Source: Brasenia schreberi
Lineage: Eukaryota > Streptophyta > Magnoliopsida > Nymphaeales > Cabombaceae
NCBI GenBank assembly: GCA_036023115.1
Contig: JAYKKT010000059.1
Span: forward strand, 6,022,501 to 6,086,500
Direction: 5' to 3'
Length of the DNA: 64,000 nucleotides
Positions 1 to 64,000 of the stretch are shown one piece after another. Every line of letters starts with the position of its first letter. Position 1 is the first letter of the stretch. The position numbers and the translations under genes are program-made. The notes under the pieces were generated by a model. It had not been told where the DNA came from and searched no databases. It worked only from the letters and a program-made list of their open reading frames with translations.

Positions 1-469
<469 letters not shown>

Positions 470-819
470 ATGGTGTTGGATTGTTCGTGGGATGCTTCAA
501 AGCGGGTCTTGATCTGTTCAGAAACAACTCCAATGGCAAGAAACCCAGCCCACGCAAGGCCCGCGCCGAGCCCAAATCTTCTGCTCAAGGAGGAAGCAAT
601 CCAGTCTGTGGACTCGGGAGTGGTGTTGCTGCTGCTACTGGGACTGGCGATGCTGCTGCTGCTGTTGGTGGTGGGAGTGGTGTTGGTGGTTGTTTTGGTT
701 GGTTTTTGCTGAGATCTTACAGAGATTATGCCGGGCTTCGATGCAGGGAGCAAAGGACATGTTGTTGATGGCTGTGGATGAGGAAGAAATGGCGGTGACT
801 TTGTCAGGAAAGTAGCCAT
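470..819 (-). CDS. FKBP17-2: Plastid FKBP-type peptidyl-prolyl isomerase, FKBP17-2-like, exon 1 (partial)
   Basis: The exon starts at ATG 819 (reading leftward) and encodes about 116 residues. The first 60 are rich in Ser, Thr and Pro with few acidic residues, as in a chloroplast transit peptide. They are followed by DWIASSLSRRFGLGAGLAWAG and FLAIGVVSEQIKTRFEAS, a segment I recognise from the pre-domain region of plant FKBP17-2 thylakoid-lumen immunophilins. The FKBP catalytic domain itself is not in the window. The exon most likely ends at 470, where the minus strand reads CAT|GTTAGT; translation beyond it loses similarity. These proteins are predicted prolyl isomerases; a specific client is not established. 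Identification rests on the conserved segment after the transit peptide. No in-frame stop or frameshift is seen, so the exon looks functional. Confidence 0.78.
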
Positions 820-1549
820 GGCTGCAGATGTAGTATGGCGAGCTTGAAGATGTGTTTAAGGGCCAATACTTGTGAGGCAGCATGACCTTATCCCTTTATC
901 ATGAGAACAAGGACAGGAACAATGAACAGTTGGCTATAGGATACTTCATTCGCCACCTGATTCTGTCACCCGGACACGTCAACTTGAGCTTTAGCGCCCG
1001 GTATTTCTTATTGACGTGTTGTGGCAACATAGACCTGATCTACACATTATATTCCGTCCCTACCTTGTTGTTCCACATGGACACGACTGACTCTGACCCC
1101 AACTTTTATAATATATATATAATTCATGCCTTCGAAAATCAATTTTACTATTCTCTTTTCTTTGTCTAAATCACTCATTTTATTTCTCTTAAGATTTTGA
1201 AAGGTATGATATTTATATAATATAACAAGAATATTAATCTTTCTTTTTCATGGGAAAAAGAAATTAAGAGGCATTCCTTTAAGCCATAATCAAATTTAAG
1301 ATCAATTTCATCTAGAGTTTTATGTTTGAATCTAATCTCCACTTTGTCAAAATTTGATTATACATGGTTCATTGAATGTTTTTCCCTCCAGGTAGACATG
1401 ACCGATTTCAGCTGTCCTGGAACCTAGAATTGTAATAAAATCGGTTCAGGACTGATTTTGTTTATAGTTTTGAAACCAAATCGCTTGAAATCAATAAACA
1501 AAATTAAAAAGTTTTGAATTTAAATAAAATTTTAAAAATACTGAAACCA
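820..1549. other. Upstream region of the FKBP17-2-like gene
   Basis: The part next to 820 should contain the promoter and 5' UTR of the minus-strand FKBP gene. A short plus-strand reading frame at 882-1169 has no recognisable product. From about 1200 the sequence is AT-rich and featureless until the RTE relic. No TATA box could be assigned with confidence. Confidence 0.4.
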
Positions 1550-1551
1550 AG

Positions 1552-1915
1552 TTGAAAGATAAATATTATAGAGCAACAATTAGACCTATTATATTTTATG
1601 GTTATGAGTGTTGGGCAGTTAATCAACAACATATACAAAAAAAATGTTTGTAACAGAAATGAAGATGGTTTAGAAATATAGAAAGATGACTAAATGATGC
1701 TCTCGTAAGAAGATATGAAAAACCAGATTGTAAAAATGTTAAAAGATGAAGAGGACAACCATAAAAATGTTGGAAAGAAACAAAAAGAAAGATCTAGTTT
1801 ATATTGAGCTAACTTCTAGCATGACACATGATAGAGCTATGTGAAAACAAAGAATCCATGTAGCTGACCCATTTAGTATGGAAAAGGCTTAGTTGTTATT
1901 GTTGTTTAACTACGC
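1552..1915 (+). mobile_element. RTE-type LINE 3'-end relic (5' truncated)
   Basis: This stretch matches, with many changes, the 3' end of the RTE element at 47116-50037. It begins at the homolog of AAATATTATAGAGCA and runs through the ATGAAGATG and [15 protein letters not shown] coding segments to a tail ending TAGTTGTTATTGTTG. The conserved pre-tail segment GGAAAAGGCTTAGTTGTT is present. Only the C-terminal part of the LINE protein is represented, with internal deletions and stops. A 5'-truncated copy is the usual product of target-primed reverse transcription. Confidence 0.85.
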
Positions 1916-2659
1916 AATGTATGGTATAATTTAGCACTTCTCCAACATCAAAATTGTTATTATTACATCAACTTGAGTTTGAGGGAAGTGTGAAAGTATC
2001 AAGGAAGTTTCTCAATTGAACATCTTGTTAAAATGTGTCTATCTTGGTATTTTACTGTATTTTCTCATTATAAAGTGTAAATATATATAATCATGCACCA
2101 GGGTCTCACAAAAAGAAGTAGAATAAAAATAAATGCTAACCTCTTCCAACTTCAGCTAGGACAACCGAGATATAGCCACCTATATTGGCGAAATCATCCA
2201 TGAAAGATTTGGGTTCTTGTAGGTGCATGAAAAGTAAGAAATAAAAAAGGAAAATTCTATTTCCATCAAAGGGGATAAAAGGTTTGGAGGTTATATTGGT
2301 GTTCTATGAAATCATGACAACAAATCTCTAATCTATTGATCCGTGGGATTATTCATCAAAACTTCATCATGCAGCATAAGAATTTGTACTTCTATTCTAG
2401 TGCATCTCAAAACGTTCATGTATAGGAACAAGGATGTCACCCTAGTGCTCACCAAGAATGCATGTTCTTTGTTTTTGAATTAATAAATCATAAGGATTTT
2501 CATGGTAAAGATGATGTGAATTTTAGCTGCTGGCCCAACATGATTTTGGTGGAGGCAATCAACCAAAGACTTCTTCCAATCTCCAGCAAAGAATTTTGGA
2601 TTCCTTTAGCATAGCATTTTAGGTCCTCCTTCTGTAAATGAGAAACAGTAGGATGAGAT
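1916..2659. other. Intergenic, no feature recognised
   Basis: AT-rich sequence between the RTE relic and the left LTR of the element at 2660. No coding similarity or repeat structure could be supported. Confidence 0.4.
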
Positions 2660-2926
2660 TGTTTGAAATGAGGTAAGCTACCTGAATTTATTTTATTGAG
2701 AAATGAGATAATCCATATGTAATGAAGGCTTGTTATTTATTGAATATATGATAAGTATTTATAGAGAGAAAGAGAGGAGTGAAAGCTTGCAACATTCTGC
2801 TCTGATTGTTGAAGAGGACCCAACGGTTAGTAAAATAGTTGTTGGGGCCCTCTTGGTGGCCCTAATGACTCTAGTGGCTCTACTATGAATTATCACTAAT
2901 TTGCCCAACTCTATTACACTTTAACA
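2660..2926 (-). repeat. 3' LTR of the TRAP-beta-carrying element
   Basis: The LTR begins (minus strand) with TGTTAAAGTGTAATAGAG at 2926, directly after a purine-rich tract, and ends ...CAAACA at 2660. Part of it matches the sequence starting at 5960. Confidence 0.65.
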
Positions 2927-5414
2927 CCCCTCTTCAAACTTACAGTATGTATACCAAAAGTTTGTTTGAATACTTCATGTACGAATTATCACTAATTGTT
3001 TTAAAAGAAAAATGTTGAACTGTAGAATTCTTTTCCGAAGCTTCAACCTTGCAATCTACCTTAAGATATAACTATAACAAAACTTATAGAATTAATCTCC
3101 ATTAAAAGTATTAAGATCTCATAACTCAAAACATGAAAACCTATGTTTTCAAAGAAGTTCTTTAATGAAAAATATTGATCGTCTAAGTATGATTGTTAAA
3201 TATAATAAATATTTTCATAAATCACTACAAACTCCTGATATTACAAAAAGGTCTTGGTATACCAAACAAACTTTAAGGCTAAGCTCAAACCATCCAAAAC
3301 AATAAAACAAACTTTAAGACTAAACTCAAACCATCAAAATCAATCAAATGCCAAGGTCCTTAAATAAGTCACAATCTCAAATGTGATTCTATGATTTCAA
3401 GAATAAGATAATCTACCAAGATGATTAAAAAATGTTTTAAATATATACAAAAATATTTGTAAACTTAATATTTTTTTAAGAATCTTTTCAACATAAAAGT
3501 TTGTCTCGAAAAACAAAAAAATTTATTACAATTTTATCGTTCACACAAAATGCTCAAATATAGCAAATGAATAGTCAATACTCAAGGCAAAACTCTTTTT
3601 ACACATTATTTTCAAATACTTATATTAAGCACAAGTTTATCAAGATAACAATAAATATATTTTTAACATTGACTCATCTCCAACCAATAGCCAACATGAA
3701 ACAACTTAATCACAAAGGTCTTCAACAAAAAGCCAACAAACATGACATATAGTAATAACACGAAGATCTTAATCACATGAAAATACAACTTCAAAGTTAT
3801 CAAGATAATAAATTATTAAATAACAATAAGTGTATCTTAAAACATTAACTAAACTTTAACTAATACCCAACAACATCAAACACCTTAATTACAAAGATCT
3901 TCAATAAAAGGCCAACAAAAGTGACATATAGCCATAATATAGATATCTTAATCATACAAAGAGATGCAACTTATTGTCTAACAAACAACAAATTATCTTC
4001 TAAATGAGATAGCAAATAATTGATCCAACAAATGTTTAAAATAAACAAGTTGGAAAGAGAACACATGTATGAACTCAAATTTGAATACTAAACAAGATCA
4101 AAATGGATCCAAACACTGCTTTGGGTCTAGATATGGTCTAACAAGAATCTCATATTTAACAAAAATTGGGTTTCGATCTAAGACCTATTATACAACCCGA
4201 CTGCATATAAAGTATAAACACAAGTCTCTATCTCTCCTGCACACTGACAGACCCTCTCTGTTGAACATCGAGAGATCGCCTTTGCCATCAACGCTAGCAA
4301 CTACCATCATTTTCATCATCATCGTCCCATCCAGCGCCTCACCACCACCTAGACCACCATCTCAACCCCCGCCTCCACATTGGCCATCATCATCGTGGCT
4401 CGCTTGTGTGGCCATCAACTCTTCGCCTCTTTCTCTCTCACTGACATCTCTCTAGGTGCGAGAGGGTTGTGTTTAAAATATGAAGAACCTCCACTGCCTA
4501 GCCATAGCGCCCAAATCGTCAAACAGGTGTGGATATGCTTTGTTGAGAACTACCAACTTCACGCTTCTATCTACTACTTTGTATGACTCACACCTCTCAA
4601 CCACCGTCTCTTCTTCCCAGCCAGAAGCCCCAAAACCACCATTTCTCACTGCTTGAACCACCCTTAACTAGCCTCGCCCTTCCAGAAACCAGTCATCTAC
4701 TTCTCCTCTTTGCTTGAAGGCAAGAATGAAACCTCCTCATCTTCCTTCCACCATAACTACACCATTCAAACCCTATAAACAGTTTTTTCTTTACCAACAT
4801 CCTTAATTGTCACCGTCCTAACATCAACTCAGAATAGAGTCACTGTTCGATGGAAACAGTCCCTTCCATCTAGTGGATATTGGCTTCTGCTGATCAAATT
4901 GCCAGTTCTCGGTGTCAGATTTCAACAAGGAAGCGTAAGAGCCCTCTTCCATCGCCATTATTTCCTTCACAAGTGTCTCACATATCTCGTCCACCAACTC
5001 GTCGTTGGCCTAAACTACCACCGTCTCGTCTCACCAGAAAAACTACTGCCCATTGGAGATCCCTCACCTCCACCTACTGGAACAGCCATCCTCAAACGCC
5101 CTAGCAGCGAACCACCTCATCGATCTCCACCTAAATCGCATCATCAACTAAAAATTGCCACTTTTGCCATCCAAATCCACGATAGTCTCCTTTCACGCAC
5201 CGTGACCAAAGGAATTGCAATCAAAAGTCGATTGCCCCCTCTACCACCCAAAACCCTCAACTACCGACCCAAAGCCATCAACCATCGCCCAAAACCTTAT
5301 CACTACCTACCATAACCTCGACTCTAGCCACCCCACGTCTCACCCAAAATCATTGGCACCAGCTCCACCACCCCCTACCTCTCTTTTGCCAACAACCTTG
5401 TGGTCACTCTTTTT

Positions 5415-5723
5415 TTCTTGAACTCTAGAACGAAGGAGTGTGAAACAAAGGCACCCGCATCAAGATGTTCCCATGACTTGGAAGTGCTACCCATGACAAA
5501 ATCAAAGATGTTTTTTGTCCAGCTATTGTCGCTAAGGCTTACATTATAAGCCATTCCTAGTCCTTGATTATTGAGATCGATGGAGACAGAGAATCGCTCA
5601 ACACCGGATTTGAGCCTCAAGACATCGACTTTCTTGGCGATCAGGAATGGGCCATCGAGAGACAACACGAAAGCAAATGAAGCCAAGAGAAGGAGCAAGA
5701 AGGAAGAGCTCCAATCTCGCCAT
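5415..5723 (-). pseudogene. Captured fragment of translocon-associated protein subunit beta (TRAP-beta/SSR2)
   Basis: Minus-strand translation gives a start (MARLELF) and then, after one frameshift near 5690, LLLLASFAFVLSLDGPFLIA, LRLKSGVERFSVSIDL, NQG, AYNVSLSDNSW, FDFV, TSKSWEHLDAG and VSHSFVLEFK. This order matches the signal peptide and lumenal domain of plant TRAP-beta, an ER-membrane subunit that associates with the Sec61 translocon. Similarity stops at about 5415, before the rest of the lumenal domain and the membrane anchor. No intron interrupts the fragment, and a purine-rich 5' leader precedes the start, so it looks like a copied mRNA 5' end. It lies in the interior of an LTR element, in the element's sense direction. 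The frameshift and the missing C-terminus make it a pseudogene or a raw captured fragment. Confidence 0.8.
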
Positions 5724-5959
5724 TTCTTCCCCTCTTCTCTTCTCTCTCCCCTCTCTTCTTCTCTCTATTGAATACAGAACCCTCTTCACCCATCCTTAGC
5801 ATGTCAAGGCCATTGTGAGGGCCATTCACTACTGCAACTACCAATATCATACATATCAACTACTGAGAGCCAATCACCAACGCAACCAGCTAAGACCGTT
5901 GCCGATCATCCATCGCCGTAGAGTCCCACCGCACCATTGAATCACCTACATTGATACCA

Positions 5960-6060
5960 TGTTAGGAATAAGGCAAGGTACTGAATTCATTTTATTATAA
6001 TGCTTGTTGTTTATCGAATACATAAGTATTTATAGAGAGAAAGAAGAGCAAAAGCTATCC
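5960..6060 (-). repeat. 5' LTR (part) of the TRAP-beta-carrying element
   Basis: The sequence next to the primer-binding site matches the 2660-2790 LTR, including the TATTTATAGAGAGAAAG block, then diverges. The full LTR may extend to about 6240. Confidence 0.55.
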
Positions 6061-6365
6061 CTGGTCCACTGGGACGTGATTACAAATAAAAACTTACGGG
6101 CCCTATTGATCCAACCCTATGAGAAACTTGAAACTTCGAACGAAGGACTGTGTAATACAAATTATGAAGCATCTCCACTTATCCTAGATTTTCTCCACTT
6201 ATCCTAGATTTTCACTTAGCGTGAAGTTGGCCACTTGAAAGCCTGATTGACGGGGAATTCAACCTTTTCCAAAAACAAATAGCGTTACCAAAATGGTTGC
6301 TTTTTTGCCAAACTCCCTTACTCATGTCATTCCACTATTGGTTCTGGTACTTCAAGTATGCGTCA

Positions 6366-6416
6366 ACTTGCGTCTTCGCTGCTTAAATCGGGATTCAAAG
6401 TCCAGGGTTCAAACTT
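6366..6416 (+). pseudogene. Fragment of exon 1 of a 6PGDH-like/aldolase fusion gene
   Basis: Plus-strand translation reads QLASSLLKSGFKVQG. I recognise the N-terminal dinucleotide-fold segment of the large plant protein with two 6-phosphogluconate-dehydrogenase-like domains and a class II aldolase domain (the Arabidopsis At1g18270 type). Only about 50 bases are similar and no flanking exon was found. A second, inverted copy of this exon lies at 8318-8422. Confidence 0.5.
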
Positions 6417-6419
6417 GGC

Positions 6420-8317
6420 TCAACCATATTTATTTATTATAAAGTGTTGCTTAGTCACATTCCTTTGGCACAACAAAATTTCAGTTATTGACAGTTTACT
6501 GCTGCATATGTTTCATTTTGAAAAACTGTAGAATGGTTCTGGATATATCTTGTAGAATGGTTCTGGATATATCTTTTTTCTTCATGTATAGTATATGTAC
6601 CTGTATTGCAATTGCACATGTATGCATATTTACTTGATGAATAAATGATAGTGTGCATATGTTGCAGGGAAAGGGACTTATCGCCTACTTATCAACTTCT
6701 TGTATTAGGCTCTCTTTGGCAAGCAGATACAGGGCAAAGTAAACACTCACAGCCATCAGTGTTGACCCCATCACCTATCTGGGATAAAAGAAACATGGAG
6801 TTGCATGCCGGTAGACCCCAAATCCGCATTTTCTTGTCCATCCTAAAGGTGTTCCAAACCCATCCCTGTCACCAGATTTTTCTATCTGGAAACTGTTCTG
6901 GTGAATGCCATACATGTTCCAATAAATGGCATGTTCCAAACGCTTGACATTTTGCAAATCCCAGGCAGGCAGCATCCTTTATTCAGCCTTTCAGTTTCCT
7001 CACCGGCTCTCAAACACAGCATCAATGTCCATATAGGCAAGTCCACAACCAAATTAGTGAGAATCAACTTCTGAACTACCCAAATTATGATCCAGAGCAA
7101 GTTTATGATGGCTTAAAAGGCAATCTCCCATAAAACTCCTTTTAAACAAAGTCATGCTCATGCCTTTTGATTGCCAAAGACCTAAGAGTTGTTTCCTAGC
7201 AGATGGATCATACCTAACACATCCATCTGATGAGATGCTAGTATGCTACCCAACTATGGTGAGAAGAACAAAACTTGAGGTGTGCACACCTTTTTGAACG
7301 CATCCAAGTATCGAGGTGTCTCTGTAGAAAATGTAAATATTTGAACAGTTTCATGGTTTAAGACCACTTTTATGTGATAGTAAACCCTCAGCCTTTTGTT
7401 TGCAACAATTGACAGCTCCTACCAAGGGAAGTTAACAATTAATGGACTCCTCTCACTTTTCAATTAAGGTATATGCTAGCATATCTATACAAATCTCAAC
7501 CATATGTAAAGACATTGCAAAAATTACACATGAACTTTTATAGGTGTACTTTTTTTGGAAAAAAATATGTTTACTTTAAGAAATATATATTTTTTGTTTT
7601 TAATGTCAACTATCCATCTTTTTCATTGTCATAAGATTGAGATTTATATGGACATGATATAATGTAAAGTGACTAGCAAGATTTGTACATGCTAGCAACT
7701 TTATATGCTAATATATTCATACAAATCTCACGATTAAAGAAATGGATAGTTGAGATTCAATAAGAAAAAAAATCTTTTTGAATGAAGTTCACGTATATAA
7801 ACTAGAGGTACTTTTTGCTTTGGAAAAACTCAATCATCTATCACCTATGGAAAGTAGAAAGTTGATCGTGTCGTGTCCTCTTATATATATATGCGTGTGT
7901 GCAGGGAGGGAGAGAGAGAGTGGTGTCAGTCTGCATACGGCTGCGAACGGGAACTCGATCATACGGGTACAAAGGGAACCACTCCAGTGGCTCTACTGGA
8001 GCTCAAACTGAATCACGATTCGTGACTCCAACATGAATGACTCAAAGACGGAACGCGATACCCTCGACCTGCTCATGGGATCTCGAATTCTCAGACAAAA
8101 AAAAAACTTGTGTAAACAAGGACCTTTATTCGTGATTAATGCTTTCTTCACACGAATGCAATAAAAAAAATGAAAACGAAATTATCGACCTAAAAAAAGC
8201 CAAAAACGCACCAAATATCAAGTATGCAGGTTAGATGAACGATGCTAAGAAGAAACAATAACATAAGGTTTGGAGAAAAAAAACCCACAAAGAAGTAGAG
8301 AAGAAAAATAGATAGTA
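6420..8317. other. Intergenic sequence with short direct repeats, no gene assigned
   Basis: A 22-bp direct duplication (TAGAATGGTTCTGGATATAT core) lies at about 6529-6573. Reading frames of 60-100 codons at 6640-7100 on both strands have no recognised product. The stretch 7480-7780 contains two copies of a TATGCTA...CATACAAATCTCA motif, as seen in small non-autonomous transposons, but no clear ends. Confidence 0.35.
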
Positions 8318-8422
8318 CCTCGAAGCCCTGGACTTTGAACCCCGATTTAAGCAGCAAATACGCCATTGGATTTCCAAGCAAAGGTCGTCAATGCCCAAGA
8401 ATCCGACGGTCCAAATCGCCAT
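8318..8422 (-). pseudogene. Exon 1-like fragment of a 6PGDH-like/aldolase fusion gene
   Basis: The minus strand starts MAIWTVGFLGIDDLCLEIQ and, after a one-base frame change, continues MAYLLLKSGFKVQGFE. This corresponds to the N-terminal NAD-binding fold of the plant 6PGDH-like/aldolase fusion protein. A good donor (CGAG|GTACTATC) follows at about 8317, so it resembles exon 1. The frame change and the absence of later exons nearby indicate a pseudogene or captured exon. Confidence 0.55.
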
Positions 8423-9441
8423 TTCTTCCTAGCAAAACAACTAACCGAACCTTAGCGATTTCTACAAGGGAAAGCACGAAGTGGTAAGCATCAGTCGATC
8501 ACTATAAGACGGAGTGACCACTGAAACTTTTGCGTAGACCACGATCACAACGTCGGATTATTTAAAAAATTGTCGATCTTTTCCGGGAATCGGACAAATG
8601 ATGCGTTGCAGACGCCTGTCCATTGAGATTATTCCCAATTTCTCGTAGCGTGGTTGTGGTGTGAAATTGAGAAATGAAAAGTGGATAAAGAAGAGGACGG
8701 AGTTTCGTAAACGTTTGCTGGCAAGCAGCCAAGAGGCGAAAATGGAACCGTCGTCCTTGTCTCGAATATTTGGCGGGTAAACGTGGTTATGGCGATTAAA
8801 GGAATGACCTTTTATGATTGTTTTCAAATATTCAACATATAGTGGTTGGCAGTGATGAAATTCCTACTGCCTCCAGGAGTCTTCATTAAGCTTTAGTTTT
8901 AAGAATTCGAATTATTGTCGAAGTAAAAATATATGAATTTTGATTAGGACTCATCAAATGAATCGCCTAGTTTATTTGAAGCGAGGTTTGATGTGATACA
9001 TGCATGGTTGTCAAGACCTTGATTTTGGATATTAAGATCGCATGGTCTTGCATGTGCTCAAGGCAAAATGGTTGAACACTTTATACGATATCAATGAGAT
9101 GCCTGCATTGTTCTTGGAATCCTGTGCCCCTCGTATTATATATGAGTGGTATTGATGCTTAGGTTTTTGTTCGAGGTATGATAGCAAAACCAAGGCAATT
9201 GGATTTTACTACCAAGTTTTTGATAAAGTTTTTGTGCCGATATCTCCTTTAGTGTCTTAGTTTTGTACTTAAATTGGGCTTATTTTTGTTATGAATATAC
9301 CTAGACATAGTTTTCTCAGATTGGGATCAATAGTTTAAATCGGATTGAGTGGTATATATATAATATATATATAATATAAGAATTTTTAAATATAGAAAAA
9401 ACGGATATAAGTGGACAGCATCATCAGATAGACAAAATCCA

Positions 9442-9515
<74 letters not shown>

Positions 9516-9925
9516 CCTATTGCAAGTTGACAACCCACCCCGTCGCCGTCCCTATGAGGGTGGTGTGTATTTTAAGACCAGTGGGAGGAAGGTTATTTAT
9601 TGCAAGTTGACAAAATATAACTAAAGTAAAGTTCTTTCCAGTTAACTTTGAAATAAAAGGCATAGGGTGAAGTTACTGATTCTTTTCAACATTAAGATTC
9701 ATCACAATAGTTTTATGGATGTTGCCTGTCTTGTGTGAAGAATCCTGCATGTGCAAACTTTGCAAAGATACGTAATGCAAGGCAACTCTCTCAATTGGCA
9801 CCGTTTCAGATACCAAGACATGTGATATCTATGAGAGACTCATACGAGCCATGTGCATACCAATTCATACTTTAAAGCACTTAAGGATTTCAATCCTTGA
9901 AATTGTGCAACTAGAGCATCAGTTC
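8423..9925. other. Intergenic, no gene recognised
   Basis: The first 400 bases resemble sequence upstream of an exon but contain no recognisable coding segment. The rest is AT-rich and contains the microsatellite at 9447-9514. Confidence 0.35.
9447..9514. repeat. Compound microsatellite (TA)n-(TG)n
   Basis: A run of TA units changes directly to a run of TG units. Confidence 0.97.
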
Positions 9926-10000
9926 AGCGGCAGGGTGCTGTCACACCCTTGCTGCAAGTGGGGAGCTTAACTCGTTTGTATGTGTGTGTGGCTTTCGCTT
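9926..10000 (+). mobile_element. SINE-like remnant with tRNA-type A box
   Basis: The stretch contains TTCAGCGGCAGGGTGCT, close to the A-box segment seen again at 11160-11310 and on the minus strand at 59984-60110. The B box is weak here. It is called by similarity among these copies. Confidence 0.4.
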
Positions 10001-10027
10001 CCATTGTAGATGAGGGGAGTTGTGAAT

Positions 10028-11146
10028 AGGGGTGAGCATACTTCGTTTTAACCGAAGATTCGAACTGACTCGAACCATAATTTTTTGGTTCGGTTTGGGT
10101 TTGTATAATATGGGTTCAGGTTCGGTTTAGTTTTTAAAAATAGTTTGGTTTTTTATTCGATTTCAGTTTTATGGAATCCAAAACCGAATTGCATTCCTCA
10201 ACATACACACACCCCTCTCGTGTCCTAGTTTATGCCTTGCCTTCTCATTTACCCTTGACGCCCTTAATCTGCAGCTCCGGGTCGAAATGTGAGGTGACGT
10301 TGGAGACGATGCATAGGACAAAGATGAGAGTGGTGTCAATGATTGGAGAGGATGGCTGTGACGAAGCGCTCGATGTGGCTGGCCTGTTGCGACCGCATTT
10401 TGAGGACCTTGATGGCATTGGTGTCGAAGGGATTGATGAGTTCACAGAGAACCCTTCTCTTGTTTTCTCTTTGTATGAATGCATAATATTTATAGACAAG
10501 TTCTCTTGAAGGAGGTTTTATTGGGTGTTTCTCTTCAAACGATTCTAAGGGTGGCAAATGGACAATTTGGTGTTATGGTGCTTCTCACCCATTTGGCCGG
10601 TGCACAAGGTGTAGCAATTTGAAGAAGCGCCTCCTTTCTGTATGCCTCTCGTGTTCCTCGATGATTGGAAGTTTATATGTTAAAACTGTGATCCTTTGAT
10701 CGGAAGAGATGTTTTTCATCTTATTTATTTTTTCTTTGTATTTTGTTTTAGCTTTTAGTTACTGTTTAGTTGTGTTCAAGAGCACATGTAACTGAAGTTG
10801 TGTATGAACCCGAATAACCGAACTAATTGTAGAATCGGAGTCGAGTGATGCATTCTTTGTTGTTGCTTTCGTTGCTAGAAAGTTATGTTTCTGTGCGTCA
10901 AATGACTTTCGATCCTTTTAAGGAGCGGGAACGGAGGTTTGTCTGTTTCGAGGTTTCTTCACAGTAGTCTTTTTCGAGAGATCTTTTTTTTTATATTTTT
11001 TTCTGTAGGTCAGTTCTCTATTATGCACTCTCACTCTCCTAGCTATTCACGTTGGGTTTTCCTCTTCTCACGAGAATAGTCATCGTTAGTTGTAGAGTTT
11101 GATTCAGTTCAGTTAGTGAACCGAACCGACGGATGCACACCCTGAT
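10028..11146. mobile_element. hAT-like non-autonomous DNA transposon
   Basis: The left end reads AGGGGTGAGCAT followed by a CCGAA/GGTTCGGTTT-rich stretch. The right end reads ACCGAACCGACGGATGCACACCCTGA. As inverted repeats the ends pair as AGGGGTGAGCAT with CAGGGTGTGCAT. Flanks TTGTGAAT and TTGCAAAT match at 6 of 8 positions, consistent with a decayed 8-bp duplication. Reading frames inside (10171-10509 plus; 10245-10557 minus) show no transposase motif. Confidence 0.45.
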
Positions 11147-11159
11147 TGCAAATGCGTAA

Positions 11160-11310
11160 GTCTCTAGCTCAACGGCAGAGTTCTCTGATGGCACGTTCGA
11201 CTTCCCTTTGTAGCAGAGAGGAGTTAAATGCACCCTCAACGGCAGGGTGCTCTGACGCCCTTGTGCAGGCAGGAGGAGTTCGACTCGTGAGGGGGTGAAT
11301 CACTTCGACC
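11160..11310 (+). mobile_element. Tandem SINE-like units with A and B boxes
   Basis: Two successive units each have an A-box-like segment (AGCTCAACGGCAGAG; CCTCAACGGCAGGGTGCTC) followed by a B-box-like segment (CGTTCGACTTCCC; GAGTTCGACTCG). This layout is that of tRNA-derived SINEs. No complete tRNA cloverleaf could be drawn, so neither is a tRNA gene. Confidence 0.5.
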
Positions 11311-14069
11311 TCCCGTTGTAACCAAAAGCAGCAAGGAAACTTTGAAGCTGAACTGAGCTTTAGCCTAAAGCGACCCCATCACATCTAACCCCTCCACTTT
11401 CAAAAAGGTCTTGGACGATAAACTAAAGTACGGGTTCTTCTTTTTGAAGAAAAGAAGGTTTAATATTGAGGACAGTAACACTCGCATGGGAAAAACCAAG
11501 TATGGCGTGCATTGGGAAGGAAGTTGATCCCTCACAGCACAGTATTCTTATCATGAAAGGGTAATCATGCACGCTTCCCATGCCATCATATGATTTATTC
11601 GTGCCATCATATGATTTATTCGTGCCATCATATGATTTATTTGACCAATGTTGTCTGGTTACGCCATTGCTCTCAGTTCACTGGATCCTTGGCTGGCAGT
11701 TGTCTGGGCAAGTTGATAGTCGAGTTCTTTTCTCTTTCTCTCTCTGAGAGTGTAGATCGGTGGATCGAGATGGTTATTTAGCTCGTTCAATGTCGGACGG
11801 GCCAGCTATGGCACAGTATTCAACAGGTATTCTCTCTCTCTCTCTCTCTCTCTGCCCCTCTCTCTTAGAAACGCACAAACAGTTCATTTCTCCTTTTTGT
11901 TTTTTCCGATTCTACAAGATGGGCGTCGATTCGGGAGTAAAGACCTGCCTTTTTTTATGTTAATAGTGGGGAGTAGAACTTTTAGGTTTCTTGTTGGGGG
12001 CATTTAGCTTGTCAATCTGAGCTGTGCCGTAAGGTATCGATTTTTTTCTTTTACATGCTTTGTGGCAATTGGATCAGGAAAGATTCTGGCCGTGTTTTGT
12101 GCTTTTACGCCGTCAGCATTCATCAGATTTTTACCAGGCTTTCTCAGTAGCCGTGAGATCTTGTTTATCTTGGGAGATATTATTGCTCCGGATTTCTCGT
12201 TCTGCTTCCTTGCAGCATAATTAGTAGAAAATGATCTTCTTAACATATTGAACTTGTGCATGATGTATTAATAATTTCACGCTATCGTTGGTGACAGTAG
12301 TTAAGCACGCATTGGGGCCATTTATTGGTATCCGACTTTGTAAATTTCTTTTTTTCTGTATAGTTGTTTTGCATGCTTTGTGCCAATTTGTGAAAGATTC
12401 TAGTCATGTTCACTGCTGTTATGGATGGGCGTTGTGAAATTTTTACTAGGATTCACCATTTCTGAAAAATTTGCTCATCTTGGGAGAGATTTCTCCGGGT
12501 TTCACATTCTGTTTGGTAACCAATAGAAAATGGTGGGTCTTCACTTGTGTACTTGAGCTTGTGCAAGAATACGATCAATGGTTCTGTCCAGGATAAGGAC
12601 AATATCATGATGCGCCCAAACACCAAGCACCATCAGGTGTCCCTTCCCAGCAGTTTGTAGGAAGTTCAAGTGTTTTAACATGCTCCATTCAGATGCTTGA
12701 GTTCTGGATTGCATTCGTAGAAGATCAACCTCAAGATGCTAACTGTTGGTTGGAGGAAATCTCGTGCCACAAAGAGAAACAACCCTGTCCCAGTCTACTG
12801 CTAAAGCAAATGAGAGAACAATCGGACAAGGTATACATGAAGAATCTTCTTTTGAAACTAAGCTTCCATGCAAGATGTCCAACCAAACAGAAAGCTTCTT
12901 CTTGCCCTGTTACCACTACACACAATCTACACTTTTTGGAGGGCTAATCAGCATTCTTACCCCTAGAGATTGATACAATCTACATTTGGCAAGGAGTTAT
13001 GCTTCCCCCATCCTTCTGTATATGTTTCCAGGAATGACAGCTTAACCCTGACGAAAAAGGATCGGACACTGGTAAAGGCCTTCTAGTGCAGTAAATATAT
13101 ATTATAGAATATAGGCCATTACTGATCTATCAGGGAAAGACCTTTTCACCCTCCAGGAAAAAATGCAGATAGCCTCATACCTTTGTATCTCAAAAGTTCT
13201 TAACATTATTAATGATACTGATCTATTATAGTATAAGACCCTAAGTACAAAAGTCTTGAATCATTAATGTGCGAAGCCATTTATAGTTGCTTGATATGCT
13301 AACTAGATGAATGAGTAATGCAGCTTTATGTTGAGATTGTAAAAATATTTTTTTCTGAAATTGTGGGGCAGCAATTGTATAATTCTTATACCATGTAACC
13401 ATAACATATAAGACTACATCCTTGGCAAAAGGTTGTTGGCATATTCAGCTTTTAATATGCTTCTTGTTCTACCTGTCGATGCCATTGTCTATTTGTATTT
13501 GCAAATTTCCCAAGGCGTATACCTGAATTGCATTTGCCTGCTGCTGATTTTGAACATATATATAGGAGGAAACCATGCATTCAAGACCTTTTTGCCTCTG
13601 CAGCCGCAGAAACCTGAGGGCACTTCCCTTCGCAATGGATTACTTCTTTGACATATAAATCTAATGCAGCACTTTGAGTAAGCCTGATCCAGTTCTCAAT
13701 CTAAGTAATGATGTAACCAGACAGAGAACGTGCAATCCAGTTTGATTATTGGAACATTTTAACTTATTATTTGGTTCTTCTTTTCTTCAGTAAGATCAAT
13801 GTTGTCTTTTCATTATCCAAGATATGTTCTTGTTTCCTATTTGAATTGCTTGTTTATAATATTTAATCATCTGTATCTTTTAATGATGGGTGAGAGGTTT
13901 TCTGTTCTGACCAGCTTATTTATTTTCGTGGATGAGAAATGTGGATGGAAAAGCTATAGTCTACAACGGATAAAGCAGCAAGAGCAATACGTATGAGGAG
14001 CCAGATCAAGTAACACAAACAAGCGAGCATGGTCCAAGTCCCGTAAACAAACAACAGACTCCACTCCAG
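11311..14069 (+). other. Upstream region and probable 5' UTR of the ENT gene
   Basis: CT-rich stretches at 11730-11760 and 11828-11865 resemble plant core-promoter or 5'-leader pyrimidine tracts. CAACAG|GTATTC near 11826 could be the donor of a 5' UTR intron ending before 14070, but this is conjecture. No other coding region was recognised. A three-copy tandem repeat lies at 11581-11643. Confidence 0.35.
11581..11643. repeat. 21-bp tandem repeat, three copies
   Basis: The unit TGCCATCATATGATTTATTCG occurs three times without spacing; only the last copy differs, at its penultimate base. Each unit has a CATATG core. Confidence 0.95.
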
Positions 14070-17000
14070 ATGGGCCTCTCTGATGGCTGCAGCGTCAACT
14101 CTGCCTTTAATGAGGCAGAGACTGTACCTCTGAACCCCAGTGTTCAAATCCCTAAAGATTCCTTCCACGTTGTCTACATTTCCTACTTCATCCTTGGTAT
14201 TGGCTACCTTCTTCCATGGAATGCCTTCATTACAGCTGTTGATTATTTTACCTACCTGTATCCAAGCATTAGCATTGACCGTGTCTTTGCTGTCACTAAC
14301 TTGTTGGTCACCGTGGTATTCCTCCTTATCATTGTCACGTTCTTCACACAAAAGTCCTCTGCTTCCCTCAGGATTAATGTTGGTCTTGTCACCTTTTTGG
14401 TTTCTCTCATTGTGGTTCCCTTGATGGATGCTTTCTATCTCAAGGGCAGGTCAGGCCTCTATGATGGTTACCATGTAACAGTTGCAGCCATTGCTGTCTC
14501 TGGAATAGGAAGTGCTTTGGTTCAAGGCAGCCTCATTGGTTGTGCTGGGGAACTACCTTCCAGATATATGCAGGCTGTTGTTGCTGGCACTGCTGCTTCG
14601 GGTGAGTAACTTTTGGGTATTATGGTCTCATGACAATTAAGTTACTAAGTAGTTTTTATTAAAGAAATTGTTTACATCAATTCTGTTTTTAGGAAAATCT
14701 AGCCCATAACATCTGGGCCTTTGTCTTCCCCTTTTTCATCTATCTGGGTTTCATTTGCTTTCTCTCTCTCTCTCTCACACACACACAGACAAACACAGAG
14801 GTACACACACCATGCAACAGAGATACACGTGCACTGACATGCACACACTAATGGATTCAGTTTGGAACTGGATAGGCAACTGGTTTAACCATAGAGGTTG
14901 AAGTGACATAGAATCTCAAAACATTTTCAGCTCAAGGTCTAGGGTCTGTGGTTTTTACTTTTGGTTAATTTTCTCATCTATGGCCTGTTTGATTGTTTCG
15001 ACTTCATTAGCAACCTCTTTGATCCGTGCAATACCTTGACTCACTTATGTCGAGAGCTTCTATGCGATTGTAAGTCCTGTCTGCCATATATGTGTTAAAG
15101 GGATGTTTAACAGAGTCGTGTAATTCATGTTGAGTCGTATGATGCATGTTCACATTATTTTTAAGTGTTATATCATCTTAGTAATAATTAATACTTATTA
15201 GGGGTAGATTAGGAAATTAAGTTAGACAGGGTATTAATAGGCATCATTAGGGTTTAGTTATAATATAGAAAAGTGTCTGGACGGCTGCAAAGTTGGGTAT
15301 TATGCAGATTGGAGGAATGCCTCCAATCTGCCACATATTGTAAGGTATTTCTTATTTGATTAATGAAGTTTTATTTCTAATATGGTATCAGAGCCAGGTT
15401 GGCCTTTAATTCGATGATTTTGTGAAGAAGAAACTCATATTCAGATTCGTTGTGAGTTGGAATCGTGACAGAGTACATTCAGGACTTGGAAAAATCTTAT
15501 TTGGAATCGTGTATGATTCTGTAAATTGTGTTCTTTGAAAGTAGTGGATAGCAGATTTTTTTTTGTTGATTTAAGGCGTTGCCACATTTGTGATTGATTC
15601 AACGTGGCATTCATCATCAAGCATCCATCGTCAGTCTATCAAAATCGTGATTGCCCTAAGAAAGTCGCAGATGGGGTGGCCGATTCTCATTAGAGTTGCA
15701 ATTTTTTCAGTCTATCAAACATCTTGATTGCCCTAAGAAAATCACAGATTAGTTGCCGATTTATTCAGTTGTGATTTGTTCAGAATTTTTGGTGGCCGAT
15801 TCCCATTAAAGTCACCGATTCTTATTATGTTTCAGCCGATATATATTCATATTCTCATTGCGAATGTCCATCTGATTTTGTAAAAAGATTCAATTCAAAG
15901 ACTCTTGTGGTTATCTTACAAAGTTTATTTGCATTGATTGGATTCTTGTTTTGCTTCCATCTATTCAACGTGAGCATATTCACGAAGATTAGAAAAACTG
16001 ATAGCTGACAAAGGGAAAAGTATTGATCGTGCTCTCCATACAGGTGACCAATCTCTTTCTTTAGAAAAGACAGATCATTTTCAAATTACCACTACTAAAC
16101 TTGATGGCAGAAATTATCTTAAATGGTCTCGATCTGTGGAACTGACCATTATAGCAAGGGGGAGATGGGCACACTTAATGGGTTAAATACCAATCCCAGA
16201 GACTCATTATACACATTATCCTACTTGGAGAAGAGAATATGCTTTAATCTCATCTTGGTTGCTACAGTAAATGATTCTATCGATTGCTAAAACCTTTATG
16301 TTTATAGAATCTGCTAATGCAATTTGGGGTGCAGTCTCTGAAGCATATTCTCGAAAAAAGAATGTGGCCAAAGAATACGAGATTTTAGAAAAGATCATAA
16401 AGTGCAAACAAGGTATGCGATCTATGAATGATTATTATGCATATCTCCAAGGCCTCTGGGATGAACTTCTCTATTATACGAATATCAAGTGTTCTACTTG
16501 TTACAATGAGAGAAATATTGAGATAGAAAAGAAGAAAGTATTTGACTTATTGTAGGGTGTAAATCCTAATTTTAAATCAGTAAAACTGAATATCTTAGGC
16601 AGAGAAGAACTTCCTTCCCTTAGCACAGTATACTCTTTATTAATCAGAGAAGAAGACTGCAAGAATCTTGAGAGAGATAATGTTCTTGGTACAGATCAAC
16701 AGACACTCCAAGTAAGAGGAGACAACTCTCACTTTCGTGGCTGAGGTGGACATCAGAGTCGTGGCCGTGGCCGTGGTCGATTTCATTCTGATGAGAAAGA
16801 AAAGCTTATATGTTCACATTGTGGAAAATCACGTTATACCAGAGAATACTGTTGGGAATTTCATGGGAAACCTGATTATTATAGAAATCGCAATCACTCC
16901 GTTCATTCTGCAGAAAATTCATCTACAAGTACAGATGGAATTCAAGAGATTATAAAAAGGATAAAGGGCCTCGAACATAAACTATCTGAACAATCTTTAT

Positions 17001-20000
17001 CTTCTTCACCTCAAGCTACAGTGACACAGGTTGTTAATATGTAATAGGGTACACGGGCCCTTAGGGCCCGTGCCATGCTGGACTAAGGGCCAGGGCCATG
17101 CTGGCCCTGGCCATTGGGGGTCCCCAACGGCTAGTGCTGGCCAGGACCAGCAGTAGCTCACCATGTTATTTCTTTTTTGCTCCTTGTCTTCTCTGTTGTA
17201 ATGTCTATAAATAAGACACTCTTGAATAAAATCATGCAGTCTTGCACTGCTTCTTGACTTGTTTTATATATGCTTCCGCTCTTGTTAATCATTCTTGAAG
17301 ATACACATTCGTGAGTGAATGTCATTTGACTCTTGGTGATATTGATTCATGCCGCATCAACCTTTGATCATCGATAATTATTTACATGGTATCAGAGCCT
17401 CGGATTGAAGAAAACGAGTGCATCGGGAAGCGTGCCGAAAGTGCGAAAATTAAAGACTTGCATCAAACTTGAGGTTAGTCTAAAATATTCAGTTTTTGCA
17501 CAAATAGAAGGCAAAAATGAGTCGTTTAGATGCATTCTAGACCCGAAAAGTTATCAAAGTTGGGCTAGAACAATGAAAAAATATTTTTTATCAAAAGTTT
17601 TTTGGGATTACATTGATGGAACTATACAGGAACCAATTTTGGACATTGATGGCTTAGATGATGATGAAATCATCAAAGCACATGAGAAATTCAAAATCGA
17701 TTTGAAATTATGGAAAAAGATGAATGCAAAAATCACATGGATTATTTGTCAAAATGTGGATGAAAAACTTAGAAATCGGATTAATGCTTTTGAAAATGCA
17801 TTTGAAACTTGGGAATATTTGAAAAAGCTTCATTCTCAAGATGATTTTTTCTTTCAAATTGATCTCATGGAAAGAATGATTATGCTCAAACAAGAGAATC
17901 TTAGCATTAAAGACTATCACAATGAATTTTCGGAACTATGTACTCATTTAAGAAGTTTTGACAAATTTGGAAAACTTCACAAATTAGACGAATTTCAAGA
18001 ATTTTTGGAAAATCAATATTTTTCTTGTCTATGCGTGGTTTAAGAGATGAATTTGAAAACATTAGATCAAGCCTTATACATAGGAAACCTAGACCTAGAG
18101 GGGATACCTTCCTAGCCGATCTTGTTATAGAGGAAACAAGATTAAAAAACATGCATGTGGCCAAAGAAGCCGTACTTGCCGCATCAAGACCCGGAGCAAA
18201 TTTGAAGACTTACAAGCCTCCATATGCCAAGAACAATGAAGGCCCATTCAAGAAGCCCACGAGACCATGGCCCAACAAGGATATAATTTGCCATTATTGC
18301 AAGAAAAGTGGACACATTAAAACCACTTGTCCTCTACTTCAGAAAAGGGGTGGGAACGTGGGAGCCGTGGAAGAAGGAGGTGTCTTGCCCAACAACATCA
18401 AAGCATACATAGAAAAAAAAATTAAAGAAAAAGCAAGCATCTCCGGGAATGCTCTAGCTACTTCGCAAGGTATGTCTTGGTTTCTAGATTCTGGTGCATC
18501 TTTTCATATGACACATAGTGAAGATTCTTTGATTAATTCTTGTGAAACCATTGAAAAGCATGTGTTTACGGCCGATGGAATAAAACTTCAAATCAAAAAA
18601 TTAGGAAACCTTGAAAAACAAAACTTTAAAATTCAAAATGTAAGTTTTATACCTAAACTTAATTTAAACCTACTCTCCGTTGCTCAAATATGTGATAACA
18701 ATTATATAGTCACTTTCTCATCCAAACATTGTGTGGTGCAGGATCACCTATCGAAGAAGGTGATTGGTCAAGGCCATAGAGAAAGTGGACTTTACAAAAT
18801 GGACTATCTTGTTATGCCAAAATTGGGTTTTTGTAACATAACCCAAGATGCTACGCTATGACATAAAAGAGTTGGACACTTGGACTCTCAAAAATTGTGT
18901 AACATTCCTTTGATGAAAAGCATTAGTGAGAAAAATTTTGAATGTAAAGATTGCATTCTTGGAAAAATGCATCATCTTCCTTTTGGAGAAAGAAACTATG
19001 TACCAAAGAAAGTTTTTGATTGAATACATTCGGATATTTGGGGCCCCGCGCCCGTTGCTTCTAAAGGAGGATTGCAATACTATGTGATTTTTGTGAATGA
19101 CTTTACTCGATTTACATAGATATATCTCTTAAAACACAAATCCGAAGTATTTGAAAAATTTGTAGTATTTTGTAATATGATTAAAAACCACTTTGGAGCA
19201 ACCATTAAAATCTTTAGATCCGATTCGGGGGGAGAGTACATGTCTAATGAATTTCATAAATTTATTGAAACTAATGGTATTATTCACCAAAAATCATGCA
19301 CTAAAACACCTCAACAAAATGGTCTAGCGGAAAGAAAACATAGGCATATTATTGAAACTTGTAGAACTATGCTAATTGCTAGTAAGGTTCCTAAATTCTT
19401 ATGGGCCGAAGCTACTCTTACCACAATATATATTATAAATAGAATGCCTTCCTCTAACCTTGAGAATTCTTCACCTTTCAAAAAATTATACAACATTCCT
19501 CCATATTATGAAAGACGTTTTTGAATGTAGATGTTTCGTGTATACAGACAAGAATGACAAATTGTCACCTAGAGCTATTGAATGTGTCTTTCTTGGTTAT
19601 GGCATTGACAAAAAGGGGTATAGGTGTTTTGATCCTATAGAAGACAAATTGTACGTGTCCAAGGATGTGAAATTTTTTGAGAATGATATTTATTATGAGT
19701 CCAAATCCCTGAAAAATTCGAAACCTTTCACTTCTTAAGATGTCTTTGAGCTAGAAGAAGATAATGATTGTGACTCAGTAGATCATCAAGACATTCAAGA
19801 AGATCATATTGAAAACAATGAGATTTCACACCATTGTTGATACTCGGTCAATTGTCGAACCCTTCCCCTCACATTATACCAGACGACCTAAAACCACCTG
19901 ATATTATAAGCTTAGAACCTGATATTATAAGCTTAGAACCCAGGGTTTTAATACCTCCTCAGTGATTTGTGTCATATGAATCTTTTGAACCACAACGAAG

Positions 20001-23000
20001 AAATTTGATTACCGCCCTTCATCAAGTTAAGGAACCTAGGTTCTATCATCAAGCTAAAGGTATACCAGAATGGGAAGATGCTATGAAAGATGAACTCCAT
20101 GCCCTAGACAAGGCTCAGACATGGATAGTTGCACCCTTACCAAAAGATAAGAAAGTCATTGGATGTCAATGGGTCTATAAAATCAAAACTCACAGCAACG
20201 ATCACATTGAGAGATACAAGGCTAGACTAGTTGCTAAAGGTTATGCCCAAGAATATGAAATTGACTATGATGAAACCTTTGCCCCAGTAGCTAGAATGAC
20301 CACAATTAGAATTCTCATAACCATTAGTGCAATCAAGCAATGGAACATATATCAACTTGATGTCAATAATGCTTTCTTGAATGGCTACTTTAATGAAGAA
20401 GTCTACATGAGTCCTCCTCCTGGTGTCACTCTCCCTCCTGGTCATGCACTTAAATTAAGAAAGGCTTTGTATAGTCTAAAACAAGTCCCGAAAGCTTGGT
20501 TTGACCAATTGGAGAAATTCATGCACTTACAAAATTTTGTGACTTGCTATACCGATACTGCATTGTTTGTACAGAAAACAAAATTTGGCATTGTTATCTT
20601 GCTCTTGTACGTGGATGACATGATCATCACAGGCAGTGATGAAGCAGGCATTGCTGAAGTTAAACTTAATCTCCATCATTAATTTGATATGAAAACTTGG
20701 GCTTGCTGAATTACTTCTTAGGAATTGAGATAACCCAAAATAATTGTGGATACTTTATGTCTCAAACAAAGTTTGCTAATGATATTGTTGAAAGATCTGG
20801 TATTACAGATACTAAGGTTGTTGACACACCCGAAGTCCTAGACACCAAACTGCGTTCCACTAATGGTGAGAAATTAAAAGATCCCACCCCTTATCGACAG
20901 CTTATAGGTGCACTCACTTATCTCACCATTACTAGACCAGACATTTCTCATGCAGTATACACAGCCAGTCAATTTCAACAGGCTCCTACTTCTGTTCATA
21001 TGAGTGTTGTCTTGCGTATTATTCGATATATTAGAAACACTGCCCACAAGGGGGTCCTCTTAACTTCCTCTTCATCTTTTGATCTATCTATATATACGGA
21101 TGCTGATTGGGGTGGAGATGTCAACAATAGACACTCTACGACTGGTTTTTATGTGTTTTTAGGTGAATCTCTTATTTCCTGGAAATGCAAAAAGCAACAG
21201 AAGGTGTCCTTCTCATCCACAGAAGCCGAGTATCGAGCCATGGCTACAGCTGCGATGGAGATTTCTTGAATCACAGCCCTTCTAGCAGACATGGGGGTCC
21301 ATGTCAAACACCCGGCCATCATGTATTGTGACAACAAAAGCGCCATATACATTGCCTCCAACAACACTTTTAATGAGAGGATAAAGCACATCGAGATTGA
21401 CTGCCACTTTGTTCGTGAAGAGTGCCTAAATAAGAAGATCTCATTCTGTTATGTCACTTCTGAGATGCAGCTCGCCGACTTCTTCACCAAATCTCTTTCA
21501 GCTTTTCGATTTCAGTTTTTACTAGACAAACTTTCAGTGTATACCCCGTAAGTTTGAGGGGGGTGTTAATATGTAATAGGGTACACGGGTCCTTAGGGCC
21601 CGTGCCATGCCTCGCCATTGGGGGTCCCCAACGGCTAGTGCTGGCCGGCCAGCACTAGCTCACCATGTTATTTCTTTTTGCTCCTTGTCTTCTCTCTTAT
21701 AATGTCTATAAATAAGACACTCTCTCTTGAATTGCTTCTTGACTTGTTTTGTATGTGCTTCTGCTCTTGTTAATCATTCTTGAAGATAGACATTCGTGAG
21801 TGAATGTCATTTGACTCTTGGCGACTTGGTGATATTGATTTGTGCCGCATCAACCTTTGATGATTGACAATTATTTACACAGGCTACATATATTGTGAAG
21901 GGTAACCACTTCTCTCCTTCTTACTCAAAACATGGATTATTGATTCAGGAGCTACAGATCATATGGTAGGAGAGTTATCATATTTTTCAGCATACAGAAC
22001 TCTCCAAAAACAGGAACCTATTAAGTTGGTAGATGGTTCTTACTCTTATATGATTGGAAAGGGAAGTGTACCTACCTGTTTCTCAAATTTACAAGTAGTA
22101 TATCATGTTCCCAATTTTCCGATCAATCTTCTTTCTCTAAGCTCATTAACTCGTGCCTTGAACTGTTGTGTAACTTTTTATCCTACTAGCTGTGTATTTC
22201 AGGATTTGAGGAGGGGAAAAATCTTTGGACATGGTAAACTATAAAAAGGATTATACATTTTTGAAGATCACTCTCAGCCTTCTACCTCTTACAGTGTTTC
22301 GGCAACAACATTTCAAGATGCAGATGTTAGTCTTTGGCATTGTCGTTTGGGTTATCTCCCTGTATCAAAAATTCTATATGTTATACCTCAACTTAGAGTC
22401 CAGTCCAATAAATCTCAGTTTGAATGTGAAGTCTATCAGCTCGGGAAATACCAACGAGCTTCTTATCCTTTAAGTGATTCTCGGCGTTCTAGACCGTTTG
22501 AGCTTCTTGATTCTGATATATGGGGTCCAAGTCCAGTTATTTCTTTGTTTGGTCATAAGTATTTTGTCTCCTTTATTGATGATTACTCAAGATATACTTG
22601 GATATTTTTAATGAAAAGATACCACTCGAAGTTGTTTAGCATCTTCCAAAAATTTTCGCGCATCCATTCAAACTACTCGAGCTTTGGGTGCACACCGTAT
22701 TTTTACGTGTGTAAAGTGACAATACAAAAGAATATTTTTTTCTCAAGCTTCCTTTTAATTCTTTTATGTCTTCTCATGGTATGCTCCATCAATCTAGTTA
22801 AGTTGCCCCATACTCCACAATAGAATGAGTATTGCGTAAAGAAAACATCGTCATCACTGATAACGCCTGCATTTTGTTATTACAAGCCAATGCACCTTGA
22901 AATTTTGGGGGATGCTATTCTTACTAGACTGGTACTTAATAAATCCCATGTCATCTTCGTAAGTTTTACATAACTAAGCTTCCTATTCCTTCTTGTTTCC

Positions 23001-26000
23001 TAAGGAACCCATTTCCTAAAATTCTACCATAAAGAATCGTCTTTGCGTGTCTTCGAGCCACTGTATTTGCACTGATTTCCTCAGAAAAGATAAATTAGTC
23101 GCGCGTGCCGTTAAATGTATTTTTCTTCTAGTGACTCTTACCAAATGTATCTTGTATTAAAAGGGTGTACCCGATGTTACGTTCTCTCCTACCTCTCATC
23201 GTTTTATATCCTCCGCCGATGTTACATTCTTCGAGGAAACACCATACTATACTACACAAAGCTGAACCTGTGACTCTTCATCTCAAGTCTTATCAACTCC
23301 TTACCTAAGCACTTCAGTTTTGAATCCTCGGGCCTTCGAGTCCATCATAATCCAGAAATTTCTCGACTCGAACCGTAAATTTCTTCCCGATTGCCTTTCA
23401 CCTCATCCTCTCATCACCCATCATCGTCATCGTCGTCCTCTCGTATCCTCGTCCTTCTCCTCCCGTAAATGTCCCTACCCAGGCTGGCATCCAAACAGTG
23501 ATTCATCTCCGCTCGTCACCGTCCACACCCGCTCTCCGATTAAAACCTCTCCTGCTGTACTTCCCTATAGCACTTCGTAGCTAGCACTTGTTCTTCTCGT
23601 AATCCTCATCCCATCTATAATTTTTTGAGTTATCATCAAGCTGCTCTATCATCCCATTATGCCTTTACATCCGCTTTGTCGTAGCATCTTTATTCCTAAC
23701 CTGCCCAGAAGCACTATCCCATCCATGGATACGTGGCTAAGCAATGATGATGAGATGACAATTTGTAGAATCTAATCACACATGGGACACTCATTCCCTT
23801 CCTCCCGGAAAAGGAAAATCACCGCTTGGTTGCCTGTGTTTTCACCTGGCCAAAGTAGGTCCCGATGGCAAGGTGGATCTGTTGAAAGCTCAGTCTTGTT
23901 GCGAAAGGCTTTACCCGCATTTTTGGTCTTGACTATGGTGATACTTTCTCCCCGATTGCAAAATGGCCTGCTCTGATTATTCATATCCATGGCACACTTC
24001 CATGAATTGCATGGCCCTTGATGTTCAAAAAATGCTTTTTCCATGGTGATATTAGACAAAGAAGTTTATATGGAATACCTCTGTGGTATTGTTGCCTTTC
24101 ATGAGTGGAGGAATATGGTGTGCAAATTACAAAGAAGGCTCTATTGTATGGCTAAAACAAGCTTCCTCGTGCTTGGTTTGGGAGTTCAAGACAATTTTAT
24201 GGTGTGGATTCTTGACATGATAGCCGTTAAAGGAAGTAGTCATCATCACTCTTTTTGAAACATTTAAGAACTCATCTAAGCTTGTATCACTTGTGGTTTA
24301 TGTTGATGACATCATTTATCACAGGAAATGATCATGAAGAAATTCAAAGTTGAAAATTACTTGTTTCGGCTATTTTGAAATGAAAGATTTGGGTCGACTA
24401 AGATACTTCTTGGGATTAAGGTAGCCTACTCCAAAGGGAGGATATCTTCTTTCTCACAAAGGAAATATGTCTTCGGATATTCTTAGAAGCGGTGAAACTG
24501 AAATGCTAAGGAGTTGCAAACAAATGATACTCCTATGGGACTAATGTTAAATTCCCTACTGTGATCGGAAGAGAACCCTTTCGAGATCCATGAAGGCCTG
24601 TACATCGAAATTAGTGGAAAACTTAATATATCTCACCATTGGACACCGACCTGATATTCTTCTATGCTGTTCGTTTATAATTTGAAGCCAATTCTCCACT
24701 CTCCTGTGTTAGATCATTGGCACGTATTCGAATTCTGAGATATATTGGGTGGCTCTCCTGGGAAAAGGGACCAATGCTTGAAGTGTATAGGAAAACCTAT
24801 TCACTAAAGGACATACCAAATGTTGTTGCTTATCACAGTACAAGCCGATCAGATTGACTGGCTCTGGTGATCCCAATGATAGAAGATCAACTGATCAGGT
24901 TGTTTCTTATGTTTGGTGGAAACCTTATCTCATGGAAAGAAAGAAACGTAATGTGTTGACACATTAGATCGAGTATTTTGAAGCAGAGCCATATCAAGCC
25001 ATGGCTCACTACATGTAAACATGAAAACAACTCACTGAAAGAGCTTAAAGTTTTGCGATATGGTACACATAGGACCTATGACAATGGAGTTATTTTGTGA
25101 TAATGAAAGCAGCACTTGCAAATTGCTTCAAATCCCGTCTTTCCATGAACAAACCAAACATATAGGTATAAACCGACATTCCTTCAAGACATCAATTGAC
25201 AAATATATTAACTATGGACTACTTATAGAATACTTTCAAAATCTTACTCACAAGTTAAGAATAATAAATATCTATTTACCAACTTGAGGAGAAGTGTTAG
25301 ACTTATTGTATATATTTAAATTTAATTGTACAAATTTATTTTTTTATTAAGACAAATTTATTTCTTGTAATTTATCTTCATTTTAAAACAAGTATTATGT
25401 CATCTTAGTAATAATTAATACTTATTAGGAGTAGATTAGGAAATTAAGTTAGACAGGGTATTAATAGGCATAATTAGGGTTTAGTCATAATATAGAAAAG
25501 TGTCTGGATGGCTGCAAAAAGTTGGGTATTATGCATATTGGAGGAATGCCTCCAATCTGCCACATATTGTAAGGTATTTCTTATTTGATTAATTAAGTTT
25601 TATTTCTAATAACTATCCTTCCCAAAGAAGTATAATTGGCCATTTTTTGCTTATTAACGGCAATCATCACCCATTTACATGTATTAGGTTTCTTGTCATC
25701 TTGGTAGTTCAATGGAACCACGCTCCCTTGCTGCAGGATGTTACCATTGTACTGCACGCACTACCTTCTCACAGTTGTCTGAGATTTCAATCGAACTGAT
25801 TATCTGGTGTGTATCACCTTGTTAGCTAATTTGATTGTCTTGAATTTGATTCTAGGGGTGTTCGTCTCAGCTATGAGACTTCTTACGAAAGGAATGTTTT
25901 CGCAAGATGCACATGGTCTAAGAAAGAGTGCAAATCTGTACTTTGGCCTCGGCATCATTATGATGTTTGTATGTTTAGTTTGCTACAACCTGGCTGACAG

Positions 26001-26595
26001 GCTTCCGGTTATTCAGTACTACAAGAAACGTAAATTGCAGGCTGTCCAGTCAGGGGAGATGGAGAAAATTAACAAAGAATCCAGTGGCAGGTATTTTTGG
26101 GCCTTGAACGTATGCCACATTGTGGGGAGAATCAAGTGGTATGGATGTGGTATCCTTGTCATCGGTATTGTGACACTGTCAATATTCCCTGGATACCTTA
26201 CGGAAAACGTGCACTCTGAACTGCTCGAGGACTGGTACCCAATCATCCTTATTACAGCATACAATGTGTTTGATCTGGTTGGAAAGTCTTTAACAGCGGC
26301 CTATGTGATTCACAACACAGAGATTGCTGTTGGAGCATCTGTTGCTAGGGTGCTTTTCTATCCTCTATTTTACGCTTGCTTGCACGGTCCTGCGTTCTTT
26401 CGAACTGAGATTCCAGTCACACTGCTGACATGTCTGCTGGGATTAACAAATGGTTATTTCACAAGTGTGTTAATGATTAATGCACCAAAGTCTCTTCATA
26501 TACAGGAAGCTGAATCTGCAGGGATTTTACTAGTCTTGTTTTTGGTAATTGGATTAGCAATTGGCTCATTGATGGCATGGTTCTGGGTCATTTAA
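14070..26595 (+). CDS. ENT1: Equilibrative nucleoside transporter (ENT1/ENT8-like)
   Basis: Two exons, 14070-14601 and 25856-26595, join in frame (TCGG|GTGAGT donor, TTCTAG acceptor) to give 423 residues, close to the usual 420-450 for plant ENTs. Recognisable family segments are [18 protein letters not shown] in the first helix, [20 protein letters not shown] before the intron, then [15 protein letters not shown] across the junction, and [39 protein letters not shown] and [14 protein letters not shown]. Hydrophobic segments fit about 11 membrane helices with a cytosolic loop after helix 6 ([20 protein letters not shown]). The family moves nucleosides across the plasma membrane or tonoplast; plant ENT1 couples uptake to protons. 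The start is the first in-frame ATG after an upstream stop. The coding sequence is intact although the intron is filled with retrotransposons. Whether it is the ENT1 or ENT8 ortholog cannot be decided by eye. Confidence 0.93.
15166..15382 (+). repeat. 5' LTR of copia A
   Basis: Begins TGTTATATCATC, ends CTAATA, and is followed by the initiator tRNA-Met primer-binding site. Confidence 0.85.
16100..17031 (+). pseudogene. Copia A gag (degenerate)
   Basis: The stretch 16271-16555 encodes a UBN2-type gag segment: [30 protein letters not shown] and [11 protein letters not shown], the last typical of plant copia capsid. It then stops at 16553 and resumes after that ([15 protein letters not shown]). 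A zinc-knuckle remnant, [15 protein letters not shown], lies near 16810-16855. Several stops preclude a full protein. Confidence 0.8.
17032..17386 (+). repeat. 5' LTR of copia B
   Basis: Begins TGTTAATATG, ends TTATTTACA. It contains three consecutive hairpin-forming inverted repeats (arms 17052-17060/17064-17072; 17088-17097/17103-17112; 17114-17119/17122-17127). Confidence 0.9.
17405..18861 (+). pseudogene. Copia B gag-protease
   Basis: A gag frame at 17405-18043 ([51 protein letters not shown]) ends in a frameshift near 18030 and continues in another frame to 18861. That second part has a CCHC zinc knuckle ([14 protein letters not shown]), the protease motif [11 protein letters not shown] and the [15 protein letters not shown] segment before integrase. 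The frame ends at a TGA where relatives have TGG. The element is therefore not autonomous now. Confidence 0.9.
18862..21551 (+). pseudogene. Copia B integrase-reverse transcriptase-RNase H
   Basis: Pre-integrase [13 protein letters not shown] and integrase ([39 protein letters not shown]) are interrupted by stops at positions normally Trp. A short deletion near 19520 removes the RVFGYR-type segment. Reverse transcriptase spans about 19990-20900, with [32 protein letters not shown] and the catalytic [13 protein letters not shown]; a frameshift lies near 20685. RNase H follows, with [28 protein letters not shown] and, after a stop at 21269, [12 protein letters not shown]. It is broken in at least six places. 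Confidence 0.9.
21564..21879 (+). repeat. 3' LTR of copia B
   Basis: Matches the 5' LTR but lacks the middle hairpin. It has a perfect 24-bp palindrome at 21635-21658 (half-site CTAGTGCTGGCC). Confidence 0.9.
21885..25300 (+). pseudogene. Copia A protease-integrase-RT-RNase H (degenerate)
   Basis: The order is copia pol. Protease remnant [12 protein letters not shown] at about 21935-21970 is followed by [17 protein letters not shown]. Integrase remnants [14 protein letters not shown] and [16 protein letters not shown] lie at 22490-22610. The RT remnant VVYVDDII is near 24295 and [12 protein letters not shown] near 24380. RNase H remnant [14 protein letters not shown] is at 25070-25130. Many stops, frameshifts and losses separate them. 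Confidence 0.8.
25393..25611 (+). repeat. 3' LTR of copia A
   Basis: Near-identical to 15166-15382 and ends in the same TTTCTAATA. Confidence 0.85.
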
Positions 26596-26927
26596 ATTTG
26601 AAGATATGTAGAACTGTAACTTTGTGGTGGATTCAATGGTTTTTACAGCATTGATTAACTCGGCACAAATTTCAATATGGTTTTTGGTACTTTAAAGATC
26701 TCAACCGTTTCATTGATGAAATCAAGAATTTAAATTTAAATTTAAAAAGTAAAAAAGTATGATGATACGTTTTGCAGTACATTACATCTGTTAATATTTT
26801 GCATCAAGATCTCAAGAGCTGATCCTAAGAATCAAATCATTGAGATATTTAAGAAGATTTAAGCATTGATGAATGAATGTGTCCGTGGACTATTTTCTCC
26901 CCCCCCCCCCCCCCCCCCCCCGCCGTA

Positions 26928-26970
<43 letters not shown>

Positions 26971-27410
26971 GGGTTGGGATAGGAACTAAGAAGGATAGAT
27001 TATATACCACCCAAGGGTATGAGAGATGGATTAGGAGGTTAACAAAGTTTTGGACATGCTGTATTGAAACCCTAATTTAAGTCGAAGTTTTTATAGGCAG
27101 ATTTATTGTGAATTTGAAACATTTAGCCATTCGATCACCTGGATACCCCTGGAATTGGTCGAATAGACAAGGTTCTACCGTCACGCATGCATGCACAGAG
27201 ATACACACCCAGTTGGTTGAATAACCACACACACAGACGACCTCTGTTGCGAGCAATATGGCTAAAGAATACGTACATTGTTGTTCGCTTACTTGTCTAT
27301 GCCACCTACATATATCTTGACCACCAAGTAAGCAAATGTTGCATGATTCTACACACAGTCAGGTATACATGCAGATTTCCTCCAAACTTGAAGAGCAACA
27401 CCTCATTTAG
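26596..27410. other. 3' UTR and downstream flank of ENT
   Basis: The first 100-150 bases are probably the ENT 3' UTR. The compound microsatellite at 26899-26970 follows. No further gene was recognised. Confidence 0.4.
26899..26970. repeat. Poly-C / (CT)n / (AT)n compound microsatellite
   Basis: Twenty-three consecutive C residues (26899-26921) are followed after a short gap by a CT run and then an AT run. Confidence 0.95.
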
Positions 27411-27423
27411 CCCTAGCTGCTTC

Positions 27424-27915
27424 TAAAGGGTGTTGCTGGTTCGATTCTATCCTCAACCTCAAACTAAACCATTACTCTCGGTTCTTAGTTTTTAGATAAC
27501 CAAATCAAACAGTGTTAAGGCTAGAACCTAACCAAACCACTAATCTTGGTTCTGGTTTGGTTTGGTTATGAATCAAGGTTCTACCTATTCTAGGATTTGA
27601 CTAAATACCCATCAGATTATTGGATCGATGGTCCTTCATATACAAAAACTTTTAAACTTATCGACATATATACTTATATAAGTATATAAACTATATATAT
27701 ATATATATATAGGTCCAGATCTTTTTAATGTATATAAAGTTATAGAAGTCATGTATAAACTTATAAACTTATCAGATAATATATAATGGTTCGATTTGGT
27801 TCCCATAGTTCGGTTCCAACATTGAAACTGTGAACTGAACCACCGGTGTTTTTTGATAGAACCGAACTGAACCAAAACCACACGAACATCTAGAACCGGT
27901 TCCTTGAACACCCCT
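27424..27915. mobile_element. hAT-like MITE flanked by a direct repeat
   Basis: The direct repeat CCCTAGCTGCTTC occurs at 27411-27423 and 27912-27924. Between them the left end reads AAGGGTGTTGCTGGTTCG and the right end, inverted, AGGGGTGTTCAAGGAACCGG. The interior is rich in GGTTCGGTTT-type words, as in many plant hAT derivatives, and contains an AT microsatellite near 27695. There is no transposase. The TSD is at least 8 bp, consistent with hAT. Confidence 0.55.
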
Positions 27916-27924
27916 AGCTGCTTC

Positions 27925-29867
27925 CACCTCCCCACACGAGTAACTGGTACCAGATAGCTCTAGATAAATCTAGTTGGTAAGGTAATATTTCACAAAGTTA
28001 GATCTGTAAACCCGGCTACGTGTGATATAATGGCTTAGAAGCAACTTGGTGGTAATATAGAGTTCGCTGCTTCCACTTTTCCCACACTAGTAGCTCTAAG
28101 CTCAGAGTCCATCTCACCGATCTTCTTGTCGACTCTTTGTTCTTTAATCAGGTAAAAATATCAAGATAAATTAGAAATACTTCTGTCCAGAAAACCTTTT
28201 GAAGATGCCACGGTAAATTAGAAAAAATTGTTTATGAGAAGATGAATTTTACCATCAAAATGCGTATGAGAGTTATGCCCGTCTCAGTTTTTCCCCCTTT
28301 TATTTTTGATGTCTGGAATTATCACTTTCTTCCTGTTGGATGGCAATGGGGCGGCGGATTTTCACTCCACCCGCACCCGCACCCGCGATGCACTACAAAC
28401 TTCATTGTACACCCGCCCAAGCTCCACCATGCAGGTCTTGGGGATTAAACTCCACACTTATCCCACTCCCTCTTTGTTACAACCCGACACCTCTCCATCC
28501 CTTTCCACTTCAACCTATAAAAGTATTTAAAAAAAAACAAGTTAATATTATATAATAAAAACATTATATCTTTTTTATAGCATTTATATTATTAAATTAG
28601 AAGTTATTATGTGTATATGTATACATTTATATTTATATAAAAAATTTATAAATATATGCATATACATATATATGAATACACATTATAGAACCGCCACCAG
28701 CTATAAGATAGAGTGGGATGGGTTTACATTAAGATAGAACCGCCACCAGCTAAACTGTACCACAACCTATAAAACTTGTAAATATATATATGAATACATG
28801 ATATACATATATTTTATACAATGAATACACATTATATATTATATATTATATATATCGGAGGGGATGTGTTTACCTTAAACTGTACCCCGCCCTACAGCCG
28901 AGTGGGTTTCTTCTTCTTCGAGAACCGGTCCTATGTAAGGGTGTGGCGGGTAGGAATTGCCTTCCCTACTGTGCTTAATGTCTCCAATAGGAGCCTAAAG
29001 ACAAAGTGGCCATATAAAAGGGTGAAGATTATCAACCACAACCACCACCGCCACCACCAACCGCCACCAGCTATAAGATAGAGTCTTCTAGAACAGCGGT
29101 AGCCTATCCACTGCCCGGAAAAGCTCCACATTTCTAGGTGCCAAAAGTACATCCCACTAGACCGTTTGAACAACTGGAAAGGAGAGAAGAAACTAAAAAG
29201 AAAGAGAAATTAGAGAAAAGATACTCCATTATCAAACTAGTTGGACTCTTTGTAGTACTAATAATCGTACCAAGTGAAGCAAATTGCATGAATCCGAACG
29301 GGCCAGGAACTGACCTGGAATCGGATCTAGAACCGGGGAGGACCCCATTCGGTTCTGGTTCCAGCTTCTGCAGAACTGGAACCACTGCTTCTATAATTTT
29401 AAAATATTTTTGTCAATATTTAAAATTTAAATATTTTTTAGGTTTCAAATGGTTTAGGACATAAGCTAGAACCAGAACTGTCCTGATCCTAGTTCGATTC
29501 CGATTCATGGCTATAGGCAAACCGAAACCGGCCTTATCTTGGGTTAGGATTTGGTTGAAAAACGACATGCTCGTTAACTATCTGAGTTAGAGTTGTACAC
29601 TGAACTAAGTATAATTATAATTAAGAAAGTTTATGTCAGACAGAACACAACGTGATCCAAGTTGTGGTTAATACCTACAAACTTTGAGCGTGAAAAAAAA
29701 GATTGGTGCATTAGAAATCACGTTCCTGAATTATCAAAAGTAGCTGTTTTAGGTGGAAGCTCAACCAACAATAATATTTTCTTCTCTTATTTTATCTAAC
29801 AAAACCTACAACTACGTAAGGGATCACTCCTGCATAACCGGGCGAAACCTAGAAAAGCGGTAGCAAT
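27925..29867. other. Intergenic with short dispersed repeats
   Basis: The motif GAACCGCCACCAGCTATAAG recurs at about 28688 and, in part, at 28737 and 29056, the first and last copies followed by ATAGAG. AT microsatellites lie near 28830-28855. GGTTCTGGTTCC-rich sequence at 29290-29530 resembles decayed hAT or MITE DNA. No gene was recognised. Confidence 0.4.
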
Positions 29868-29976
29868 GTTTTCTCTACGAATACATGGGATCCGATCCGA
29901 ACTCCGAAGTTAAACCCACTTGAGCGAAAATAGTATCAAAATGAATGATCTAGGAAGTCCTCGTGTTGCACCCCCT
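29868..29976 (+). pseudogene. 5S rRNA-like sequence (degenerate)
   Basis: The stretch follows plant 5S rRNA from GGATCCGATC through GAACTCCGAAGTTAA and CTTGAGCGAAAATAGTA to GGAAGTCCTCGTGTTGCACC. The 3' end is nearly perfect. The internal promoter (box C region) carries several G-to-A or C-to-T type changes, and the first 30 bases are hardly recognisable. A single dispersed copy is not a normal 5S array. It is either a 5S pseudogene or a relic of a Cassandra-type TRIM, whose LTR carries a 5S sequence. Confidence 0.8.
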
Positions 29977-30662
29977 AACTGACCCTACCTAATGCAGGAA
30001 AAAGGTTAGGTAAGGTAACGTAGAAGATCCAATAAAACCTACTAGATTGTCAACGTGGGGGTTACAGTTTCATGTTTTGAATCGTGTTCCTATCGTGTCA
30101 CCTTGGGTTTGGGTAAAAAGCAGGACAACTTTTCGTGCTCCAACGCTTCTTTTTCTAGTAAAGTGATAATTTAATCTGATATGTTTTGGCTCGGTGAATC
30201 AACACTTTAGAACCTACTCATGACCTGATTTTTTGCTCACTTTAAGTGGGAAGCAGCAAAGAAATGTTCAGGTTCATCTCGTGTCTGATATTGCCAATTT
30301 CATGTTTCAATTGACGTTATTCCCTATTCATGTCAAAACAGCCAACCCGATATGGCTTCATTTAATTCGTTCGTGTCACTTTTAGTGGACACGAACATAT
30401 GCTTATCTTCTCGTGTCAGCACGCATCCTCGTGTCGCGCCTAGAGATGCTACAGCTACTCATGGACCCGAATTGACCTTGCAAGTCTTAAAAGCTAACCT
30501 GGCTTATAACCTCATCCAAGATCCTTTGTTGGGTCACCATGACAGGTCAAATGGATGTGTCCCTGTGACGCCTCACTAGACGCGCCACCCCATTTCAGTC
30601 GTGTCTCCCGAAGTCCAAAGCTTTGTTTGGCGTCCTTGGTGTTGCCGCTGGTTCTTCGACAA
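29977..30662 (+). other. Region upstream of TDX
   Basis: Presumed promoter and 5' UTR of TDX. No in-frame upstream coding similarity precedes ATG 30663, although an open frame extends to 30555. No specific regulatory element could be assigned. Confidence 0.4.
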
Positions 30663-33600
30663 ATGGAGTCGGCGAAAATAGAGCAGCTGAGGGAGTTCGT
30701 CGGCCTGTGCAAATCCGATCCTTCCGTCCTCCACCGAGACCCTTCGCTCGGATTTTTCCGAGATTATCTCCGAAGGTACGTCTTCCCGAATTATCCGTAA
30801 TTTGCTCTCTCAACCTTCCTGCTTCCACGTTTGCCTCGGATTCTCATTTTTTCTCCGACTTCTCCGCTTCGCTTGATTTCCGGGAATATCTTAGTTTGGG
30901 CGCTCAGCTTCCGTCAGATACCTCTAAATCGGTGAGATTTCTAACTCTTCCGTTTTTGTTTGGTTTCTTATGACTTATGGGTCGAAATTGGAAACTTTCT
31001 TTGTTTTCAAATCTCGTGATTAAGGGTTTTGTGATGCATTGAATTCAATGGATTGTTTTCTATGAGATTAAAAAAGCGTCTAAATATTAATTCTTAAACC
31101 TCCCTTTGCGAATAGTGGTGACTGTTGAGCATTGTTTCGTCAACGTGTTATTTGTTTATTCATGTAGTCTCCTGTTACTACTTTTTGTGCTTCATCCTGG
31201 TGGATTTTTTTTAAAGTTGCGATTCAACGACCGCGAGTCCTTGTATATTTCGTCTCATCAAGTGGTATGAGCAAATAAATTATTTCAGAAGGTATGGAGT
31301 ACGCGTTTAGATCGATACATTGAATATATTACACCGTCGTGACGGTCATTCCCCTCTGATAACTCGTCGTAAGACAAACTTTATCCGCAACTTGTGAGGA
31401 CATTAACGGATGTGCAAGACATCACGTTTCTGTAACAGATCATCTGTCGAACGAGGTGTTACCTGCTCCCTTAACCCTTGGGAATTCTATGAACTTGACC
31501 TGTGGAAGTCTTCATGAGTTTATGAGTTTATACGTGTATGCTCTATGTTGCATGGATACGGGTACAGTACCAGTATCCAGTATGGGTATGGTACGGGTAC
31601 GGACATTTTTTTTACTAAGTTACGGGTACACCAACACCAACAACAAAGCCTTTTCCCATACTAGACGGGGTCGGCTTTACGGGTACACCACTATTGAAAA
31701 ATATAATAAAAAGATAAATTTACACAAATAAATATAAACACAATATCAACTAAAAAGTATAGCATATAAAAACAAGAAGGTTTGTACAATAACATTTTCA
31801 ACTTTATACATATTACTTTCATATCAAATTCATATTCTAAACATAATACTCCAAACTGTAATAGTCTCGATCTCAATATTTCCTTGACTATCATCTATAA
31901 AAAGAATTACTTCGCAACTTTAAGAATCCAATTCCCTCAATTGGATCACAATCATCTCCACCAACATCCCAATCATCTCCACTAACAAATAAAACTAACT
32001 ATACTACATAAAGGAATTAAACACATTCATTTTCAGAATCAAGGGGTAATAGTTAAAACTTAAAACTTAAAACAAATAGGTAAATAATAGTTTCACAAAC
32101 ACATTCAGTTTCACAAAACACATTCATCCTGATAATTTCGAGAGAAAAAACGGCTGCAGGACTAAGCTTAGTTAACAATTGACACTAAATGAAGAAGAAC
32201 ACTACTTTCACATGAAGAACGATCCTAAATATAAACAAATCAATCATCTCGCAGCATGAAACCAAAGATCATGTTACAAGATAAATTTGATCACATTAAT
32301 GTTTAAAAACAGAGGATGCAGATCGCCGGTGCCTTGGATGCATACTAATCGAGTTCAAGCTTATGCTTGACTAGTTTGTTGTCTAAGTTTATTAGGGAAG
32401 GAACACATTCAAAAGGAAAATCTAAGAGAAAATATCCAACATAAGGACAAAAAAATCCGGGAACTCAATCATCAACACAATTAAAGACAATAAAACATTT
32501 GGTATGACCAAAACAAGTAGTGAATGCACACACACACATAGAGAGAGAGACACAACTAAACCGAAGCAAGTAGAAGATATTGATCATGATTAAACACAAA
32601 TGTCTTGTTTTGCAAAACCATGGTCTGAGTACCGATGACCTATGCTTGATGAAAATGAATCCAATCCCACCGCCATCCGTCGTCGGTTGGGCCGTCGATG
32701 ATCTCAACACCATTCGCCGGGTTGTTGATGATCTCGCCGCCATTCGTCGGTGATGAGAATGTGAGACTCAAAGTAGAGGCTAGAGAGAGGGCCAATATTG
32801 GGGAATAGGGTTGATGCTTACAATTCTTCCTTTTCTAAATTTTTGTTATTTGGATCGGGTCAACCCATATCCATATGGATCGACTTGATCCAATATGTAC
32901 TTGATGCACCCAATAGAGGGTATGTGTACTGGTACATGCCTATGTGTACCAGTATGTATTTTGCTCTATCGGTATGTACCAAACGTACCGATACAAGTAC
33001 ACAACCCTTACAGGCATACCCGTTTATCATAGTGTGTGTCGCATCGTGGAATTTTTTTTATCTCTTTTGTGTTTATGCTTGCTTTCTAGTTCGAAGAAGG
33101 TTTAGCTTGCAGAGAGTCCATAATGCAGAGTGTATATATGGTATAGATGATAAATCTCACACGAGTATTCACGAGTATTGCCAAGTTTCGGCCAAAAGAA
33201 ATTTCATTTAAGTGGCATATGCATAAAAAGTGTAGCAGTAAAGAGGAGCATTTTCATGGCATACAGATAAACTTAGTGGGGATGTCACTTCATATTGTAG
33301 ATGGTAATTATAAGCAGTAGAGTGTTGCTTCCGATCAACTGAGTTGTAGTGAATAGTTGATTTATCTATGTGAGAACATGATCTCTTTTAATCTACGAAC
33401 TAGCAGAATCCATAGTGGTTTAGCAAACCGCGGGATGGAATTTGAATACATGAATGTAAATCTCCAGTGTCAATAGGGGAAACTAAAGTAGTGAAAGATT
33501 GGCTTTGATTCCTTTATTTGCAGTAGGACTTGGGTAGTGCATTTCATGAAGGTGGCTTGGTAGGTCGGTCCCAGGTGCAGTATGTCATATCAAGTCTCAG

Positions 33601-36600
33601 AACAAGTGGGTCAAATCTCTTGGTCTCATGGATAGTTCAATGCTCTCATTACGGCCTTTTATTGAAACTCTTATGCGCCCCTGGATGACCGACGAAGAAT
33701 ACTAACGATAACTCTCTTGCCAAATGATCTAGCAAACATGTTTTTGTGCTTGTATATGTTCAGGAGTCGGGATACATTCATGGTCTGCTTCATCAGTATT
33801 CTCTCAGCATTACTTTTTCATTTTGGGCATCTTTGGACTGTCATGCGAGTTTTTTCTTAATATGTTCCGTTCCAAAGATATTATTTGATGAATGCAATTC
33901 TGCCAGGACCAGAAGCAACAGGATGCTGATATAGATATGCCTGACAAGACTTTTGTAGCTGATGTTGACGATGACATAGTTGAGTCAGACATCGAGTTTG
34001 ATGGTGATGTCATTGAACCTGACAACGATCCACCTCAAAAGGTGAATATTGTCATTCCCTTCATTTATTCTGAATGTTTGTGGAGTTTCTGAACATGTAA
34101 TAACTGGCTCTGCTCATCTAGATGGGAGACCTGTCTGTAGAGGTAACAGAAGAAAGCTGTGAGGCTGCTCAGATAGCTAAAGCAAGAGCTGTGGATGCAG
34201 TTTCAGAAGGCAAATAAATCTTGGACATGTGATTTCTACTTTCTGAATCATGACAAATTTTTCATGGATTATTAAGTGAAATCAATGTTTTTAGGTAGGT
34301 TAAGCAAGGCCATTGATCATCTTACGGAAGCCATATCACTTAATCCAGGTTCAGCTATCCTATATGCTACAAGGGGTAAAGTTTCCTTTGTGATCTCTAT
34401 ACATATATATAATTTTTCTGCACACATTTCGCTTGAGCGAATCTGGTAACTCCAGAGTAGCAACTTGTTTGCAGCTAGCATTTTTCTGAAAATGAGCAAA
34501 CCGAATGCTGCAATTCGAGATGCTGATGCAGCTTTGCAGGTTTTCTTTTATACCATCTCGTCTCATCAGGCTTATTTCGAGAACATCCTTGTCCCATTTG
34601 TTCTTGGTCAACCACGTGAATTTAATTCCTTTAACATACCTTTAGATAAATCCTGATTCAGCAAAAGGGTACAAATCTCGGGGCTTGGCCAGGGCCATGA
34701 TTGGTCAGTGGCAAGATGCTGCCAAAGATCTGCACCTTGCGTCAAATTTAGATCATGACGAGGAAATAGCTTTAGCGCTCAAAAAGGTGGGTTCTAATTG
34801 TATAAAGTTTATGTGCACATCTAAACCTTGAAACTTATAAAGAATTTCTCTCTTCACAAATTAATCAGGTTGTACCAAATGCCCACAAGATTGAGGAGCA
34901 TAAAAGAAAATATGAACGCCTGCATAAAGAAAGGGATCAGAAGAAGGGTAATCAGGTAAGGAGATGCTAGCAAGCTGCAATATTTCTGAGATTGGATGCG
35001 GGGCCAGGCAACCTCCCCTGAGTCTGTGGGACCTGCATGTACGTTTTAGTACAAGGGTAAGCTGAGTAATGGCTTGCTAAACGATTGGGTCCTAGCTTGT
35101 TTAGTTGTTTACACTTTCCAATGCTGGCAGGTGGTAACTGTTAAAGGTTCTGCATAAATGCTGGAGTCCAGATGGTGTATTAGGTTAGCAGCTAGGCCCA
35201 GGTCTATGGGTTTGTGCCCAAGCCCATAGAGTTATCTATTTGGTGCCCGTCACCACTAGATAGACACTAGATCTTGTCTAGAACTTGCTGAGAACTAAGA
35301 AGATTACATGGGGAATCCCTTCTTTGCTCCTGTTATTGGCTTTCCTTTTATTATCCCATTACCTTTCCTTCCTTCTTCTTATCTATGATGAAAGCAATTG
35401 CAAAAAGGGAACATAAATATTTCTGAAGTAGGAAAATGCCCAAGAATCCAAAGGCAGAATGTTTTACCTGGTTTTGATTATTACTTCCACCTTAGCTTTC
35501 TATATCATTCTTTTGGAGATGAGAAATTGATAAAAGTTATTCCTTATGCAATTCAGCAACTGTGCATGACAAGATTCATTGCTTACTTTTTATCATAGGA
35601 CCTGAAGGACGCTTCAAGAAAGGAAGCTATGGCTGCGTTACTAGATGGTACAACTTTTTACTTTCTTTCATCAACTTCTAATGGATTTGTTCTTACAGGT
35701 GCACTTTTGGTTTTAGTTTCTGTTCTCTGTGATGATTCACTTTCAGTAAGGGGAAAAGGATGCAGGAATGAAAATTGTCGGTCGGGATTTTTCCTTGGAA
35801 TTTTGAATGGTGCTTCTTGGGAAAATCTAGAGGAAATTTCAGAAGGTTTTAGAGAAAGTAATATATGAAAAAGGTTGGGGTTTGATTTTCACAAAAAATA
35901 TAAAGGATTTTTAAGATAGAAGATACTAAAAAGTTAGGAAGTTGTATAACAAGAAATATATGGAACAAGAGAAAGATGTTTAAGCTCTCAAAAGATGACG
36001 ATGTTGATATTTATGGTATTGCCACTATTTGGAAAATATCACGGTCTTTTGCGTTCTCATTGGCTAGTGAAAATGGGAAAAATAATAGTACTTCCAGAAT
36101 GTGGCAAAGTTGGTCACAGTGGTCGTCTTGGAACACCGACTTTCTTTTGCCACCTTGGTAATGAGATAGACCATAGGTGCCATCTCATGTTGTAGATGAG
36201 ATCTGCCTCCCTTCATTAAATGTTTGTTTTCTCCTTTTGCCTATTTCACTGATATCATCCTTTGTACTTCTTTATGAAGTCTACGCCATATCTTTTGGCC
36301 ATTCTTATATGAGAAATCTTCTATTATATTTCAAATATTCCCTTGGGCGTGTACCTTGTATCCCACTTGCAAAATCGTTGTTTGTCCACGTACTTTATAT
36401 TCTTACAAAATGAGGTTGTCATATTTCTGCTCCAAGAGCGGGAAAGAGGCTGGTTAGTTTGATGAATGGCCTTGAATTTTTTTTTAAAGGTACCTTAAAT
36501 TAGGGGTCACGTATTAGGAGCAATTTCATCTTTTTCATTTATATCCTATATTATAAAACCTAGTGGTCAGTCAACCACAATAATAAGAAAGAAAAAGGGA

Positions 36601-39600
36601 GAGAGGGGCTGTTGGCCACCAAAAGGAGTCTGAAACCCTAATTCCCAATTCTTCTTTTGTGGTTGATTCATATATATTCTCTTATGAATGCTTATTATTC
36701 TACATGGTATAAGAGCATCATCACGTCATCGAGGCGATGGGTGTTCACGCATTCAAGAAAATCCTTTTTAAGGCTTTAATCTAAACCATAAAAGTTTTTT
36801 TTGGGAAAAGGTAGAAGAAACATACCATGAGTTGAAGTGTTGGACAAAAACCTAAAGAGCAGCACACAACCTTGATAATTGACATGCGATATGGAATCAG
36901 AGGTGGCTACAGAGTGGGCACATATCTCGAGACGGTCGTCACAATTCCCAAGGTAGGTACATGGCTGAAAAGGTGAATTTTTTGATGACTCAATTCAAGT
37001 TTTCGATGAGAATAAAATCAACAACAAGATAAATGTCGTGCATATCACCACCATTAAATTTGATAAAAAAATTATAAAACTTAGTCTAGGGCAATTGAAT
37101 TTACCCTAATAGCAAAGAAAAAATGGGAAGTTATCACGGGACAAATTTCTCAACCCCATCCTTCATATCCGAGATATCTAAAATGAAAGGAGAATGCCAT
37201 CGTAGTTTTTTGGCTCATTAATTCTATGGTACCGAGTATTGGAAGTATCTTTATGTTCCTTAATTTTGCATCTAAAATTTGGACAGTTGTCACAAATGCT
37301 TATTCTAGGAAAATTAATATTGCTCTGAAAGTGTCGACAAAGAAGTCGAACTATCAGTGAGTACTATGCCTAACTTAGAAGTCTATGAGATAAACTATAA
37401 TATTATAATCAAGGAGAATGTTTCCATTATGTCAAGAACATAAATGCAAAGTTAGAAGAGAAGAAAGTGTTTGATCTACTGTGGGTGTAATATATTCTTT
37501 ACTCGTACGAGACAAAGATATGAAAAACTTAGAGGAAGAAGAAGTACAAAGAGGCTTTTGTGAGTCATGGGCGGCAGAAAAGTAGTCATGGAAGAGGGGG
37601 TGCCTCCACTAGTGGTCGTGGATCCTCACATCCTATGAAAAAGACAAACTGAAGTGCTTCCATTATGGGGAGTTAAGACATACTAAGGAGCAGTACTGAG
37701 ATTTTATTGAAAAACCAGCATACCTCAAGAATAAAGCTTATCATGGGAGCTCTTTAGATACAGTGGATGCATAAAATAATATGTTTTAACAAATATTAAA
37801 GTGACTAGATTATTTAGAAAAATCTAGAGAGGGACAAGAATCTATCTCAGACCTGCAAGCTGTAAATAATTGTTGTCAATCGAAGGTTGAATCGCCAACG
37901 TTGAAATTCGTCAAATCCTCAAGATCTCAAAACATCCGAATATGGATGTCACATATAAAGAACACACTAGGAGACAACAAGAGTCCAAACAATGAAGTTA
38001 AATAAAAAACAAAGGTTGTACAAGACATCATAGATCTTATTGATGAGATGGATGGGGTATTTATAGGGTTTATACATATCAACATTGAAGGCAAAAAGAA
38101 GACAACAATGGGGTAAGTGCTAGCCAAGGCTGGCCCGTTGGAGTCCAACGGCTAGTTGCTGACCAGGCCATAGCCATTGGCCAGCATGCCGTTGGCCTCC
38201 AATGGCTATGGCCATGCGGGCTGTAGTGGTCCGCGCCATGCTCAAAGAGTGCACGGGCCCTAATGGCCCATGCCACCTATTACAATTAACACCCCTCTCA
38301 AACTTATGGGGTATATACCGAAAGTTTGTCCAATAAAATTTGAAAACGAGTGGTCGAGAGAGATTTGGTGAAGAAATCAGCTAGTTGCATCTCTGATGAA
38401 ATATAACACAAAGTTATTTTCTTTTGTAAGCATTCTTTACGAACAAAATAGCAATCCATTTCAATATGCTTCGTCCGTTAATAAAAGGTGGTGTTGGACG
38501 TAACATACATGATACTTTTATTGTCACAATACATAGTGGCAGGTTGGTGAGAAGTAACATCCATATCGCTCAGAATAGTTGTAATCCAAGAAATCTCCAT
38601 AACTGCAGTAGACATGACTCAATATTCTGCTTCGGTTGAGGAAAGTGACACCTTATGTTGCTTCTTACATTTTCAAGAAATGAGTGATTCACCTAGAAAA
38701 ACACAAAATTCAGTCGTAGAATGTTTATGGTTGACATCTCCGCCCCAATCAACATCGGTATAGACAGATAAATCAAAAGAGGAGGAAGAAGTGAGAAGTA
38801 CCCCCTTATCCATAGAGTGCTTTATGTATCTAATGATTCTAATAACTGCACTCATGTGACCACTAGTAGGAGCTTGTTGAAATTGACTTGCAGTGTGTAC
38901 GGCGTGTGATATGTCTGGATGGGTGATAGTGAGATAGGTCAGCGCTTCTGTAAGTTGTCCGTATGGGGTAGGATCATCTGGTTTCTCTCCATCTGATGCT
39001 CTCAATTTTGTTCCAAGAACCTTTAGTGTATCCACCCTCTTTTCGTCGGTTAGACCTGACCTGCCAACAATTTCACTCGTAAATTTTATTTGAGACATAA
39101 AGTATCCTCTATCATTACGTACAATTTCAATTCTCAAAAAATAACTAAGCAAACCAAGATCTTTCATTTCAAATTCTTTGTGAAGATCACTTTTAACTTG
39201 CAAGATGTCAGCTTTATCACTTCCAGTGATGATCATATCATCCACATAAAAGAGAAGAATTACTATACCTGCATCTGATTTCCTCACAAATAATGCAGTA
39301 TCAATATATCAAGAAGTAAAGTAATGTAGATGAATTAATTTTTCAAAACGATCAAACCAATCCTTAGGGGCTTGTTTCAAAGCATATAATGCTTTTTATA
39401 GTTTGAGAACATGATCCTGTGGAAAAACAAACCCAGGAGGAGTCATATAAACTTCTTCAGTTAAACATATATTTAAAAAGCATTTTTAACATCAAGTTGA
39501 TATATGACCTAGTTTTGAATAGCACTAAGGGTGATTAAAATTCTAATAGTAGTCATTCTAGCAACAGGAACAAAAGTTTCATCATAATCAATTCCATGTT

Positions 39601-42600
39601 CTTGATCATATCCCTTAACTATCAATTTGGCCTTATATCTTTCTATATTACCGTTCCTATGAGTTTTAATTTTATAAACCCATCGACATCCGATAACCTT
39701 CTTATTTTTAGGCGTAGGTACAATGATCCAAGTTTGAGCTTTGTCAAGGGTTTTAAGTTCATCACTCATAGCAGCTTTCCATTCAGGAATCCCTTTAGCT
39801 TGGTCATAAAGCTTAGGTTCTTTGATTTGATGAAAAATTGTGATTAAACTTTTGCGTTGAGGTTCAAAGGTTTCATAGGAAACAAAACGTTGAGGACGTT
39901 TTAAAATTCTAGGTTCTATACACGTGTTATCAGATTCTCTATGACGTCGTGTATAATATAATGGGAAGGGTTTAATGATGGATTGAGGATGAATAGTTTC
40001 ATTTTGGACACAATCACGCTCTAGAGGACTATCTTGATGATCTTCAGGGTCTCAATCTTCATCTTCTTCTATATCAAAGAAGTCTTGAGATATAGATGAT
40101 TCAGAACTTTCCAAAGATTTAGACTTATAGTAAGCATCATTTTCATAGAATTTTACATCCATAGAAACATACAATTTATCATTGAAAGGATCAAAACATC
40201 TATAACCTTTTTTGTCTATGCCATAACCAAGAAATACACATTGAATGGCCCTAGGAGACGATTTATCATTTTTATATGTATAAACAAAGCATTTGCACCA
40301 AAAAACTCTAAGTCTTTCGTAATAAGGAGGAAGATTATATAGTTTTTCCAGGGGAGAAATATTTTCAAGTTTGGATTAAGTCATTCTATTAATAAGATAC
40401 CCATAGTAAGAACAATTTCACCCTACAACATACTGTAGAACAGGTACAGACAACAAGAAAGTTAACAAACAATAATTTCAATAACGTGTATATATTTTCT
40501 TTCAGCCAAACCATTTTGTTGAGGGGTATAGACACAAGATGATTCATGGATTATTCATTTTTTCTCGGAAAATGCATGAGTCCGATTAAAGTAGTCTTTA
40601 AGCATTATCTGACCAATCGTCTATCACCCACCCCAAATTGATTTTTAATCATGGAACAAAAATTTGGGAGAACAAGACTAATATAAGACTTGTGTTTGAG
40701 CAGAAAATCCAAGAACACGTGTACCATCAATAAAAAGACACAAACCATCTTGCCCTGCAGACACTAGGAATGGAAGAGGGACCTCAAACATCACCGTGGA
40801 ATAAGAGAAAAAGGAACGAACTTGTATTACTAATCGAAAATCGACACGCTTATGTTTAGCAGCCCACATACTTCACAATGAAATTGTTCAACAATTTTTT
40901 TTAACAAAGGAAAATTACACAATTTATGAATATCCAAATGTCCAAGTCATTTATGCCAAAGGGTAGCATCTTGGGCTACATTACAAGTTTCAAAATTTGG
41001 CATAACTAAACAATCCATTTTGTATAGTCCACTTTCTCTATGGCCTTGACCAATCACCTTCTTCGATAGGTGATCCTGCACCACACAATGCTTGAATAAG
41101 AAAGTGACTATACAATCATTATCACAAATTTGAGCAACTGAAAGTAAGTTTAGATTGAGTTTAGGTATAAAGCTTATGTTTTAGATTTTAAAATTGTCCT
41201 TTTCGAAATTTTCTATTTTTTCAATTTGAAGTTTTGTACCATCGGCCGTAAATACATGCTTTCCAAAGATATCATGAGATTCATTTAAGGATTTTTCACA
41301 ATGAGTAATATGAAAAGAAACACCCTAATCTAAAAACCAAGACAGAGGTGGAGAGAGCGTTTTCGGAGATGTTTGCTTTTTCCTTAAACATTTATTCTAT
41401 ATATGCTTTGATGTTGGTAGGCAAGACTCCTCTTTCTTTATATTCCACGGCTCTCACATTTCCAAATTTCCTTCGAAGAAGAGGAAAAGTGGTTTTGATA
41501 TGCCCACTTTCCTTGCAATAGTAACATATGGTGTCCTTTGTTGGCTATGGCCCCGTGGGTTTCTTGCTTGTTCTTTCGAAGTTTTTCGTATGTGGAGGCT
41601 TGTATATCTTCATGTTAGCTCCCGGTTTGGAGGTGGCAAGAATGACTTCTTTTGCAACATTGATATTTTTCAACCTTGTTTCCTCAATAACAAGATCAGT
41701 AAAAAACGAGTCTCCTTTTGGTCTAGGTTTTCTATGTATTAAGTTTGATCTAATATTTTCAAATTCATGTCTTAAATCACGTATAAACAAAAAGAAATGT
41801 TGATTATCCAAAAACTCTTGAAATTCATCCATTTTTTTGAGTTTTTCGAATTTATCAAAACTTATAAGTTGAGTTTATAGTTCCGAAAACTCATTGTGAT
41901 AATCTCTAATACTTAAGTTCCCTTGCTTAAACATTATCATTCTTTCCATTAAATCAATTTGGAAAACAAAATCATCTTGAGAGTGAAGCTTTTTTAAGTA
42001 TTCTCATGTTTCAAAAGTATTTTCGAAAATACTAATTCTATTTGTAAGTTTTTCATCTACATTTTGACAAATAATCCAAGTTATTTTAGCATTCATTTTT
42101 CTCAAGTTTTTAGATCTTGCTTATCTTTAACATTATCATATCATCTAAACCATCAATGTCTAAAATCAGTTCTTTGATTGTGCCATCAATATAATCCCAA
42201 AAATCTTTTGATAAAAAATATTTTTTTATAGTTCTTGCTCAACTTTGGTAGCATTTTGGGACAAGAATGCATCTAAAAGATTCATTTTTGCTTTCCATTT
42301 TGTACAAAAACAAAAAATTTAGACTTACCTCAACATCGCAGTGATTTCACGAAATTCGCAATCTTGACATGCTTCCCAATGTGCTTGAAATCTTCAATAC
42401 GAGGCTCTGATACCATATAAATAATTGTTGATAATCAAAGGTTGAATCGCCAACGTTGAAATTCGTCAAATCGCAGAGATCTCAAAACATCACATATAAA
42501 GAACACACTAGGAGCCAACAAGAGTCCAAACAATGAAGTCAAATAAAAAACAAAGGTTGTACAAGACAACATAGATCTTATTGATGAGATGATGGGGTAT

Positions 42601-45600
42601 TTATAAGGTTTATACATATCTACATTTAAGGCAAAAAGAAGACAACAATGGGGTAAGTGCTGGCCAAGGCTGGTCGACCAGCACTAGTTGTTGGAGTCCA
42701 ACGGCTAGTTGCTGGCGAGGCCATAGCCGTTGGCCAGCATGTTGTTGGCCTCTAACAGCCATGGCCATGCGGGCCGTGGTGGTCCGCGCCATGCTCAAAG
42801 AGTGCACGGGCCTATTACAATTAACAGAAGCTTCTTTGGTCTGTGCATCATGCTTTAACTCCATGAACTCTACTGGTTTGTCTTCTTATACTTCTTGTAT
42901 TATTGATTCCGGAGTAATCCATCATGTGACTGGTAACAGGAATATTTTTAATTCTTATGAATGTATTAAAGTTGGTAGCTGTGTAAAACTTGAAAATGAT
43001 TCCCACATTCATATTTAAGAGAAAAGGAAAGTGGGAACATCAATTGACAATCTCCTTTCAGTATTACATGCCCCTAAATTTCCTATCAACCTTTTATCTT
43101 TCCATGCTGTCACTAAAGAGTTAGATTGTTTACTTACATTCGATACAAATGGTTGTTTATTTCAGGATCAGAGGATAGGGAGGATCCTTGGGTATGGTAG
43201 AGGAAAAGGTGGATTATAATTTTTGGATGGAGTGTAGTCATGAGTAACCGTGAATAAAAGGATTATGGATGAAGTGTCAAATAAATCAGTATGTGACACA
43301 AAGACTGGGTCATCTTTCTTTTTCAAAACTAAAAAATAGTTCCTGATTTGAGTTTAGATGTAGTCAGTTTGTCTCTTGATGTGACACTTGTCATAAAGCC
43401 AAGCATCATAGACTGAGCTTTCCTAGTAGTAAGTGTAGAAGAATAAACACATTTGAGCTTGTTCACTCGTGTGTGAGGAGTTCGAGTTTCATAGTTGTTG
43501 AAAACATCACAGCACCACACTAGAGAGAAGATTATTGGAGAGGAAAAAGTGGAAAGGAGGGAAACGAAGGGCGGCCCTCTTGAGGAGGGCTGCCCTCCTC
43601 TCTCTTCTATTTCGTAAAACGCTTAAACCTAATACAAACCGTACTATCCTTATATAGTGGACTGTTAAACATAAAATGATAAAGCTGCCCTTAGGCATAA
43701 GGACTATAACAACAACAACTAAGCCTTTTCCCATACTAGACGGGGTCGGCTACATGGATTCTTTGTTTCCACAGATCCCTGTCGTGTGCCATGTTAGCAG
43801 TTAACTCCCAATAAGCTAGATCATTCTTTATTGTTTCTTTCCAACACTTTTGTGGTAGTCTTCTAGCTCTATTAATACTTTCCAAATTTAGTTTTTCATA
43901 CCTTATTACAGGTTCTTCTTTTCATCTTCTTTCTATATGTCCAAACCATCTTAAACGATACTCTCATTTTATCCTCTATTGGTGTCACTCCTAATTTGTT
44001 TCTAATAACGTCATTATGTATACGATCTTTTCTTATATGACCACTCATCCATCTCAACATCTTCATTTCTGTCAGAGACATCTTTTGTACATGTTGATGA
44101 TTAACTGCTCAACACTCAGAACCATAAAGCATGGCAGGTCTAATTGCTGCTCTATAATATTTATCTTTTAACTTTAATGGTATCTTCTTATCACAAAGAA
44201 TACCTGATGCTCCTCTCCATTTTAACCAACCAGCATTAATTCTATGTGTAACATTAATTCTATGTGTAACATCTCCATTAATTCTTCCATTACTCTGAAA
44301 AATTGACTGAAAAATTGACCCTAGGTATTGAAAACTTTCCTTTTGGGGAATGCAATGTGTGCCAATTTTAATTTCAACCATGACAGGTGGATAACTGCAG
44401 GCAACGGTCTTGAGGAAACAATCAAGCACCTGCTGGACATTGCAGCGAACGCTGCTAGTTCCATGCTTGAATTGCTTTCTCATCAGAGAAAAACCATGGC
44501 TTCCCTGAGCAGTTGCAAGCAACTCCCTTTTCGAGCATTCCCGACTTCAGAATCCCTGATTTCCTCACTTGTTGGACGCTCAAATGATTCAAATTGTAGG
44601 ATTTCTGCGGCATCATCCTGCTAATTGTAATAGGACTGGCAGTCGGCCCATGTTTGTAACAGGACTGGCCCAGGCCACTAGGGCCTGGGGTAAGTCAACT
44701 AGCCGTTATGTTACACTGTGCTGTGCACAGCACAACATCCATCTGTTTTCTTTAGTCTTTCTATAAACACCTCGTATCACTTCCCTTATAAATACCTCAC
44801 TCCATCATCAATAAAATTATGTTGTCATCGTACAGCTTTTGGCTTGTGTTTGGTTTGCTTTCGCTCTCTTGATTGCTATATTTGAAGTTTGGCATCCATA
44901 CTTGGTGACTTTGGAATCTTATCGATTTGTTGAAGTTGCATCGTGAGCATCAACCTTCGATCATCAACACTTATTTACATGGTATTAGAGCCTCAGATTG
45001 AAGAAATCGAGTGTATCGGGAAGCATGCCATAGGTGCAAATTTTGAGAAAATATACCAAACTTGAGGTTAGTCCAAATCTTTTGATTTTGCACGAAATGG
45101 AAAGCAAAAATGAGATGTTTAGATGTATCCTTGACCTAAAATGTTATCAAAGTTGGATTAGGACCATGAAAAAATATTTTGTCAAAAGATTTTTGGGACT
45201 ACATTAATGGAACCATAAAAGAACCAATTTTGAATATTGATGGTTTGAACGATGATGAAATTATTAAAGCTCATGAAAAATATAAGCAAGACTTGAAAGT
45301 ATGGGAAAAATGAATGCAAAAATTACGTAGATTATTTGTCAAAATATTGATAACAAGCTTAGAAATAGAATTAGTGTTTTCGAAAATGCATTTGAAACTT
45401 GGGAATATTTAAAGAAACTTCATTCTCAAGATGATTTTGTTTTTCAAATTGATTTGATGGAAAGAATGATAATGCTTAAATAAGGAAATTTAAGCATTAG
45501 AGACTACCGTAATGAGTTTTCAGAACTATGGACCCAACTAAGAAGCTTTGATAAATTTGAAAATCTTCACAAATTTGATGAATTTGAAGAATTCTTGAAC

Positions 45601-48600
45601 AATCAATATTTCTTTTTGTTTATGCGTGGGTTAAGAGATGAATTCAAAAACATTAGACCAAATTTAATACATAGAAAACCTAGACTTAGAGGATACTCTT
45701 TTTTGGTCGACCTTGTTATGGAGGAAACAAGATTGAAAAATATGAATGTCGCCAAAGAAGCCGTTCTTGGCGCATCCAAACCGGGAGCTAACTTGAAGAC
45801 TTACAAGCCCCCACATGCGAAAAATACCGAAGGCACATCAAAGAAGCCCATGGGACTGTGGCCTAACAAAGACACCATTTGTCATTATTGCAAGGAAAGT
45901 GGGCATATCAAAACTACTTGTCCTCTTCTCCGAAAAAAGTTTGGAAATGTGAGAGCCATAGAAGAAGGAGGAGTCTTCCCCAACAACATTAAGGTATATA
46001 GAAGAAATGTTCAAGGAAAAGGCAAGCATCTTTGGGAATGCTCTATCGAGTCTATCCACTTCTCAAGGTATGTCTTGGTTTTTAGATTCGGGTGCATCTT
46101 TTCATATGACACAGTGAAAATTCTTTGATTGAATATCGTGAAACCATTGGAAAACATGTGTTTACGGCCAACGGCACAAAACTTCAAATTAAGAAAATAG
46201 GAACTTTTGAAAAAGAAAATTTTAAAATTCAAAACGTAAGCTTTATACCTAAACTTAACTTGAACTTACTTTCGGTTGCTCAAATTTGTGATAATAATTG
46301 TATAGTCATTTTCTCATTCAAACATTGTGTGGTGCATGATCACCTATCGAGGAAGGTGATTGGTCAAGGCCATAAAGAAATAGGACTATACAAAATGGAT
46401 TATCTTGTTATGCCAAATTTTGAGTTTTGTAATGTAGCCCAAGATGCTATCCTTTGGCATAAAAGACTTGGACATTTGGACTTACAAAAACTATGTAACA
46501 TTCCTTTGATGAAAAAAATTAGAGAGCAAAAGCTTGAATGTAAAGAGTGTATTCTTGGGAAAATGTATCTTCTCTCTTTTGGAGAAAGAAACTATGTACC
46601 AAACAAAGCTTTTGAGTTAATACATTTGGATGTTTGGGGCCCCGTGCCCGTTGTTTCTAAGGGAGGAGTTCAATACTATGTGATATTCATAGATGACTTT
46701 ACTCGCTTTACTTGGATATACCTCTTGAAACATAAATCAGAAGTGTTTGAAAAATTTATAATTTTTTGTAACATGATCAAAAATCAATTTGAAGCCACCA
46801 TTCAGATTTTTAGATCGGATTCAAGAGGAGAATACATGTCAAATGAATTTCAAAAATTTATTGAATCAAATAGAATTTTTCATCAAAAGTCATGTACTAA
46901 AACCCATCAACACAATGGCTTAGCTGAAAGAAAACATAAACATATTATAGAAACATGTCGAACTATGTTGATTGCTAGTAAAGTTGTCACGTTTTTATGG
47001 GCAGAGGCTACACTTACTGCAGTTTATCTTATAAATAGAATGCCTTCATCCAATCTTGAAAATATTTTACCTTTTGAAAAATTATATAATATTTCCCCAT
47101 ATTATGAAAGACTAAAACTCTGCCCATGTAAGGGATTACCCTTGCATTGTCGGTCCCAAGCCCGGATCATCCAATCTAGATAATAAGATTTGTATTGGTT
47201 CTTGGAATATTGGAACATTATCGGGTAAGCTAATGGAGGTGGTAGATACTATGATTCGGAGAAAGATTCATATTCTATGTTTACAAGAGACAAAATGGGT
47301 TGGAGAAAAAGCAAAGGAGATAGAGGATACATGTTTTAAATTATGGTACTCTGGTAAAGAAAAGGCTCGAAACGGAGTTGGTATTATCATAAATAAAGAT
47401 TTAAAGGAGAGTGTAGTATACATACAACGATATGGTGACCGAATCATGACGTTGAAATTAGTGTTAGGAGCAGAGGTTTTGAATATAGTTTGTGCTTACG
47501 CACCCCAAGTAGGATTAGAAGATAGTATAAAGACAGTTTTTTGGGAAGAGTTAGATAAGGTGTTTCAAAAGATTCCACAAAGGGAGATGATTTGTTTAGG
47601 AGGAGATTTAAATGAACATGTCGGTAAAGAGGCATTAGGATATCAAGGGATTCATGGAAACTTTGGTTATGGGGATATAAACGAGGAAGGTAGGGAGATT
47701 TTAAATTTTGCTATGTCATTTGATCTCTTTATAGTCAATACAATCTTCAAAAAACGAGATGAACATTTAATTACTTATAAGAGTGGCTTATCACACACAC
47801 AAATTGATTACTTTATTTGTAGAAAAAAAGATAGAGCGTGTTGTAAAGATTGTAAGGTAATTCCAGGAGAAAGCTTAACCACCCAACATCGACTTTTAGT
47901 TATGGATTTACAAATAAAAAAATGGACAAAGAAGAAAAGAGTGCATCGAGCTATTCGGACTAAATGGTGGATCCTCAAAAGCGAGAAAGAAGATATATTT
48001 AAACAGAAAGTCCTTCAAGGAGATGTTTGGAATTATGTTGGCACACCCTGTGATATGTGGAACAATATGGCTATACATATTAGGAAAGTGGCGAAAGATG
48101 TGTTAGGGGTATCTAAGGGAGGTGTACCAGCACAAAAAGAAGCTTGGTGGTGGAGTGAAGTAGTACAAAATAAAATCGGTAAAGAGGTCATGTTACAAAT
48201 TACATTATGCTAAGAAAACTAGTGAAAGTTTAGAAGCTTATAAGAAAGCAAAGAAGGAAGCGAAAAAGGCCGTTAGTGAAGCAAAAGCTAAGATTTGGGA
48301 TGACTTATATAAAAAAACTCAACTCAAAAGAGGGTGAAAGAGATATTTTTAGGATAGCTAGGGCTAGAGATAAGAAAACTAAAGATCTTAATTATGTTAG
48401 ATGCATAAAAGACGAGGATGAAAATTTTCTAGTGGCAAATGATGATATAAGAAATAGATGGAAAAACTATTTTTATAATCTTTTTAATGAAAATAAAGAT
48501 GTTAGTATTAATTTAGGAGATTTAGCAAGTCAGAATAGTATATAAATCACAATTTCTACCGACGTATTCAAAAGAATGAAGTCAAAGAGGCTCTTAAACA

Positions 48601-51600
48601 TATGAAGAGTGGTAAATCGGTAGGACCAGATAATATTCCTATAGAAGTTTGGAAAATACTAGGAGAAATAGGACACAAGACTATTTAATGAAATATGAAA
48701 AAACCAAAAGATGCCCGAGGAATGGAGAGCAAGTACACTTATACCCATATATAAGAATAAGGGAGACATTCAAAATTGTGCGAATTATCGAGGTATCAAG
48801 TTAATGAGTCATGAAAGAATTATCGAACATAGGTTAAGACAAGTATCAAGTACAACAGAGAACCAATTTGGATTTATGCCAGACAGATTTACTATTGAAG
48901 CGATTCACCTTTTGAGACGTCTTATGGAACATTTTAGAGCAAAAAAGAAAGACCTTCACATGATATTTATTGATCTAGAAAAAGCTTATGATAGGGTACC
49001 GAGGGAGGTTCTTTGGAGAACTTTGGAAAAAAGAGGTATCCCATTGACATATATTAACCTTATAAGAGACATGTACGATGGTGCAAAAACATGTGTGAGG
49101 ACTCATGAAGGAACGACATACTTCTTTGAAGTTAATATTGGGTTACATCAAGGATCAACTTTAAGTCCATACTTATTTGTAATGGTGATGGATGAGTTAA
49201 CAAAACATATTCAAGATGAAGTACCTTGGTGTATGTTATTTGCAGATGACATTGTATTAGTGGAGGAGTCTAAGGAAAAAGTTAATAGAAAATTGGAACT
49301 ATAGAGAGAAACATTAGAAAGCAAAGGCCTCCGACTTAGTAGAACAAAGACAGAATATATGGAATGTAAGTTTGATTATTTGGCTACTTCAAAGGACATA
49401 GAAGTTAAAATTGGCACACTTTGCATTCCTCAAAAGGAAAGTTTTAAATACCTAGGGTCAATTTTTCAAAGTGATGGAAGAATTGTACACATAGAATTAA
49501 TGCTGGTTGGTTAAAATGGAGAGGAGCATCAGGTATTCTTTGTGATAAGAAGATACCATTAAAATTAAAAGGTAAATATTATAGAGCAGCAATTAGGCCT
49601 GCCATGTTTTATGGTTCTGAGTGTTGGGCAGTTAATCATCAACATGTACAAAAGATGTCTGTGACAAAAATGAAGATGTTGAGATGTATGAGTGGTCATA
49701 CAAGAAAAGACCGTATACATAATGAGGTTATTAGAAACAAATTAGGAGTGGTACCAATAGAGGATAAAATGAGAGAACATCGTTTAAGATGGTTTGGACA
49801 TATAGAAAGAAGATCAAAAGAAGAACCTTTAAGAAGGTTAGAAAAACTAAATTGGGAAAGTATTAAAAGAGGTAGAGGACGACCACAAAAGTATTGGAAA
49901 GATACAATAAAGAATGATCTAGCTTATTGGGAGTTAACTGCTAACATGGCACACGATAGGGATATGTGGAAACAAAGAATCCATGTAGCTGACCCCGTCT
50001 AGTATGGGAAAAGGCTTAGTTGTTGTAGTTGTTGTTGTATTATGAAAGACTAAGAGTTTTTGGATATAGATGTTTTGTGTATACAGATAAAAATGATAAA
50101 CTATCTCTTAGGGTTATTGAATGTGCATTTCTTAGTTATGGCATAGACAAGAAGGGCTTTGATCCCATTGAAGACAAATTATATGTTTCTAAGCATGTAA
50201 ATTTTTTTGAGAATGATGCGTTGTATGGTTTGAAAATGGTATGGTTTGAAACAAGCTCTTAAGGCTTGGTTTGATCGATTTGAAAAATTCATGCATTTGC
50301 ATAGCTATACTTACACTGCCTTGTTTGTACGCAAAACAGAATCATGTATTGTTATTCTATTATTATATGTGGACGATATGATCATCACTAAGAGTGATAA
50401 AGCAGGGATTACAGAGGTTAAATGTTATCTTCACCAAGAATTTGACAAGAAAGACTTAGGCCTTCTTAATAATTTTTTGGGCATTGAAATTACTAAAAAC
50501 AATTGTGGGTATTTTATGTCTCAGACAAAATTTGCAAATGATATCATTGAAAGGTCTGGTCTCACAGATACTAAAATAGTAGACACACTAGAAGTTCATA
50601 CAGTGAGTCAATTTCAGCAGGCATACAGGTATCAACTTAGTACCAAAATAGGTACTAAGTTAAGATCCACTGATGGTGAAAAATTAGTTGATCCCACCCC
50701 GTACAGACAACTCATAGGTGCTCTTACCTATCTCACTATTATCAGACCAGATATTTCTCATGCAGTTCATACAATGAGTCAATTTCAGCAGGCATCAACT
50801 TCTGTTCATATGAGTATTGTTTTACGCATCATTCGATATGTTAGAAATACTTCTAACAAGGGGGTTATCTTAACTTCATCTTTTGATTTATCTGTATATA
50901 CGAATGTTGATTGGGGTGGAGATGTCAACAATAGACACTCTACGACTGATTTTTGTGTTTTTCTAGGTGAATCACTTATCTCTTGGAAGTTTAAGAAGCA
51001 ATAGAAAGTGTCGCTCTCATCCACAGAAGCTGAATATTGAGTCATGGCTACTGCGGCTACGAAGATCTCTTGGATCACAACTATTCTAGGTGATATGGGA
51101 GTTACTTTGCAACATCTGGCCACTATGTATTGTGACAACAAAAGCGTTATGTACATTGCTTCTAACAACACCTTCTATGAAAGGACAAAGCATATTGAGA
51201 TGAACTGCTATTTTGTTCATGAAGAATGTTTGAACAAGAAAATAACACTGTGTTATGTTACATCAGAGATGTAGCTAGCTGATTTCTTCACCAAATCTCT
51301 CTTGACCACTCGTTTTCAAATTTTGTTGGACAAACTTTCGGTATATACATCGTAAGTTTGAGGGAGGGTGTTAATTGTAATAGGACTTGCCTAGGCCACT
51401 AGGGCCTGGGGCTAGTCAACTGGCCTCCAACGGCTAGTTAATAGCCGTTATGTTACAGTGTGTTGTGCACAACACAGTTGTTTTCTTTAGTCTTTCTATA
51501 AACACCTCGTATCACTTCCCCTATAAATACCTCACTTCATCGTCAATAAAATTATGCTGTTATCTTACAACTTTTGGCTTGTGTTTGGTTTGCTTCCGCT

Positions 51601-54600
51601 CTTTTGATTGCTATATTTGAAGTTTGGCATCTATACTTGGTGACTTTGGAATCTTAGCGATTTGTCGAAGTTGCATCGTGAGCATCAACCTTCGATCATC
51701 AACACTTATTTACACATCCATGGGGCATTCATGAGTCTCGACTTGGTCTTCGTGCGAAGGAGACTCGAGTTCCGCTCGAACATCGGCCATCTTGTCGTCG
51801 ATGCCGACGAAGTGCAACGCACAACCTTGCCTCCATCCCTGTCTGACAAACTATCATCTTTATTATCATTGTCGTTGTTGTCGAAACTCTTCTTGCTCAC
51901 CATCCTCCATCGGCTTCCGTGCTTGTTGGCGGTGCTTCTTCAGACCTTCCAGGAGGGATTCGATGGAGGAGGAGCAACAGAACTTCGCTTTTGGATAGCA
52001 ATTCAGGGCATCCCTTTGGGGTGCATGGCTGAAATAAGGGTTCTTTGTCTTTCATTGCAAGTTTTCAACATCCTTCTCAATACTGATTTCGCTTAAGACT
52101 TGCTCTTCATTTATATGTTTAGGCAAGGGAAGCTGGACAAGTATTCCATGGACATCGGGATTAGAATTGTACTCATGAACTTTTGTAATTAGCTCTTCTT
52201 CTGACATTTCCTCTGCCAGTTCAACAATACATGACTTGATGCCGACCTCAACACATGCTCTCTTCTTCATGTTTACGTAACTTTGAGAGTCTTTCCAAGT
52301 TCCAACAAAGATAACAACAAGCTCAGGTACTTTGTTGTATTTTTTTGAGAGATCAATCACATCCTTGGCAATTTTGCTCCAGATTTTACTAGCTATGGCC
52401 TTTTCGTCAATGATAACACAACCATCTTTGCTACTCTTTTGTTGATCGGACGCCATCCATACTCTGTTCCTCCTCTTCGTTGTCGGACTCCCAACTTCTC
52501 GACCTGTGGAAACATTTCTCTCGGGGACTGGGGACGCTTCTCTCCTCCTCACCGGTGACGCGCTTCTCCTGTTAGACAAATCTTTCCTCTTCCTGTAGAC
52601 TGGAGTATGTCGGAGAAGCTACTGTACTTCTATTGCATTGTTGTCATCCGTCACCGCCATCAATGCTTTCTTCCTCTGTTTTCTTTTACAAGGGGGCTTC
52701 TTTGGCGCTCAGGGAGCCTGCTTCTTCGACTCTTTGTAATCCGGCTTTATCGGCGCTACATTCTCGGTTGGTTTTATGGAGAGATGGCTCGCAGAATCTC
52801 GGATAGGACCTCCTTCACCTTCTCCTCCTCCGGTGGGTTCCTCGACATCGGGTCGAGTTCATGCGCTTGCTTCTTGCCTGAGGGGTGTTTGGGATTCTTG
52901 GATTGCTTGGTCATGCTCATGCAAGTTCCCATCAAGGAGGTGTATCTAGGAAGTGGATTTCGGGATCTCACATGGCTCTACGTTGCACTTGTTTTGGGGC
53001 ACATATTCACAAATGGGAGATGATGCATTCTTGCAAAGACGCTTTGTTGTGCTGGAGAACAATGATGATCGTTAAATTCTCTTTGATACCATGTTAAAAC
53101 ATCGCAATGCCACACGAGGGAGAAGATTACAAGAGAGGGAGAAGAGGAAAGGAGGGAAACAGAGGGTTGTCCCTCCATCTCTCTCTTCTATTACGTAAAA
53201 CCCTTAAACCTAATACAAACCGTTCAGTCCTTATATAGTGGATTGTTAAACATAAATTGACCAAACTATCCTTAGTCATAAGGACTATTACAATAATACC
53301 TAAAATCTCCATAATTATATTCTTCAACAATAGTTGCTATATCTAGCTACAAATATTTTGTTACTTTTGTGGATAAGGTTCACAATGGTTTACTTCATGA
53401 AAAATAAAAATGAAGTTTCGGTTATATTTTTCATGCTTCATAAGTTTATGACAACTCATTTTCAGCATTCTATTAAGTGTATTAGATCAAATAATGGTGG
53501 AGAATTCGATGAAATTGTTTTGAAAAATTATCTAAAAAATCATAGTATAATCCACTTCTCCCGAATGGAGTGATAGAAAGGAAAAATCACCACATTTTAG
53601 AGACAATAATAGCCTTACTAATCAAAAGTAATGCTCTTAAGATATATTGGAGCGATGTTGTTTTGATGATCATTTATCTTATAAACACATTTGTACTACA
53701 AGGAAGGATTCCACTATAGGTACTGATGCTTAAAAAAGAAACTCTTCAATATCCCTCTCATAATATTTGAGTTATTTGTTATGATCATGACCATTGCGAA
53801 CATAGAGATAAGCTGAATTCAAAAGCTATTAAGTGTATTTTTCTTGAATATTCATCTACACAAAAGGGTACTTCCATTATGATCCCAGTAGGAGGAGAGT
53901 ACATGTATCAATGGATGCAACCTTTTTGAAGATTTCATCTATGATAGCAAAGGAGAGAAACTACTCACATGAGACTAAGATTTGTGTGTCACACCTATTA
54001 ATCCTAGAACAGAAGAAGAAAGTGAGGATAAACCACAACAAGAAGAGTTGGAATAAGAAAATCAGAATAAGTGTGAATTGTAAGTGTATAGCAGACGGTA
54101 CAAGAATGTTCCAAGGGAAATGGATGTACCCTACAAGAATGTTCTAAGGGAAATCGTGAAGCCTACTATACCCCAAGAAGATGACCTCTCGTCCGATCCG
54201 CAGTTGCTTGGCTATGTGCCTGAACATTCTATTACATTACCAGCTGAAAATGAATTGAATGTTCCCATCCTTTTAACAAAAGGAAAGAGATCTTGCTTCT
54301 ATCCTATATTCCAATGCATATCTTATCATGATACATCAAATAACTTTAATATGTTTGCTCTTAATTCTTATCTTATTCCGGTGCCAAGAAATTATGAGCA
54401 GGCCAAGGGCTCCAAACAATGAAAAGAAGCTACGGGGACTAAGATTCTTTTTTGGAGAAGAACAACACTTAGGGGATTGTGAAACTACTTCCTAGAAGAA
54501 AATCAGATGCAAATGTGTATACACTATTAAGTATAGAACTGATAACATTATTGAGAGATATAAAGCACGGTTAGTCGCCAGAGGTTACAATCATCGTAGA

Positions 54601-57065
54601 TTATACTGAGATTTTTGCACAGGTAGCAAAAATGACTATTATCAGAGTTATTATTAAATATAGTTGCTAATAAAGGATGGAAACTTTGGCAACTGGATGT
54701 TAAAAATATATTTCTCAAAGAATACCCGAATGAAGAAATTTATGTGGATTTACCGTCTAATTCTTATTACAGATTTACGGAAGTGTATATAAACTCAGGA
54801 AGGTTATATATGGACCAAAACAATCACCTAGGTTTGAATGGTGTTACCAATCATGTTTATAAGAAGTGTAAGGAAGGATAATGGTATTTGTGTCTTAGTA
54901 GTTTATATGGATGATATTATTATCAATGGAGATAATGATAATGAAATCAAGTAACTAAAGGAACAACTGCAAAATTTGTTTAATATGAAGGATCTTGGAT
55001 CGTTCATTATTTCTTGGGATTTGAAGTATTGAGGAATTCACGGGGCTTATTCCTAGCTGAAAGGAAATATACTCGGAATCTACTGAAGGATACTCACATG
55101 TTAGAGTGTAAGCCTACATACATGCCCATGGACAGTAGCTTGAAATTAAGTGTTAGTATCGATGAATAGTTACGGGAGCCCGAAGAATATCAAAAGTTAG
55201 TGGGATGACTTTTATATATTTGACGATTACACGCCCAAATATTTTGTATGTTAAGTATGGTAAGTCGGTTTATGTAATGTCCTACCAGATTTCATATGAA
55301 CGTTGTGAGACAAATATTAATATACTTGAAGCACACTCTAGGAAATGACCTCTTGTATACAGTTTATGATAATTTTAACGTGATGTGGAGGTATTTATAG
55401 TTGCAGATTGTGAAGGCTCTGTTGATGATAGACGGTTGACCTCAAGATATCTAATGATGGTTGACCTCAACGTGATGTGGAGGTATTTACAGTTGCAGAG
55501 TACAGAGTGACAATGGTTGGAGTCAGTGAAGCAATCTGGCTAAAATCTTGACTACAAGAACTTGGCACCCACCTTAAAGGGCCAATCTTATTCTATTGTG
55601 ATAATCAGGTTGTAATCCAAATAGCTACAAATCCAGTATGTCATGAGAGAATAAAGCATATTTAAACAAATTATCACTTCATAAGAGATACATTAAAGTC
55701 TGGAATCATTGACATGATATATGTTCGATGAACAATATGCTGATTTCTTAATCAAAGCCTTAGGGAAAGGAAGACTCGAAAAACTCTTTAGGAAGTTAGG
55801 GACTCAAAGTATCTTTGTCCCAACTTTAGGGGAGTGCTAGAATGAGTCTGTATTAGTCTTTATGGGTTATGTATTGAATTAGTCTTGTTTTCTTTGAATT
55901 TGTTTTTAAAGGTACTTTAAATTAGGAGCCACTTAATAAGGGCATTTTCGTCTTTTTCTTTTATATCTTGTATTATAAAACTTAGTGGTCAGTCGACCAC
56001 AATAATAAGAAAGAAAAAGGGAGAGAGGGGCTGCTGGCCTCGAAAGGGAGGCTGAAACCCTATTTTGCAATTCTTTGTTTGCTTGATTCACATCTATTCT
56101 CTTGTGAATGGTGATTATTCTACACAAGTATGCAATCGAGGAGCAAAGGAGTATTTAGTATTAAAAACCATCATAAAACGGATGAAGGGGGCATGCTAGT
56201 TGTATACCTATGTCATAGATAATTGGACTGCCTTAATTTCTCAAGCTTCGCCATGGGTGAGCATGCACCTTCAAGAGTGATCTCTTGAGCATATTATTCA
56301 TGGAAAAGCAAAAATATTTCTCATCATTCCTTCCTCTCTCTGATTTGTAGTGTTTTTTTTTTCAGTACTTGAACTTCAAAGAACGTGATTAGAAATGACA
56401 TTTTTAAGTTATAATTGCCATAGTGCGTGGAGGGAAGGGGCTTGCATGGAAAGATGCCTTAAAGCCCTGATATCATCTGATCGGGATCATGTAACGTCTT
56501 TGCAACTGCTGTTACCTGTCAGCCTCAGCGCGGCACACATTTTTTCTTGACTGGAGCACATGACATATTGTTAACGGCATTCAGAAAACTGAAATTGAAT
56601 TTGAGATTGTGAGGGAGTTCAGTTTTATTTGCAAGAACCCCTGTTTACTGTGAATATGCAGATATTACTTGTTTATGTCAAAATAGATGCTTATTACTTG
56701 AGGCTGATGGAATAATTTGGTGATTGGCAGGGAACGTCATTAGCCTCCACTCTGTCAATGAGCTAGCGGCCAAGTTTAGTGCCGCGGAAACTCTATCACG
56801 GCTAGTGGTTCTGTACTTCACTGCCACATGGTGCGGCCCCTGCCGGCTTATTTCACCTGTTTACATTGAGCTGGCTAAGAAACATCCTGAAGTGGTGTTT
56901 CTCAAGGTTGACATCGATGAGCTTAGAGAGGCTGCAGCACAGTATAATATAAACAGTGTCCCTACATTCTTCTTGTTGAGAAATGGTAAGGAGCTTGACA
57001 AAGTTGTCGGTGCCGATAAGAGAGAGCTCGAGAGAAAGATCGCTCTGCATGCAAGTAGTATGTGA
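30663..57065 (+). CDS. TDX: TPR repeat-containing thioredoxin TDX (Hsp70-interacting)
   Basis: Ten exons join in frame: 30663-30775, 30895-30931, 33907-34041, 34122-34209, 34295-34375, 34475-34539, 34646-34786, 34869-34955, 35599-35647 and 56731-57065. They total 1131 nt, or 376 residues, against about 380 in Arabidopsis TDX. Residues 1-45 are the Hip N-terminal dimerisation domain. The acidic [20 protein letters not shown] precedes MGD at 96. TPR repeats span about 110-220 ([36 protein letters not shown]), followed by a basic helix ([20 protein letters not shown]). The thioredoxin domain, 266-376, has active site W299-C-G-P-C303 and [15 protein letters not shown] acts in the cytosol as a disulfide reductase and chaperone that binds Hsp70 through its TPRs. 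All key residues are intact. Intron 4 has a GC donor, and intron 9 is 21.1 kb of nested retrotransposons. A shorter, TPR-only product is possible if intron 9 is not spliced. Confidence 0.95.
30932..33906 (+). other. Intron 2 of TDX
   Basis: A 2975-bp GT-AG intron. It contains a 40-base RTE 3'-end relic near 31638-31680 and stretches rich in GGTAC/GTACC words at 31555-31690 and 32900-33005 that may be the ends of a decayed element. The reading frames inside have no recognised product. Confidence 0.75.
31638..31680 (-). mobile_element. RTE LINE extreme 3' end relic
   Basis: The plus strand reads ACAACAAAGCCTTTTCCC and ATACTAGACGGGGTCGGC, the complement of the conserved RTE 3' terminus also seen at 43699 and 49990. 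Only about 40 bases remain. Confidence 0.75.
34210..34294 (+). other. GC-AG intron of TDX (intron 4)
   Basis: Exon 4 must end ...TCAGAAG at 34209 for the frame (S-E-G-R-L-S-K-A) to match TDX relatives. The next bases are GCAAAT, and the acceptor is TTTTTAG at 34294. No GT gives a correct join. GC donors of the form AG|GCAAGT are the known minor class. Confidence 0.85.
34956..35598 (+). other. Intron 8 of TDX
   Basis: GTAAGG donor and ATCATAG acceptor, 643 bp. No feature recognised inside. Confidence 0.8.
36415..36704 (+). repeat. 5' LTR of copia D
   Basis: The second half matches 55900-56124 closely (ATTATAAAACCTAGTGGTCA; GAAAAAGGGAGAGAGGGGCT). The start is inferred from LTR length. Confidence 0.7.
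36900..37860 (+). pseudogene. Copia D gag remnant
   Basis: Decayed gag with a zinc-knuckle trace (plus strand AAGTGCTTCCATTATGGGGA near 37650) after a Gly/Arg-rich stretch. No frame stays open. The coding trace continues at 42832 with protease, which shows that copia E interrupts it. Confidence 0.6.
37861..38291 (-). repeat. 3' LTR of copia E
   Basis: Similar to 42416-42826; starts at 38291 with TGTTAATTGTAATAGG on the minus strand. Confidence 0.9.
38300..39790 (-). pseudogene. Copia E reverse transcriptase-RNase H
   Basis: Minus-strand RT remnant 39769-39509 ([37 protein letters not shown]) ends in a stop. The catalytic [14 protein letters not shown] follows at about 39250, then [12 protein letters not shown] and RNase H segments ([25 protein letters not shown]) to about 38400. 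Stops and a frameshift near 39300 break it. Confidence 0.88.
40100..42330 (-). pseudogene. Copia E gag-protease-integrase
   Basis: Minus strand: gag is broken at 42300-41830 and open at 41832-41545 ([38 protein letters not shown]). A zinc knuckle [14 protein letters not shown] lies near 41500, then LDSG protease and integrase segments down to about 40150. Multiple stops. Confidence 0.85.
42416..42826 (-). repeat. 5' LTR of copia E
   Basis: Adjacent to the primer-binding site (plus strand GGCTCTGATACCA ending at 42415). Confidence 0.9.
42832..43490 (+). pseudogene. Copia D protease and pre-integrase remnant
   Basis: The stretch encodes [18 protein letters not shown] (protease DSG), then [20 protein letters not shown] and [17 protein letters not shown] zinc-binding pre-integrase trace [11 protein letters not shown] follows and the sequence is cut at 43495 by the next insertion. 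Integrase resumes at 53335 ([10 protein letters not shown]). Confidence 0.8.
43496..43698 (-). repeat. 3' LTR of the transcript-carrying element (truncated)
   Basis: Matches 53092-53290 and has an extra GC-rich inverted repeat (GGGCGGCCCTC...GAGGGCTGCCCTC) at about 43570-43602. The last 40 bases of the LTR are missing where the RTE relic begins. Confidence 0.85.
43699..44375 (-). mobile_element. RTE LINE 3' fragment
   Basis: On the minus strand the fragment begins at [20 protein letters not shown] and runs through [20 protein letters not shown] and [16 protein letters not shown] to the GTCTAGTATGGGAAAAGGCT terminus with a GTT-repeat tail. It is 5' truncated and has small internal duplications (near 44240-44270 and 44295-44315). 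The 3' tail abuts the broken LTR. Confidence 0.9.
44376..44618 (-). pseudogene. Captured MSL fragment, distal part, and an unassigned tail
   Basis: On the minus strand, after removal of copia C and one TSD copy, the MSL frame continues from 51720 into 44613 and reads [17 protein letters not shown], matching the VPKSGQLRSGMLGK-type segment of MSL channels. Similarity ends near 44524. The next 150 bases (to 44376) have no recognised product and may be a fourth captured piece. Confidence 0.65.
44619..44979 (+). repeat. 5' LTR of copia C
   Basis: Begins TGCTAATTGTAATAGG (the 3' LTR has TGTTAATTG), ends TTATTTACA, and is followed by the primer-binding site. Confidence 0.9.
45060..47099 (+). pseudogene. 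Copia C gag-protease-integrase (5' part)
   Basis: Gag is broken by stops up to about 45590. An open stretch at 45595-46128 follows ([20 protein letters not shown], zinc knuckle [14 protein letters not shown]). The next frame, 46125-47115, has [76 protein letters not shown] and [15 protein letters not shown]. It is cut at 47115 in the NISPYYERL segment by the LINE. Confidence 0.9.
47233..48213 (+). pseudogene. RTE endonuclease domain
   Basis: AP-like endonuclease (exonuclease-endonuclease-phosphatase fold) with [13 protein letters not shown] near the N-terminus, [13 protein letters not shown] in the middle and [15 protein letters not shown] toward the end, the expected catalytic set. In-frame codons continue upstream of the ATG ([20 protein letters not shown] start), so the true start may be earlier. 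The frame ends at 48213 by a frameshift. Confidence 0.9.
48220..50002 (+). pseudogene. RTE reverse transcriptase and C-terminal region
   Basis: Successive open pieces lie at 48276-48545, 48711-49304 and 49604-50002. The RT core has [50 protein letters not shown] and the catalytic [11 protein letters not shown]. The C-terminus has [12 protein letters not shown] and [18 protein letters not shown], characteristic of plant RTE. Frameshifts near 48315, 48550, 48690 and 49300 and a small deletion near 49490 disable it. Confidence 0.9.
50038..51368 (+). pseudogene. Copia C integrase end, reverse transcriptase-RNase H (3' part)
   Basis: The frame resumes after the LINE with [21 protein letters not shown] deletion near 50235 removes the first part of RT. 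The catalytic [16 protein letters not shown] and the [15 protein letters not shown] segment follow. A local duplication at about 50595-50650 repeats HTVSQFQQA. RNase H segments are [15 protein letters not shown] and [13 protein letters not shown], with stops near 51004, 51040 and 51274. Confidence 0.88.
51369..51714 (+). repeat. 3' LTR of copia C
   Basis: Starts TGTTAATTGTAATAGG after the polypurine tract and ends TATTTACA. Confidence 0.92.
51720..51903 (-). pseudogene. Captured fragment of an MSL mechanosensitive channel
   Basis: The minus-strand frame starts [15 protein letters not shown] and reads [12 protein letters not shown] and then [15 protein letters not shown]. The order matches the cytosolic N-terminal region of plant MSL proteins ([28 protein letters not shown] in relatives), which lies before the membrane helices. 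The frame continues on the far side of copia C at 44613. No pore helix is present. The fragment is intronless and lies in the element's sense direction. MSL proteins are membrane-tension-gated channels; this piece alone could not form one. Confidence 0.75.
51987..52456 (-). pseudogene. Captured FolD (methylene-THF dehydrogenase/cyclohydrolase) N-terminal fragment
   Basis: The minus strand reads [60 protein letters not shown] and [20 protein letters not shown], then ISIEKDV. This is the cytosolic FolD catalytic half; SYVxxK contains the active-site Tyr and Lys. At about 52058 a deletion of about 25 bases and a frame change lead to [20 protein letters not shown] in another frame; similarity ends near 51987. 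The NADP-binding half is absent. FolD makes 10-formyl-THF from methylene-THF and normally has introns; this copy has none, so it derives from mRNA. The open frame continues upstream in frame into the SR-rich piece at 52579. Confidence 0.9.
52457..52932 (-). pseudogene. Captured fragment of an MGTCMS-type small plant protein
   Basis: The minus strand begins [17 protein letters not shown], an N-myristoylation-like start, and continues [20 protein letters not shown] before a stop at about 52774. After a frame-scrambled middle, [20 protein letters not shown] lies at 52570-52500. The combination of MGxCxS start, [11 protein letters not shown] and a basic SPVRRR tail resembles a plant family of unknown function that I recall only in outline. 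The last part is open in frame with the FolD fragment (52579-52052, 175 codons), a chimeric reading frame. Confidence 0.5.
52933..53091 (-). other. Leader of the transcript-carrying element, with primer-binding site
   Basis: On the minus strand the LTR is followed at 53091 by TGGTATCAAAGAG, complementary to initiator tRNA-Met at its first eight bases. About 140 bases without a recognised gene precede the MGTCMS start. Confidence 0.7.
53092..53329 (-). repeat. 5' LTR of the transcript-carrying element
   Basis: 238 bp, TG...CA ends on the minus strand; flanked by TSD ATAGT at 53330-53334. Confidence 0.9.
53335..55834 (+). pseudogene. Copia D integrase-RT-RNase H remnant
   Basis: Integrase resumes as [10 protein letters not shown] and [22 protein letters not shown] traces are [13 protein letters not shown] near 54560, WQLDVKNIF near 54690 and the catalytic [12 protein letters not shown] near 54900. 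RNase H traces ([21 protein letters not shown]) lie at 55400-55640. A local duplication of GGTTGACCTCA...AACGTGATGTGGAGGTATTTA lies near 55375-55495. Stops and frameshifts are frequent. Confidence 0.8.
55835..56124 (+). repeat. 3' LTR of copia D
   Basis: Begins TGCTAGAATGAG after TTTAGGGGAG and ends GATTATTCTACA. Confidence 0.85.
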
Positions 57066-58140
57066 TCGTGTCTCTAAAGGTTATTGACTTCTTCCTGTGC
57101 ACTTAAACTTTGGTGGACTGTGAACATTTGTGCACAAGCATCTGCGCATGTGCGTGTGTGTGATCTTCTATAGTCTGCAATTTTTCTGTAGCTTCTCAAG
57201 AATTCCTGTTATCTCTCTCTCTCCCTCTCTCCAACACACATACACACATACATGTGTTGGTTGTGGTAGCCATTTATAGTTGTTGCTCAGAGGAGCAGAG
57301 GAAGAGAGGTGTGTCTTGGCGGGTGGAGGGCAGTTTGAGTAGCAAAAGATGGCGATCGAGACCAAGTGCACATGAAACTCGATGTGTGTGTGTGGCGCAA
57401 GATGTGATCCAATTCTTCAGACAGTTGCATCATACTTTTAAGAGAATAGCATGCTCTTTGCTGCTCTACCCTCTTTTCATTTTGGGTGCTAGTTTTGCAA
57501 TCCTTGGATACAGGAAACTGCACTTAGGTTGGTGGATTCTGTTGCCGGCTCAGTGGCGTGAAGCCCTTCCTGTAGCCTTTTCTTCTGGCAAGGGATGTTG
57601 GTACTGATATTGAACCCTTGACCTTATTCAACCTGAATGTCTTACTAATCTGGTATTCTTGTTTGCTTCAATTCACATTCATTTGAGATTTGAATACCCC
57701 AGATGTAGATACCGTGATCTGCACAAAATCCTTATTCTTTTGATTTCTGTTCGTCTTGGACGATGAAAGTACGAAAACCCGATAGGTGACAGGGACAAGA
57801 ATCCGGTCCAATGGGAGAGCTAGGACAAGAGGAGGTGAATTTAGTATCACAAATTCTTGATGCAAATTACCACGGGGCGGTATTGGCACCTCGGCCAGCA
57901 CTTCCATCAGGCACTACGGGATCGACTACTTCACAGAGGAAGTAAAGCAACAGTGAGCAAATTTAACCGGGGGGAGTAAACCCCCGGATGAAGGGATAGA
58001 GAAACATAGGCAACAGGGACAAGAATCAGGTCCAATACAAGAGAGTTTTGAGAGGAGGAATGAAGAGCAATGGAGACAACTTTCATGGACTAGGAACACG
58101 TGGAGAAGAAGCTGGCAGCCCCATGTGCGTAAGGCAGCCT
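57066..58140 (+). other. TDX 3' UTR and downstream flank
   Basis: The first few hundred bases are probably TDX 3' UTR. CT/CA microsatellites lie at 57213-57245. A near-repeat GGGACAAGAATCNGGTCCAAT occurs at about 57791 and 58016. No gene recognised. Confidence 0.4.
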
Positions 58141-58247
58141 GTAGCACAAACAATAACAACTAAGCCTTTTCTCATACTAGACGGGGTTTGGCTACATGAA
58201 TTATTTGTTTCCACAGAGTACTATCATGTGCCATGATAGGCAATTAA
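58141..58247 (-). mobile_element. RTE LINE 3'-end relic
   Basis: The plus strand has AATAACAACTAAGCCTTTTC and CATACTAGACGGGGTTTGGC, the complement of the RTE 3' end, and runs about 100 bases into the MAHD coding segment (CATGTGCCATGATAG). Confidence 0.8.
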
Positions 58248-59983
58248 GGGTTTGGTAAAGCAGCACGCAGTTGGCTGTTTGGCGTAGCTTGAAACAAGAA
58301 AAGTGGTCGAACTGCAGACAAGGCAATTAAGTGGACCGGTTTCACATGTTTGTTTCGAGTGGAAGCAGTTGGTTTTTCAACGGGGATTCAGATTCTCTAG
58401 AACTTAAAAGACCAACCCTGCACCCTTTGTGCCATGTAGTCTCACCCTGTTAACCATGGGAGGGGCTTGGGGCTGCTCTCTTTTTTTTTTCGGGTAAGGA
58501 GCAAGTGTGCCCCACTTTCAACCACGGTAACTTTTTTTAAAATTAAAAAACCATTTGGTTAAAATCCACTCACTTGTAAATCTAATTCAAATAATTACAA
58601 ATTTATCAAACTAGATAGTTAAAATTAAAGACAGATGAAGTATGAGGGAGTTACAAATTGGGTACTTCTTGTTCTATGTCGACCCTGACACCTGATCAAG
58701 GGCATTCAGGTTTGCCCCCACCCCACCCGAACCCAATCAAAACGGGGATCAGGTTGGGTCCCCATGAGTGTGGCTAATATTGTCATCCCTACTTATCCTA
58801 CACAATTTTTATTAGCAAGAAACATCACACATACTTTGCAGGGCATTAATAATATAGTTGTTATTCATATACCTCATTTTATTAAACATATACTTCTTAT
58901 AAAAATTACAATCTCTCTCCTCCTCTTGTTTACCGCTTTCCTTCCTCGTCCCCTTTTCTTTCAACCATTTTTTTTATCTCCCTCAGTCCATCTCTTTTAA
59001 TCTATTCTGTTTTTTAATAGTTAGATCTCTTTTTTTATAAGTTGAGAAAGTGTTTTAAAGCTTGAAAGTGTCATGAAAGAAAATACTTAAATAGAAAAGA
59101 AATATCTAGTTTGCTCTTATATAATATGTTTAATTATTTGAAAACAACCGATTCTCATGCCTTCTTTTGGAAATTTCCAAAAGCACTCCTGTTTGTGCAT
59201 TTCACTATAAAAAAAAAATCGGGAACAGCAACAACTTCTTTGACCTTCCCCTCATTGTCCTTGTCATGACAGTTCTACTTGCTACCCATGAATCGGTTCT
59301 GATCAACCTGATCCACGTCGGTTTCATGGCTTGTTAAACTTGGCCCACTGTCCGGCTTGGTGGCGTTCCCAATTCCACGAGGGTCTGGTTCTAGTCCAGT
59401 GCAAGATAGTTGCGCTTCCTGTTGGGTTCCAATTTCGTTTAAAAAACGCATGAAATGAAGGTGAGGTTTTAGAACCTGAACCACAAAGCGAATTGGAGCC
59501 ATTGGTTTTTGTTTGGTTCTCCAATGGGTGGAACAGGAACCTAACCATGGGGGTTCTTCTGTTCCAGTTCCACTTCACCTGGTAGAGCCCGTAAAAGAGA
59601 TGAACCAACTGAACAAAGTCTGTTTGGACTAGACCTGAAACTGGAATCATACAGTTTCAATTTGAGATCCAAACTGCTTGAAAGAACAAAAATATTTTAA
59701 AAAATTACAAATTTAAATAAAATACCGAAACTGTGGGTTGTTTCCAGTTACATGAAAAGTGGAACCTTAACCAAACTAGTTGGCCCCTAGCTTCCGGTTG
59801 ATTTCACTTGTTCTGGTTTCAGCTGGTTCATGGTCCCATTCTCCTGTTGAAACCACTGGTCTAGTTTCAAGCTAACCATGTCTAATTTGGGCTAAGTGAT
59901 GGACCTAGAAAACTGTCTCTGGAATTCCGGCGAGACTGTCAAAATATTTTTTTCTTGAGGAAATTGAGTCAGCTATATAGTTT
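58248..59983. other. Intergenic with hAT/MITE-like words, no gene
   Basis: Stretches rich in CCCGAACCC and GGTTCCAGTTCC words at 58680-58760 and 59290-59880 look like decayed non-autonomous elements, but ends and TSDs were not found. Confidence 0.35.
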
Positions 59984-60110
59984 TATTTCTTTTTTTGTTA
60001 CAAAATGAGGTTGAAACCTAACACGCACATCCACACATGGACCCTTTGAGATTCGAATTCCCCACCAGCAGCCATGGCTGCTAGAGCGCCCTGCCGTTGA
60101 GGTACTCTCT
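59984..60110 (-). mobile_element. SINE, tRNA-derived
   Basis: The minus strand has an A-box-like CTCAACGGCAGGGCGCTC, then a B-box-like AATTCGAATCTC about 40 bases later. A body with TGTGTGGATGTGCGTGTTAG follows and an A-rich 3' tail (AAAAAAAGAAATAAAA). Similar box A segments occur at 9930 and 11165-11240. TSDs were not established. Confidence 0.6.
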
Positions 60111-61636
60111 CGGTGAGGGTTTTGGATTTCGAATGCATGAATAGATTGAGTACTGTTTGGGCTCATTCCGTGGGGTCGGTCACCGTAGCACGAGCGTATA
60201 CGAATGCCATTCTACTTGAACGAGCCACACACCGGTTGCTTGCCAAAATGAAAATTAATTTTGACAAACACAAGTTTCATCGTGTATAAAGGCAACATCT
60301 TTTGTACAAATTTCATTGGAAAAAATGCAAGTTTGGACTTCTACGAAAAGGTGAAACGATCCAATTACTTTTGGTTTAACGTTTATATACATATAATGGT
60401 GTTCATATATTTAAAGAAAGCTTCTTATTAGAAAAAAATTATTATGTTTTTAGCACAAGGATGTACAGCACTCCCGGCTAGGGGTTGAGTCAAAGAACTT
60501 CAAAGTGGAGGTCCAATATCGATAACCGAGGGTGTGCATATCTGTTAAAATTTGAACTTAAAAAGAAAAAAATACCATTTTTAAGTGTATTTATTCACAT
60601 GAGCATTTCTTACTTTTTAACTTCAATTTTTTTAGATTTGTTTAAATTTGCTTTCACCTAACTGAGCTAGCATATACAAGGCTCTTTCTATTTTATATAT
60701 AGTGGCATACTTAGGAGATAACATATTTAAATAAATCTAAATCATTAATTTTAGAGTGTTAAAAAGCAAAAAGTACACAAAAGTTGTACTTTATTTACAT
60801 TTACACTCCTTATTTTTAAATTTACTTATCAACCATCTATCAACATGAATGCTTAAGATTTAATTGAAAATGTTAGTATTTAAGTGTGTTAGAATATACC
60901 ATGTCTTCTTTCTCTCTGAAAGAGAGAGAGGGCATACAAGAAAGATTGCAGAGGGCAAAAGGCGGAAGCCAAACCCAATCATGAAAGATGCAGTCAAGTA
61001 TGACAATTGGGAATAAACCACAAACTTATGATAAAAATCAACTCATTCATATACAGATAATAAACGTTTGATTTGTAGAGACTAATTTGTCACACACATA
61101 TATATATATACAGAGAGAGCCCAACGCTAGAAAGAAATTCTCTGGCAAAAAGCTACAAGAAAATGATTATCATTTTCAATCCAGACCAAAGGGCAAAGGC
61201 AGGTCAGAAGGGACCAATATCCGGGACAGGATCTAAATTGCAATCCAGACCAAAGGCAGGTCCGACGGTCGACACCCTGACCCACTTTGTCATTTCGGTA
61301 GTACTCAAGGTCGAAAACGTCATTGAGTAGAAGGATGTATCCGTCATTTGCGTATCAAAGAAAGGGTGGCCTCGTAAATCTCGGTCTGCCTTCATAGACG
61401 ACCGATAGCAGACAGCAAAGACTGTCTCCAGGAGTGGGAGAAAAAACAGCGAGCGAGTCTGAGAGTGAGATTCTCTCTCTCTCTCTCTCTCTCGCTACAG
61501 CGAGGAGGGAAAACCCTCGTATATTCTTCCTATGTGGTGCTGCTTTTCCAAGCCTCTGTCTTTTCCGATCATTCTTTTCCCCAGTGCCCTGTTTGGCTCT
61601 TGGTGGCTTCAGCGATTCAACCGGAAGAAAACCATC
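60111..61636 (+). other. Intergenic region and promoter side of the GH17 gene
   Basis: AT-rich to about 61130. CT microsatellite at 61473-61493, about 150 bases before the GH17 start, lies where a plant 5' leader would be. No gene was recognised upstream. Confidence 0.4.
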
Positions 61637-64000
61637 ATGGCTACGATCATTCTTTTCCTTCTCTTCGCCGTAGTTGCCTCCGGCGACAAAGGTATGACCA
61701 TCGCCTCTCCCTCTCCCTACGCCATTGGGTTTACGTTTCTTTTTCGGCATAGTTTTGTATGACTTGGTACGACAAAAGGATTCACCGATTCAGAGTGATC
61801 GGGTGTTTGGATTCAAAGCCTATGTTTGTCGGAACCTTTTTCTTTAGAAAGAGATTCCGAGCTCAGAATAAGGAAACGATTTCCAGACACAAAGAAAAAG
61901 ATCTACTCTCTTATCTTCTTTCATTTGCTCTTCTCTTCGTTTTTCGGTTCTCTAGTGCTCGTTTCCATTTCTTTGACTTCCCTCAACGTCTAGAATTAGG
62001 AAAAAAGTGAAATGACCATCATGTTCCCTTCGCGTTCTTGAATGGATAAAAGAGAATCCGGCGGTCGTGGTGCATCATCTTGCTTTGTTGCGGGCCAGTT
62101 CAGCTGGCGGAAAGTCCTAAGTCGACCCCCGGCCCCCCCTTCTTTTTCGATATCTGCATCTATTTCCATCTATCCCTGTGGCTGATTCGTATCGTCCTTC
62201 TCCGGGATGCTTTCCCACCGAACCGGCTCGTTTACGGTCAGCTCTGATTGACCTCGGTATATGCTCTTTCTGCTAACCCGTTCGCATGGCCGAGCTGGTT
62301 CGTCTACCGACTCGGTGGACTCTAGCGACCATTTTTCAACTAGCCGGTTTGGCTTTTGGAGAACTTTCACTTTATGAACGCAACATGCACATAGGATTCT
62401 TTTTGTGACACTTTCCATGCAGAATGAACAAATTATTGCATCCCATAAACATTATATTACCGAGTTGTGTATGAATATAAAATAGTGAATATTTTATGGA
62501 CTGATTCAGAATTATAGCTTAGGGAAAGTACAACTTGCTTCCCTGGATTTTGAAAAAGTTTTGGCAGGCATTTGCAATATGTGTGTAATCTCTGTGGGTA
62601 AGTTGAAAGTTTTCAGAAATATTTGATTCTTGAGACCGTTGGCTTTGGGCTAGGGCGAAGGGCTGGTAATAAACACCCGAACAAGGTCTCTTCATGGCTT
62701 GTTCGTCAACTCAAATCTTGTTTATTTCGGCTTGTTAGCTTGTTTGACCCGAGTTGAAGAAGCACCTGATTTTGCATGCAAGTTAGACGAGCTGAATGCG
62801 AGCAGCTCGTTCATGTTAAAGGATGTAAAGTTTTATAGATACTTTTGAGTAAAAAGTTTAACTTATTGATTATAAAGTATTTCATTTTTTTAATGCAAAT
62901 TTTGCACATGATGTTCTTGTGAAGTTGAAAGATTTGATCATTTAATTGCATTATGCCCATTTAGTTCTTTAAGGTAACATGAATTTTTGGCATACATGCA
63001 TTTAAAAGCTCTATATACTTACTAAACAAGCTAATACGAGTCAAGCAGAACAGCACATGGATTCCTCATGTTAGCTCATATAGCTTATCATGCTAGCTCA
63101 TGTTTAATTCGTTTGTATCACAAACAGGACACAAGCTTGCTCTATCGAGTCAAACCAAGCCAAACCATGGCCTGCAGCTCAGTTCACTCCCTGCCTACAT
63201 CTGAGTTTGTGAACTTCATCAATTTAATCACTCTTATTGGATTCTCTTGGGTCATTTTTCCTGCCGAATTATCAACGTATTATACCCCCAAATTGCTATT
63301 TTACGGGGGTGTGTGTAGATGCAGTTTATATTAAGCTTTTATGGGAAGATTTAGGTGATACAGAGCCTTGTAAATGCATAATCTGTTGTCATGAATTTGG
63401 AGGGGCTTTTGCTGAAGTTTGCAATATACATGTAACTTTGTTCTTTTTCTTTTACTTTAAATTTAAAATTTGGAAGAATATTTGCTTTCCCTCTGAAACC
63501 ACTGTTGCTATGGCTTGGGCACATAATTCAGGGGCCTTTGTGGGTGTGAACATTGGGACCGATATGAGCAACATGCCGTCCCCTACGCAGGTTGTGGCGC
63601 TCCTCAAGGCTCAGCAGATCAACAATGTTAGGCTCTTTGATGCCGACCATGCCATGCTGACGGCCCTCGCAAGGACGGGCATTCAAGTGACTGTAACTGT
63701 GCCCAACAATCAGCTGCTGGCAATCGGCCAATCCAATTCCACTGCTGCCAATTGGGTTGCTAAGAACGTGGCTGCCTTTCTTCCTGCCACCAACATCACA
63801 GCCATTGCAGTTGGCACTGAGGTGCTCACCTCCCTTCCCAATGCTGCACTCATCCTTCTGTCTGCCATGAAATTCATCCACTCTGCCCTTGTAGCGTCCA
63901 ACCTTGACTCTACCATAAAAGTCAGCACCCCACATTCATCTGACATCATTCTCGACTCATTTCCGCCATCCCAGGCATTTTTCAACCGCACATGGAACCC
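61637..64000 (+). CDS. GH17 glucan endo-1,3-beta-glucosidase (partial, 3' end beyond window)
   Basis: Exon 1 (61637-61691) encodes MATIILFLLFAVVASGDKG, a signal peptide. Donor AAAG|GTATGA and acceptor ATTCAG at 63531 join it in phase to exon 2 (63532 to beyond 64000). Exon 2 reads AFVGVNIGTDMSNMPSPTQV, VVALLKAQQINNVRLFDADH, ALARTGIQVTVTVPNNQLLA, NITAIAVGTEVLTS and DSFPPSQAFFNRTWNP. This is the first part of the GH17 barrel of plant beta-1,3-glucanases of the class that often also has an X8 (CBM43) domain and a GPI signal. The proton donor Glu is the E of GTEV, which is present; the nucleophile Glu lies beyond the window. The enzyme cleaves beta-1,3-glucan (callose) in the wall. Open throughout what can be seen. 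Confidence 0.93.
61692..63531 (+). other. Intron 1 of the GH17 gene
   Basis: 1840 bp, GT-AG. It includes stretches with repeated GCTTGTT and AGCTCAT words at 62690-62830 and 63060-63130 that may be the ends of a small non-autonomous element. No coding similarity. Confidence 0.8.

Follow-up and report, generated by a model that had tools for sequence, protein, structure and literature searches.

A decayed LTR retrotransposon of Brasenia schreberi carries sense-strand pieces of five host genes and belongs to a family with varied cargo

A 64,000-nucleotide stretch of the Brasenia schreberi genome (the window; positions are counted from its first base) holds what is very probably a non-autonomous LTR retrotransposon whose cargo, all sense and free of introns, derives from five host genes that are not adjacent in the genome and was likely assembled by template switching. 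With moderate confidence, it is also proposed that the element belongs to an LTR family specialised in packing host mRNA, perhaps with more than 1000 copies, most members of which grow heritable mosaics of spliced transcripts.

Architecture of the element

The element is surrounded by copia D and has itself received later insertions. The features are as follows.

43496-53329, minus strand: non-autonomous LTR element (LTR pair, TSD, PBS, host cargo)
43491..43495 and 53330..53334, no strand: target site duplication (TSD) ATAGT, a perfect pair
53092..53329, minus: 5' LTR, 238 bp (BLASTN and LTR alignment)
53079..53091, minus: primer-binding site (PBS) TGGTATCAAAGAG, directly after the 5' LTR
52453..53060, minus: piece 1, MGTCMS-type gene (Victoria P0121, tblastn E 3e-20)
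51986..52457, minus: piece 2, FolD (Pfam THF_DHG_CYH 2e-37; tblastn)
51911..51988, minus: piece 3, PPR-like, 78 bp (91% to L040, C91:46.2 Mb)
51715..51913, minus: piece 4a, MSL N-terminal coding piece (88% to the L038 gene)
44514..44613, minus: piece 4b, MSL continuation beyond copia C (single match running from 51913 to 44514)
44376..44517, minus: piece 5, F-box/Sel1 gene piece (83-85% to L045/L046; cut by a LINE)
43496..43709, minus: 3' LTR, its first ~26-45 bp gone (BLASTN and LTR alignment)
44619..51714, plus: copia C, a later insertion inside the MSL piece (BLASTN, TSD)
44614-44618 and 51715-51719: copia C TSD CATCC (flanking repeats)
about 47115-50037: RTE-type LINE nested within copia C
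43708..44375, minus: RTE-type LINE, 5'-truncated, a later insertion (88% to the LINE at 49401-50030)

The LTRs, PBS and perfect TSD described in the first-pass annotation are borne out by the LTR alignment, the motif and the reading frame of the joined flanks. The two LTRs match at a BLASTN E of about 1e-47 (177 identities, 35 mismatches, 15 gaps), and their ends are the pair TGTTGAAG...AACA, which is of the TG...CA form. If one TSD copy is removed and the flanks are brought together, the surrounding copia D shows a frame of ~60 codons that continues over the join; we take this frame to be integrase. The LTR pair and the TSD are not coincidental. The PBS-like motif is presumably complementary to tRNA-iMet; no tRNA gene was found in the window. 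Since the MGTCMS piece starts upstream of its ATG, little of the element's own leader is left after the PBS.

The copy is decayed. One of the window's LINEs, which we assume to be of the RTE type (43708-44375), adjoins the 3' LTR, and the end of the cargo, the polypurine tract (PPT) and the start of that LTR are missing. What is left of the interior is the five host pieces; no gag-pol was found in it, in line with the earlier claim, and the interior can be assigned to host genes instead.

Five host gene pieces

The cargo had been described as MGTCMS, FolD and MSL fragments in series on the sense strand. All three are found there, but the count is five rather than three, with the PPR-like and the F-box/Sel1 pieces in addition, and all five are in the sense direction. 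The MGTCMS piece comprises ~130 bp 5' of the ATG (to 53060) and ~190 codons' worth of the gene, with the ATG at 52932, a frameshift near 52790 and two in-frame stops; its paralogues in the genome are L027 (81%), L029 (76%) and L031 (73%). The FolD piece begins at the start codon and reaches about codon 160, with ~25 nt deleted near 52064, and by tblastn it extends beyond the frameshift/deletion to about 51986. For the PPR-like piece, the PPR support of its match L040 is weak: one exon is without a Pfam match, and the next ORF has an E of 0.037.

The best genomic match of the MSL piece is L038 (88% over 305 bp), which encodes an MSL10-type mechanosensitive channel (PDB search, E 1.5e-58). The fragment itself found no support in the PDB; the protein search gave 102 candidates, none at E<=1, and its sequence strings had no match in a literature motif search. 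Its identity is settled by the genomic match to L038 together with the PDB match of that gene. The first reading had the MSL frame continuing across copia C, and indeed a single L038 match crosses the insertion when one CATCC copy is counted. The genes behind the fifth piece, L045/L046, have Pfam F-box and Sel1 matches. Separately, P0001 (Quercus) was considered as a chimera and rejected, as it merely has a duplicated exon. Protein neighbours come from Nymphaea and Victoria.

Donor-like genes, intron loss and junctions

The best donor-like genes are not adjacent. The two on C69 are separated by about 14.5 Mb, and the others are on contigs of their own:

C69:219910: MGTCMS
C69:14.78 Mb: FolD
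C91:46.2 Mb: PPR-like
C40:5.14 Mb: MSL
C92:41.18 Mb or C77:4.39 Mb: F-box

Alignment with the source genes, a check proposed with the first-pass annotation, gives exact intron loss for FolD: the gene L032 has introns at three sites in the captured segment, and the window fragment is without them, exact at the splice sites. Similarly, the 142-bp GT-AG intron of the F-box gene is exactly missing in the sister copies L042 and L043. The comparison thus covers four introns in two genes, FolD and F-box. For MGTCMS, MSL and the PPR-like piece the match to the gene is uninterrupted and therefore silent on splicing, so the earlier statement that the cargo lacks introns holds for FolD and is uninformative for those three. 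Source genes that were intronless over these segments and adjacent in the genome would have undone capture from mRNA; the FolD genes have introns there and the donor-like genes are scattered.

The four junctions of the window element show microhomology of 6, 3, 3 and 7 bp, whereas neither four values >=3 nor a sum >=19 occurred in any of 100,000 random four-junction sets. Template switching is favoured because of this microhomology. It is possible to imagine instead that LINE-made retrocopies or repair patches inserted host cDNAs serially into an LTR element. LINE copies are common in the window, and plant retrocopies made by LINEs are described in the accessible part of a published study (PMC4838847). 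However, no poly(A) tract is seen between the pieces, which meet at 3-7 bp of microhomology in all four junctions, the segments taken from FolD, MGTCMS and MSL come from the 5' part or the interior of the gene rather than from its 3' end, and Pfam matches are sense-only in the 16 relatives described below. Such an origin is improbable. Capture at the DNA level, in the style of Pack-MULEs or Helitrons and with coincidental LTRs, would find a precedent in the gene fragments that these elements often bear, as stated in the part of a review available to us (PMC13317346). It is the least probable reading of all, given that four introns of two genes are exactly missing, that there are LTR pairs with 5-bp TSDs and that the Pfam matches are sense-only.

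In the FolD tree, which holds three of the four intron-bearing FolD genes (all but the one on C74), the window piece groups with the two C69 genes at 94.8-94.9%. A separate subfamily with a FolD piece occurs at 12 places, five of which were read, and its nearest gene is a different FolD gene; the single copy inspected over its whole length has the family LTRs and the family 3' region. A derivation of the window FolD from this subfamily was rejected, as the tree joins it to the two C69 genes. Going by these sequences, FolD seems to have been captured at least twice.

Sister copies and stepwise build-up

The MSL/F-box junction is the same in the sister copies L042 and L043, and these two pieces are an inherited, ready-joined pair. 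L043 has the order LTR, leader, MSL, F-box/Sel1, family 3' region, LTR, and its MSL piece is ~85 bp longer on the 5' side than that of the window. The MGTCMS, FolD and PPR-like pieces stand upstream of the pair in the window copy only. A single capture of the whole cargo is rejected, since L043 has the downstream pair alone. The earlier picture of a mosaic built by template switching is upheld by the junction microhomology and the unlinked genes; it needs amending for the MSL/F-box pair, which is already joined in the sisters, so that some joins may predate the window lineage.

The 5' LTR of L043 is 68.6% identical to that of the window element and the cargo 80.8%. The pair thus also occurs under a different LTR subfamily, by which cargo seems to move between elements. 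This would suit a mosaic that owes most of its assembly to recombination among element copies, as DNA or as RNA, and not to jumps to host mRNA in the window element's own lineage. That is unlikely, albeit the most serious of the alternatives: the first captures would still require spliced RNA, and the MGTCMS/FolD, FolD/PPR-like and PPR-like/MSL joins were present in 0 of 41 other matches, in a search that skipped very common words. Some plant elements have been proposed to acquire neighbouring genes by read-through transduction, which predicts sense, spliced cargo beside one LTR. This route is very improbable here, as the donor-like genes are not mutual neighbours and the cargo of L043 lies between the leader and the 3' region, not outside the LTR.

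A family with varied cargo

A genome search with the 5' LTR (53092-53329), also suggested earlier as a check, gave 960 first-look candidates; the best 40 were scored and all 40 match, with the query itself and its 3' partner included, so there are at least 40 matches. Similarly, the 574-bp 3' region gave 1560 first-look candidates, and 40 of the best 40 scored match (query included).

For the cargo, the sample was the 16 places that follow the query in rank by the shared 3' region, and ORFs from their 5' interior were compared with Pfam at E<=1e-3. The sense ORFs (81 ORFs, 6213 aa) match 15 Pfam families, six of them PPR-type, and none of the 86 antisense ORFs (6267 aa) has a Pfam match. No gag or pol Pfam match was found in either set. 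Host domains are present in 12/16 relatives (11/16 at Pfam's own cut-off), against 0/16 in antisense (Fisher p 1.6e-5). With PPR-type matches excluded, 7/16 remain (p 0.007), or 5/16 at the Pfam cut-off (p 0.04). PPR genes are numerous and many have no introns. For this reason, and because a PPR-like piece near the 3' region is common to the family, the PPR matches are the weakest kind.

Cargoes seen in single relatives are ROH1, carboxyltransferase, DEAD with KH_2, TIM, HDAC with PPR, Piwi and the E+ motif; an amino-acid transporter (below the Pfam cut-off) and PPR in four more complete the set. At least one relative, L055, has fragments of two host genes. L052, L060, L062 and L065 (4/16) gave no Pfam match, L052 being without a long enough ORF. 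No 5' LTR lies within 1.7 kb of L057-L060, so flanking DNA is possibly included there. Among five LTR-pair elements from the LTR search, one each carries CREG (7e-18), RPL5 (1e-13) and PDS5 (7e-8); a UTP25 match (0.024) is not significant, and L020 has no match.

Nine elements with paired direct LTRs were inspected (window, L011, L012, L013, L020, L021, L043, L049, L053), some with degraded ends. By eye, the TSD is perfect in the window element, L020, L021 and L049, and agrees at 4/5 bases in L011, L012, L043 and L053; L013 has no clear 5-bp repeat. A PBS motif of the TGGTATCA type is found in the window element and its relatives, which have a leader and a 3' region in common. A sequence like GAAGTATCTCACTCCCAACTTGAGGG precedes the 3' LTR in L011, L012, L013, L020 and L021; the window's PPT is lost. 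Six relatives measure 1.27-5.3 kb, five of them at least 2.0 kb, which is beyond the 1.2-1.4 kb of the gene-carrying TRIMs of Gao et al. 2016.

Proposed mechanism

In what follows, co-packaging, the source of the enzyme, the time of the events and the transfer of cargo between element RNAs are inferred. A short element RNA and host mRNAs would be packaged in trans by the Gag-Pol of a separate autonomous element. Minus-strand synthesis would start at the PBS, transfer to the 3' end and copy the family 3' region. It could then jump to a host mRNA at 3-7 bp of microhomology, copy part of it, possibly jump further and return near the PBS. The mosaic would integrate with a 5-bp TSD. Each capture would be heritable, so a stepwise growth of the cargo is to be expected.

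The divergence of the LTRs counts against this explanation. The LTRs of a pair are identical at insertion, yet those of the window element diverge more (K 0.227) than its FolD piece does from the C69 FolD genes (about 5%). The 5' LTR is 88% identical to a C85 LTR and 81% to its own partner. This might have arisen by LTR recombination, by uneven decay or by gene conversion.

Comparison with known systems

To our knowledge, host-gene capture by LTR elements is a matter of scattered cases, nearly always with one gene per element. The closest known systems are maize Bs1 and soybean GmaRetroS15. In the excerpts available, Bs1 is an LTR element that has taken up parts of three host genes (review PMC13317346), and only exons of them (PMC4717578); the window element likewise carries exon-only fragments of unlinked genes (intron loss: FolD, F-box), but five of them, and has relatives with differing cargoes. 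GmaRetroS15 is described, in the accessible portion of Gao et al. 2016 (PMC4717578), as a small, non-autonomous TRIM with three intron-free gene fragments and 5-bp TSDs, of which copies were made after capture. The same portion lists 30 gene-carrying TRIM elements in 7/289 subfamilies, 1.2-1.4 kb in size, whereas the Brasenia family has host domains in 12/16 sampled members and spans 1.27-5.3 kb. The part seen of the maize B73 survey (Baucom et al. 2009, PMC2774510) gives 425 gene-fragment elements and at least 189 captures, with no element identified as having more than one standard nuclear gene, against five genes in the window element and two in L055.

Template switching itself is on record in what was available on Triticeae composites (abnormal switching; Sabot & Schulman 2007, PMC1950507) and on the Veju/BARE-2 mosaic formed in reverse transcription (review PMC13317346). 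As far as these excerpts go, such cases unite one element with another or with unidentified sequence, whereas the Brasenia family takes up host mRNAs. Families with many different host fragments are known among Pack-MULEs and Helitrons (PMC13317346, in part), and Pack-MULEs hold introns too (PMC4717578, in part). The window element differs from these DNA transposons in its LTRs, 5-bp TSD and exactly absent introns. The ends and TSDs of Pack-MULEs and Helitrons differ from those of LTR elements. In the literature searched, largely openly accessible texts, no LTR family packing host mRNA was found. New here are the five pieces, the stepwise build-up and the proposed mRNA-packing family.

If this reading is true, the mechanism of capture becomes statistically testable over many independent events, as junction microhomology, fragment position on the mRNA, donor expression level and capture order are measurable across the family. 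In this lineage, likely Nymphaeales and thus close to the base of the flowering plants, the family would also be a source of spliced, shuffled exons, a role that has been assigned up to now chiefly to DNA transposons. It would thus be an RNA-level counterpart of Pack-MULEs and a fossil record of the mRNAs that entered retrotransposon particles.

Structure and Nesting of the Element

The window corresponds to C59:6022501-6086500. Its non-autonomous LTR element (43496-53329) has the LTR pair, primer-binding site (PBS) and target site duplication (TSD) ATAGT claimed for it by the first-pass annotation, with the TSD flanking it at both ends.

53329-53092, minus strand, 5' LTR
between the 5' LTR and the cargo, minus strand, PBS TGGTATCAAAGAG
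43709-43496, minus strand, 3' LTR

Its host site is another LTR element, copia D, of which about 60 codons stay in one frame across the flanks once these are fused at one TSD copy. The LTR pair of copia D itself apparently lies at 36472-36704 and 55894-56124. The mechanosensitive channel (MSL) piece of the cargo was split by the later insertion of copia C (TSD CATCC), into which an RTE-type LINE was inserted, and a second LINE insertion did away with the end of the cargo, together with the PPT and the first part of the 3' LTR. From the outside inwards, the nest at 36472-56124 consists of copia D, the window element, copia C and the RTE-type LINE; copia B (37863-42812) and the second LINE are also part of it. 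At 13974-26595, a 10-kb insertion with an LTR pair (15163-25611) lies between ORFs that resemble segments of a nucleoside-transporter gene; the insertion contains another copia.

Cargo and Donor-like Genes

A genome search with the element's interior (1.055-Gb, 92-contig assembly) recovered five donor-like gene groups. The three host fragments recognised earlier (MGTCMS-type, FolD and MSL) were recovered, but their number rises to five with the PPR-like and F-box/Sel1 pieces; all five lie in the sense direction, in agreement with the earlier one-strand claim.

Donor-like genes recovered by the genome search (contig:position, match)
MGTCMS-type: C69:219910, 81%; C91:18.15 Mb, 76%; C58:13.88 Mb, 73%
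FolD: two at C69:14.78 Mb; C91:38.15 Mb; C74:8.78 Mb
PPR-like: C91:46.20 Mb, 91%
MSL: C40:5.14 Mb, 88%; C70:19.50 Mb, 85%
F-box/Sel1: C92:41.18 Mb; C77:4.39 Mb; C79:16.98 Mb

The MSL identity is settled by the match of an exon at locus L038 to MSL10 in PDB (E 1.5e-58), and that of the F-box by Pfam. The gene at C91:46.20 Mb and its cargo piece are taken by us to be PPR-like; the Pfam match of this gene to PPR is weak. The proteins nearest to FolD and the MGTCMS-type protein are those of Nymphaea and Victoria, and the plant therefore probably belongs in or close to Nymphaeales. One Quercus model outranks them for FolD, an effect of a duplicated exon only, and was rejected as nearer.

Splicing and Junctions

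The FolD gene at L032 has the intron borders CTCCAG/GTACC, CCATG/GTATT...TTCAG/GAATAC and CCAAAG/GTATTG, and the window piece is uninterrupted at all three sites. The 142-bp intron of the F-box gene (GAGATG/GTTGG...TATGCAG/GGGAATAG) is precisely absent from two further loci, L042 and L043; the stretch spanning its site is gone from the window element's cargo. The MGTCMS, PPR-like and MSL pieces are silent on splicing because they match their genes without interruption. Thus, the earlier statement that the cargo has no introns holds for FolD, which lacks three donor introns, but these other three pieces are uninformative.

Sequence common to both donor-like genes at each junction
MGTCMS/FolD: GATGGC
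FolD/PPR-like: GCG
PPR-like/MSL: CCG
MSL/F-box: CTGCAGC

These overlaps were scored by eye from present-day donor-like genes. When random breakpoints were placed in the donor-like sequences, none of 100,000 four-junction sets had all overlaps of at least 3 or a sum of at least 19. Considered one by one, GCG and CCG are unremarkable (p about 0.05 for each), in contrast to the two longer overlaps (0.0015 and 0.0006). A single reading frame runs through the MGTCMS-type/FolD join at 52466-52456 (TKRRNRVW-MASDQQ) and is possibly a former fusion ORF; upstream, it is interrupted by a frameshift and stops.

Order of Capture and Apparent Movement of Cargo

The MSL/F-box junction is also present in L042 (C92) and L043 (C73). 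The joining of MGTCMS, FolD and PPR-like pieces upstream of MSL was found by the same interior search in the window copy only. L043 has an LTR pair, the family leader and the family 3' region, with about 85 bp of extra MSL on the 5' side. Compared with the window element, its 5' LTR is 68.6% alike and its cargo 80.8% alike. By its sequence, L043 is of a different LTR subfamily, and cargo therefore appears to be passed from one element to another. L048 and L049 match the interior of L013, a CREG-bearing relative, at 76-77%, with the CREG stretch wholly or partly included; this cargo has therefore been propagated.

A second subfamily (loci L028, L030, L035-L037 and L067-L068; C52, C91, C74, C90 and C51) has an intronless FolD piece at 12 further places, five of which were read. 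In the best-read copy, L028, it is nearly full length and is nearest a FolD gene other than that of the window piece. One copy viewed whole has the family LTRs and 3' region. A fragment of glycosyl hydrolase 3 is also present in L028 (Pfam 6e-11) and in L030 (3e-11).

Host Domains in the Family

Further LTR copies, for which a genome search had been proposed, are present: all 40 scored of 960 first-look candidates matched the LTR query, the query itself included. With the 574-bp 3' region of L013, all 40 scored of 1560 candidates matched, again including the query. An LTR pair of this kind was absent in 10 of 15 longer loci around LTR matches (L011-L025). As selection by cargo was to be avoided, relatives were sampled by 3'-region rank, taking the 16 places directly below the query (L051-L066) among the 39 others scored; L051-L054 had been seen before, and their inclusion was set by rank order. 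The 5' LTR was located in 12 of the 16. ORFs of at least 50 aa between the 5' LTR and the 3' region were compared with Pfam (E<=1e-3).

The sense ORFs (81; 6213 aa) matched 15 Pfam families, among which there was no gag or pol domain; the antisense ORFs of the same relatives (86; 6267 aa) had no match at this threshold. Six families are of PPR type (PPR, PPR_1, PPR_2, PPR_3, E and E+), and the others are Piwi, carboxyltransferase, DEAD, TIM, ROH1-like, KH_2, GATase, amino-acid transporter and histone deacetylase (HDAC). The single GATase match is outside the per-element tally.

Host domains in sense ORFs of the sampled relatives
L051: ROH1-like
L053: carboxyltransferase
L054, L056, L061, L066: PPR
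L055: DEAD + KH_2
L057: amino-acid transporter (below Pfam's cut-off)
L058: TIM
L059: HDAC (below cut-off) + PPR
L063: E+ motif
L064: Piwi
L060, L062, L065: no Pfam match
L052: no Pfam match; cargo stretch of 141 bp, without an ORF

Host domains are thus carried by 12/16 relatives versus 0/16 in antisense (Fisher 1.6e-5), or 11/16 at Pfam's own cut-offs (6.8e-5). The PPR matches are the weakest evidence for host cargo; with PPR-type matches excluded, the counts are 7/16 (0.007) and, at Pfam's own cut-offs, 5/16 (0.04), each versus 0/16. A common PPR-like peptide (CARQVFDEMPKRDVNSAHHLFDQMSQRS type, frame varying) adjoins the 3' region in L051, L053, L056, L060, L064 and L066, and is perhaps an early captured gene that is now element body. 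Among five LTR-pair elements met via the LTR search, L013 carries CREG, L021 RPL5, L011 PDS5 and L012 a non-significant match to UTP25; L020 has no host domain.

Probable Mechanism and Precedents

Template switching to host mRNAs, the probable mechanism here, has precedents in Bs1 and GmaRetroS15 (PMC4717578) and so is not new. Counter-evidence comes from the window LTR pair, with a K of 0.227 versus about 5% between FolD and its gene, and from the 5' LTR, which is closer to another LTR than to its own 3' partner. In a maize survey (PMC2774510), none of 425 gene-carrying LTR elements was identified as having more than one standard gene. The novelty lies in how many pieces are combined, in a sequence of captures that can still be made out, and in a family that often carries host mRNA. 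Such carriage is frequent in this family and is perhaps the rule.
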